Assembly (NCBI GenBank): GCA_014526335.1
Contig: JACTAT010000153.1
Location: forward strand, 124,001-188,000
Source: Chrysaora quinquecirrha
Taxonomy: Eukaryota; Cnidaria; Scyphozoa; Semaeostomeae; Pelagiidae
DNA: 64,000 bases
Direction of reading: 5' to 3'
The notes beneath the pieces are model-generated. The model saw only the letters and a list, made by a program, of their open reading frames with translations. It searched no databases and was not told the DNA's origin. Positions 1 to 64,000 of this stretch are shown in pieces (position 1 is the stretch's first letter; every line of letters begins with the position of its first letter). A program made the position numbers and the translations under genes.

Positions 1-1133
1 CCTAAACACGTCAATTATGAAATGGATTCTTTTAGTTGGTCACATATGTTACTTTTAGTAAGTTTTCTGTTGATAGTGCCATACCCCACAATGCACTACA
101 TGATATTATATTTCTTTGAATTGTCTTTAAGTATATGTGTGAGTGTTTTTAAATTTTAGTCAATGTTCTGTCGTTAGGTTACCGCAACATTCAAGTCTTG
201 TCGTAATTTATGCTGATAAAGTTTACGTTGTTATCAGCCTTTTATTAAGTCGTTATATCATCCAAGTTATAGTCATAAAGCCGTGAGTTTCTGAAGATTG
301 AAGTTTATGAGAAGATTTATGAAGAAGTGGCCGAGCCGTGTGACTGTCGAGATTGTTGTTATAGATCCGAACTGCTCCGTAGAATCTGAGCACGTTTGCA
401 GACTGTAACTGGTATCTTGTATCTTGATTTTTTTTCATTTACAATTGTGTTATTTTGTGTAATTTTGGTGTTCTTATTTGTCGCTAGCTCGCGCAACTAT
501 TTATATCACAAAAGGCAATAGAGTTGTGTACAATTATCTTTCAGTCACTCTGACTTTATGCCAGACTTCAATCAATCTTCAGAGATCTGAAAGCACTATC
601 AAAAAATGAGGTTACAAGTTTTCCAAGGTCTTCAATTTTCTCGTTGTCCCTCAGCAGCAAATTCTATGCATTTCTTCACTCAGATATCATCACTTCACCT
701 CTCCACATGACCACATGACCAACTCATTGCAATCTGCCTTTTTTAACGCAGTTTATAATATTTCATAATCCCAAACGCTGTCTTGATTTTGAGGAAGACT
801 TTCTATCCTAAGTGGTCGCATTACACATCTGTCTCATCATTCTCAAGTCTTTATCACAAGTTTTAATACCATACAGCATGAAACTTCTGACAGCTGTCTG
901 GTAGACCCTACCTTTCGAGCTGAGGGCAAATCTCCTAAGACGCTAGAGCAGAGCAGTTAGTAGATTCTTGAACTTTTCAATGTTTATCTTGTTCTTGTAA
1001 TCACCGCTAGTAATTTCATGACTTTATTCAAGGGGCACTAGGGTCACACTATACACTGTACGTAGTTTTACTCTACCTGGGGTAAACCCCTGCGTGCTTT
1101 ACATCGTTGTTTTGTAGATGGATAGACGCAAGG
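1..1133. other. no gene recognised
   Basis: I see no convincing coding region, RNA gene or paired repeat here. Short open frames have no recognisable domain. The last eight bases (1126-1133, ACGCAAGG) are the left target duplication of the next element. Confidence 0.5.
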
Positions 1134-1891
1134 CCCGGGGGTACTTAACATATTGTTGATACGGGTATGTGCCACCCATATGGGTGGGTTTTTCGCCCTA
1201 AAATTCTCTAAACATGGGTATCTTTTTATTCGAAAATCCCATAAAGGAAGGCGAGCAATCGAGTTTAGTCATAGAAAAGGCTGTAATTACTAGATTTTCA
1301 TAAAGGTGGGTCGGAACTCTCAATTTAAGTACAAGTGTACAACTGGCGTCATGTCGAATCCACATTGTTACGATTTCCCAAAGGTATCATTTTCAGCAAA
1401 ACGCGCGATTCCCATTCACGGTTTCTCTGGGCGATCTGTATTGTTGCTAGATGTAGTTACGACAATTTGTGAGTCAGAATAATTGTTTGTTGCATTGAAA
1501 AGCTTTTTACAGCTATGACAACTGGAAAATAAACGAAATAATATCGCTTATAATGTTGGGTGGGTTGGGTTAATTCTTATCCATAATACAGGGTATACAT
1601 TTCATTTCATTTCATATATTATTCACCCACTATGGGGTCTAATAGCACTTAAATAAATTTAATTATAACAAATTATGCAAAATAGTACAATGAATACTAG
1701 TACACAAATTGAAAAAATTAATTTGTAAGGCTAAAGAATACAGAAACTAAAATTTTAAAGAAAAAAAAAGGAAATAAAAACTTAAATTAAAAACAATATA
1801 CATGTAAATCCTAAAAAATTATAAGTGGGTGGCTTTGTCAAATCTGGGCGGCACATCCCCGTACAATTATAGGTCAAGTACCCCCACCGGG
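1134..1891. mobile_element. hAT-like MITE, 758 bp, with 8-bp target duplication
   Basis: The ends are imperfect inverted repeats. The left end opens CCCGGGGGTACTTAAC, and the right end read on the other strand opens CCCGGTGGGGGTACTTGAC. Both continue to a shared GGGxATGTGCC motif about 40 bases in. The flanks are ACGCAAGG (1126-1133) and ATGCAAGG (1892-1899), an 8-bp duplication with one mismatch, the length hAT transposases make. There is no coding capacity, so it would need a transposase from elsewhere. A single end of the same kind (GTACCCCCACCGGGAG) lies near 18336. I recall ends of this type as common in coral and anemone genomes, which is memory rather than a search. Confidence 0.8.
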
Positions 1892-2182
1892 ATGCAAGGC
1901 AGAGAGACTCAAATAAAATAAAATTAATTAGGTAATTCATAATCTTGATCCCCCTAATTTTTGAAAAGGAGACTCCTCACAATCAATAATTATTATTGGA
2001 TAAGAAGATGATGGCGGACGTTTGAGGCTCGTTCATAAAGTGCTCGTTATTATCTAGAGTTTTGTTGATGATTGCATGCTCAAACGCACAGTTTTGCTAG
2101 GAAAATTACTGGGCAGTTTGGTAATTGTGCAACTTGGCCCTGCGCCGAGAGCATGTGACCCCTCTGTGCTGCAATGTAGAAC

Positions 2183-2305
2183 CGTAATTTATAAACAGTG
2201 AGACGACCTGAAACGACCTGAAAAGAGCCGAAACCATCTGAAACCACCTGAAACGAGCCGTCAAATCTGGAATCGAGGCTGAAACGACCTGAGACGACCT
2301 GCTAT
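2183..2305 (-). repeat. left arm of inverted repeat with 10-bp tandem units
   Basis: The minus strand is a degenerate tandem array of a 10-base unit, GTTTCAGGTC and variants, ending at GTCTCACTGTTTATAAATTACG. The same array and the same ending lie on the plus strand at 7606-7731, so the two form inverted arms about 5.5 kb apart. Confidence 0.75.
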
Positions 2306-2324
2306 GGACTTTCAAGGGATTTCG

Positions 2325-2621
2325 ACTAAATGCAATTTATTCGGGTTTATGCGTATATGTGACAGGGGCTTTTATGTTATTATTGCCCTCTTGCATCGCA
2401 TTAGAGGTAGAGAAGCTTTTGAGGTGTCTCATGATTGGTGGAAGCTTTTTCATACAAAGCGATTCCTTATACAGCAGTGTTGCTATGGTGAATCGGGTTA
2501 ACTCGTGCGTTTAAAATTTGGCGGCTATAAATTTTGCCACGCGGTCTGTGCTTATCATTAAAACTGAACATGAACTGTGAACGGAGAACGTTTCAAGGTG
2601 CTTGACAAGCAGATTTTTGTC
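2325..2621 (+). repeat. 300-bp direct repeat, copy 1
   Basis: This segment, beginning CTAAATGCAATTTATTCGGG and ending CAGATTTTTGTC, recurs in the same orientation at 7073-7365 with only a few differences. It contains two HindIII-type AAGCTT sites and no recognisable gene. The two copies bracket the 5-6.5 kb minisatellite arrays. Confidence 0.85.
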
Positions 2622-3737
2622 GTGTTCTCTTCGCAAGTTTTGGCTGCTATGAAAGTTGATTTGGGTGAGAAAGTTCTGATTTCTGTTTTGTTCTTTATTA
2701 TTTTTGTCTTCCAATATTTGAATTTTAGAATTTAGTTGGAGATTTGAGTATCTTCACAGTTTGCCTAGGCCACACGTGGGCCAAAGTCATGTTAGGGTCA
2801 AGAAAGGGTTGCTTTACCGTGCTGGGTTTCTTGGCAATCAATTTTTAATCTCCCTATGTGATGGTTATTATCACTATTATATTGCTTATTTCTTCATTTA
2901 TTCTCTTGTCGGATTGTTTGTCGAGTTGACCGGGCCTGGGGCCTCTAGATTAGATACACGAATTTTCCTGTCTACATAGAGCAGTAATCTAATTATTTAT
3001 AGGCCTCCTGGACTCATGACAAAACACGAACATTCGCCGAGCTTTCTAGTAGTATTTCGTGCTGTTGGTTTGCCCATCCTGATACAAGATAATATGGTGA
3101 TACTAGGCATTAGGCTAAAACAAATATGAAGTCCTGTACTTCTTCAATTTGTTCCCTGCATCAATTTTGTTATTTGTTCATGGGCATATCAAAACCTGTG
3201 TCCTAATAATCTAAACGAAAAAAAAACAAACAAACAAAAAATGAAATCTTTGGGAGTTTTGAACCATTGTTTATGGTATTGCCTTTCATACGTTGTTTGG
3301 ATGCAACAGTCAGATTTTGCATTTTCGTATCCAAATATTGCAATCCTAATGAAAATTTTACTTGAGTTAAACATTTGTTTTTTAGGCTTCAATCATTCCT
3401 GTCAGCCATACCTATAGTAAATTTTTTTTTTTGAAATTGGTGAGGTGTACCTTAGTTCAATCTCAAAAGCAATACTGCAGGGTTGCATGTTGCTGTCAAA
3501 ATTATTTTTAAAAGCAAATGGATTTCGGCTACACTCTTGTATGCAGCTATACAGCTTTGAGTTGCCTACTGCTTATTGTTTTGGTTAAGAGAAAATCTAT
3601 TTTATCTTTAACCATCAAACTTTATTGGAGGGAGATGATGCTTCAAGTGTCGTGTTAAATAAGAATGCCCTTGTTTCAATTGATTGCGCAGTTTTGGTTT
3701 TCTAAACAGATTTTATATCATCAGTGTTCTTTGAATA
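2622..3737. other. no gene recognised
   Basis: AT-rich sequence with short open frames only. I see no domain, RNA gene or clear repeat structure. Confidence 0.45.
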
Positions 3738-4590
3738 AGCTGATTTTCTGTATTATTAAATGGGCAAACAAGAATCCCAGTTTTATGTTTAGACATGGCC
3801 CTCGATTAGCCCCAGGCATAATTGGGGAGTACAAATTATCAATTTGGGTCAGGCTGGCTATGGAAGCCTTATTTTTCTTGCTACGGTTGATCTAACCAGC
3901 CTTCAGAAATTTCATGAAGAACTTCTTAAGGGGCTGCTCTGCCAACATCAGAGTGTTTTGAACTATTGTTCCTTTTGTCCAATGATGAAAATGAAAGGAA
4001 ATTCTTCCCAACGATGACAGAGGCTAATAAGGAGACTGGACTCTTAGCATAGTCTCAGTTGGTTCGGGATGTGTTCTCTGCGGATGGAACATAGACGTTG
4101 AGCCAAGGGGCAGCCCTCCCCTTGCTTATTATTTATCAAGCAATCATGTGAAAATGTGTTTGTGTTTATAGGGTACACTTCCAAGGTACGAATTTCTGTT
4201 TCGTCATTCATCCTGAAAACATGCCAAGAGGCCTTCCTCACTAGCTATCCATTTCAAAAATGATGCATAAAAATTTCTTTGAATTGAATTAGCTGATTTT
4301 CTGTATTATTAAATGGGCAAACAAGAATCCCTAATAAGGAGACTGGGCTCTTAGCATAGTCTCAGTTGGTTCGGGATGTGTTCTCTGTGGATGGAACATA
4401 GACGTTGAGCCAAGGGGCAGCCCTCCCCTTGTTTATTATTTATCAAGCAATTATGTGAAAATGTTTCTGTGTTTATTGGGTACACTTCCAAGGTAGGAAT
4501 TTCTGTTTCGTCCTTCATCTTGAAAACATGCCAAAAGGCCTTCCTTACTAGCTATCCATTTAAAAAATGATGCATAAAAAAAATTTTTTT
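3738..4590 (+). repeat. tandem duplication with internal deletion
   Basis: A 41-base block starting AGCTGATTTTCTGTATTATT occurs at about 3738 and 4290. A roughly 245-base block starting CTAATAAGGAGACTGG occurs at about 4025 and 4331. The second unit therefore repeats the first but lacks the approximately 245 bases between the two blocks. Confidence 0.75.
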
Positions 4591-4859
4591 TTGGTTAGCA
4601 ATCAGCACCTAATGGGTCGGTGTTTTTCAATACCCTGGTTTTGTTTGGGAGAAGGACATTTGTCTTATTTGGGAATCTTGGACAAAATCCATTAGTTTTG
4701 GCTATTTGATTGACATTTTAATCATTTTGAGAATGTAGGCAAAGACAAGCTCCTTGATCAGACAATTTTGGGCCTGGGATTTTCTTATAGGATTTCTAGC
4801 TACTTACACCAATGATTTGTAATTGGGTTGCTTTCGTGTAATGCTGGAGACGGGTCTCT

Positions 4860-5560
4860 ATGATCAGAAGTTCATAACAACTAAAGGTCACCTTTATTGG
4901 TCACGTGAGATACATGTTCTCCACTTGTTGGAGGTTAATGACTTTGATGTTATTCTCATTGTTAATTTGAAAAGTGGTTTACAAAGACTACAGTTATGAT
5001 GGGAAAGGAAAGATACCTACTCATAATGCTCATTCGGGAGCTCACTATGGTCAAGGCTTAATGACTGAAGGGTCCTTCCCTATTGTTATCCTTTTAGAAA
5101 GATTAGCTTCTTTAGAGATTCTACATTTTTAGGTCCCCATTGTGGCTTATCTGGTATAGACACGTGCTAGCATATACTGTTAGCAACCTTAAGAGGTTAT
5201 AACTGTTAGGTCACCATCATGGCTATTTTTGGACATACCTTCCCTAGGATGGGCAGTTAATAACTGTAAGGTCCCTTTTTGTTCATCTTGGAGATATATT
5301 GTCCTTTCAAAGGTTTATAACTATAAGGTCCATCTTATTGCTAATTCTAGGATGGAGGTGCTCCTTTTCGGAGATCACAACTGTTAGGTCACCATCATGG
5401 CTGATCTTGGACACAAGCTCTCTAGGATTTTTAGGCAGTTTATCATATCGAGAAAGTTGATAACTGTAAGGTCCATCTTATTGTTAATTATGGACGCATA
5501 AATGCTCCTTTTCCGAACTTATAATGGTTAGATCACCGCTATGGCTAGTCTGGCCTTTAG
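4860..5560 (+). repeat. degenerate tandem repeat array
   Basis: Phrases such as ATAACTGTTAGGTCACCATC, ATAACTGTAAGGTCCATC and GCTCCTTTTCGGAGATC recur at irregular spacing. The region looks like an older, more diverged part of the array that continues to the right. No coding frame. Confidence 0.6.
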
Positions 5561-5629
5561 GTCATCCTCAATGATAGGGTGGACATATCGCTCTCTGTGG
5601 CTGTGGTTCATGGCCATCAGGTAATCATC

Positions 5630-5990
5630 AATTTCAATATTGGAGATATCGTTCTCCGTGGCGGAAGTTACTGAGTGTAAGGTCATCCTTAATGTCAATG
5701 TTTTTTGGAGATATCGTTCTCCGCGGCGGAGGTCAATGGCCTCAGGTAATCATCACTTTCAATATTGGAGATATCATTCTCCCTGGCAGAAGTTAATGAG
5801 TGTAAGATCATTGTTAATGTAATCATCAATTTCAATATTGGAGATATTGTCGCCGTGGCAGAGGTTAATGGCCTCACGTAATCATCAATTTCAATACTGG
5901 AGATATCGTTCTCCATGGTGGAGGTTAATGGCTGTAAGGTCATCCTCAGTCTTAATGTTTTTTTGGAGATATCGTTCTCCTTCTGCACTG
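5630..5990 (+). repeat. about 62-bp minisatellite with a hairpin core
   Basis: Six units are each marked by GGAGATATCGTTCTCC or a close variant, near 5643, 5707, 5767, 5839, 5900 and 5966. The core is an inverted repeat, GGAGA and TCTCC around six bases. Open frames on both strands here are by-products of the repeat. Confidence 0.8.
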
Positions 5991-6248
5991 AAGCTTCAAA
6001 TATGTTCCTCTGTATGTGTATAATTCTTTTACGTGTGTCTGTTTTTTCCAGTTGATGCTTTCAAGAGCATTCTCTCTTCATTTTATTCTGCGCTTTAGCT
6101 TTTCTCTAGGTTTTTTCAGTTTGGTGGTCATCTGTTCTTACAGCTCTGGTCACTATTCTGGACTACTCCCGATGGGAGTTACCATAAAAGTATGTTTAAG
6201 AGGTTAATGGCCGTCAGGTCATCCTCAATGTTAACAAATGGCGGACGT

Positions 6249-6470
6249 TGTTAAGACCCAATCGTCTTCTTCAAAGCTATTTATTGAATGAGGTTGTTAA
6301 GACCGGTTGGTCTTCCTCAAAGTTATTGATTGGCGGAGGTTATTAAGACCAATTGGTCTTCCTCAAAGTTAATGATTGGCGGAGGTTATTAAGACCGGTT
6401 GGTCTTCCTCAAAGTAATTGATTGGCGGAGGTTATAAAGACCGGTTGGTCTTCCTCAAAGTTAATGTTTG
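6249..6470 (+). repeat. 46-bp minisatellite, five units, with a hairpin core
   Basis: The word GACC recurs at 6255, 6301, 6347, 6393 and 6439, an exact 46-base period. Each unit contains AAGACC-GGTT-GGTCTT or a variant, a 6-bp inverted repeat with a 4-base loop. The regular period suggests recent array growth. Confidence 0.9.
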
Positions 6471-6844
6471 GACATATCGCTCTCAGTGGTGAAGGTAATG
6501 TATATGGTTTGTATAATACATACTTCTCAGGTTATGCACGCTTTTTGGATGCCGTCGTCAGTCGTCGTCGTGTATAGTACAGTTTTGCGTATATCACATT
6601 TTTCTTTACCGCTGCTTCAGGTATTCCTTTCATGGGCGCATTTGCTTTGCTGGCAGCCGTTGCGTTGAAAGTTGTGGAGGCATAAACGCACAGATCTTTG
6701 ATTGAGGCTTCAGCTGATGATGTGCAGATCTTTGGTGCTGCGCAGGTATTCTTTCTCTTGGGCCAATTTAGGATGCATTGCTTGGTGATGTTTTTCTCGC
6801 TTTCCTCTGCCTTTGCTTTGGGGGGTTGGGGGAGCTTCGCTCTT

Positions 6845-6974
6845 GGCAGAAAAAACTTCGTTTCTTCGTCAACCCCACAGAAGCGAAGGGCATTTTGGCA
6901 TTGGGCTGGCACACTGACCGCCCATTCTGAAGTTCCGATGATGAGAAAAACATTACCAGATCTCAGTTGATAGA
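6845..6974 (-). repeat. 130-bp recent duplication, copy 1 (partner at 7482-7610)
   Basis: About 128 bases are nearly identical to 7482-7610 in the same orientation. The minus strand is open across both copies. Within a longer open minus-strand frame at 6532-7035 it encodes a peptide containing VFLIIGTSEWAVSVPAQ. Two differences between copies change amino acids on that strand (C/W and N/D), so there is no sign of protein-level constraint. I do not recognise a gene. Confidence 0.6.
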
Positions 6975-7072
6975 CAATGGTGGCTACACAGCGCTGAGGG
7001 ACTTCTTTTGCATAGCCAATTGCTATTGCTTCCATGCCGTTATTGCCTTCCCTGGAACAAATATTAAGGCAT

Positions 7073-7365
7073 GACTAAATGCAATTTATTCGGGTTTAAT
7101 ATGTGACAGGGGCTTTTATGTTATTATTGCCCTCTTGCATCGCATTAGAGGTAGAGAAGCTTTTGAGGTGTCTCATGATTGGTGGAAGCTTTTTCATACA
7201 AAGCGATTCCTTATACAGCAGTGCTGCTATGGTGTATCGGGTTAACTCGTGCGTTTAAAATTTGGCGGCTATAAATTTTGCCACACGGTCTGTGCTTATC
7301 ATTAAAACTGAACATGAACTGTGAACGGAGAACGTTTCAAAGTGCTTGACAAGCAGATTTTTGTC
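7073..7365 (+). repeat. 300-bp direct repeat, copy 2
   Basis: Near-identical to 2325-2621 in the same orientation, with a four-base loss near the start. See that entry. Confidence 0.85.
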
Positions 7366-7605
7366 CCACCCACCCTCCCTGCTTGCTTGGTTTAGGTACT
7401 TGCTTTATTTTTCACTCTTTTCATGCTTTCGACTAGTGTCCTCGGTCTCTGGTTGTCGGCATGGACATAGTGTGCTGGTCTGCGGAAAAATCTTCGTTTC
7501 TTCGTCAACCCCCCAGAAGCGAAGGGCATTTTGGCATTGGGCTGGCACACTGACCGCCCATTCTGAAGTTCCGATGATGAGAAAAACATCACCAGATCTC
7601 AGTTG

Positions 7606-7731
7606 ATAGACCGTTTCAGCCTCGATTCCAAATTCCAAATCTTCAGGCTCGTTTCAGGTGGTATCAGGTCGTTTCAGATGGTTTCAGCTCGTTTCAGGTC
7701 GTTTCAGGTCGTCTCACTGTTTATAAATTAC
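7606..7731 (+). repeat. right arm of inverted repeat with 10-bp tandem units
   Basis: A 10-base-period array (GTTTCAGGTC, GTTTCAGATG, GTTTCAGCTC) ends in GTCTCACTGTTTATAAATTACG. It is the inverted partner of 2183-2305. Confidence 0.75.
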
Positions 7732-8360
7732 GATTTAGAACGACGCAACGGATTCGTGTGTGAATTGCTTGCTGTGTGCTGAGCGGTGAGGTTCTCCCGC
7801 ATTAAAGGAATTTGCCAGAGGATTTCGAATTCTAGAATGATAGAGTTATTGATTGAGTAGATTGTTTGAGATAGATACAGTCCGAACGAATTGTGTTTTT
7901 CTTTGGGTGGAGAAGAGATACTAGTGAAAAGATTTCACAAGTTTTCAGTGGCCTGGTCAATAACGCGGAACCCGAAAATTCCGCGGAACTGCGGAACAGA
8001 TTTGTTCAGCAAATATACATTCTGCGTTATTGATTTTGCCTCTGTGCTGAAATAATAAACGCGGAATAATTTCTTGTATGTGTCGTAGTAATAATTTAAT
8101 GCATCTTAAAGCAAATTTCTTCCGTTTTGTTACATTTTTTATTTTGTTTAAATAAACACTGCTTTTCTTTAGAAAAAAACACCTTTAATTCAACTTTTGA
8201 ACCTACTACATGGCTTAGCTTTTGCAACCACACACACAGCCGGAAAATTTCATTTTAGCCTGTTTGTGCTTTGCTTTGTGCTTTGTTAAAACAGCTGTAC
8301 CAAGAAGGAAACAGAACTTCCAGAAGCTTGATATCAGTTTTCCCCTAGTAAAAACCTGTC

Positions 8361-9118
8361 TGGAAAAGTTCCGCGAAACGAGGTTCCCCGTTTTTGATTC
8401 TCGCATTATGGCAAAATCAATAACGCGGAATTCGATCTCGCGGAACTTTTCAACTTTGAAGTCAAATAGAGTTGTCTTCGCAAAAAACTTGCTTTAGGAT
8501 TAGTGTTCATTGCCCCTACTCTGACATCAGCTGCAAATGTGCAATGAAAGCACAAGTCGGCATATCCGCATTTGCCTAGGCCCACATTGCAATCACGGAC
8601 AAGGACATTTGTTCATATTTTAATTATTACTTATGTCTTGCAAAGGAAAAGAGCTTTATGAAGAAGAAAAGAGCATTTAAAGAAACTATCTGCGGCTTTT
8701 AGAGATGAACGACCTATATAGAAAGGTTCCGCGAAATGAGGTTCTCCGTTTTTGATTTTCGCCTTATTGCGAAATCAATAACGCGGAATTCGATCTCACG
8801 GAACTTTTCAACTTTGAAGTCAAATAGAGTTGTCTTCGCAAAAAACTTGCTTTAGGATTAGTGTTCATTGCCCCTACTCTGACATCAGTTGCAAATGTGC
8901 AATGAAAGCACAAGTCGGCATATCAGCATATGCCTAGGCCCACATTGAAATCATGGACAAGGACATTTGTTCATATTGTATTTATTACTTAAGTTTTGCA
9001 AAGGAAAAGAGCTTTATCAAGAAGAAAAGAGCATTTAAAGAAACTATCTGCGGCTTTTAGAGATGAACGACCTATATAGAAAAGTTGCGCAATGAGGTTC
9101 CGCGTTTTGATTTACGCC
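8361..9118 (+). repeat. 359-bp tandem repeat, two units and a partial third
   Basis: Units begin at GGAAAAGTTCCGCGAAACGAGG (near 8362), again near 8721 and, truncated, near 9079. Each contains AATCAATAACGCGGAA, whose complement occurs upstream near 8025 (GCGTTATTGATTTTGCC). The third unit breaks off where the 9129 element is inserted. Confidence 0.8.
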
Positions 9119-9128
9119 TTATGGCCTA

Positions 9129-9890
9129 GAGTCCCGTCGCCTTGAGTGGAACGTTTTCAGGATAAATAATATTTTACCGTCCTTTCACGCAATAATAAGA
9201 AAAAACTTATCATAGATATGTTCCTTATGGCATTATCTGTGTTCGCATGTAATTCCACTTCAATCAGTTCTTTCGTCTCTCCACAAGAATGTGATAACTA
9301 TGCACTACTTTATCGATAAAAATTTAGGCCGTTCGCCATGAGTGGAACGATAGAAATTTACCTGAATCGCCTGCGCAGAAGTAAGTAAAATCGTTCGTAG
9401 CATCGCAGCATCGGTTGCTTTCTCTATTGGAACTAGTGCGGAAGGCAGTCGTTCCACTCAACACGAAAATAGGCCGGTCACATAGCGTCTGGTAAATAAC
9501 CTCCGGAATGAAAACTGCGCACGAAATCTGTAAACTTTCTTCAAAAGTTTACTTTTGAATGGAGAAGGAACATGTTGAGGAGTTTTGTTTTGTTGAAATT
9601 AACCCAGAGACAGAAAAATGACCATGAAAGTTAGAGTAAAAAATGAAGACAAGATATTTCGAAGGTACTTGCATTTCATTTCAAACTGCTAACTTTCAAA
9701 ATATTATAACAAATTATCGGCAATAATCTAAACATCAAAAATTGGTGAAGAAACAAGAAATGGCGTCAGCAAAATATTTTCGCGGGTTTTTCTTAAATTA
9801 TTAAACCCAAACTCCTTGAAATTTAAATTTAACTTTGCTCAGTCAGAAATCAGAAAAATGCGAATCGTTCCACTCAAGGCGACGGGACTC
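9129..9890. mobile_element. Tc1/mariner-type MITE, 762 bp, TA target duplication
   Basis: The ends are perfect inverted repeats starting GAGTCCCGTCGCCTTGAGTG and continuing GAACG. Each is flanked by TA (9127-9128 and 9891-9892). Two further copies of the inner part of the end sit inside: GCCATGAGTGGAACGA near 9335 and, inverted, TCGTTCCACTCAACACGA near 9449. These could be extra transposase-binding sites. There is no coding capacity. Confidence 0.9.
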
Positions 9891-10080
9891 TAGTGAAACT
9901 ACGATCAGTTAATTCAAGTAAAACTTTGTAGAAAGTGTTTTCGGTAAATTTCTAATTCTTCAATAAAGTAACTGCAATGCGACGTGTATCCTAGAAAGTA
10001 CTCAATAAAGGAAAGTACTATGAGCTGTCCATTGTTTTGTTGTTAACCTGTTTGTTAGTCCTCATTTTTTTGTCCTGGTT

Positions 10081-10570
10081 AATCAAAATGTGGGCAAGAG
10101 TGGCGAAGTTATTGGGATGAAAATAGTCTGTGAAAGATGCACCTGGTCATCTGCAGCTTTTAAGTGGGCAAAATGAATATGAAAACAGATGATATCCTAA
10201 TGAAGTCTTTGAAGAAGGGCTCAGAAGATTACGCTCCAGGGTAGAGGATGAGAAGCCATAAAACACCTGCCCAACATAGGTCATAATAACATAGGATCTG
10301 ATTAGTCCATCCCGAAAATCTCTTATCCTTTTAAGAAAAAGAATAGAGATAGCACACTGAATTGACAGAAACCTGGCAAACAAATTATAAATGGGTAGGA
10401 AAAAATAGGCACCTAAGAGTTATTTTTTTGTACGTGTAACAAAAGATCAGCATAAAAACATTATCCAATGCTTTCAGAATAAAGGGGTCCTAAGTTCTTT
10501 TTTGTGTCCTGACTGAAATATTGCCCTGAAGTGAGGTAACGTATTCAAATACACTGAAGCAATATTTGCG
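10081..10570 (+). repeat. dispersed repeat family A, copy 1
   Basis: About 490 bases are similar to 27598-28140, with shared words such as GAATATGAAAACAGATGATATC and ATACACTGAAGCAATATTTGCGT. This copy continues past ATTTGCGT into TTCTATTTTAATTT, while the other stops there because a hAT element follows. No gene recognised. Confidence 0.75.
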
Positions 10571-11099
10571 TTCTATTTTAATTTAATGTGACATCAATAT
10601 TGTAACTGGGATTGTAATGAATCTCAATATTCAATGCAATTTCATAAATGACATATATCTATTGAAATGAAGGTTCAGAATTAAAGGAATTTTAGAGGAT
10701 GAACACATTTCTATAAATTTAATTTTAATATCCTTCAACTAGAATACATTGGGATATAATGTATCACAGAGAACTATCACAGTTGTTATTTAGAAACATT
10801 AAGGCTACATTTTAAGATAAATTTTCATTAGTTTTGTACCTTTATAGAGAAATTACGACCAAGGTTGGTGTCACGTTTCATACAACGCTGCAGCCGCCAA
10901 GGGTACAAATTAAGAAACAGAGTTGCAACAGTGTATCTAGAAACCCGGATTTCAAGAGGCGAGGGAATGCCGAAAGACAATTTTCTAGAACTTCAGACCA
11001 AAATGTTAAGTTGAAAGAGGATCTTAAGGATCCTTGGTGATGTTTCTCTTTCCTACTCGCTCTTTATCTTTCATGGTCAAATACAACTGAGGGAAGAAA

Positions 11100-12390
11100 T
11101 GTTTCTGCAGCTGTGCAAAGGGCACTTTTGGCCTAGCCAAACTTCCAGATGAGACTAATGCCAGCTGCGGGCCTATAGTCTAATTGCAGAGGCTTTTACC
11201 CTCTCTTAATTGACACGCGCGGAAAGTGAAAGACTTTGTTGGAAATTTTTATTCTGAAAAGTGTGTTTTATCTAGATTTTGATATGCAAAATTTTTTCTG
11301 AAAATGAGTTCCATATCGTTGCACTGTTTTTCGAGGAACTGAATCAAATTTTTGCATGAATTTTTTTGGGTTTGGAAAAGAGAACATTTCTGCAAAACTT
11401 GTCCACGCCACATCAGGATTTTCGTTTGATGTAACATCCAGGGTGCAAGGAAATTTTGCACAAATGAACATTTTGGTGAGTAGATCGGGAAAATTGGCGT
11501 TTGGTTTTCATGTTATGCTATTTTACAAAGAACTTCGACACCTTTTTTCAACAAAATTTCTTTAATAACAAAGAAAAATAACCTTTTCTAATCAAACGAT
11601 TGAAAACAGAAACCTGTTCTTGGAAATCTTAGTTGTCTAAAGCCTCTTTTGACAACCTGTCAAAATATTTCAAAGATAACTGAAGTTTTGTGGAATATAT
11701 TTAGACCTTTAGCAGTGTCACCATCTTAGTCAACACAAATTGACCACAATCAAAGAGAAAAACTGCAATAAAGATAAGAGCCGAACGCCAATTTTCCGGC
11801 ACAACTCGACGTTTTTATATTGATCCTTAGACCCTAGGCATATATCTTCATTCAAAAGTCTTGATGTTGTTTGGGCCAGCTTTTGAGAAATTATTATTTA
11901 CCGAAAGGTTAGAAAAATTCACGCAAAAACTTGACTTCGAAATATTTTGATAGACTGTCAAAAGAGACTTTAGTAAACTATGAATTCCAAGAACAGGCTT
12001 CTGTTTTCAATCGTGTGCCTAAAGGTTATCTTTTCTGTGTTATTGACAAAACTTTGTTGCAAGAAATTTTTGAAATTGTGACTGCAACATGGACCTTGCG
12101 CAAGATGTTCCTTGCACCCCGGACGTTTAATCAAAAAATTTTATTCGGTACCACGAAAAACAGTCCAATGATGTGGAGCTCATTTTCAGAATAAACATTT
12201 TGCAACTCAAAATCTAGATAAAACATACTTTCGAGGATCAAAAACTTGAAGAAAGTCATCACTTCGCACGCGTGTTAATTTGGAGATGGTAAATGATGAT
12301 GTTAGACAGCTGATCTCAAAGGTGTCATTAGGCTCAACTGGCTACGCCAAAAGTGCTCTTTGTGCAGGGGCAGAAGCACTTCATCCCTAT
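11100..12390. repeat. large imperfect palindrome, about 1.3 kb
   Basis: Left arm 11100-11690 and right arm about 11925-12390 are inverted copies, roughly 75-85% alike by eye. Matching landmarks include GCACTTTTGGC...TAGCCA, GTTTTATCTAGATTTTG, GACTGTTTTTCG (or CACTG) and GATTGAAAACAGAA. The 230-base centre is unpaired. Transcribed, it could form a long hairpin. No gene is recognised in it. Confidence 0.75.
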
Positions 12391-14240
12391 GTTACCATAG
12401 CATCAATACATCGTTGCTGTTCAGGAACGTCATTCAACAATGGAACTCCAAATGTCTTTTTATTATCCATCTACCCATACAAAAATTTGTTAAATTTATA
12501 ACAAATATTTACAGAAACCCATTTAATGACATTATGACACTCACCTTGTGACAAATATCTCTGAAAGAGTCGTTGAGCCACTAAGATCAAGTTTTTTAAT
12601 TGCAATTCGAGATTGTTAACAGGGTAGGTTTCGATCACAACAGCAAGGGCAAAGATAATGCATATATGAATCAAAAGGAAATGACATCCAGACCTGATTT
12701 AAACGTGAAAAATGTCCGCATTGTTAGAACCAAACTTTGACAGACTATTTGTGTTTAAAACATGAGAATATGAGTTACGTTCCCGATAACTATTTTCCTA
12801 ACGCATTTATTTCATTTTCAGATCGGTGATGTACTATAATTGTCGGATAGTCAATATGTACTTTAATTGTCGGTTTGTCAAGAAATTCAGTAGATCACAA
12901 ACTTGTACCGTTAGAAAAAAGTAGTGAATATTTGAAAAACGAAATTAATCAGTTGTAGCTATTTCAAGAAACATAAAACAGAAACACAAAAGAAAAGTGT
13001 ATTCAAGCTGGAGAAGAGTCTCATTGAATTTAAAGAAAATTAATGTCCATATTCATGAAAGAAATATCTTCTGAACAGGTACCCCAACAGCTGCAAAAAA
13101 TTGAAAAGTGGGATTAGATTTTCCAGCATGGTCGGAAATATGTTCTCTTTGAGAGTCTGGCACACAGGGTAAAAGGGCGAAAAAGCTTTCGCACTTTTCT
13201 ATGGAAAATGAATCTTTGGTACGAATTTCATTGACAACTAACTTTTCATCTACTACAGTATACATAAAAATGTTTTCTTAATTTGTACATTAATGAAATA
13301 GGTTGACCATGAAAATATTTTGGTTTGGCAATAATTCCTGAAATGAAATTTGTAGACTAATGATTTTAAGTCTTGTTAAATCTTATAAATTTCCATAACG
13401 AACACAGAAAAAATTTTTGGGAAAGACACGTTTTCTTCTTTAAAATTGCTTTTACCAGAAATTAATAAAAAGCTTAGGCGATTTATTCCAACTAACAGTG
13501 AAACCAACTAACAAAAGTCTAACAAAGAGGGTCTAGTTAAGAAACTAGTTTATCAACTTGACAAGAATGCTTCAGGTGTAACAAAAAATAACTTATCTTC
13601 TGAATATGTTGCTTACAAAGGCCGAATGTAAATTCAAAATTTTTGAACTTGTTTCGAATCTGTTCTTTTGTATAGGGGAACCTTCATATTTTTAAGGCAG
13701 TGGAGTCCAGGCGGATACTCATTAACTTTCAATATGAGGCGTCAATGCCACTATTCCTTTGCTGACCCCTAAATATTAATCCTAATGTTTTGGGGACCCC
13801 AAATTTTGAGTCGTGTTCTGGAGACCCAAAAATTGCAATCTATTTTTGACTCCTAAAATGTTTTTGAATGACTTAAATTTGAGTTCCTTAATCCTTTTTG
13901 CTTGTTGAGTATTTCCAAAACATTTATTTCCTGTTTCACCAATTTCAAAGCCACACTGCATTTCAAGTGAAGTCACTGCAAGGAATTTTATGGAGAATAT
14001 TATATTAACAACATGACTGAAGAACAATTACCCAATGTTGTAATTCACTGATCCCAAATATTGAGATTTCGGACCCCTAAACCAATATAATCTATAGACT
14101 GGCTTGATGCTTTTGAATTGTGAATCTCTCTTGTTATTTGCATAATCGTCAATTGAGAACAAGCTCTAGAATAATGAAATGGAAATTTATCCCGGCTTCA
14201 TCGCAGGTTGTATGCAATGCAATGCATATTTTAAGAAATT
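12391..14240. other. no gene recognised
   Basis: AT-rich sequence with no domain-bearing frame, RNA gene or paired repeat that I can support. A stretch around 13760-14080 repeats short phrases such as GACCCC/GGACCCC, possibly a worn tandem repeat. Confidence 0.45.
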
Positions 14241-14242
14241 TT

Positions 14243-14956
14243 CAGTGGTGGGCCAAAGGTGACATGGGGCCCAATAAATTCTTATAATTTTTTTAACTAC
14301 CAGCCCTTAGAAAGTCCACAGAGATGCAGGGGCGGTCTGGCGCCACAATTGCAGGGTAGCTAGCAAATCAAAAGGGCCCGGTTCAAGGTGTGGCAGATAA
14401 AGTTTATGAACCACTCCACTAATAAAGAATTCACCTTAAATACGCTCAGCCGATATTAGTTATTAATTGATAGATGTGCTGAGGGGAACTATGCTTGCAT
14501 TTCATTTTGAGAAACATACTTTTGCACTTTTTTCGCTGTTTCGAGTAAAGACGTCTGCAAACTTCAAGGGGGAAGACCAAAACTGCCGCCCACCATGGTT
14601 GGGCGGCGAAGAAAATTTTGGTTGCTAGACCCTCTAAAACGTCTATTTTAGCAATTTAGAATTGGCTCACGAAAACTTTAGATATCGGTCATTGTGGGGC
14701 CCTACAAAACATCGCAGACCAATTCCCTGCTGGCATAAATTATTTCTTTTGGAGAAGTGAACAGCTATTTTTATGTTTTCAATACAATTATGTAGCAAAA
14801 ATAAAACGTGTTTTAGTTTCATTGTATCGAAACAACTCCAGGTCATTTACTAGATTGGGAAAAGGGTCCACACAGTGGTGGGCCAATTTGGCAATAATTG
14901 TCGTCAGTGGTGGGTCAGCTTGTGGGGCCTGGTTGGCAAAATGGCCCACCAGTACA
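14243..14956. mobile_element. possible hAT-like MITE containing a second one
   Basis: The left end CAGTGGTGGGCCAA is matched in inverted orientation near 14956 by TTGGCAAAATGGCCCACCAG. More CAGTGGTGGG copies lie at 14874 and 14914. No target duplication could be found, so the limits are tentative. Inside it, 14330-14710 is a partial copy of the 35295-36045 element. Confidence 0.4.
14330..14710 (+). mobile_element. truncated copy of the CAGGGGCGGTCTGG hAT-like MITE
   Basis: It begins CAGGGGCGGTCTGG and matches the complete element at 35295 through CTGCCGCCCACCATGGTTGG and CTAGACCCTCTAAAACG. It then skips about 230 bases present in the full copy and resumes at GAATTGGCTCA...ATCGGTCATTGTGGGG. 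The right end is missing. Confidence 0.75.
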
Positions 14957-15459
14957 TGTGTTAAAATATGCCCTGAGCAATGACGCTAAAATCTTCGCGT
15001 TTGAACTTTGTTGAGACTGAACCCAAGGTGTAGGCAAAACAAGTAAAGACTATATCTCCCCCGTTCATGTCACAATGAAGTAATATCTAAGATCAAATCA
15101 TAAAAAATCATCTATAACTAAAAAGTTTGCTTTTACATAAGTTTATTTAATTAGCATATTATGTCCTAATTCTTCAAGCAAAAGAATGATGTTGCATTAC
15201 TTTTAATATTGAATAGTCAATTTTAAATGCTCGAAGGCTTTCTACTAGGGAAAGTTTTTCATACGAACAGTCAAACATTTGCCCAACTGGTATCTACAAA
15301 TCTGCGAACTGTGGCCAGTAGTTTGGCCTGTAGTGCGTCGGAGTCGAATTCGATTTTTATGTGTTCAAATCCTGCTTGGCTTGATGTTTCAAATTTGGTA
15401 GTGTGCGAGTTTGAAAATTTCAATGAAATTCAACTTCAAACATTTAAGAAAAAAAAATG

Positions 15460-16432
15460 TTAATCATATAGCAACATTCCCAAAGCAAGATTCACCAGAT
15501 AATTCTTCATTTTACGTCTAAATCTTGCACTTGACCAGAACAAGAACAATGGATCCAAAATCGGCGGAAGGAAAAGGAATTTGAGAAATATTTTTGAGGC
15601 AACATTCATCATTATTGAATCATCTACTCCAATCCGGGCTAGCAAAGTAATTACGCAAGCTGGAAGCCAAGTTATGGCGGTAGAAATTTGTAAGGCAAAC
15701 AGAATTTTCATTCCGTCATCGCAAGAACGAACACGGGCCATCTTGGCTTCTTTTTCTTCACTGGACGCAAGGGCTGTAAATTGACGGCGAGCTTGCTTTA
15801 ACGCCTTTGAGGTTAGCGTATATAATGTGAAGAGAAGCAGCGAAAAAGAAAATGATCACGATTGGAGCATAGGTAGACGGTTTCAGGAATTTGATCAGAA
15901 CAACAATTATGCAACAAACCCAGACAATGGCAGTCGAGAGAACCTTCTTAATAGTTGGCACTTCAGTTATCGATGTTAGTCCCCCAATTTTTGTGAGCTT
16001 TTTTAGCTGACGATAAGCAACAAGAGTCAATGTTACTACTGAACATATTGTCATTAGTAAAGTACCAAGATGAGCAATAGTTCTGCTGATGCATTGATCT
16101 TTAATGTAGACAAATCCAAAATTGATGTGGACAGTGGTTCCAAAAAGAACATGAAAAATAAACAAATTTGCATTCAGTGTATCCTGCAATTGATTACCAG
16201 TTTTGACAGAAATGAAATATAAAGCTGCGATGGCATTGAAAAAGAATGAAACAGCGGAAAGTGAAAACCACACAACTGCATCGGGCAGTGAATAAAGGAC
16301 TTCTTCTGAAAAAACGTTTACTTTGAAGCACATTCTGATGAAAAAACTCTGATTATCGCTGCTGGTCGGTGAAACAGTTGCATTTAAGTATGTCGGTGCT
16401 GTTCCATAGCTTGTCGTGTTTCCAAAATCCAT
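15460..16432 (-). pseudogene. rhodopsin-like (class A) G-protein-coupled receptor, one frameshift
   Basis: The frame starts at an ATG at 16432 with an N-terminus rich in possible N-glycosylation sites (NTT, NAT, NQS). It runs through five hydrophobic segments: TM1 near residues 55-77, TM2 near 87-110, TM3 near 116-140, TM4 near 163-182 and TM5 near 189-207. It then ends at a stop. The next frame over carries TM6 (ISTAITWLPACVITLLARIG) and TM7 (PPILDPLFLFWSSARFRRK) followed by a short basic tail. The two join if one base is changed near 15800-15815, where the third intracellular loop (KQARRQFTALASSEEKEAKM) lies. TM7 has DPLFLF where NPxxY is usual, and the DRY position reads VAYRQ. The ligand cannot be told. 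Single-exon receptors of this kind are common in cnidarians. It is either a young pseudogene or a sequencing error. Confidence 0.8.
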
Positions 16433-16486
16433 AATTTCTTAGAAGAATCAAAATATCAACGCAGGCCACTATCATTAGGTTAAAAT

Positions 16487-16770
16487 GATCACTAAAATTC
16501 CAACCGACTCTCAAAGCACAAATGATCTAGAAAATTCAGCTGCTCATTTTTATGAACGTGACATCTGCCGTATGTGCATTAAAGTCAGGGCGAACTTAAC
16601 ATTAAAGTCTTTTAGCAGCAAAAACTAGAGGGCTTGCAATAAAAACAACAAATTAGAAGGAATCGAAGGAAATTAGCTGACACCTGGTGCCAATTCGCAA
16701 TTGCAAAAGGTCAGCCTTCCAGTTTGATTTTACATTCAAACTATAAAATAATACTTCATTGCCAAAGTTT
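16487..16770 (+). repeat. GPCR 5' flank, duplicated at 20425-20790
   Basis: From ATCACTAAAATTCCAACCGA to TCAGCCTTCC this flank, directly upstream of the GPCR start on its own strand, matches 20425-20790 with scattered changes. A shared landmark is GAACGTGACATCTGCCGTATG. It may hold the receptor's promoter, but no receptor remnant is visible beside the other copy. Confidence 0.7.
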
Positions 16771-17034
16771 ATTCACCAAACTCATAAATAATAAAAAATG
16801 ACAAAAGTTGCACAAATAAAATATTATCTACATGGAACTGAATCTAGATTGGCACTACATTTGCATTTCCCGCCAAACATACAATTATTTTACAACAGTC
16901 TTCAAACAATTTTTGCAGATTTTATTTTTTTAGCCATCCATTCCATATTTAGAGTCTGGCAGATTCTAAATTGATAGATCCAAATTCAATTTAAAAATTT
17001 TATGAGTCTTTTCTCAATGCTTTTCTTGAGAACT

Positions 17035-17560
17035 TTAGCATCTGAAAACAGCCCTCGACGGTGATGTTTGATAACTTTTCAACTACGATTGATCATACGT
17101 GAGAATAGATGTTTTCAGGATTAACAACGAGAAAGGACTCACAAAATATAAAGATGTGGCACGTGGGTCTATTCTCTTAAAAATGAACATGGTTTGGTAA
17201 AATCTTTTACCTAACAGCAAAATTAGTTGCACAAAGCATGGCTCGCATGCGATCCGAATCAGAAAATTTTAAGTGTCATCTTCGGGGCTATTTTCAAGAG
17301 CAAAAGTTGTCAAGAAAAACGTCTATAAAAGACTCTGAAAATTTATAGATGTTGCACATAGGGCTGTCTATTCTATTCGAAAATTAACTTGGTTTGATAA
17401 AATATTTTACCTAGCAGCAAAATCAATTGCACGAAGAACGGTTCGCATGCGAGCCTCGTCGAAAAATCTCTAATGTCACCGTCGGGGGCTGTTTTCAGGA
17501 GCTAAACTTTTAAAGAAAAACACCGAGAAGACTCTGAAAATTGTCAGAGTCAGAATGTAC
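17035..17560 (+). repeat. 200-bp tandem repeat, about 2.6 units
   Basis: The landmark ACCTA(A/G)CAGCAAAAT...GCATGCGA occurs near 17209 and 17409. GAAAACAGCCC/GGGGCTATTTTCA/GGGGCTGTTTTCAGGA marks unit joins near 17044, 17285 and 17487. No coding frame. Confidence 0.75.
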
Positions 17561-17599
17561 AAACAGATACCACAAAGTCAATTGAATTTCAGTCTGAGC

Positions 17600-20420
17600 A
17601 TTCCAGTACTCTATTGTGAGCTTCTTTAGCTTTTGGGGTGCCCGCGGCACATAGGATATATTGATCTGAACGCCCCGAAATGTCCGCCTGGGTGATCAGC
17701 TGATGAGCTACACGTATTATGGAGAAGACAGCAAATTGATAGACATAAACGCATATGATACTCTGGAATTGTTATTATGTACTTATGGAAAATACATCTA
17801 TAACAAAAATAAAAATCATCCAAAAATTTTGACCGACTATACTTGTGTTGGAAAATTCTGACAGACTAAATTTGTGTTGGAAAATTGTTTCCCACAAAAC
17901 TTTTGGATAGCACTCACTATAACAATCAGTTTGTGACTGCTTTAAAAAGATAAAAGGTCAGAGACACCGAATTTATTCGCTTCCGAGGTCTAACATTTCA
18001 TCCTGCTTGTCTTCATCCAGTAAATCTAAAATGGTGTCCAAACTTTCTCCCCGTACAATAATTTTCGCCTGCCATTTTATACTTTGTTTCTTCCAGGTGT
18101 GCACTTACTTTGATCACGTGACGACAAATTAAACTCGTTTCAAGTTTTTGCGAGTAACATAAGGCTTAACCAGTGTTTTTTTCTACTGAATATGCACTAA
18201 CAAAATATTCCTTTAGACAACTGGCTTTAGTAAAACTGCCTTCTTTTGATACCCGGCGCTAGAAAAAAGAGGCGAAATCGATTCTCGGAATGGAATGCAG
18301 AAAATATACCGCCAAAAAATATACTAGCTAAGTACCCCCACCGGGAGAAAATTATTATGCGAGCTAGAGTTATCATATCATCGCAGGGCGGCTCGTTCCT
18401 GAAACCTTTCAACTGTCATGATTGACTTCGCAGTTGAAAAGTGCGAAAGCATTGGATTGCATAGGCAATGGAAAAGCTGGAAACAAATGTCAAAGACTTT
18501 CAGGTCAAAATGTTTAAATAAAATTTCAGTTAAAGGAAGATCTCAAGGTTTTTCTTTGTTCCTTGCTGTTTGTTTGTTTTCCTGCTCGTTCTTTATCTTA
18601 TCTAATTAATGCTGGTAATTCCTACTTAGACCATGCAGAATTTCCAGCTTCGTTTCCATACCGCAAAGGCATTGAGTTTTGTTTCCATTTTTGACAGTAA
18701 GGACAGGCAGGTTTCGTTTTTTAGCCAATCAGGACGTTTGTTTAACTTTCTCCAGACCGGGAGGGGCTCAATTAGCCCCACCCCAACTTATTAACAGAGC
18801 AATGCTCTAAATTGGTAAATTGAAGTAGCAAATAACTTTTTGACTTTTAGTTTCTATCCATATGAAGCGTGATTTGATGTGAAAAGTTCAAAGAAATTTT
18901 AATTGGTGTGGGTTGTGACACATTGTGCTACTTCTTGTACTTAAAATTAGTAGTGTCTCTTAATTTTTCTATTAAAAAGAGACCATCTGACATCATCCAT
19001 GATGTCGTCAAGGAAACTGGAAAAATTGTTGATGTCAATATTTTTTGACAAAATCATAAAAATTACAAAAATTGCATCAAAAATTACAAAATCACAAATG
19101 AAGAATATAGCCAATTTTCACTAAACTTTTCCATTGCAGAAAATGAGGAAATTTTCTATTATTGCTGTATAGCTATGTCATTTTTTCTGAAAAATCGTGA
19201 TTTTTAATCTCGCCGACCGCCAATATGGATGTTTCGTGTCGTGTATAAGTTTTCTTGTGCTGGCTGTGGTGCTTGCTATCTCGATAAACCGTTCCGACCA
19301 GGGGTTCCGACTCACCCGACGCGTGTCCGTGAGAATTCGACGAATGATAGGAACTCTCACATTAACAGACATCATAAGAACACCAAATCATAATCAAGAT
19401 TTTGGATTCTGACCAGAGCATTTTTCAACTTAAAATTTAGGAATCCATTCATATTAACTGGGTGGCGCCAAACTTTGACAAGCAACCCTATCACGTCGGA
19501 TCATCACTTTCTGTGTAAACTTTCTAATCGTAAACAGTTTTCTTTTTACTTACCGTAGTCCGGAGTTATCTTTTAGGTATCTTTTATGTGTTGCGTTTTT
19601 TATTGTACACTGCCTTTATGTTGTTTTTTACTCATTTGATACTCTATAAATTAATCCAAAATCTGGGAAATATGTAATAAAATGTGTTGGTACTATTCAA
19701 AGTTTGTCTTGAATGCTTATGACGTGATAAAATTTTGACGACACATTTTTAGAATTTTTTGATGGAAATGATACATCTTAGACACTGCTACATATGTGGT
19801 GTGTTTTGCCAACACATCCAAAGAAATGACGATTTTAGAGAGTGGGTTTAATTTACCCTCAGCCCCCGTTTTGTTTTCTAGTAGCTCAAAATTCGTGTAG
19901 GGATAGGGGTCTTAATTACTTTTTTGATGTGAATTTTTTTAAAAACTTGAAGTTTTCCTATAAAATACAGAATACCTACTTCTGATAACTATCACTTTTT
20001 GATTTTGAAAAAAGTTCTAAATCGGACTTAAATTTATAACCTAGGGTAAAATCTCAAATTTTAATTCTAAAAAAAAATAAATTAAATAAATTCTTAAATT
20101 TATAACCTAAATTCTTAAATTCTTAAATTCTTAAATTCTCAAATTTATAACCTAGGGTAAAATCTCACGAAGGAGTCTTATTGCTAACAACTTTTAAAAC
20201 AAAAACCATGCAATACGTTTTTGTAGGCACAAAATATTGGGACTTGTTGTATATGTTGTTAGAATTATTAGCTAAGAAATATGAAATAAATATGAATGAT
20301 TTTAGTTTATAATAGCCTTTTAACCTGACACCCGCAACGTGGGAAACAAAGGTAAGCTAAAATCCCCGGACTCTAGTGAAATTTTAAGATTTGAATCAAG
20401 ACACGCAAGAAGGCCACTTT
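17600..20420. other. no gene recognised; scattered short repeats
   Basis: I see no gene. One end of the CCCGGTGGGGGTACTT MITE family lies near 18330-18350. The segment 18480-18600 (AAAGACTTTCAGG...GTTAAAGGAAGATCT...CCTGCTCGTTCTTTATCTT) has relatives near 10980-11080 and 20822-20885. A homopolymer-like ATTCTTAAATTCTTAAA run is at 20090-20150. Confidence 0.5.
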
Positions 20421-20424
20421 CATC

Positions 20425-20790
20425 AAAATTATCACTAAAATTCCAACCGATTCTCAAAGCAAGAAAGATCGAAATTATCACACATCGAAATTATCACAAA
20501 AATTCCAACCGATTCTCAAAGCACAAAAGATCAATATAATTCAGCTGCTCATTTTAATGAACGTGACATCTGCCGTATGCGCATTTAAAGTCAAGACGAA
20601 CTTAACATTAAAGTTTTTTAGCAGATAAAACTATAGGACTTGTCAGAAAAAAGAACAAATTACAAGAGAACGATAGGAATTAGCTAACACCTGGCGCAAA
20701 CGTGCAATAGCAAAGGATAAATAATGAGCTGAAACATCAGCCTTCCTGTTTGATTTTTCATTTCAAACTAAAAAATTATTAACAATTATC
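20425..20790 (+). repeat. second copy of the GPCR 5' flank
   Basis: Matches 16487-16770. It carries its own small internal duplication of the ATTCCAACCGATTCTCAAAGC phrase (near 20441 and 20503). Confidence 0.7.
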
Positions 20791-20884
20791 CTAACAAGTT
20801 AATAGCCAAGTCCATAAATAATCAATAAAGGAAGATCTTAAAGATCGTTGGTCGTTCCTTGCTGTTTGCTTGTTTTTCCTGCTC

Positions 20885-22430
20885 GTTACTGAACCGACGT
20901 TTTGCTTTTTATATGGACAGATTCTTGCGGAGAAGATCCTTTTTTCATCTCAGCGTTTTGAAACCTGTCAACATCAGAAAGAAAGGGCTAGTTCCTGCAA
21001 AAAACTGAAAAAGTTAACCCTCCCACTTCGACTCTTCAATTAACTTTCTATTGGTCATCCCGCTAAAATTAAAACTGAATGGTGTTTAAAACATATTACC
21101 AATTTGGCTTCTCTGTCTGATTGGTTCATTTATAGCCGAATCTGGGTATGAATTCTGCCTCGGGTTATTGTTTTGGTCTGTTTCTGACGTTCATACCCTG
21201 GTGAGTATCAGACGAAAACATCTATTAGGTATCCCCAAAAATAATTATGCTGTTTATCGATATATTGAAATGGTCTAGTAATTAAATAGCGCAAATGTTA
21301 TCTTCTGGCTCGCCAAAACAAATCAAACAGACAAAAGAACTCGTTTCCAAATTTTCTGAAAGGAGGTCATTCAGATTTTCTAATTGTTAGATGAGCGCCA
21401 AGTGGAAAACCTATGTCAAACTTTCGATGCGAAATTCAGCCTATATCTTTTAGCCTATATCTATTAGCTAAAATGTGATACAAAAAATCCCCATGATAAG
21501 AATTGGTCACGTGACAATGCCTTATATGGAAAGCAGTTATGCAAAAATCACAATTCCCACTTTTACCAATAAATCTTATCAGAATCGACTGATTTTTTGT
21601 AAGGTAATTGAAAATAGTTACTAGTAACCAAATGTACAGAAATGTCTGGACTTCTATTGATATTAAAGAGCGGCGATTTTGACCATAATTATTGACATAT
21701 CGATTGCATTTTTTTATTTTCATGTCAAAATGAAGTGGGGGAGGTCTAATTTACTCGTCTTACATTGGCCGATGGCTGTGCCGAGTATAATTGCTCTAGC
21801 TCTACAGAAAAGCAATTTCTGAAGCTGGAGTGGAAAACACCCCACTATGCTAAGTTAGATCATATGTTAGAATGGCCGAGTAAGATTAGATTTAAGTTGG
21901 CAGTCTAACACTCAAAACGTTAGTAATATCTTCGAATGCACACACCAGGTTTCTAGGTGATATAAGAGAAATCACTTCAAACGTGCAGGAGGGTGATGTG
22001 GCGTTTTCGTTTAGGCATAGATGGTTGACTTATAATTTAATGAGTGTAAACATTTTGGCAAGAAAAGGAAAAAGTGTTTTGTTTTTTCATGTTCAACAGC
22101 AGTCAATTTGCAAAATGTATCCCCTTTTCATTAATTGCATTGCTGACCCACAATTCTTTTCTTGATGAATTGTTTCGCATTAAACTATTATTACTTTAAA
22201 CAAAATATGCATTGACAGATTATGGTATACCATACTATAATCCTGGACAATAGCTAGGAGACTGATTGAGAATTTTCTTTACATTATTCAAAGATCACAC
22301 ACCTCCCCCGTAGTCAATGTTGTTTTCACTAAAAAGTGGTAAGTTTTTTTCGAGGTGCACTACTTTTACGTTCCCACAACATTGACTAAGTAGCGAGGGC
22401 TGTTAGAGGAAAAATCGTGCATTTTATGAT
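20885..22430. other. no gene recognised
   Basis: Only short open frames and no domain, RNA gene or repeat that I can support. Confidence 0.45.
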
Positions 22431-22870
22431 ACCAGCATGAAACTTGGTGAACCTACACAGTTTGATGCGCTGAAAAAGATAGGTTGGGGACCCTAACTCA
22501 AAAATGCCCCAAAAGGCTATTTTAAGCATGGGGTACTAGGTTCCAGCCCCTTTTGAAGACTCTTACTGTAAATACCGTTCAAATTACGATATCAACATGA
22601 AACACGGTATTCCAACACAGTTTGATGCACTGAAAAAGATAGGATGCAGACCCCAAATAAAAATGCCCTTTGTACTATTTGTAGAATGGGGTACCTTGAC
22701 CCAGGCCCCCAACAGCGATATTGTTGTAACTTTGTTGCAATCACTGATGCTGCAATGAAATTGAAAAATACCCGTTCATTGTGCTATTTTTAGCCCGGGG
22801 CCATTTGGTAACAGACCTCTAAAGAAGCTGTTAACAGTAGTTTTGTTGTAAATTGTAATACAGGCATCAA
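22430..22870 (-). repeat. 158-bp satellite, inverted left arm
   Basis: On the minus strand this holds about 2.5 units of the same satellite as 24030-24905. The landmark GTTTGATGC(G/A)CTGAAAAAGATAGG occurs at about 22459 and 22620. Both arms share the words TTTCATG(C/T)TGATATCGTAATTTG and CAAAAGGGG. Confidence 0.85.
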
Positions 22871-23339
22871 ACTTTGCGAAAAGGGGCTGTTTAATAAGGC
22901 AAAGAAACCATTCCAAAGAAACCGGAAACAAGTGAGTGAAGGTTCAAACAATTATACTCATTAGCCACACATTCAAATTTTCCCTCAGGGTCATCGCACA
23001 ACGCGTGCAACGTGAAATAGGTACATCCATAAATCGATGACGACGGGCCTATCAGGTTAGCCAAGATCTGTACCTCTGTTTTATTGACAACATCATATCT
23101 TTTGATCGCGTCATGCACAGATATCTCATGCTGTTGGTGTGCTCCCTCGTCCATCGATATTTTCAACCAAGATCTTCATATTTTCCAGCCCCTGTGTTAC
23201 TATCAAACGGCAGTGATTCTAAATGGTAGCAACATCAGCGAACCGATTGAGTTGCCATCACGCATAGTGTAAGGCAAGGCTGGTTACAATCGCCACACTA
23301 CAACAATCTATACAGTTAACACACCCTGTGGCCTTTGGA

Positions 23340-23930
23340 AGACCACGACGGCGTACAAATCGGTGTCGTTAACATCATGAACATCACATACGCTAATGAC
23401 ACAGACGCTACAGAAGCTAATAGATTATTGCGTCAAGGAGAATGATGACGCTGGGGATGCACGAGTGCCACTCAACACAGAGAGAAACAAGACTATGGTC
23501 CTTACAAAGCTTAGAGATGGTCCCAAGTGCAAGATCGATATAAACAGTGTGCAGCAAACGCAGGTCTAACTATTCAAATCCTTGGATCTTTCGTTAGGGA
23601 GGACCGGAAACCAGGAGAAGAAATAAAGGGCAGAATAGCGCAAGCAAGGCAAGGGTTCAACATCACAGTCATGCAACAAGCAACAGCCTACCAACGAAAG
23701 CTGCTTCCAACCGTCAAAAAGCGGCAGGTCAAGTTGCTCGGACACATCACCAGGAAAGAAAGCTCAAAAATCTGACATTGTCTAGGAAGACTGCCAACAG
23801 ACGTTCGTCGAGGAAGAAAAGGACGAACTTCTACACCAGATTAAGTCACAGACTGATCAATCGTAGCAAAAACTTTCCCATGCGTGCTATGATGGAAGGA
23901 CTCGTCGATGTCTTTCAACAAGGTAATTGA
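23340..23930 (+). pseudogene. non-LTR retrotransposon fragment (RTE-like), reverse transcriptase remnant
   Basis: At about 23375 the frame reads NIMNITYANDT, a worn version of the reverse transcriptase active-site motif (YADDT). Downstream an 82-residue frame (23527-23775) holds IQILGSFVREDRKPGEEIKGRIAQARQGF and, near its end, VKLLGHITRKES, both typical of the C-terminal third of RTE-type polyproteins. The intervening part is deleted and frames shift, so it is dead. It sits between the two inverted satellite arms. Confidence 0.7.
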
Positions 23931-24029
23931 AGAAGAAGAAGATCCTTAGCAGACCCGAAACTAAGGATCAGTCAGTCTTGGGTTACTCTGCCTCGCTTGG
24001 CAGCTATAAATATCATAATTTAAAAGAAA

Positions 24030-24905
24030 TCTCACTTGTCCAAAATGCCCGTATTACAATGCCTGCCGAACTCTCCCTTTTCGCAAAGTTTGATACCTGC
24101 ACTATACTTTATAACAAAACAACCGTAAAGCTTATGTAGAGGTATAGTAAAAAATCACCTCAAACTAAAAACAGTACAAATGGGCATTTCTCAGTCGTTG
24201 CCTGTATCCTATCTTTCTCAACGTGTCAAAATATCCCTTTTGCCAGTTTGATACATGTATCACAATTCGTATAAGAACTACCGTTAAAGCTTTCGTAGAG
24301 GTTTGGTACCAATTACCTCAGTCTAAAAATAGCACAAGGGGTATGTCTCAGTTAGAGTCCACATCCTAGCCTTTATAGCGTCTCAAACTATCCCTTTTTC
24401 GCCAAGTTTCATCGTATGTGCAATTCATATTAGAACTACTGTTGTAGCTTACGTAGAGGTCTGGTACAAATTACTCCAGTCTAAAAATAGCACAAAGGGA
24501 TATTTTTCTTTTGGGTCTGCATCCTATATCTTTCAGCGCATCAAACTGTGTTGGAATGGCGAGTTTCGTGCTGATATCGTAATTTGAACAGAATTTACAG
24601 TAATAGCCATCAAAAAGGGCGGAACCGAGTACCCAATGCTACAAATAGCATTTTGGGGCATTTTGAGTTGGGGTCTCGACCCTATTTTGTTCAGCGCATC
24701 AAACTATGTTGGAATACCGAGTTTCATGCTGATATCTTAATTTGAACGGTACTTACAGTAAGAGCCTTCAAAAGGGGTTGGAGCCGAGTACCTTATGCTA
24801 AAAAAGCATTTTGGGGCATTTTCGAGTTGGGGTCTCGACCCTATCTTTTTCAGCGCATCAAATTATGTTGGAATACCGAGTTTCATGCTGATATCGTAAT
24901 TTGGC
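24030..24905 (+). repeat. 158-bp satellite, right arm, about 5.5 units
   Basis: CAGCGCATCAAACTRTGTTGG marks units near 24535, 24693 and 24851, a 158-base step. Older units with TCTCAAACTATCCC and GTGTCAAAATATCCC precede them near 24375 and 24218. Units get more alike toward the right end. Confidence 0.85.
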
Positions 24906-24949
24906 AACTAGTTCTACTGTTTTCACTTCAAATTAATGCAGCAAGAGTG

Positions 24950-25870
24950 GTTGCCACAATGACGCACCGCAGATAAAAAATTCTCCATTTTGATATCCAC
25001 CCAGGCCATAATCATTCACGTTCACAGCTTTCTCAGATTTCTCGTTCTTTCCTTGTTTCTAGCCTCGTTTTCAATTAGCGCATCAAACATCGGTTTGGGA
25101 AACAATAGCTGTTTCCCCTCCAGCGCCCTCTGGCGCTCCCTGTATTTAATCTCCGGTTGTGTTACGATATTGGATCTCATTGGGCCAAAATGTGGTCAGC
25201 AATTTATCAGCAGATTTTTGTGCAAGTTTGAAGGAGGCCCGTAAAATCTAGTCTCAGGACGATTAGTGAACTTTTTGTTAATTGAGCAAAATCGGAGATT
25301 CGTTTCCTTGCAGCTGCAGGTAGGAGGTAACATGATCCAGATAGTTGTATTCCTTATTGGTATTGATTATTCTAAAAAAGGAGCAATGCTTTTTGTGTTG
25401 TATGCTGTGATTTGTGGTGCTGAACAGATAAACTATCCTGTTTGATTTGATTTTGGGTCTATTTTCAAGATTTTTTTTAATACTGTATGGGGAGATAGGG
25501 TAGTTCGTGCAGCAAGTGAGACATAACTTTATCTTCATATGAGATTTAAAAAAATTAAATTGGTGCTATCAAAGGAAATTATATATCACTCGCCAACTCA
25601 TTAACTCAACAGCTCCCCAACGCACAAACTCGCTAACCAACGTTTGAACAATGGAAAATTTGCAACAGTACTAAGCACCCGAAGAATGCCATAAGAGCCA
25701 TTGTCTGGGCCACTGATGCGCAAATTGCGGATGGTTTTTCACAATGGTGGCCTGCAAACGCCTTTGTCAATCTTGGGTCAAGTGACACTTGTTCTTCTGA
25801 ATCATAATATAAACGTTAGAAACGATGGCAAATTGCCAAATTTCGTTTAGTTAATAAAATTTCAATTAAG
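24950..25870. other. no gene recognised
   Basis: Short open frames only. A hydrophobic frame at 24990-25244 has no recognisable family and AT-driven composition, so I do not call it a gene. Confidence 0.45.
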
Positions 25871-25874
25871 TTAA

Positions 25875-26060
25875 TATCATCATCATCATCACCATTATCA
25901 TTATCAACATTATCATCATTATCATCATTATCATTATCATGATAATCATGATAATCATCATCATCATTGTTGTCATCATCATCATCATCATAATCATTGT
26001 TGTCATCATCAACATGATCATCATCATCATCATTATTATCATCATCATCACTGATATTGC
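25875..26060. repeat. ATC/ATT trinucleotide microsatellite
   Basis: Nearly pure runs of ATC with interspersed ATT and ATG, and a weaker extension at 26195-26250. The long Asp/Asn-rich and Met-rich frames on the minus strand are produced by the repeat. Confidence 0.95.
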
Positions 26061-26859
26061 TGTGGTGGCGAGGTCCAGGGAATGAGATAAGCAGTACAAC
26101 CACCACCACCACCAGCATTATGATGAAAATCCTCATTAACTCTCTTGTGATGAGGTCCAAGGAATACAGATAGATAACCAGCAACACAACCAGCGTCATG
26201 ATCACCATGGACATCATGGTCATCATCATCATAACCACCATAATCGTCATTTTCATAGTCGTTGTTGTGCACTCGACAAACGTCTTTCATGAGGTAGGTA
26301 AAGAGGGGGTCAGGATCACGAATCACAGTGATAAAAAGAATTTGCAATTCACGTTTCCCATAAAAAAGGTGTTTCACGTTTCCCGATTAGAAAATAGGGA
26401 AAGTCAAGTTTCGCGAAGACTTTTTGCCACCCTCTTTCACGCTCATAACATATTATCAATCATGTTTCATGAAAAACCCTTTACGACCCTCAACCATAAA
26501 TTGACCGAAATAGCTGAAAGTAGCTCCTCAAACATGCCCATAGGGCCCCTATGTTTTGGATATGAAGGGAATCCACACTTGTGTATATTGCGTATTGTGC
26601 ATATTGGGTATTTTCAAAATAGCCATTTTAATTACTTGGAATTCTCAATATAATTTGTCACGGTCGTGACCTTTTACTGTGTACGAGAGTGTCTGTGCAT
26701 TATTCATTGGCGAAAGAAAAATATTTTATCTGAATATATTGATTAAAGGTACCCATTAGCCATGTTTGAAGAATGAGATCAGCTAAGATCAGCCTGAGAT
26801 AAGCCTAAACATTGCAGCTTGCAGTGTGGATAAATCTCCACAATTGTTCCCTGTGATTC

Positions 26860-27180
26860 TAGCTGTTTCAGGCTTTGTTCCTGCTTTCCCCCGCAATCGT
26901 CATTGATCCCCATTTAGTTTCAATTTGCTCTCGCTTGTTTGCGGTAATTTCCTTTTTTCTGAGTTGTTCCTCCATCTTCTTCAGTGATTCCCTGTTTGTT
27001 CCACCTTGTCACCTCTCGTTCTCATTTATTCCCACCGATTTCTACTTTGTCCCTTTTGTTCCCTCCGATTCCAAGTTATTCCCACTTTGTTTCAGCATAC
27101 CTACAATGGTTCCATTCAGTTCCGTTTATTCCCACTCATTCCACGAGTTCCCAGCTTTTCTGTTTGTTCCAGATTTTAAC
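26860..27180 (+). repeat. pyrimidine-rich degenerate short repeats
   Basis: Phrases such as TTTATTCCCAC, TTGTTCCC and AGTTCCC recur every 10-20 bases. The hydrophobic 109-residue frame here is a by-product of the repeat. Confidence 0.6.
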
Positions 27181-27377
27181 GCATGCTGGCTAATGGTTTC
27201 CTAATGAGTTTGTTGTTCAAACTGATGCCAAATTTCGAAGACTCGGATCAACCTCTTCGATTGTTTTGATTGTATGCATTTGAATTGCAATTAAAATAAT
27301 TAATCAACTCAATGATTGTTTAAATTGTGTGCACAGAGAATAGAAATTCCGATCTTATTGTTACAACATTCCTGATT

Positions 27378-27402
27378 CCTATCTATCTATCTATCTATCT
27401 AG
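27378..27402 (+). repeat. CTAT microsatellite
   Basis: A tract of about six CTAT units. Confidence 0.95.
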
Positions 27403-27597
27403 GTAGGTATATTTCTTCCGGTTTGCCGAAAACCCCTATTAAAATCATGTTTTCATTCTTCAAACATAAAAATACATTGGGAATATGCCACATTTATTGG
27501 TGTAAATTCCCTTTAAGATCTTCGTTAGTTCTCATTTATGAGTCCTTGTTTCTTAAAAAGGGAAGAAAAAATTCGAAATTGTTGAATTTAGTCTGTT

Positions 27598-28140
27598 GGG
27601 ATGAAAATAATCGGTGAAAGATGCAGCTGGTCATCGGCAGTCTTATAATGGGCAAAAAGATGTGTATATGAATATGAAAACAGATGATATCCCAATGAAG
27701 TCTTCAAAGAAGAGTTGGGAAGATTACGCTCTGGGGTACAAGACAAGAAGCCAGAAGTCCAAGCTTTTTCACATCTATCAATGCACCTGCTCAACATTGG
27801 TCCCATTAACATTGGATCCGAAATGATAAGTGCATCCACAAATGAGAAGACAAGGTCTTTAAAAGTTTTTAGAAAAAAATATAGAAATCGTAAATTAATA
27901 CGTATTAGTTTACAGAAAATTATTAAAGGGTGTGAACAAAAAAAGGCACATATGAGTTATTTTTTTGTATCCGCTTAACCAAAGATTGGAATGTCGAATG
28001 AAGAAACGTCGTCCGACTTGTAAATGATAAAGGGGTCCTAACTTTCTTTTCGTTTCCTGAACGAAAATTTCATCTGAAAACTTTCTTTCTGCCAGATAAG
28101 TGAGGTAACTAATTCAGATACACAGACTTAATATTTGCGT
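27598..28140 (+). repeat. dispersed repeat family A, copy 2
   Basis: Same family as 10081-10570. The match ends exactly at ATTTGCGT, where the hAT left end begins at 28141. Confidence 0.75.
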
Positions 28141-31100
28141 CAGTGGCGTAGGAGCCGGGGGGGCCAAGGGGGGCACGTGCCCCCCACTTTTCTGCCAAAT
28201 CTTATGCCTGCCCCATTTATATCTGAAAAGTGCCCCTTCTTTATGTTAAACTAAAGTATTCTTTGAATTTTGTACTTGACAAAATGCAATGAAAGACCTA
28301 CTCTCTATTTTAGATGCCCGCCCTTCTTTCGAAAAATATTTCATTGATCGTTTAAAATTAAATGGCTTCGGCTCATTGACACTTTGAAATTTTTCAAAGA
28401 GAAAATGAGTTGGAAATATTTTGTTAATTATGTGTTCTAATGCTCACGGAAATTTATGAATGGAATTGATTGGGTGTTATCTCTGTACCTAGCAGCAAGT
28501 AGGTAGACCAATATAAGTTGATTTAGAAGGAGAGTAGGTCTTAGTAGCCGTTATGATGTACTGTAGTTCAGGCCAGAAAAAAGATGCGTTGAGATTATAG
28601 GTTGTTTAAGTAAGAAAATAAGTATTTCTATTTTAGAAATTCTTCCGTCGTGTATCTTAATGTGCAGTTTGTTTGCTGAAATAAAGCGTTTGTGTGGATT
28701 TTTCGAGAGCAGAATATTTTTGGAACAAACCAAAAAAGAGGTAAGTCCAATTTGAGGAAATTCGAAAAACTTAGCAAGCTTTAGGGATGATGAGAAGTAA
28801 ATACACTCATTTTTTACAAGGAAACTATTGAATACTACACTTGTGGCCCCTGCCCTTTTTGGACATAGATATGCTGTACAACACTGTAGGCATTACAGAA
28901 GTATTTCTCTCCCAAATTCTTTTGTTTTGTCATGGAGTTGTGGATCTTGGTTGAAGGATATCGAACAATGGACTTGGGACAGGTCTAATGTAGTACTCAG
29001 GACATAAGTTTGTACTTAATAAATAGAATATAATTATGAGTTAAAACATTATAGTCATTAGTTTAAAACAAATGATTACACCAAAGTTTCGCATAAAAAT
29101 AAAATTAATCATTTGTTAAATACATGTAGGTATGCGCAAATTAATCACTGACTTGACTGGAAACAATGTATATGTATTTATTTAAGGTAAAGGAGTAAAT
29201 ATGCCGAGAGCGGATCGAAGGAAAAAATCGAAACAAAAGGCTCTGGAGAAGGCGGCCAGCAATACAATGAAACTAACTACATTGTTAAGCAAAACTAATA
29301 AAAATGAGATAGAAGTCACTGAAACTACAAAAGAGGCACCGGTTCTATTAGACGATGATGACAGCAACGCCCCCATTGCTAAAATTGCCCAATCTGGAAG
29401 TTTATGTGAAAGCGAAAGTATCCCACCATTTCTAGAAGAAGCTACAGCATTTCCCAAAAAAGAAGTTAGTACCAAAAAGCTGGACGATTCTACAAAAATT
29501 GACCTTCGAGAAGAAACCCAAGGGGAAAAGAAAACACCTGCATCGTTTGTCATTTTGTCAACTGTAACGAAGGACGAAGAGATAACGGTAAAACCGAAAC
29601 ATTCGGAATTCAGGTTTTCAAAACCAGTATCTCTGATGCACAAAATTAAATCTATCCCTGGTGATGTTGCAAAAGGAAACCAAGCCAATGAAAGACAGAC
29701 CACCGACACGCCCTCAGAAAAATGTAATGGAGTTTGCTGCATGGAAGATGTGTATTGTCCTACCCAAGCCGAAATACAGGACACCTCCGTAAAGCAGGTG
29801 ACAGGCAAAGGAAATAATGCAAGAACACAACTTTGTCCGTTATCAATTTTTGAAAAGTATAGATGGCTGACATATTGTAAAACAAAAGGCTCAGTTTCGT
29901 GTTTTTTTGCAAAAAAGCAACGTCTGAAAAATTGTTAACCTTTAGCCACTGTGCAGAGGAAGCTTTCATATCTGGGGAGTTCTGTAATTGGAAAACGTGT
30001 TACGAGAAGCTTGCCAAACATGCAGAGAGCGTCAGCCATGGGGAAGCTATGGAGACAGTGATGGCATGGAGGAATCGGAAAATGAATATAGCAGATGCCT
30101 TGAATGAGGATTCTAAGAGTAAGCAAGCAGTAAATAAAATGTGTCTATTGAAGCAGCTCTCTTCTCAAAGATTTTTGGCACGACAAGGCATGGCGATCCG
30201 GGGTCAAGACGACTTTGACGGAAATCTGATGCAGCTTCTCAAAACAAGGGCTGAAGATGTACCCCAATTGAATGAGTGGATTAAAGCTGGTAAATACCTT
30301 AGCCCAACAATAGTAAACGAGCAAATAGAAATATTGGGAAATTTGGTACTAAAGTCAGTCTTGGAAGATATCGAAAATAATTCTCGCTTCTATGGATTAA
30401 TAGCTGACGAGTCTCGAGACATCAGCAATAAAGAACAGTTGGCTTGTGTTATTCGTTGGGTTTCAAATTCAGACTTCTCTGTTCATGAAGATTTCATAGG
30501 AATGTATGAGATTTCCAAACCAGATGCAGAAACAATAACCAATTCCATAAAAGATGTTCTTTTAAGGTGCAATTTACCTTTGACAAATTGTCGCTGGCAG
30601 GCTTATGATGGCGCTTCAACGATGAGTGGCCATTTGACTGGCGTTGGTGCAAGGATCCAGCAAGAGGTTCCAATTGCCTACAGAATCCATTGTGCTAATC
30701 ATAGATTAGATTTGGCACTTAAAGGTGCAACAAGGGATTCAAGGATATTGCAGGACATGTTAGACTTTGTCCAAGACCTTTCCGTTTTTATTCGTAATTC
30801 CCCAAGCAGAATGGCTAAGTTTGAAACGATTGCTGCAGAGCTGAATCCAAATGAAATTGTTAAAGGCCTTCATTCATTGTGCCCAACTCGGTGGACGGTA
30901 AGAACTAAATCTATTTGGGCAGTCATTGAGAATTACACCCCGTTAAGAGCTACACTGTTTAGCATTGCCGAAGAAACCTCAACAAAAGATGTTTGCGACA
31001 AAGCCCTCGGATTGGCCGACAAGTTAGGGAAATTCAAAATATTTTTTACGTTGCACATGGCATTTAACTTATTCAGTGTTGCTGAGCAGGTTGCGACAAC

Positions 31101-31892
31101 TCTGCAGAGTAAACAGAACACTGCACAAATCACAATAAAATGTATCAATTCGCTTAAAGTAATTTTACAGCGACAGAGAGCGGACTTTCCCACATTTTAT
31201 GAAAGTGTGTGCTCGAAAGCAATGCTTCATCCTTTCATAGAAGAGCCGACCCTTCCACGTCAGAGAAGACTCCCTGTAAGGCTGAGAGATGGAGGTGCCG
31301 AGAATTACCAGTTTTCTGATCCAGAGTCATTCTACAGATCACAATTCTATGAAACTGTCGATTCATGCCTAGTCGAAATGGCTACAAGATTCGACGAAGT
31401 ATCTTATGCACCTCTGGAAAATATTGAGAAAGTTCTCTTGGATGCTGCAAATGGCCGTGATTTTGAGTTTATTGATGAAGTGAAGAACGGATACAAAACT
31501 GACGTCGATATTTCCCAGGTTGTACCACAGCTGAAACTGCTGCCAGCAATAATAAAATGCTCTGCTCCACAAATAAAGGCCGTTACAGCAATTGATACAA
31601 TTGTAGACATTGTCTCCAAGAGTAAGAAAGAGCACCCATGTCTTTCTGAAGTCACTAAGCTTCTCACTGTGTATCTGTTGGCTCCTTTGTCTTCCGCTTC
31701 AGCTGAAAATCTTTCTCAACCCAAAGAAGAATAAAAAGTTACACCCGAAGCACTATGTCAGAAAGGAGATACAACAATTTATTGATGATTTGTTCTCATC
31801 AACCTAGAACTGATAAAATAGACCTGAAAAGAGTTGCAAAAGAATTTGTAGAGCGCAATAGTAATCGCAAACTGCATTTCGGTAAATTCTGA
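28141..31892 (+). mobile_element. hAT element with DUF4371-type (ZMYM1-like) transposase; right end not found
   Basis: The left end is CAGTGGCGTAGGAGCC followed by GC-rich GGGGGGGCC...GTGCCCCCCA, the usual opening of hAT elements of this group. It is inserted in repeat family A; the paralogue at 10570 shows the uninterrupted sequence. The long 5' leader (28250-29200) has no gene. No inverted copy of the left end is visible after the transposase stop, so the right end is lost or heavily changed. Confidence 0.8.
29201..31892 (+). pseudogene. hAT transposase, DUF4371 family, two frameshifts
   Basis: The frame opens at ATG 29201 with a basic N-terminus and a long charged region. A TTF-type zinc finger begins at about residue 205 (YRWLTYCKTKGSVSCFF) and continues in the next frame (CKKA...FSHCAEEAF...NWKTCYEKLAKHAES); one extra T in a seven-T run near 29900 accounts for the shift. 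The 611-residue frame at 29899-31734 covers the RNase-H-like core, with IADESRDISNKEQL (first Asp), a second Asp in CRWQAYDGASTMSG, and HCANHRLDLAL and CPTRWTVR motifs. The hAT dimerisation segment LLAPLSSASAE is followed, one base out of frame, by SFSTQRRIKSYTRSTMSERR and a stop at 31890-31892. Apart from these two shifts it is almost complete, so the insertion is fairly young. Confidence 0.9.
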
Positions 31893-32340
31893 AAGTGATA
31901 GATTTTGCAATTTTCTTGTGATTTGTGCATTTGGCGTTGTCGTAAGAACACATGACACTAGATTTTCTAATGAAAGTAATAATAGATAGGACTTTAAAGA
32001 GTGATTTAGCAACAGGACGCCACAGGCAAAGAAGACATCGCGTGCGCTCAAAGGAGCTGGACACTAGTTATTTTCCCGCGTCTTGATAGTCGGCGTTCTG
32101 GCGAGAACGTCATCTGGGCTATTTTCGCGTTTCTGCCAAAACGTTCAAATATTTTAATGGTATTATAGAAATCCGTGAAAGGCAACATGAAGATCGGACG
32201 TCAATTTCTCTGCTCTATGATATTCTTCCTGTCTTTGACTTTGGTATTGCAAAGTATTCAGTGGTGTAAAGTGAACACCATTGCGAAACTTAAAGCCTGT
32301 TCTGCGTGTGTTAGTTTAAAGCTGGATGCCAAATCTTACC
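31893..32340. other. no gene recognised
   Basis: Between the hAT transposase and the retroelement; no inverted end of the hAT element and no coding frame with a known domain. Confidence 0.4.
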
Positions 32341-32504
32341 CTAGAAGAAACAATTTACGATGGAAGGCTCCAATGACAACGAATGGCCTAAAGAAGGGCC
32401 TTCCCACCAGCAACAAGAGGAGAAGTATGCTGTGCCTCACAATCTTAACAATGTGTGGCTAGTATTCTATCCTACTTGCTATAGACATACAAAAGAACCA
32501 AGGA

Positions 32505-33198
32505 CCCACAAGGAGTGTAAAAGATCCTTGCTCGATTTGTTCTAAAGGTATCATGTGACTCCTGCGCTTAATGGTATCATACGAAATGTATCGGCATGTC
32601 AATTGTTAAGTATGCTGCATTAGGAAAGCCCAGTGCTCGATGGGTTCGCATACATTGCTTATTTCGAAATACATTCACAGACCAAAACAATGGAGACACG
32701 ATTGGTAATACACCATGTGAGGAAGGTTGGCAAGAATAAATTTTTCCAAAATTGAAACGCGGGCCTCAAAATAGCCCATCTGAATGTAAACATACTATAC
32801 AATAAGTTGCATTCAGTGAAAGAATTACTCCAACAAATCTCTCTTGATGTATTTTGATTAACAGAAACGTGGGTAAAACCAGATATTGATGATAACGACC
32901 TTGATATATAAATCGAGGGTCATTCAATCTTTCGTGAGGACAAAAGACAAAGGGTAAATGGGATGGTGGTGGAGTAATTGTTTACGTGAAAAATTACTTA
33001 AATGCTGTACCTCTGCAAAACATACTGAGTGCTGATATTGAGGGAAAAATGATAAAAATTGAAAGGCTGCGACGGAAGCCAATGATAATCAGAACCTCCT
33101 ACAGACCCCCTTACGTTGATCCTTATTATTTTATTGAAGCTTTGAGCAACTCATTTACAAACATTGATACAACCAAAAATAAACAGGGTTTTTTCTTG
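32505..33198 (+). pseudogene. CR1-like PHD finger and endonuclease, N-terminal part
   Basis: KDPCSICSK, then in another frame SCDSCA(stop)WYHTKCIGMS, give the Cys pairs and the WYH-C of a PHD-type finger. At about 32763 the frame reads GLKIAHLNVNILYNKLHSV, the N-terminal motif of apurinic-like endonucleases. It is followed by LDVF(stop)LTETWVKPDIDDNDLDI and, after another stop, EGHSIFREDKRQRVNG, which contain the catalytic LTETW motif. Coding runs on to about 33198 and breaks in front of the expected GDLN motif. Confidence 0.8.
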
Positions 33199-34313
33199 AA
33201 AAAACTGGCTCAAAGCTTAACCTCAAATTTTATTGCACATATTGACTAAATCAACCATGGAGATTTCAAATCCGAGATGGGCCAAAAAAAATTTTCACCC
33301 CAAGTTGAATTTTTCGCTTACGTCATCAACATGTGAAAAATGTACTTTGAACCGGTATAAACCTTTGCAAGTACAAATTATGGCAAAACTAACTTGATAT
33401 ATGAGCTCTACACAGTCAGAGCGTTTGAACGATATATAAGTTTTTTGAGTTTACTAAATTTAAAATTTTTAAATATGACGTCATCTTTATTTGATGACGT
33501 TATCATTGTCTTAAAAACAGGCAGCACAACAAGGAAAGATAACTTAGAATTAACGTTTGAACGGATTTATATGTATTTATGGGTGCTTAATTAAAAAATT
33601 TATGTCCCGATGCTTGAAAATTCCAGGAAAAATGAATTACCGGCATGACCGGCATGAAATCATATTGTATCTTGGTACAACTAATGCCATTATGCCAGAG
33701 GAAGTATAATATCCGTTTCGTTAACTTTGCGATTAAGATTTGAGAGAAAACATACATAATTTGACATCCTCAGTCGAAATGTAAATGTTGCGAAGCCCGG
33801 AAATGCCAGGAAAAGTCAATAAGTGGCATGGGTAGATGCCAGCGTTGCCGTAATTCTCGAAAATGTGTCAAATCTGTTGCGTTTACTTCATGAAGAAGAA
33901 CTAAGTGGAAACGTACAAAATTTGACATAATCATTCGAAATGTAAATGTTCCTTAGCCTTAGCCAGGAAATGCCAGGAAAAGTCAATAAGTGGCATGGGT
34001 CGATGCCACTGTTGCCGTAATTCTCAAAAATGCGTCAAATCTGTTGCGTTCTCTTCAGGATGAAGAACTAAGTGGAAACGTATATAATTTTATATCCTCA
34101 TTCGAAGTTTAAATGTTCCAAAGCCCGGAAATGCCTGGAAAAGTCCATAACCGGCATAGGTTGATGCCAGTGTTCCCGTAGTTCTTGAAAATGCGTCAAA
34201 TCTGTTGCGATTACTTCAGGATGAAGAACTAAGTGGAACGTGCATAATTTGATATCCTCATTCGAAATGTAAATGTTCCAAAGCTGGGAAATGCCAGGAA
34301 AAGTCAATAACCG
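33199..34313 (+). mobile_element. insertion of unknown class with 162-bp satellite
   Basis: The retroelement endonuclease stops near 33198 and resumes at NIDLFGKKG near 34314. The inserted block is AT-rich and noncoding for about 430 bases, then carries about four 160-162-base units marked by AAATGCCAGGAAAAGTCAATAA near 33805, 33968, 34130 and 34289. No inverted ends or target duplication are clear, and six to eight codons of the endonuclease are missing. Helitron-like capture is possible but unsupported. Confidence 0.65.
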
Positions 34314-34845
34314 GCAATATTGATCTTTTCGGTAAAAAGGGTTCAAGTTGCTGCGATCTTTTCTATTGTCTCATGACTTACAGCAAATAATCGCAAAGGA
34401 GATAAGAGTGACACAACATTCAGAAACGGTAATTGACTTGATTTGCGTTAACAACAAACACAGAATTGTTCAATGAGACGTGTGTGATACCTGCTTGAGT
34501 GACCACAGCATCGTCGTTTGTGTTGTGAAAGGTGGTGTTCCCAAGACACCTTTTCGCACATTTGAATACAGATCTTATAATAAGTATAACAAAGAACAGC
34601 TTTATAGCGATCTGAAAGAAATTTAATTGAACGAAATTGATTCAATTGGAGGTAATAATGAGGCTACCAAGCACTGGGAATCACTTTTCAATAAAGTTGC
34701 AGATAAACATGCGCCCATCAAGACACAAAGAGTAAAATGTTTTACAACCCCTTGGATTACAAATGAAGTCCTTCAACTGAGAGGTTAAAGAAATTACCAT
34801 TAAACAAAGGCACGAAAAACTATGTCCCAGTATCATTGGCAAATA
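34314..34845 (+). pseudogene. CR1-like endonuclease, C-terminal half
   Basis: Frames read NIDLFGKKG, then ETVIDLICVNNKHRIVQ and CLSDHSIVVCVVKGG. The SDHS box is the catalytic His motif of this endonuclease class. It continues into HAPIKTQRVKCFTTPWITNE, the usual linker before the reverse transcriptase. Confidence 0.85.
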
Positions 34846-34852
34846 TACAGAA

Positions 34853-35170
34853 TCGGGGGGGGGGGGCAGTCAAGACTTTTGCACACACAGGGACGTCAGT
34901 CCGATATTATTGGGTAAGTTCTTTTCCCTAATGCTGATATTTTTGGGTTAGCAATTTTAGAAAGGCCAAGATAATATTTTCGGGCTAAATATCACAGAAT
35001 ATCTGTGGAAGAAGGAAGAACAGAGTAATCTTTACGATATTTTTGGGTCTGTAGGAAATTTTTGAATGATATTTTGGGTCACTAGAAATTATTTTGATAT
35101 TTTTAATGGCTTTGCAAACTTTTTGACTGACGTCCCTGTATGTAAAAGTCTTGAGTGCCCCCCCCTGGGG
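34853..35170. mobile_element. 318-bp MITE with G-tract ends and TACAGAA duplication
   Basis: Inner inverted ends are GCAGTCAAGACTTTTGCA on the left and, inverted, GCACTCAAGACTTTTACAT on the right. Each is preceded by a long G run, and both continue to AGGGACGTCAGTC. TACAGAA flanks both sides (34846-34852 and 35171-35177). Taking out the element and one duplicate restores the coding phrase WQIYRKFRNHINH of the host retroelement. Confidence 0.9.
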
Positions 35171-35294
35171 TACAGAAAGTTCCGTAATCATATAAATCAC
35201 TTAGAAAAAGAAAGAAGTCTGAAATCAGAGCACTTTTGCACAATGATCGAATAGAATAAAAATGACAATTCGCGCATGTGGAAGTACCTAAAAG

Positions 35295-36045
35295 CAGGGG
35301 CGGTCTGGCACCACAATTGCAGGGAGGCTACCAAATCAAAAGGTCCCGATTCAGGGTGTGGCAGATAAAATTTCTGAACTACACCCACTAATAAAGAATT
35401 CATCTTAAATATGCTCACTCGATATTAGTAATTAATTGATCGACGTGCCGAGGGGAACTATGCTCGCATTTCAATTTGAGAAACATACTTTTGCAGTTTT
35501 TTCGCTTTTCGAGTTTCAACGCCTGCAAACTTCAAGTGGAAGATTGAATCTGCCGCCCACCATGGTTGGGCGACGAAGAAAATTTTGGTTGCTAGACCCT
35601 CTAAAACGGCTATTTAAGCAATTTGAGCACCTCATCTTTGGAATGAAAGAAATAGTAAACCCATGAAAAAGAGAAGGAAAAACCTTAGAATTTCAAAATA
35701 AAACTGTAGAAATATTACAGTATGTATAGTGTTTGGCATTGTTCCGGTGAAGATTCAACCATCTTGTTTGCTATGATAAGGAGAATGATTTTGCGTGTGG
35801 TCGCAGCCGTGCATTTACGCACGCACGAAACGATTTTAATATCCATCCGCTTTTTGAATTGGCTCATGAAAACTGTAGATATCGGTCATTGTGGGGCCCT
35901 ACTCATGACTGTAATAATTCGGTGCATGCAAATTATCTTCTCGAACTTTCACGGAAAGGGCCCGTAACTTTTCTGCAACGTTCATCTATTAGAGGGCCCG
36001 GCTGGCGCTCGCCACTTTGCCCCCCCCCGGGCCAGACCGCGCCTG
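35295..36045. mobile_element. 751-bp hAT-like MITE with perfect 8-bp duplication
   Basis: The left end is CAGGGGCGGTCTGG and the right end, inverted, is CAGGCGCGGTCTGG. CCTAAAAG flanks it perfectly at 35287-35294 and 36046-36053. Removing it restores the retroelement frame YLKDALPQS. A partial copy lies at 14330-14710. The terminal CAG and the 8-bp duplication point to a hAT transposase; there is no coding capacity. Confidence 0.93.
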
Positions 36046-37561
36046 CCTAAAAGATGCCCTCCCCCAGTCAGCCAACCATTCCGCGTCGGCTATCAAATCC
36101 GGAAAGAAAGTCCTTTGTAAACCACTTCAAGTGGTTGAAGTATTTAACAAGAATTTTACAACTATAAGCCAGAAAATCGCAAAGGCCTTTGGGAAAAACA
36201 ACTAAGATGCAAGAGGACTTTTGCAAAAGAAAACGGATAGGAGTTTCAAGTTGCGTAACAAGCAATTTTCTGAAAATGCAACTAAAAAGTTTACAAACAA
36301 ACAAAGTAATTGGTTAAAAGAAATCAGCGCCAGGTTATTGAAAGACTTTGCTGACGTTATGGCACTATCCCTGCAAACCCTCTACAAAAATTTTTTCTTG
36401 AAGGAAGACTTCATAGCAACTTGAAATCGGCATAAGTTGTAGCTTTATTTAAAAATGGAGATAAGAGTAACTGTGACAATTACAGACCCATTTCAATTAT
36501 ACATACAATAAGCAAGATAATCGAGCGAGCTGTTCATTAGCAGTTTTTGGAATTCTTGCGGATTTAGAAAGAAAATGTCGACCAGCTCTTCTCATTTAAA
36601 ATTTACGGACAGCCACTTGAAAAGCATGGACGAAGGTCATGTATCTAGTGTTTTCACTTGGATTTGAAAAAAGCCCTCGATACAGTGGACCATTCTTTGT
36701 TGCTTTTTTGACAGCGTATGGTATTTCTGCAGTTTGTCTGAAATGGTTTTACTCCTATCTTAGTCAGAGAGCGCAGCAAACGTCTGTAGGAGATACCCTA
36801 CCATCGAAAAGAAATGTAATGATTTGTGTACAACAAGGGTCTGTTTTAGGTTGTCTTTTCCTTCTTTTCGTAAACGACTTGGCGCTATCAGTAAAATACT
36901 CAAATATGATCTTGTTTTCTGATGACACAGCAATCTATTACTCTGGAAAAACTGCACTGAAATCCAGAATAAGTAGCCTGTGTTCCACACCCTTGCAACT
37001 GAATTTTCATTTCAGCTGAAGGGATTTGGAACAAAGGCTAAGAATAACATGAATAAGGATTTGGTTTTTGTAAAAAAGTGTTTAAATGACCATCGATTGA
37101 CGTTAAACATCACGAAATCAAAGTTTGTTGTGGCCGGCGGGAAAAAGCAGTTAAAACGTTTTCAATGTCTGAAATTGAAAATTGACGAAGACGAATTAAG
37201 TCTAGAATCAAGTTATAGACATCTTGGTATTATAATCAACGAGAATATGACATGGGGGATCACATTGCCTCATTGCAGAAGAAAGTGGCAAAAAGGATAG
37301 GCTTGATAAGAAGAATACGACATCTAATCTATTCCCCAAGGAACAACGTTAACGTTGATAAACACTATGATCATACCATTGTTTGATTATAGAGATACTG
37401 CTTTTGGGGACAAAAATAACGAATGTTTGATGAAGACTCTGCAAGTACTTCATAACAAATGCGCTAAGATAAAATTAAACATGAAGCCATATGACTCGAG
37501 CACTTAAGCATTAGACTCACTGCACTGGAAATCTTTAGGCTCCAGACGAAAGTTCCATCGA
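36046..37561 (+). pseudogene. CR1-like reverse transcriptase
   Basis: The frames carry NCDNYRPISIIHTISKIIERAVH (finger motif), DLKKALDTVDHSLL (first catalytic Asp), QQGSVLGCLFLLFVNDL (PQGS motif) and ILFSDDTAIYYS (F-A-D-D motif with S for A). Thumb phrases LVFVKKCLNDHRLTLNITKS and SLESSYRHLGIIINENMTWG follow. The last stretch before the next insertion reads SLHWKSLGSRRKFHR. The clade call rests on motif spacing and could be L2, CR1 or a sister lineage. Confidence 0.88.
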
Positions 37562-38211
37562 CATAGGCGTAGAGTTTTGTTTTAGCTAGGGGAGGGGGGG
37601 GGGGAAATAATTACTGAAATTGTGAAAAGGAAATTTTTGGCCACGGTGTTTTTCGGTAGAACGTGTTGATAATTTAATGATCCAGATAACAATGGATTAA
37701 AAAAATTAAAAATGTAATGTTCTCTATTTTTGATGAAGTATAGTGAAACACAATTCAAACACAAGAAAAGGTGTTCATTCTTACTGAAGCTCTGGAAACA
37801 TAATCATTGACGAGTGCAGCAAGGGGCAATTTGTTTGCAATGTCTTTGTGCACATTCATCACTGCAATTGCATTCAAGCGTTCTTGGCATAGCTTCGATC
37901 TCAGATATGTTTTAAACGTAAAATATTGTCAGTCAGTTGCGAAATAGATTGGACAAAGTAAGAACGTGTATTTCAGGAGGCTACTTGCACCGGACGCTGA
38001 AACAACATGGCGAAATTCATAACCCCAAATAAAGAAACACGAGACATCCATTATCAACCGGCATAACTTGAACACATTAAAGGACTGTGTAAATGCAGCT
38101 CTTCCCGCTATTTTTCTCCATGACAAAATGTCATTTTAAGGGGGGCCTTTGCCCCCCTGAGCTACGTCTTGGGGGCCATGGCCCCCTGGCCCCCCTGACT
38201 CTACGCCTATG
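37562..38211. mobile_element. 650-bp element with CATAGGCGTAGAG ends and GA duplication
   Basis: Ends are perfect 13-bp inverted repeats, CATAGGCGTAGAG and CTCTACGCCTATG, with G/C-rich segments inside (GGGGAGGGGGGGGGG left, GGGGGGCCTTTGCCCCCC right). It is flanked by GA at 37560-37561 and 38212-38213. Deleting it with one GA rebuilds RRKFHRCATIYKS in the host retroelement. A 2-bp duplication does not fit hAT, although the ends look hAT-like. Confidence 0.85.
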
Positions 38212-38456
38212 GATGTGCCACTATTTACAAGTCAATGAAAAATGACATATGCTACACTTTCAGCAATAAAAAAGGAAAAGATCTACAAAACATTAAAACA
38301 AGGAACAATCAACAATACCATTTACCGAAATTAAAATCAAGTTTGGGCAAGCATGTGTCATCCTATCTGTTCATTGATGGCTGGAATAAACTCCACACTA
38401 ACATTAAATCAGCAGGAAACTTCAATATTTTTAAACATAGGTTTTGGACAATGTGA
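38212..38456 (+). pseudogene. CR1-like C-terminus
   Basis: Reads ATIYKSMKNDICYTFSNKK..., then FIDGWNKLHTNIKSAGNFNI and a stop at 38454-38456. This is the normal C-terminal helix-rich end of such polyproteins. The following 100 bases are a 3' tail without an obvious short repeat. Confidence 0.75.
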
Positions 38457-38639
38457 ACTGGTTCAATACTTTTTTATATATAATAGAACTGTACTTTTAT
38501 TACATGGATTTTGCAGTTAATAAAATAGCATAATAATTACAGTTAATTAGATAGAGGAACCCTCATTAAAAGCACTCTCGGGTGACTGAGGCTTCCTCTG
38601 TAAATATCTGTACCATAGGCCACTGAGCTCTGAATTAAT

Positions 38640-39021
38640 GAGGAAAATAAGGAGAAAATTGCTTCAACTGAAGCAGAGAAACTGAAAGCTCTTGAAATTA
38701 GACAACAGGCTATGGAAAGGATGGGGCAGACGAGAACGAGAAAAGAAGAAGAGGAAGGTCAGATTTTAAGAAAAAGATCAAGAAGATGTGGAGCTGATAC
38801 CCTGGAGTTTCATAAAGAGAAACTTGAATATAAAAAAGGAATGCATATGCAAGAGATGGTAGAAAAGCAAGCCGATCTTGACATGCAGAAGCAACAATAT
38901 GATGAGACAACTCAGTTATTTACTGCACAAAACCGTCAAACAAATAAACTCTAAAAAGCACTTGCAAATCAACAAACAACAATGCAGGAACTAGGAATGG
39001 CTCTTATCTCACAGTAACAGC
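38640..39021 (+). pseudogene. Harbinger Myb/SANT-type accessory protein, C-terminal part
   Basis: The frame runs from about 38640, where it has no start codon, through KALEIRQQAMERMGQ, RKRSRRCGADTLEFHKEKLE and a glutamine-rich coiled coil, with one TAA at 38952. This is the usual C-terminal half of the DNA-binding partner of Harbinger transposases. The Myb domain itself is missing, so the copy is truncated on the left. Confidence 0.7.
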
Positions 39022-39455
39022 AGCAAGTGCAACATTTGCTTATTGCCTTGACAAACAAAAAATAATCCCCAGGCATGCATTTTGTTCATTGATTGTTTCA
39101 GCAACTGTGCTCACTTTAGTGTTCTTTGGTGTACATGAAAAAAATTGAGGAACTGTCTGAGGAAGTTTTGAGTTGTTGTTAATAAATATATTATTTTAAA
39201 TTCAATTAACGCAAACTGAAAAGGATTTATTTTGTGAATTTTTTTGTTATGAAGTGTTTATGTTTACATAATTCATTGAAAATATTCCTGCAAATTGGGT
39301 GGTTCTAGATCAAAATAATCTGAAACAATATTACCATACAAGCAATTACGTGCATTCCGTAAAGTACTACTGACACAGTATGTTTTACCTACTGCACTTG
39401 CACCTATCTGCAGGCTCTTTTTAAAATCAATAAATTTAAAATAGTTCTTAAAAAG

Positions 39456-40440
39456 TCAAAACAGCCATTCAAAAAATGTTCTTACAGCACTCATCGATTT
39501 ATTGTACACTTGCATTTCTCCTGTTAATTGTAAAACACGGTATGGTGCTTGCAGATGAACAACAAGTGGATAGGTGGGGTCTCCAGAGATGCACAAGGGT
39601 TCTTGATCAATCGATGCAAGCCTGTTCAATTCAGCCAACAAGCCTGATGCATACAGCATGCTGCTGTCGTGGCGCCTTCCATCTGCAGGACCAAATAGAT
39701 TCCCAATAATGCCATTTGGTAATGCCACACTTTGGAACTTAAGAGAGTGCATTCTCTTGTGACCATTTTAGACAATTCTTTGATTTCTGCTTGGTCTTGA
39801 GATACTGAATTGAGTCCCGTGGACAAACGACGCAGTAGGGCACCTTGGTTATGCATAGCATCTGCATACTGCTGTAGCTTAACTGGAGATAACAAGGGTT
39901 GTTCCCAGGACTGAATTCTATGACTATGCTCATCAAAGACATGATCTACTACCTCAATGAGTATCAAACAGATTTCTGTTGGATTCCTCCCAAATGTAGA
40001 GACCATGTATCTGCATGGCTAGGCTAAATGCTTTAGCAAGATGCAAAGTGCTTCTGTTTTATTGCAAACAGTTCTTTGACTATTCACAACTATCTTTTGG
40101 GAATTCTGAGCATGCAAGCAAGATTTAATATTTCTGTCTTTCAAAAGCGTAGCTCAGTTTAACATTGAACTTCATCGTATTTTCTAAAGTTAAAAAGGTC
40201 GTATTTCCTATAAGGAAAAACTTCTTTCGACTTGTTCAAATAATAGCGGAGGCAAAATTTTTCGTCGTTAATTAAATCTCCAGCGTATGCATCCAGTATG
40301 GCTTTTCTTATCACCTCTAGTCCGCGGGTCGGAGCTGCCATTTTAACTTTAGCAGAAAAGCATTCAAAACAAACATTCAAAATTGCGCCAAAATGGCTTG
40401 TTACCAGACTCTCAAGTTTCGAGGCCAGTTGAGGCATCAT
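39456..40440 (-). pseudogene. Harbinger transposase, internally deleted
   Basis: The N-terminus at 40440-40160 contains MAAPTRGLEVIRKAILDAYA and ends near a KYDLFNFRKYDE phrase. After a deletion the protein resumes at MVSTFGRNPTEICLILIEVV (40006), passes a frame-shifted stretch where the first catalytic box (FIDGT in relatives) has decayed, and continues with HSLKFQSVALPNGIIGNLFG and PADGRRHDSSML (second catalytic region). The third catalytic residue is not visible. It converges with the accessory gene, as in intact Harbinger elements. Confidence 0.85.
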
Positions 40441-42734
40441 CGCTCCATGCTAAACTACAATTTTAACGATAATGCTGTTGCCAGAGACTTTCGCTTCTCG
40501 TTGTCAAATCACTCTATTATATTTTTGAAGAAACTGGAGATTTGTAAACTTGTCTGTTTGCATGTTTGCGGCACTGTTGTTGCGGTTGTTTTCTGTCCGT
40601 TTCTTTGCTGTAGACAACATGGCGTGAAAGTTGAGGCAAAAGCTGAGAGTTCGAAGCAAGATAAAAATGAGAGGATATTTAACAACAATCACCAAGGAAA
40701 AAAAAGTTAGATATTCAAAGTCAAACAACAAAACATTATTTATTTCATTGATGAGAATCTTAGATGTACCAGTTGCTTTGGCGATCTACGGAAGCCCACA
40801 AAGTTTTAGCATTAGGCCTATAGATCCTGACCTCACATCCGGGAGTTTGCATTTGTTGTGCCTTAGCAACAACGCACAGGGGAAACTTGCTGTGTTTATG
40901 CAATACATTCTTTCGATGTTTTGCTCTCAACCTTGAGTGTAACACTTATATATATTTGTATATCGTTGAAATCAAGCATGTCTTATGAATATTCAGACTC
41001 CTTATCAGGACCTGATCGTATTAGATATGATAGTAAGTTAGATTTGATAGGAATGAAGGAATTCCCGTTTTGTCTGCCCGCGAGCTGCTGGAACAATAAC
41101 CCACAGACATGGCCTAACTTGACATACCCTGATATCTACAACTATCTGATTCAATCACCAGGTAATTTTCTATCAAATCATTGGCTAGAGAGCAAAGTTA
41201 TACTTTTCTTACTTTGTTAAGTTCATGCTTCAACGATTTCATCCAAAAGAGTTAACTGAAATTCATTCTTTTTACATTATTAGAAGTACACTTCACTAAG
41301 GACTCAATGAAGAATTACAAATCGCTTGAAGCCCACAATTACCTTTCCTCTGGATGGGTGCAGACAGTGCTTTCTCATCAGTAAAATAATTCATCGCATA
41401 TTCTGCTGCAAGCAAACGTTAAACCATCGTGGCGGGTTACTGAAGAATGCCATTCAGCATGGATAGCTGTAAAGACAAACGGGACAATCATCACTGAACA
41501 CTGCACATGCAAAGCAGGGTGCGTAAAATAAAATATTTCATTAAGTTTTTTGTTTTCACCCCAAAATTTCAATAAAGTTGTATTCTGTGAATCTAATAAA
41601 CTAATTGTAATAATCAATCATACAGGTTGGGAGAATCATGCTCACATGTGGCTCAGTTTTATTCAAAGTTGAAGGTGCTGTACGCCTTGGATATACTTCT
41701 GTGGCATGCACTAGCAAACCTTGTGAATGGAACAATTATTTTGTTAAAGATGTTGAGCCAGATGTTATCGCAAACATGAATTTCTAAACAGATGACAAAT
41801 TTCTAAGGAAAATCAAAGTTTAGCACCAAATAAAGCAAGCTGTGAGGAGCAAAAAGCCTTCCTACAAGCACTCTCTGAGAACAAAACGACTGCTATATGT
41901 CTGAGCACTTTTAAAGATTATGGAGAAAGATTTGCTTGGAAGAAAAATGTGTTTCCAGAGCAAGGCTACCCAAAAGCATTGAAAATTCTTTTTGCAGAAA
42001 ACTTGAAGAACACTGCATTTGTCACTGATATCTTTCAATATATGGCATATACTGAACAGCAAACTCCAACCCTTGAGAAAGCAACTACATCGCAGTCAAA
42101 ATGTCCATTGTGGCATGAGCAACGGATTGGAAGAATAACAGCATCAAAAGCCCATTCTGTGCTTCACACAGACCAGAGCAGAACAGCAGAGAGCATTCTT
42201 AGCTCCATCTGCCATCCAAGAATGGTAGAGTTAAAGAGCCCAGCCATTGTGTGGAGGAAAAAATATGAAAATCAGGCTGTTAGTGCATACAATAAGCATT
42301 TCCTTGGCTCTAGTGACCAGCACACAATATTTCTCTCTGGAGACATGATAATTTCTCCTGGACTACTGAGAAGTCATACAAATATGGTTGTCAAAGAAGC
42401 TGGATTTTTAATTTCTCAAAATCACCCTTGGCTTGGTGTTTCTCCAGATGGATATGTTAGTTGTGAATGCTGTGGTAGAGGTGTTATTGAGGTGAAATTA
42501 ACAAATTCTTGGGCAAACCAAAGATTTACTGCTCAGCAAATGTTGGCCGATAAATCTGGGCATAGTCAAAAGAAGGGATAGCCTGGAAACGGACAATCAG
42601 CTATTGTTCAATCTTTTTGTTAGGAAAATAAGACTAGTACCCATTCTCTTACACGCATACAATGTTTGATGATGGCCGCTCGCACATCTGTGTATTATTA
42701 TTGTGATTAGGAATAATTTTTGCTTTTTGAAAAT

Positions 42735-45423
42735 ATGCCAGGAGATAATTGTTCAATTTACGGCTGTTCTATTTCGAGAAGATCTCAATACAAAGGTATA
42801 TCCTTATTTAAAGTTCCATCTGGTGAAGGGAAGTTTCAAACGGATTGGAGACAGAAGCTGATCAACGTTATCACGAAGGATAGATTTATTGATGGTCCTT
42901 TGAGAGCTCAAATTGAGAGTCGAAAGTTGTTTATCTGTCAGCTTCATTTGCTGAGGATCAGTATCATCGTCACAACAATAAATGCACATTGGTTCCTGGT
43001 GCTATTCCTTCTTTGAATCTTCCCATCAAAAGTATTCCTTCTTCATTTTCTGCAGTAAAGTAAATCAGCAGATGCTATTCAAGAAAAGAAATCTCTGCAT
43101 GCAAGTTTGGAGCCACTGGCATCAAGTAACGTTGAATGCTACAAGACTTTTCGCCAACATTCTACTCGTGTTGACACTCTTAAGTTAACTGGTTGGAATA
43201 TATCAAATGATGCTTCAAGTAACATTCTCTCCTTTTCTTTTGCCGACCAAATTCATATGGTGCCAAAATATGAAATTCATGTTAAAGAAGATCTTTCTTT
43301 CACTGTTCGTGTGTTGCTGTGGAGTCTTCCTGCGATTCACAACTTGTATGTTCAAAATCAACAATCATTAAAGAACATCACAATGTCAAATTTAGTTAAA
43401 TCTACAACATCCTTGTAACTTTGTCCTGGTTTACCACATTAATTTCTTTGTGGCTGCATTGAGCATTCTGTGCCAAAGATCACAGTACTCCTCTCCAACA
43501 AAGCAAATGGTATCACCCTCCTTCTTGTCTTGTTTTGATTCCTCCATCTTCTACGAAATGTACCCAATGCATAAATATTGAATCAAAGGAAACATTGAGT
43601 TTAAAAAGAAAAAGAGACAATTTGAATATTCATGCTAAATTAAAAGCTCCTATTACTGCAACTGCCCCACAACGTGTTAAACTAACCCTTCAAAATTATT
43701 GCATTGAAAACCAGCAATTGAAGGATGGAATTATCATTATGCAAGAAGAAATTTCTCAGAATTCTCTGAATGTTGACAACAACCTTGACGATGATTTAGT
43801 GTCTATCATGTCCGGTGCTGATAAAAAGAAAATTCGTCCTTTTATGAAGCTCTTCTGGGAAGAACAACAAAAGTATCTCTCTTCTTCAAAAACTAATGTT
43901 CGCTACCATCCTATGATCATTCGTTACTGTTTGGGATTGGCAGCTAAATCTCCAGCTTTTTATGATGAAATCCGATTAGATGACAAAACAAACAGTGGGT
44001 CTTTGGTTTTACCAAGTCGCAGGCGTTTAAGAGATCACAGAACTATATTCGTCCAAAACAAGGTTTCAACAAAGATATCATCCAAGAGCTCTGTTCAATT
44101 GTTTCTGATTTCCAGGACATTGAAAAATATGGCATTTTGTTGTTGGATGAAATGAAAATCAAAGAAGATCTTGTTTGGGACAAACATACTGGTGATCTCA
44201 TTGGCTTTGTTGACTTGGGTGATCCAGAAATTAATTATGCTACACTCAAGAAGTCTGATGAACTAGCATTCCATGTCTTGATTTTTTTATTGAGAAGTAT
44301 TGTGAATCCTGTCAAAATTTCTTTTGCCAACTTTGCTACATCAAATGCAAAGTCAACACAGCTTTTTCCTTTATTCTGGAAAGCAGTTGGAATTTTGGAA
44401 GACAAGTGTGGAATCAAAGTTGTTGGTGTTACAAGTGATGGTGCATCTGCTAACCGAAGCATGTACCGTATGCATTTGAATATGACCCGTGTACAAGATC
44501 AAAATGATGACGTAGACGTGGTATACCATACACTCAATGTCATGGCTGAGGAAAAAAGGTATATATATTTTCTTTCTGATCTTCCTCATTTGCTGAAAAC
44601 TGCTCGCAATTGCCTTAGAAATTCTCTTGCTGGATCATGTACCACAAGAATGTGGAATGATGGAAATTATTTAACATGGAAGCACATCTCCAAACTGTTT
44701 TATGAGGATTTGGAATGTGGTCTACATCTTGCTCCAAAGCTTACAAATGAGCACATCAATTTTTCAAGCTTCTCAGTCATTAATGACAGACTTGCAGCTC
44801 AGGTTCTAAGAGAATCAGTGTCTCAGACTCTTTAAACAAATGGCCCTCTGGAAGCACAAGCCACTGCTACATATTGCCAAATTTCTGATAAGTTTTTTGA
44901 CTGTAGGAAAGTCAGAAACACCACTGAATGTACCCGTAAAGCAAAGGCACTTATGAAGCCCTATCAGTCAGAGTATGATGAACGTTTTGGATGGCTGACT
45001 GGCACTTTTTTAAGATACTTGGCTGATTGGAAAGATTCAATCAATACTAGACCAGGGGAGTATAATGACAATGACAGAGCAAATATGTTCATCTCCTCGC
45101 AAACCTATGAAGGTGTCAAGATCACCATCCATTCCACTATTCAACTTCTTCAATACTTGCTCCGTGAAGGTGCTCCATACATACTTACAGAAAGGCTTTG
45201 TCAGGATCCCCTTGAAAACTACTTTAGACGTCAGAGATCAATGGGTTGACATAAAGATAATCCCTCCCTGCGCGATGTAGTATATAATGATAACACTATT
45301 TGCACAACTAAACTTTTTCGCCCAATTGCTGGAAATTGTTGCAGTGATAATCCAGAAATAGCAAAGATTAATGTTGAAGCAGTCCCCTGTCACCCGAGGA
45401 GCAAGAAGAAGGTAATACAGTAA
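42735..45423 (+). pseudogene. P-element transposase (THAP9-like), several frameshifts
   Basis: It opens with a THAP zinc finger: MPGDNCSIYGC, then FKVP and W, and KLFICQLH as the second Cys-His pair. A region with coiled-coil character follows. The catalytic core holds GILLLDEMKIKEDLVWD (first Asp), VVGVTSDGASANR (second Asp) and FLSDLPHLLKTARNCL. The C-terminal box LCQDPLENYFRRQRSMG carries the expected acidic residues. Frames break near 42945, 44045 and 44835 (TAA) and at 45249 (TGA), so it is inactive. Intron donors and acceptors were not placed with certainty. Confidence 0.9.
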
Positions 45424-46016
45424 AAACCTACATGTGTAAGAAAGTTAATTTATATTTTTTATCAGATATAATTGTAATCATTGTTAAGTAAGGTGCTGAT
45501 CAGTCAAAAATGAAACAAATTTCTTATTACAGCCAAGATGATTAAAAGAATTTTGCAACGATATTCAAAAAGCAAGAACATCAAAATATATAATCTTACA
45601 CATGTCCAAATGCTTGTTATTATATAAATACTTATTACTACTAATTATTTCTCAAATAAGTTTCGGCGCAATAGAAACTCTCTGTTTGATCAGCCTTGTT
45701 TCTTAATTAATGAGAGTTTATGTAGTACTGTTTTGCCTTTATATACTAATTGTTGCTATATTATGTCTTATGTTTTTTTCAAGGCTATAAATATTTTGTT
45801 CTGAACACAAGCTTTTTGATCAAAATTCAGTTATATGTATACAGTACTACCATTGTTTTGTTAGCATTAAATTAAATAAATAAATAGTAATAGAAATAAT
45901 TAGTTAAGGCATGTTATTAATGTCCTTGGTCAAGACTGCCAGTTGCTCTCTTTAATTCTGTACGAAGTGACCATTCTTTCTTCTTTTTTGCCTGGATATT
46001 GTGTATTTCACATCTT

Positions 46017-47118
46017 TTACATATGAAAATGTTCATATTCGAACATACAAAAAAAACAAGTGTTCCAGCAAATTGAGTGCAACTTCCTTACTGACTTTAT
46101 CTGAAGCCTGATCACATAAATTTCTATAATTGGCCAAGACAATTGGATTGGCCAGTACGTTAGATACCAACTGTTCACTGTCAATTTTCTTGCTCCATTT
46201 CTGTGTGAACTGCCAAAATTTTGCCTCAACAACAGAAAAAAATTTGAAGACTTCAGATGTAACTGTCCAAAGCCCTCCTCTATCGTTTGCATGTGTAAAA
46301 GAATTTCGCTCCTCTGACGAACTACCTTCAAAAGGTGCATTTCCGGCAAGCAATATAGTTGAGCTTCGACATCCCAGCATACTTCTTGTGGAATTAGATC
46401 GTCTGATTCGTTGATACACTGTACAAAAACATAGCCACTAAGATACTGTATAAGGTTATCTTCTTTGGATGAAAAGGTTATAGGAGGACTGAAATCAATG
46501 TCTCCCTCTTTGCCAACAGTTGTGCCAGTTAAATGTGCCAAAACATGATTTGCCATGTCAAAACCCAAGATGATTGACCCCCTCCTGGAAATGTTTCTGA
46601 AAACGATTTCCTCAGACGACACACACTTGTAAAACTCTGGGTAAAACTTTTCAGTATTACCCTTGACAAAACTGTATGAAAAAATGGCATCGTCAATACT
46701 GACTTTGTAATCAGAAAACTCCTGGCACAACTTTTTGGAGTAACACTCATCAGAAGCCAACTTTTCGACACTGGTTTCAATTAATTTCATTTCATTAAAA
46801 TTTCATTAATTTCATTGAAAGCATTTGTTCGGGAGTTTTAAGGACCTGTTTTGGCGTAGCAGAAGTGTCGACAACTAGCCGAGCATGCTTTGCATTTGTA
46901 TGCCTACTCAACCCTCGTTTTGTTTTACAAACTTTGCCACAAGTTAAGCACGAAAATTCTTCAGCGGGAAGCAAAGAATCTATTTCCTGAACGAAAATAT
47001 TTTAACTTTCATCAAAATGCTTACTTTCTGCGGGTAAATCTTCATCAAGAAGTGCCAAAACAGCATCCAGATCGTCACCAAAGAAAAAGTCTTCATCACC
47101 ACAACCAGAATTTGCCAT
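46017..47118 (-). pseudogene. P-element second gene: C2H2 zinc-finger protein
   Basis: The first ATG is at 47118, and the N-terminus is acidic (GDEDFFFGDDLDAVLALLDED). After one in-frame TAA the same frame continues to a C2H2 finger, CLTCGKVCKTKRGLSRHTNAKH, near 46880-46945. The frame from 46790 carries a longer region with ILGFDMANHVLAHLTGT and IQYLSGYVF, then shifts at about 46390 and ends near 46050. The family is not one I can name. It lies wholly within the P-element ends and opposes the transposase, so it probably belongs to the element rather than being a trapped host gene. Confidence 0.65.
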
Positions 47119-47699
47119 GTTTACTTTTTGGTGTGCACGTAGGAAACTGGGTATGAGTTCAATTCAACATGCAAAAACGAACAATAGTAGATTTCAATAG
47201 GCTATTGTTCCGTTTCCAGACTATCCCTTCTTTTGACTATGATCTGGGAATCTGGACATAAATGTACAATTAAAAACTTCACACCGTTATTATACTCAAG
47301 CTCTGCTTCAAATGTTATGTAGCTGATGTGACATACTGCCATTTTATAACATGGACTCCAATTGATTGCTTTGTGGAAAATGTTGCAAGGAACCAACAAT
47401 ATATTAATGAAACTGTCACTAGACTGCTGAGCTTTTGGAAACTGCACATTTTTCCAGTATTGTTTGGTTCTGAGACAAAGGAAAATGACACCCCAGAAGC
47501 AAAAACTATTTATTGCAAGTGTCAAGAGGAGAAAGATGAAGATATGGTTGGGTGTGATAATGAAACATGCAGATACCAGTGGTTTCACTATATCTGTGTA
47601 CGCATAAAGTCTAAACCAAGAGATAAGACATGATTCTGCAGTAAAAAATGTCGTACATTATTTGAAACAAAACAGTAGCTAAATACTAAATTATAAACA

Positions 47700-49344
47700 T
47701 GACATAAACAAATAATTAACGATAATGTTAATTCATTATAGATGATACTTTGTTCCATATTTACTAATGCAGCACAGACTGTAACTAGTTTATCTATAAC
47801 AGACACTTTTGTATTTCCTAATGCTTCATCTTTTAATGATTTAATGAATCTTAAATTGCATTGGTCTATCCAATATGTGGAATATATTCTTGATGACTCC
47901 AATTACACGTGACTCTTCAACCTCCTTTGCTGGGAGCTGTTTTCTTCCTTTCATGAAAGAGGGAGTGATCAATTCTGCACTGACTGATGCTGCAAAATCA
48001 TCCTGCAAAGTGGATCTTCTGTCAGCAAGGATCTGATCACCTGGCAAAAAGTGCTTATAGGAAATGAAATTTGATTTTCAAACAATTTCAACATCAGAGG
48101 CTCTTCGACCCCATGCAGGACTAACGAAAGTGACACTTCCAGCAGGGTGGCAAGCAATCAGGAATTTCACTGTTGTAGATTTTTTGTAGCTAGAATATGT
48201 TTGTGTTCTAGCTTTGTGAGATTTTGGGTTCTTAATTTTGATTTCAAAACAGTCAATTATGCATGTAAGCCTTGGATATCTTGTTCTGAAATGAGGCGGA
48301 ATGGTACGAAACATGACTTCCTTATCTGGCCAATGTACAAGGAATCCAATTTTGGCATGCAACAAATTTATCCAGAGAGGTTGATCTTGAGATACCAAAA
48401 AATTGGTAATGAAATCCACCGAAATGATTTGTCGCAGCTTTACCAATGTTGCAAAAGGGTGTTAAAGCAACCCCAATTGATTCCAGTAAGAAGCTTGCAT
48501 TTTTCATCATTATTATGAATTGCCTCTATGTTCAAGCTCTTGCTTTGTCCAATGTCAACCTGCTTTTGAAGAATTTTTATCTCATTCTCAAGATCTTTAC
48601 TTTTAGATGTTTGGCTAATTAGCCTCTCCTTTAGCATGTTTTTCTCTGACTTCAATTCAGTGATTTCTTCTTCAAGTATTGGAATGTCTTCGACAGATTT
48701 GGGAACTGGCAAATTATTTTCAGTTTCTGAAATTGGTGGAGTTGCTGGATGCATGTCAAATGATTTTTCATAGAGAGTGATTGAGTCATGGATAGGTGGA
48801 GTTTTACCAGGTTTTTTCTTGTTGTTGTCAGCATTTGATGTAGCTTTCAATGTTTCCATTTTTCTTTTCCTTTCATATCTGTCTCTTCTGTTTGTTGCAT
48901 TTTCAGATCGTCTGTCTTTTTCCGGAAAAACCGACGGAACATAGTCAGGGTAATCCGGATGTTGTGACTTCTTACCTGGGAAAATGAGATGGCAAGTAAT
49001 GTAACAAATTTAGTCTAGATAGAAACATAAAACAGGAACCACAAAATACGGAGATGAAAACCAAAATTCACAACAATACAACAGATACAAACAAGCATAA
49101 ACAAGAAAATAACGTTTTTATCAAATGAAATCCATACTTACCCTCTACAAAATGTTTTGAGCAAACATAGTGGTAATCAGATTTCGGGCCCACAACCTCC
49201 CGTTTTTGTCTTCTCTTCATATGGCCTGAAGCCATAGAATGCTTCTTTCTGGCTCAGTTGCTTCACTTGGGATCATGTAAAAGCTTAGATCTGGGGTTTT
49301 CTTCTTGTTAGCAGTGCAAAGGTCAAACAACAACTCTTAGGCAT
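47700..49344 (-). pseudogene. ISL2EU transposase: THAP finger, coiled coil, DDE_4-type nuclease
   Basis: The first ATG is at 49344. A THAP finger follows, with frame slips: DLSFYMIP..., a Trp region, and YHYVCSKHFVEG before a GTAAG donor near 49140. The next exon (about 48976 downward) reads HPDYPDYVPSVFP, the end of the THAP fold. A coiled coil (LEEEITELKSEKNMLKERL) lies near 48690-48600. The catalytic part at 48446-48078 has CIIDCFEIKIKNPKSHKARTQT (first Asp) and SPAWGRRASDVEIV. Further on come DQILADRR (second Asp) and AKEVEESR (third acidic). The C-terminal phrase SLKDEALGN lies near 47830. Several stops make it non-functional. Confidence 0.88.
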
Positions 49345-49474
49345 CTTGAAGTCCGTACAAAACTGTGCAATACATGAAAGGCCTCATTGCGTGAAAGCAA
49401 CACATTTCCCCTTCACGTTGTTGCTAGGGCGCGAGAAATGCGAATTCCCGGATGTGCGGACAGGATCTATAGGC

Positions 49475-51020
49475 TTATAGATTGACAAAATGAGCAGATG
49501 AGGTGAAGAGAAGATAAAAATTTTAATGCTTACGTTAAATTTTTGCTGAAAAAATTTTATTCTTTGTTTTTTCTGTAATCATCAATTGCTTATGAGCAGT
49601 ATAATATAATATATTGAAACAAGGAAGTGTGCTTCCAACTTAAATTCCTCTTGTGACGAGTTAGAAGTCAGATGAAATCACAAGTAACTACTAAATAACA
49701 AAAGCGGCCGTTGTGATAATTAAAAATTTTAATTTTGTCAAATATCTGATTCGAATATCTCAATATCGTTACTGATTCCGTTTCTAAAATTTTGCAAGGC
49801 TTAAAGTCAGCCTTGTTTACAAGCTTACATCAATCACACAACAAACAGTTACAAGAAAACCTTGAGAGGGGGTGGATTCGAAATCCCCCAGTAGGATTAG
49901 GATTAAAAACAATTGTGTTGAGCAACATAAACAAAACAATTGTCTGCGCCCTGACACCCAGGCATGTACATAGCTAATTGAGCATATTTGAGTAGCCATC
50001 TACATCTTCAAAATGAGAAATTCCTGAATATGAATTATTAAATTGAATTACTAAAAGACCAAAAATTGCAAATTACGTTTTTCTGAACACTTTTAGACAG
50101 GGCATATAGTCCAACAATCTAACAATCATGCTAACTTACATTTTCTCGACGGATTGCGTTACGATAAGCTCTGAAGTTAGAGATTCAATTGCATCTTTTA
50201 ACTAAAGGACTATTTGTCACGTGACAGATGACATTATTTTTGATACAATTTCAATGTTTCAAGTCATTGTAACTCGACTAATAGTGGTCCAATCGTGACA
50301 ACACCCGCATATTAGGCATTGTCACCAAGAGCTCGTTCGAATGATGTGTAACTATGCAATATTAGCTTACATCAGCATTTTGACAATCACATGACCATGG
50401 AAACATTTAAGATTATACTTTGTCTTTCAATGTCCTTGATCCTTAAATTGAATTGATTATTGAAATGCCACCCACTGTCTGCTATTGTGTACCGGATACT
50501 AATATCAAACGATCATATCCTGTTCACATCACTAGTGGATTCATATCTGAAACACGACTCAAACGAACAGCTTGCATCTAGAGACATTTTCGGAAAATGA
50601 TGATTGAGAGAAAATGGAACTATCTTCATTCTTAAATCTTGAATCTGCAACTGGTATCAAGTGCTTGTCTTTCGAGTCTTCTATTTCCAAGAAAGATGAT
50701 GTCTAACTCACAAGGTTTGGGAAAACGTGAAAAGAAAGGCAAATGAATGGAGTTGTATTGATATCAGTGCTGATGATAAGTTTTATCCTTTCAATCATTA
50801 TATCAGCGTATAAAAGACGTCGATGAGGCATTTGGAAATATACACAACAACTGCCGAGTTTAATTTGATTTGAAGTTGCATGCCTTCAGGAAAAATTAAA
50901 ATCCCACTTCTTCCAGTAATGGAAAGGCGGTAATATGAACTGTGAATTCGCTGAAGGTATTGGAGATAATAATTCCCGAAACAGAAAATCAAAAAGAGAA
51001 GCAAACAATCAACCTTGTTC
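49475..51020. other. no gene recognised
   Basis: I find no domain-bearing frame. A frame beginning MPPTVCYCVP at about 50465 recalls the start of a zinc-finger exon but breaks after 37 codons. No paired ends are visible. Confidence 0.45.
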
Positions 51021-51055
51021 CCAGGGCTATTCAGGCGAGCCATGAATAGCCCTGG
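51021..51055. repeat. perfect 12-bp palindrome at the element's left end
   Basis: CCAGGGCTATTC (51021-51032) and its complement GAATAGCCCTGG (51044-51055) surround 11 bases. The right half is the left end of the 51.0-63.2 kb element; the left half lies outside it. Confidence 0.85.
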
Positions 51056-51218
51056 TACCTAACCCACGATTCGTGGGTGATTATGAAAATTTATGCATAA
51101 TTTATGCATAACTTTTTTATAATTATAATAATACATTAAAGATGATAAATCATCATATCAATTATTCGATTCAATATTTTGGCAGGAACAAGCAGCCTAA
51201 TTTTCTGATATTCTGAAG

Positions 51219-53258
51219 ATGGAGGCTTGGAAAATTATCGTCAACTTCTTTCAGAAGCTAGATTTTGCTCTTCAGAGCTCTTGCTATATCGAAACAGGGA
51301 TTGTGTTGAAGCCTGCTCAAATACAAGCACTCTTCTCAGTTCATTCAGGGCAAGATACAGTTGTCCTTCTTCCGACTGGTTACGGAAAATCTGTTATCTT
51401 TCATCTCTTGCCTTGGCTGATGTTGAAAGATTAAAAGAACCAGTTATAGTGGTAGTTGTTTGTCCTCTAAATGCACTGATCTTTGACCAGATAAAGAAGC
51501 TTCGGTGTCTTGGAATTTCAGTGTCTTTTCTACAATCTTGTGAGTCAGATTTATCACATTCATTGCAAAATTCCATCCAACAAGACGGCCTAATGCAAGC
51601 ACAACAACTAAATTGCAGATCAATGCTACAGTCCATTCCAAACATTGCTTTCATTCATCCAGAAGCAGTCGTTTCTCCATCAGAGACCATAAGAGAAATT
51701 TTCCTCTCTGAAAATTTTCAGCAAAACGTCGTTGCCAGTGTAATTGATGAGGCTCATTGTGTTGTTGAATGGGGTTCACGGAGAGACACCTATCTACTAA
51801 CTTTTTGCTTGCTCACCTAACTACTTTATAATTTATCTTTTTGTGTCCTTGTATTAGCTAATGCTGATTTGTCTGTGGCTTTCTCTTGCCTCTCAATTAA
51901 GTATTTCAAAACGAAATCCTTGTTTACCTATCCTTTTATCTTGTGCTATTTATGAAACAATCAAGAACTGTACTGTACCTTAATTACTTGTGTTTAAAAA
52001 CTCCTTTATAAAATTAGATCATTGCTATAATTTCATGAAGTATTACCTTGGCTATAAATCATAATTTCTGTGAAAACTGGGTAAATTTTTTCATTTGTCA
52101 TTTCAGGAAAAATGCATTCAGATCTGACTATGGTAATCTGTCCATTCTTCACTCATATTTTCCAAATGTGCCAACCATTGCACTTACTGCTACTGCTCCA
52201 CCATCTCATTTAAAGATTATTGTAAGATCACTCCAGCTTAAAAACCCAGTTTATGTTTCACGGTCATCTAACAGGCTTAACATATTTTACAAGAAAGAGG
52301 CACAACTTCCAACAAACTATGGTTCCAAATCATTTGATGAAATTTTAATCCCTATTGCCAATTCATTAAAGAATCTTACAACTGAGTTTCCTCTTACCAT
52401 TATTTACCTTCCTTTGAGATGGTGTGGTTATGCATATAGACTTTTCGAGGATATTCTTGGAGAAGCTCAATATTCCAGCTTTGAAGCAATTCCTGAGAAT
52501 AGACTATTTGCACAATTTCATGCTACCCAAGAAACACAATGAAAGATCTGATTTTAAGCCAGATGGTTACTGGTAAACCTAAATGTTGTATCATTTTTGC
52601 CACCTCAGCTCTTGGAATGGGAGTTGATGCTCCTAACATAGAAAATATCATTCATATTGGGCCACCAAGGACTTTAGAAGCCTACTTTCAGGAGACTGGC
52701 AGAGCTGGAAGAAATGGCTGCAGAGCAAGTGCTCTTCTTTATTTCAATAAGGCTGATATTAATCAATCTCTCAAGGAAATGGATGATTCTGTCAGAAATT
52801 ACTGTTTAAAACATACCACTTGTCTAAGAAAACTTTTACTGGTACATTTTGGATTCAAAGTTCCTACATGTAATCCACATGAATATTGTGATGTTTGCCT
52901 TAGTAAATGTACTTGTGCTGATTGTTTTTCTGCTTCTGTATCAGCTGAAGTTCTGTCTGAACCTATGGATGTTGATCCATGTTTAACGGAGAAGCCAAAA
53001 TGTTTTTCAGCAATAAACAAGGAGCATCTTAGACTTGAATTGGAAAACCTTTGTCTTGAGATTGGCAGCCAGTCGTACCCTATAGGAGGAGGGATAGATT
53101 CTGCAACTGGATTTACATTGGCACTGGTTGAGGAAATTGTAGGAAAATGTGACGTAATTACAGATACCGATTTCTGAATGGAAAACTTTGATTTTTGGTT
53201 TAGAGAGCATGCTAAATTAGTTGATGGTATTATTTGCAACCATGCAAAAGACAACTAA
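51219..53258 (+). pseudogene. RecQ-like superfamily 2 DNA helicase
   Basis: From ATG 51219 the protein shows a Q-motif-like KPAQIQALFSVHSGQD and motif I, VLLPTGYGKSVIFHLL. After a frame shift near 51427 it reads IVVVVCPLNALIFDQ (Ia) and VIDEAHCVVEWG (II). A likely intron spans about 51775-52107 (poor GTTCAC donor, TTTCAG acceptor). The second exon has IALTATAPPS (III), and after another shift at 52540, CCIIFATSALGMGVDAPNIE (V) and AYFQETGRAGRNG (VI). A Cys cluster, YCDVCLSKCTCADC, stands where RecQ zinc-binding residues lie. The frame meets TGA at 53175 but stays open to 53258. No HRDC domain is seen. It would unwind DNA 3' to 5'. Confidence 0.88.
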
Positions 53259-53369
53259 TAGGATCTAGCATCCTAGAACAACTAAGATCAAGCTACTTAA
53301 CATTTAATTATGGCCTTTATTTCATCAACGTTGCAATTATTTTAAGTTTTCAGATCCTTTTCAGTTCTT

Positions 53370-55568
53370 TTAAATGTTTTTTAATCCACTGGTTGAATTC
53401 TCCCATGTTAAGTCTTTCTTTGGGGTTTGCTTTGATTTCAGGAAATAATTCATATTTCCTACCAGGAATAACAAAAATGGTCTTATTTTCATAACATCTT
53501 TTATCATTTTCAGTGCATCGTTACTTTCTCTACTTCTGGTGTGATGAGTTGATGTTTCAGCAACATCTGAGCACTTGCCAAAATTTGTCATAATGTCCCT
53601 GATTCCAGTTACAGCATGAGTGTGCAAAGAAATAGCTTTTTCTGTCTTATTGGCTCCCATAGACTTGATTAGATCTTTTGCTAGTCTTATACAGATTTCT
53701 TGGGCCAAATCATTTTCGATATCCGCGGCCACCTTTCCAGTTAACAAATTTGCCCCATTTAATCTGTTCTGCCATCCTTTCAGAAAGTAATACTCCCTTT
53801 TGTACTATCGAAAGCAACATTTCCAGTGCATATTTCGAGTAGCTGTTGTTTGCTTTGAAAAAAGAAAGCAGTAACTTTTCATTTACAGCCGCTCTGTTGC
53901 CGTTACCTTCCGCAGCAGTATCTTTTAGCTGTAATAGCATTACTATTAAGTTGATAATTTGCAGACCATAGTTACGAACGTGGTCGTCTTCTGTAGGTTT
54001 TTCTGCTATGGGCTCAAATGCTGACTTTGACAGCAAAGGGCTCTCTCTTCCATGTAGAAATTGTCTTCTCTAGCATTGATGGCAGTTTCTTTAGCACTTT
54101 CATATATAAGCAAAAGAAAAGGCAAGAGTCGATTTAGTGATTATCTGATATAATTTCAGTGTTAGTGAAGCCCCTTCATGAAATAGGCACCTCTGCGCAA
54201 CAGCACTCTCCAAACAGTGAACAAATATTTCTTTTCTGAGGTTATTTCTTAATTACAACAAACAACCAAGCGGATACCCCTCAGCAACAGACAATATCAT
54301 TGGTCCCAGAGAGTTGTCTTTGTATAATGGTTCCATTACATTTAACCTGTCTTTCATATTGTTGTGTATCGTTTTATCATTTCGTTGTGGAAAGTTACAC
54401 CTAACAGTAACTCTCTTTAATAAGAGAATCTTTATAAAAATCACAGAGGAACAAGAATTAAAGAAATAAAAGTAAATTCGAAATTGAAAGATTCTGTAAC
54501 AGAAATTTTTGCGTTGGCTTTCTGAAGATTATTTACGTTTTATCTTATGCAATCCCATCGTTCCCTACAAAAATACGTTTAGATAAGATTTATATGCCCG
54601 AAATTCTACCCTGCAAGGATTTCCTGATCTGGATTATGAAAAACGTTTTGATCCACAAATCTGCCCACGATGTCGTCAAAATATTTTTGCTTCTGCACTT
54701 TGGATTTGTGCATTATATTTACTGGGCGTTGATTTTTCGTAGGACCATTCGTCAGACCATTAATTCCCCAGAATTCCATTGCGGCTGCGATTATGTAAGC
54801 TTTGCCAACACTTATGAAGAATTGCTCTGTTCCTTCATAACTTTTTGTTACCCTTTCTGCATTGACACTTTTTCTATTGTAGTGCTCTTTAAAGAAATGC
54901 AATGTTCCTTCTTCTCTTGTTGACTTGTTGCTGTACAGATTCACATAGCAGTACTGTGGAATTATGGATGATAAGAAAATGTTACATTTCATATAATCAG
55001 GATTCCTTTTAGGTTTTCTTTTTTTGAAGAATGTTTATGTTGAAAGAAATAACAGAAGCAGGCACACTGGAAGCACGTGGTAGCGAGGGCGACTGCCCCC
55101 TTCCCCCTTCCCCGTCAAAATTTGCTGCTTCTGTCGTCGCCACCATGCCTTGCTTTTGGCGCCCCTTGACAAGAGAAAGATAGAATGAATTAACAAATTG
55201 AAGACTTCATTTTCCTGAAGAAAGGATGCTTTTGTGTGCCAAAGTTCACAGGTGTAAGGAATGGTATGATCAAATCGCTGGGTGGCAGTTTTGTTACCTG
55301 CTGTAAGATCTCTTGCTCCAGCAAAACGAACTCGGATAAGCTGGTCTCTGCCAAAAAGGACTGAAATTTCCTTTAGCAGATCTTGTTCGTCTTGCTGTCA
55401 GAAATGTGCACTTGGTTGATCTGGCCTTGCAACGCCTCCTGGATTCAATTCCATTAAATCTTCTTTGTAATCCTCATTAATTTTTCTGGCTTTTTTGTAA
55501 ATTCCCCATATCCATTTCTCATACGCTCGCATTATTTGAACAACATCGGAGTACAGGTTCTCTGAATA
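53370..55568 (-). pseudogene. DUF6589 gene, final exon left of the pogo element
   Basis: Just left of the pogo end the frame reads SENLYSDVVQIMRAYEKWIW, continuing directly from the right side of the pogo element. Downstream are LFGRDQLIRVRFAGARDLTA (55380-55310), WHTKASFLQ, and at 54992-54606 the phrase HYNRKSVNAERVTKSYEG with PTKNQRPVN. From 54036 come KLLLSFFKANNSYSKYALEM and RMAEQIKWGKFVNW, and the last frame ends at 53370. The 54040-54600 stretch lacks open frame and may be an intron or a worn piece. Confidence 0.75.
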
Positions 55569-55581
55569 CATTAATCTCCAA

Positions 55582-55710
55582 AATTTTCGGACCTATTATT
55601 TTCGGACATTTAATTTTCGGACACAAATTTTCGGACAAAAATGTCAAAAATTTCGGACAATTTCGGACAAAATTTCGGACATTTTCATATTAGTAAATAA
55701 AATTTCGGAC
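55582..55710 (+). repeat. left subterminal TTTTCGGAC array of the pogo element
   Basis: About nine copies of (T)TTTCGGAC(A/C) occur in direct orientation within 130 bases, often 10-20 bases apart. They are likely binding sites for the transposase's N-terminal helix-turn-helix region. Confidence 0.85.
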
Positions 55711-56070
55711 ACAATATAATTTCATAGATACATCACAGAATAAATGGAATACGTTGTTTCACTTCATGTCTCAAAACAAAACTGGCATGGTTACCATAGT
55801 ACTGTTAAAGTTATGTAGAAGCTTCGATCAGAAAAGACTCACATGATTATATCAACATAACAGAACATGAATAAATATCACAAGCATAAAAACGCCAACA
55901 GAACAGAGTTATACAAAGCTAATTAATAACTGGAACGAATCAATAAATAAGAACATGAGTCACATGATTCATGACAACTTCCCTTTCCTGCAAGTACTGT
56001 ACATTCATAAAGTATGTAAAGTATAGTAAAATATAGTATTAACAACAGTTTCTACAATCGTTTTGACAGC

Positions 56071-57506
56071 TTAATCTAAATCAGCGAAGGGATCCTCAGG
56101 TTCAAGTTCAATATTTATTGCCTCTGTTATTCCTGCAATTTCAAATCCCTTCATTATAAGATCTCTTTTGTTGCGAAGATGGTCATACAATCCAATAATC
56201 CATTGCGCGTGCAATGGTTTTATGATGCTCAAATTTGTTTTTACGTTAATAGAGTATACGTCAGTGCCTGCTTGCATTTGCGTTGTGATTTCATCGCATA
56301 CCAGTCTTGAAACTTTCCTGAAAGGAAAGTTTTGATGGACCATTCACTGTTAAATCTAGTGGTTGAAACTCACTCGTTAAGTTATTTGGTACGTATACAT
56401 ACACGCAGTGATTTTCGGCCATGAGATCCAGGATACGTTGCGTCTTCTGCCCCTTAAAAACATCAAAAATCAGAAGAGCCTTTTGATCATCTGGTAAATT
56501 AAGCTCTGAACGCTTCTGCTTCAAATAAGGAAATATAATTTCTTCCAAAAGCTCGATGGCTTTTTCCTCGTTACTCCAGTGATTAGGCGTGTGGGTAACA
56601 TTAAATCCATCCGGAAATGCAACTCCCTGTGGATGGCACCTTACGGTTTTTCCTTGGTAGATGATTTGCATCGGAAGAAACTCGCCACTTTTCGTAATCG
56701 TGAATGTGCCAGTTATCTGCTTTTTCTTACCCTTCCCTATCAAAGGGACACTTGCTGCACCTCTTTTATGCAGGGTATGGTTCGGAGCACAAACGTACGA
56801 CAATGGCGTTTGATCGTAGTTTAATATCAGCTCGTCCGGAATCTTGTAAAGTTGCTGCAGCGTTTTGATGTCGCGTTGAAATTTCAGTTTCTCCTCTTTC
56901 AGAATACCAGGTGCAACAGGAATTTTAGCTGTCGTCCCCATTCTCCGACTCATCTTTTCTCCGTTTTTCTCTAATCGATACAAAACATTTCTTCCCCATT
57001 GGTGATTCAAACTTAAATACCCACCATTTTCGACAAGTAAAGATCGATCATTTGCATTAATGATACCTTCGCGACACTGTTAATGATAGCCGCACTTACA
57101 GGAGCACCCTTGAGGCGTAAACCTTTATTATTTTAATTGTTTTTCCATTAACTCCTCGGGCAATAATTGTTTCCGACCCTTTTTTGTTCTTTAACTCTTT
57201 CACATCGCAACCATCTTCAACGCGTCTTTTAAAATCGCTAACGCTTTGTTTCTTCAACCCAGGATACTTTTTTGACAGATCTCGAACAGTTTTGGCAACT
57301 CCGTGCCTTATAGCGTGCGTCGATGTCTTTCTTCTCTTCCCACTCCAAGTTTTATATTTACCACGAGTTTTGCCTCTTTCTTCTAAATGTTCCAGTGACT
57401 GGACGACCTCCTCGCGCTCACGGACCGTGATGGTTGGCAGCTCTTCTTGACTGCACTCTCCCACTACGTTCGACGCAGTCTTTGTAAAATAATTTAGAAT
57501 CGACAT
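56071..57506 (-). pseudogene. pogo-like transposase (DDE_1), two frameshifts
   Basis: ATG 57506 opens a basic helix-turn-helix region (HAIRHGVAKTVRDLSKKYPG... then SVSDFKRRV). After a shift near 57100 the frame has NGGYLSLNHQWGRNVLYRLE and the catalytic box ELILNYDQTPLSYV (first Asp). It continues with KALLIFDVFKGQKT (second Asp) and VPNNLTSEFQPLDLTVNG (third Asp), the DDD pattern of pogo elements. A further shift near 56345 precedes the C-terminal LSIIKPLHAQWIIGLYDHLR and an acidic tail, EPEDPFADLD, ending at 56071. Length and order are normal for the family. Confidence 0.92.
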
Positions 57507-57945
57507 TTAAAAGTTTGCTCAACTAACTACAACTACTTTTGCTGCCCAGAAGCTTTATAGTCAGAATTAAAAAAGCGTGTCATCCAATACGGTTTGCAGC
57601 ATGAAATTCCAAATGAGGATTACAAACGGTTCATTGTCAATGTCACACCTAATTTCAATGAATGATCCCCCTCACTTATGAAAGAAGCACTTGACCTACT
57701 AACATTACAAAAGAATACTTGATTATGGAAAACTAACATGGATTATTCTGTTTACACTTTTATGGTTTTGACTGTAAGTCGCGTGCTATCTTTAAAACAC
57801 GCTTTGGAACCAGGGTCTAGAATTTCTAAACTGGATTGTGGAATCTAGATCTTGGACCTGGATATGGAAACTTTACCATTAGGGATTGCATCATGCGTCT
57901 AGAAATTGAGTATGTGGAGAATTATTAATGGTGGTGGGCAGATTG

Positions 57946-58012
57946 GAGGTTGGCCAAGTGGTTAGAGTACTGTATATTAAATAATTGCGATGGGCTCCAT
58001 GAGACCCTCACA
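57946..58012 (+). other. tRNA-like or SINE-like head
   Basis: GGTTGGCCAAGTGGTTAGAG resembles the A box and D arm of a tRNA (or a tRNA-derived SINE). A weak B-box-like CTCCATGAGACCCTC follows 40 bases later. The cloverleaf is not complete. It lies between the two divergent pogo genes. AGATTCCAG-type short repeats follow at 58012-58060. Confidence 0.35.
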
Positions 58013-58122
58013 GATTCCAGATTCAGGTTCCAGATTCCAGTTTCAAGATTTCAGTTTCCATGTTTTACAGAAAGCCGTATGGGCTGTATCCATTTTCACA
58101 ATGGTGTTAGCTTTACATTACC

Positions 58123-58815
58123 GTGCAACTACTAAACCTGACTGCCCTCCCTCGTTTCTTCATTATCTTTGAAAACAAGTATTGGGTGGTACGAGAAGTC
58201 ACGATGCAAGCTAATTACACGACGTTGATAGCAAGTCGCGGATGGCATGTGTACGGCAAGACAGCATGGGTTTCACCGCAGCCGGGCGAGAGCCTATTTG
58301 CTAAAAAAGAAAGAGACCCGAATGCTCTGCTGGCGGATCCATATTCTATAGCTTGGATGAGAAAATGTCCATCCAGGTTAACTGCAGATGTCGTCGGGCA
58401 TATGCCCAGAGAAATATCACGATTTGTTCATTATTTCTTAATCCGTGGTGGCACGATCAGTGCTGTTGTTACCAATGGGCGCTATCGCCCGTCCCCTATT
58501 CCAAAGGGAGGGCTGGAGATTTTGCTTTCTGCCACACTAACGTTGGCAATGATGATCAAAGATACTTGCAACGATTAATCAAGCTGATTAATGATAACTA
58601 CGATCCTGCCGCCAATCATGCCGAACACAATGATTCTGCAAATGATGAAGAGGGAAGATCTGAAGATGAGACCGAAGGAGAAACCAGAAATAGAGAGAGG
58701 AAGATCCTGTGGAAGATATTTTCTTCTTGATGACGAAGATTGGGAAAATGAACCTGAGAGAAATGAAACTAGCAATAATTCAGACGAACATGACGAAGTT
58801 ATTATTTTAGATTAA
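58123..58815 (+). pseudogene. HIRAN-like domain protein carried by the pogo element
   Basis: The recognisable part begins near 58230 with RGWHVYGKTAWVSPQPGESL and AKKERDPNALLADPYSIAW. It then reads VVGHMPREISRFVHYFLIRG and SPIPKGGLEI. The pattern YG.xxW.P..GE.L, DPY(A/S)(V/I)A, VGH.PRE.S and GGLEI matches HIRAN-like proteins, a fold known from helicase-like repair factors that bind DNA ends. After a frame shift at the GGLEI box the chain continues with QRYLQRLIKLINDNYDP, then shifts again into an acidic tail ending in EVIILD at 58815. The start may be the internal ATG at 58204. It is divergent from the transposase and wholly inside the element ends. Confidence 0.65.
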
Positions 58816-58919
58816 TGCTGTACTTGTTTTATTTAGATTATTGCTGTACATGATCCAAAACAGAGTCTTGCATCTGATTTGAGTACTTTTATGCTTGAAT
58901 TTATTTTATTTATGCAAAA

Positions 58920-59095
58920 TTAAATTTTCGGACATTTTGAGTATCGGACAATAAAATGTTCGGACATTTTAATTATCGGACAATTAAATTTTCGGACCAC
59001 TACAATTTTCGGACATTAAAATTTTCGGACAATTGAATTTTCGGACCCCTCTTTTGTCCGAAAATTGAAACGTCCGAAAATTTTGGAGATTAATG
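58920..59095. repeat. right subterminal TTTTCGGAC array of the pogo element
   Basis: About eight copies of TTCGGAC(A/C) in direct orientation and two in inverse (GTCCGAAAA at 59056 and 59073) lie within 175 bases. The copies mostly keep the plus-strand orientation of the left array instead of mirroring it. Confidence 0.85.
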
Positions 59096-60350
59096 TACAG
59101 CAAAACAGGCATTGATGAAATCAAGGACTTATTTAAAATTTCGTTCATGTATGGATGCAGAATATGGTCTGGCAATATGCCTTTAAGAAAGCTGTGAAAA
59201 ATAAAAAAAATAATTAACATAACAAGCTACATTTGTTTGGCCCTATTTGGACTGGAGGGAGCGTTTCTCGGCCTCGTGGTGGACTGTTCTCTGCTGAACC
59301 AATATCTCTTGCTGAAATACACGGACCTTTCATAAAATTTATTTAGCTTTCATATTGAAAAAGTTTCATTGTTAAATATTTTGCAATTGAGACCTTTCCA
59401 GATCCTTTCTTACCTGAAACACTCAAGAAATTCTACCAATACTCTTGCCACAAGGACTTTAGAATTTTCTTTGAGCATTGATATATCATCTTTGTTTCGC
59501 AAGAATACCCCAACATCAACTCTATTTATGTCTCTCTTCGGAGCACTGTTATCGAGATCTGGAAATTCTAGACGATTCACTATTAGATTGGTTGCGAATA
59601 GATGCATGTCAATATTTTGGCATGCAGAAGTCATGTCGTGTCTATGTGGTAAAGATCAAGGTTGTCACCGGTTCCTCTGAAAGTTTTGCCCTTTTTAACT
59701 TCAGCGACAATTTTCTCATCAAAATGACTGCCAATCTTTTTGGGCAGGTTCTGTTTCCTTGTGTAAGATAAGCATATGCCAATTTTCTGAGGGGATCACA
59801 GCACTGAAATGTAAATTTGAAAAACAATTGACATTAAAAATAAATAGGAGAAAGATCAAAAAAGTACTGAAAACTACAACATCTTGTTATTTACCTTCTT
59901 ACTTGCTCCACCTAGAGTTAATACCACTGTCATCAATCTTTGAAATAGACTGAAATCCTTGCACCTGGCCTGCATCAGGAGGCTATAAACCACTGCCATT
60001 CTCTTCTCAAGTTGTTGATTCTTGGCGTGTTTCATGTTGCCAGGAGATCCAACTGCATTAAGGACATCGAGCAGTTCTGAGCAAGATCGTAATTCCTCTT
60101 TCATTCTATCCCAATCAAACGATATAAGGCTGTCAACTATAGTAGACCTAAGATATGAGGATGACTTTGTTTTGGTCATTTGCTCAGCTTTTCCTGCAAT
60201 TCTAATCAAATACTTGTGCCAGATTACTTTTGACAGTGTTTGGCAACTGAGTATACCATCGGCCATACCCGATGCAGATGATCTTTTAATAACGGAATTC
60301 AGTTTCAGGTGTTCTTGTCGCATAATTGGATTGCCAAGTAAACTGTCCAG

Positions 60351-61842
60351 CTATATAAAATCATGATGCGCTAATTAAATTAAATTTTTGGGTGAAAGGA
60401 GATGAAGATACCCAAAAAACTAAACTCTTTGTTTAAAAAAGATAATTCCATGGGATGGTGGTATTTAAATCTGAACCCGGTGAGGGTAACAACTCCGGAC
60501 CGGGACGTGGGGACATAGATTTCCCATGACTTTGTACCAATATCCGATAAAAAACACTCGACTTTATGTCAACTTTAGTCAAACGTAATGCAAAATATCC
60601 CATTATGGATATGCTTTTAAGAAATCTCCAGATTTATTGGTACACAGTTATACGAAACTATGCTCTGAGCCACATACAGAAGGGTGTCTGAGCACAATTA
60701 GTATAGTAAAAGTTTCTTGCAGAGTTTCTTAACTTAAATATCTAAATTACGAAAATTTCGTGAAATTCAGGTTAATCAAAATTTGTACCAATTTTAGGCA
60801 TTCCATCCCCCCTTTGATTCATTCTGAAGGTTTGACTATGATACATTGAATAGTTCAGAAATTGTTCATTACGAGGTTATTTTATTTTTTGAGCTCTCCT
60901 TTTCTGTCACGCATTACAAGGTGGTCTGTAATTCTATTGGACAGTTTTTGAACATAGAACAATAAATCTGCATCCACAGTTCGATTTTCAACTTCAAATG
61001 GAACGTTCATTTTAAATTTTGTTGGAAGTTATTGCAGGTCTAAATTTTCTAGTGATGTCAATCAATTTAAAATGTTCATGTAAAATTGTATTTTGGAGAT
61101 AGAACCTTGGTTTCTCGATATTTCAAGAAAGTGAATGCAACTTTTAGGAAACTTTGAGCAAAATTGAAGAAGTGGGAAATTGATGAAAACCATTCCCATT
61201 CGCAAGTCACAAATCGATTGTACAAATCATGCAAGTTCATGATCACAAATCTTTTTGCAACTATTCATTTACGATTGTACAAATAATGCGAAATTAAGAG
61301 ACACATTCTATTCAAAAATTGATTTAAAGAAAAATTACATCTCCTCACTGTCAACATCTGATAAAACTCTGCTATTTAGAGAAATTTTAGAATCTGATAG
61401 TAAAAAGGTTTTAACAAGTTTAGCATCATTTGTATATCATTCAGAAATGAAAAGAAATGAAGGTAAAAATAGAATTGGTATGATTTTGAAGGGTATTCTA
61501 TATATTTCAAATAATTATACATATAATGAAAAAGCTGATAGTGAATTAAACATCGTTGTAATAGAAATATATTTTTTTTAGTATTTGATTAATTAATGTT
61601 AGTGTACCACGTAGTCTTGCAATTTAGCTAAATCGTACTTTTATTAGCATTTTTTGTTAATTAATTGCGACTAAATTGTAAAACTGCTAGACCCCTGAGA
61701 GGGTGTTGAAATTGATGAAATGAAATGAAATGAAAAAACTGATGATTATATTTCACAGAGGTAACTCTATGTTTGTTAATTTCATGTTATGTCGATCTGT
61801 TTTTAATTTCAAGAAATTCAAAGATCCGAGCAGTATCTCACC
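60351..61842. other. intron of the DUF6589 gene; one unexplained plus-strand frame
   Basis: AT-rich. A 108-residue plus-strand frame at 61255-61581 (containing KTLLFREILESDSKKVLTSL and ASFVYHSEMKRNEGK) has no family I can name; it might be the tail of a retroelement. A short (GAAAT)n tract is at 61715-61737. Confidence 0.45.
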
Positions 61843-63370
61843 TGATGTAAACTAGAAGTTGACACATTTCTTTATCTTCACTTTCGTTGACTTTCTTTTT
61901 GATGGATACGTCGTCCTGAGACAAACAAATGTTTATTAGTACACTGATTGCAAATCCTTTTTCACAAATTGAAATAGGAGAAACAATTGTTTTTAGACTT
62001 TTTTATCCAACTTACCTGTAATGATTTTAAAGCTGAAATATTCTCTTTTTGCGCTCGTATTTCTGTCTGGTTCTGGTTTTCTTTGTCAAGAATTTGAACT
62101 GGTACTTCTCCTTCCTGAAACATTAAAGTTTTCTTATCTTCAGTTTATCTATGTTACTTGATTAATTTTGAATCCACAGTTAGTTTTATATGAAAGGACA
62201 CTATAAATACAGTACAGTATCTTATATTGCTACTTTTGATTCACTTCTGCTATTTTAACAAGGCATTATCGTTCCTACGATTGTATATATATCTTTCTTG
62301 TGTTTTCTTTCAATCTCACATTTTAGTCATTTCATGTTTTTGGTAGTAAATGCTTTTTTGGTTTATTTGACTTTTCTTACAGGTTGTTTTCTGTTTTCGT
62401 GATTCCTTCTTATGAGTCCTTCTTATGTTCTCAATGTTTCTTTACTGCTTGGAGTCCTATTAAATTGTAAAAATATTAACCTTTTGAAAATCAATAACCT
62501 CTTCTTCAATAAACTAGAAGGTCAACTCGAAACTATTTGTAGTCTATAACTAAATATGGAAGTGCATTTATCTTACCTCATAAGATTGTGAAGTTGAAGT
62601 TTCTTTTTCTCCTCTTCCAAGAGCATTTTCTTTGTCTTCTTCTTTGTATTTTTCAAATAAACGCCTTGGTTGTATGTTTCTCAGAGGGAACCTTTCTTCA
62701 GGTTTTTCATTTGGGGTTGACTTGCTTAAAGGGATATTTTCCAAATATTTATGCTTTCTTGGTATACGCTTTCTTGGTAGTTTTAGTTGTTTCTAAAGGT
62801 CCTTCAGTATTATCATGTGAATTAAAATGCAAAGTAGTGACTTTTTTGTTGCTTGTTTTCGAAAGTCGTGGAAGGTTTCAAGCTTTTTATCGCATGATCT
62901 GCCTTTTTTAAACAATGTATTGCCACACATTAACAGTTCATAAATTTTACTCGGCAGATTTTTCGTCAAGCCACTAAAACTATAAATAGCCAATAAATAT
63001 TTACCATCTGTTTCTTTGTTGCATAAAACACAATTCAATTTACACGCATTCATCATCATTTATCTACAAGTACCAAAAATTATTTTCCGCCATTGTTTTG
63101 ACTAGGCCCTTCCCTGTCGCAAAATTGCATTGCTAGACAACCATAATAATCGCTAATTTATGCTAGTGTTGCGAAAAATTACCAATCAGAATCCAGAAAC
63201 GCTTGGTAGGTACCAGGGCTATATCTTTCAAAAAAGCCCAAGGAACGAGGTTGGCAAACAATAAGAAGATTTGTTCTTTTTGCACCGAAATCAGAGTCAC
63301 TGATAAACGGTTTTCTAACCAAGGTGGGCTTGGAAGATGTGAGCAGGAAAGCTCTAAGGAAAGGACATGA

Positions 63371-64000
63371 ATGCAAACAAAATTTTTTTATCAAAACCAA
63401 GCAGCAGATTTCATGAAGCAAGGTTGGCAGTCTTTCAACGTTTTCGCAATAGATATATATTATCATAAAAATTGCTACCTTAAATACTCAGTCAACAAAT
63501 CTCTCAGCGTGGAGGAAGAAGAAGAATTTTTAAGAAATGAAGACGAGGCTGATATTAAGAATGGATCCGTCCAGTGCGCTCAAAGATGGTGAGAAAAATG
63601 GAAGCATTCCTTCTCCACCAATTATTATCCGATTTTCTATCAATGTGTCAAGAGAATGATTTTGAACCTATTTTTCAGCCATACTGTTTCATTGAAAAGA
63701 GAACTCATAAAACATTGGAAGACAAGATCGATTTTTCCAAACAAGGAAGTACGTCATAGTTCATAGTTTGTTAATGAGTCCGAGAGAATAGTGTTGCGAC
63801 TTTACTTGGTCACTGTCTGACAGATGAGGATTATGTGCGCTCATTCGCCAATTTCATCAAGAAAAAAGTTAAACAGTATGAATTTGAGTCACTACTGGAC
63901 AGCGCAGATAAATTATGGCCAGTCTTGATAAAGGACCCATGTCGTAACTCTATAACACAATTTACCCCATAATGTACCCTAAGAATTTCAAAGTTTATAT
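63371..64000 (+). pseudogene. unrecognised gene, partial at window edge
   Basis: The first frame, from about 63371, reads FNVFAIDIYYHKNCYLKYSV, then an acidic stretch (VEEEEEFLRNEDEADIK). After a frame shift come AFLLHQLLSDFLSMC and, in another frame, FFQTRKYVIVHSL, then DEDYVRSFANFIKKKVKQYE near 63829-63888. The pieces look like one protein broken by several shifts. I recall similar multi-copy proteins in marine invertebrates but cannot name a domain. It lies just outside the right end of the RecQ/DUF6589 element. Confidence 0.4.

Follow-up and report, generated by a model that had tools for sequence, protein, structure and literature searches.

A broken DNA transposon carrying RecQ-family helicase and DUF6589 genes, most likely of the AcademH lineage

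What brings a RecQ-like helicase gene and a DUF6589 gene together, converging between two exact 16-bp inverted repeats, and if the pair is mobile, to what kind of element does it belong? The initial annotation of this locus proposed a mobile unit of a possibly new transposon class, bounded by the 16-mers, in which the DUF6589 protein cuts and the helicase helps to separate strands. We have analysed the window, by which we mean the whole stretch of 64,000 nt to which all positions refer, and find that a single unit, with inverted ends and a 9-bp direct repeat flush against them, does hold both genes; it spans 51010-63253 and is 12,244 bp in length (Table 1). We think it very likely that it is a broken DNA transposon that has 19-bp terminal inverted repeats (TIRs) and carries genes for a RecQ-family helicase and a DUF6589 protein, and that it belongs, most likely, to the AcademH lineage, with which it agrees in the helicase and the 9-bp repeat. 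The new class that had been claimed thereby gives way to a probable member of a lineage already described, and its ends are corrected.

Table 1. Positions in the window of the features that make up the element and its immediate flanks
Feature	Position	Strand	Basis or remark
Left direct repeat GCAAACAAT (9 bp; putative target-site duplication)	51001-51009		exact, flush with left TIR
Left TIR CAACCTTGTTCCCAGGGCT	51010-51028	+	identical to the right TIR at 16 of 19 bases
16-mer ATAGCCCTGGTACCTA, left copy, subterminal	51046-51061	+	exact
RecQ-family helicase gene, broken, several frames	51219-53177	+	profile matches, joined pieces
DUF6589 gene (predicted transposase), exon-like pieces, frame changes, split by nested element	53347-63059	-	profile matches; tblastn with P0003, P0004 and P0063
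Nested DDE_1-type (pogo/Tigger-like) transposon	55569-59095		inside DUF6589 gene
16-mer ATAGCCCTGGTACCTA, right copy, subterminal	63207-63222	-	exact
Right TIR CAACCTCGTTCCTTGGGCT	63235-63253	-	16 of 19 bases match the left end
Right direct repeat GCAAACAAT (9 bp)	63254-63262		exact, flush with right TIR

The 16-bp inverted pair is perfect, as had been described, with both copies of ATAGCCCTGGTACCTA exact and on opposite strands, and the first in-frame ATGs of the two genes (51219 and 63059) lie about 150-175 bp away. When up to 3 mismatches are allowed, ATAGCCCTGGTACCTA has three matches in the window against 0.15 expected, and none of 100 shuffles reaches three. The third match (51015-51030, 3 mismatches) is situated just outside the left 16-mer, where it overlaps the proposed left terminus, and it was from this copy that the outer TIRs were traced. 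The element ends carry CAACCTYGTTCCYWGGGCT, with 5'-CAACC as the terminus at both, and the TIR pattern, composed so as to match the two ends, occurs twice in the window at no more than 3 mismatches against 0.03 expected. The 9-mer GCAAACAAT occurs just twice in the 64,000 nt, as the pair adjoining the 19-bp TIRs. In a control, a flush exact 9-bp direct repeat was present at one of 51,738 positions of the same separation, and that position is this element; likewise, 9,128 pairs of repeated 9-mers separated by 500-20,000 bp (those made up of just one or two letters excluded) were examined for an inner inverted repeat with 14 or more of 19 bases matching, and the only pair to have one is the pair that flanks this element. 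We infer that the GCAAACAAT pair, which comes from one copy of the element, is a target-site duplication, and the true ends of the element are likely to lie 36 and 31 bp outside the 16-mers. TIRs with a flanking duplication, the arrangement that marks a DDE cut-and-paste transposon, are what 51010-63253 presents. The left end also contains a palindrome (51021-51055) in which the 16-mer and the inner TIR sequence make a 13-bp stem; as single-stranded DNA it is assigned -14.6 kcal/mol (z -6.1), and 0 of 200 shuffles fold as well. The palindrome at the right end is weak (z -1.6, with 14 of 200 shuffles as good). We also note that the left-end TIR pattern CAACCTYGTTCCYAGGGCT has exact matches in three bacterial records (L001, L002 and L003), which may reflect chance or eukaryotic contamination.

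The two genes converge between the 16-mers, as the initial annotation had it, and both are broken. In single frames, the helicase gene exceeds the Pfam cut-offs for DEAD (27.1 bits; cut-off 26) and Helicase_C (38.6; cut-off 23.5) and falls just below that for RecQ_Zn_bind (24.7; cut-off 25), and with its pieces joined the DEAD score is 62.1 bits. Its match to TIGR00614 (recQ_fam), at 214.7 bits, is just below the cut-off of 219.8, and the solved structures that it resembles best in sequence are those of BLM. There is a likely intron at about 51780-52107. The DUF6589 gene gives single-frame scores of 22.7 and 15.3 bits, both below the cut-off of 27 for this family (Pfam PF20231), and the joined window protein scores 79.9 bits; its N-terminal segment aligns with the part of P0004, a protein of Hydractinia, that bears a zf-AD domain.

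Several lines of evidence bear on what the DUF6589 protein does. Its closest DUF6589 relative was modelled with a pLDDT of 87, and the best structural alignments of this model are with the P-element, Hermes, RAG1 and ISCth4 recombinases, at 7-11% identity for the P-element, hAT (Hermes) and RAG1 transposases; Foldseek alone returned no significant match for the model. Three acidic residues, D188, D382 and E676 (P0003 numbering), are nearly invariant, and of the 84 aligned proteins (alignment A2) all but one, 83, match PF20231. The protein is predicted to be an RNase H-fold DDE transposase that has D188, D382 and E676 as its acidic residues and, like the P, hAT and RAG1 enzymes, contains a large helical insertion, and this predicted fold lends support to the earlier suggestion that the DUF6589 protein cuts. 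More broadly, PF20231 is probably the transposase of helicase-carrying transposons; it would be a DDE enzyme with an RNase H fold, akin to the P/hAT/RAG1 type, that has a zf-AD DNA-binding end and a RecQ partner opening palindromic ends. Pfam describes PF20231 as a 'family of unknown function', and our proposal offers it a function that can be tested. Among the matches listed, the relatives with a named organism belong to Hydractinia, Dendronephthya, Oculina, two hemichordates and several bivalves. In fungi, too, DUF6589 is common. If the proposal is correct, the cnidarian, hemichordate and mollusc DUF6589 proteins are transposon genes and not host genes, and many DUF6589 entries now called 'uncharacterized proteins' would have to be read in the same way.

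The copy studied here has decayed. The nested transposon is delimited by a 26-bp exact inverted match, TACATTAATCTCCAAAATTTTCGGAC (55567-55592 and 59072-59097), which includes the TA duplication, and it has a DDE_1 match in frame 56291-57079. The tblastn pieces of P0003 end at residue 302 on one side of it and restart at residue 302 on the other. Because the nested transposon sits within the DUF6589 coding region, the outer element must be older than this insertion; without the nested transposon and one TA, its length would be about 8.7 kb. Both the helicase gene and the DUF6589 gene need frame changes and therefore neither is an intact reading frame, which makes this copy a fossil; possibly it is still mobile in trans, with proteins supplied by another copy. 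Neither the nested DDE_1-type element nor the frame changes in the two genes appeared in the initial annotation. Within the nested element, overlapping frames at 58111-58815 (+), on the strand opposite to the DDE_1 transposase, may be one protein; the two frames scanned there gave no Pfam match above cut-off.

Other features of the window are recorded here in their own right. A P-type transposon (42561-47241) has inverted ends CATAGTCAAAAGAAGGGATAG, is flanked by ATCTGGG at 42554-42560 and 47242-47248, encodes on its + strand a TNP-like RNase H domain and a GTP-binding insertion domain, and interrupts an open frame (41796-42581) that has a YqaJ nuclease domain. A 617-aa open frame at 29881-31734 (+) has a DUF4371 domain (6.4e-20) and is probably another transposase-derived gene, one that we take to be linked to hAT-like elements. 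Tandem arrays occupy 4024-4580, 8363-9125 and 33748-34316, with unit lengths of 307, 358 and 167 bp, respectively.

How might the parts of the intact element have worked together? The DUF6589 transposase would bind the terminal repeats and the subterminal 16-mers and would cut at the ends of the TIRs; the cut ends would then be joined to target strands 9 bp apart, and repair would leave GCAAACAAT on both sides. Less surely, the helicase would unwind the ends, of which the left is a strong palindrome, or would unwind a strand-transfer or repair intermediate. The left-end palindrome with its 13-bp stem is a concrete candidate substrate for a RecQ helicase.

It could be argued that the element ends at the 16-mers, as first claimed, and that the outer repeats are part of another element, given that the 16-mers match exactly and the outer TIRs at just 16 of 19 bases. 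However, no flush direct repeat adjoins the 16-mers (the longest words common to the two 30-base flanks are 4-mers), whereas the outer repeats are flanked by an exact 9 bp, and we regard ends at the 16-mers as extremely improbable. Nor do we give more than the slightest weight to the suggestion that two host genes happen to lie between inverted repeats: RecQ helicases are usually host genes, both genes here are in exon-like pieces, and exact 16-bp inverted pairs are not rare in the window, where they make up 20 groups, some within tandem arrays or other transposons, but just one of the 9,128 tested pairs combines a TIR with a flush 9-bp repeat, both genes are broken, and DUF6589 has a predicted transposase-like fold.

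If the locus is a transposon, its lineage has to be decided. We found no text tying DUF6589 or PF20231 to Academ in our literature search, which would suit a separate, unnamed superfamily in which DUF6589 elements are not Academ and have gained the RecQ gene and the 9-bp duplication independently. This is unlikely, since a RecQ helicase and a duplication of 9 or 10 bp are features reported for Academ and AcademH in the accessible parts of the sources. An excerpt of PMC3627910 shows that 'RecQ Helicase in Academ' had been published by 2013, which tells against the claim of a new class; an excerpt of a later paper (PMC10045372, 2023) gives duplications of 9 or 10 bp for AcademH and of 3 or 4 bp for AcademX and ties them to the encoded helicase and nuclease. 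Assignment to a RecQ-carrying Kolobok instead of Academ, either KolobokH or the Kolobok-1_CCri type, seems to us slightly less plausible still. These elements likewise combine a transposase with a RecQ helicase, which in CCri is on the complementary strand, and here too the helicase is on the strand opposite to the DUF6589 gene. According to the available portion of PMC9587614 (2022), however, the Kolobok duplication is the 4-bp TTAA (3-5 bp for solo KolobokP), the termini are 5'-RR, and KolobokH is known just from fungi, whereas the present element has the 9-bp GCAAACAAT and 5'-CAACC at both ends. We therefore retain AcademH as the most likely lineage.

Lastly, the element can be set beside the systems it most resembles. 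With the P-element, hAT (Hermes) and RAG1 transposases, the DUF6589 protein shares a predicted RNase H-like fold and, in the model, a helical insertion that precedes the final acidic residue; those systems make duplications of other lengths and are not known to carry a RecQ gene. The AcademH paper, reportedly Kojima 2020 (Mob DNA 11:15), is said to name animals and fungi as hosts in its title. AcademH, KolobokH and Helitron appear as the sources of transposon-derived helicases in fungi in the available part of PMC10799480 (2024), and curated bivalve Academ elements have a mean length of 5,565 bp in that of PMC10294476. Like AcademH, the present element is a DNA transposon with a helicase gene, here RecQ-family and broken, and its 9-bp GCAAACAAT, from one copy of the element, fits the published 9 or 10 bp as far as the excerpted source gives them. 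In these features we find no difference from AcademH; the present copy is broken and holds a nested transposon.
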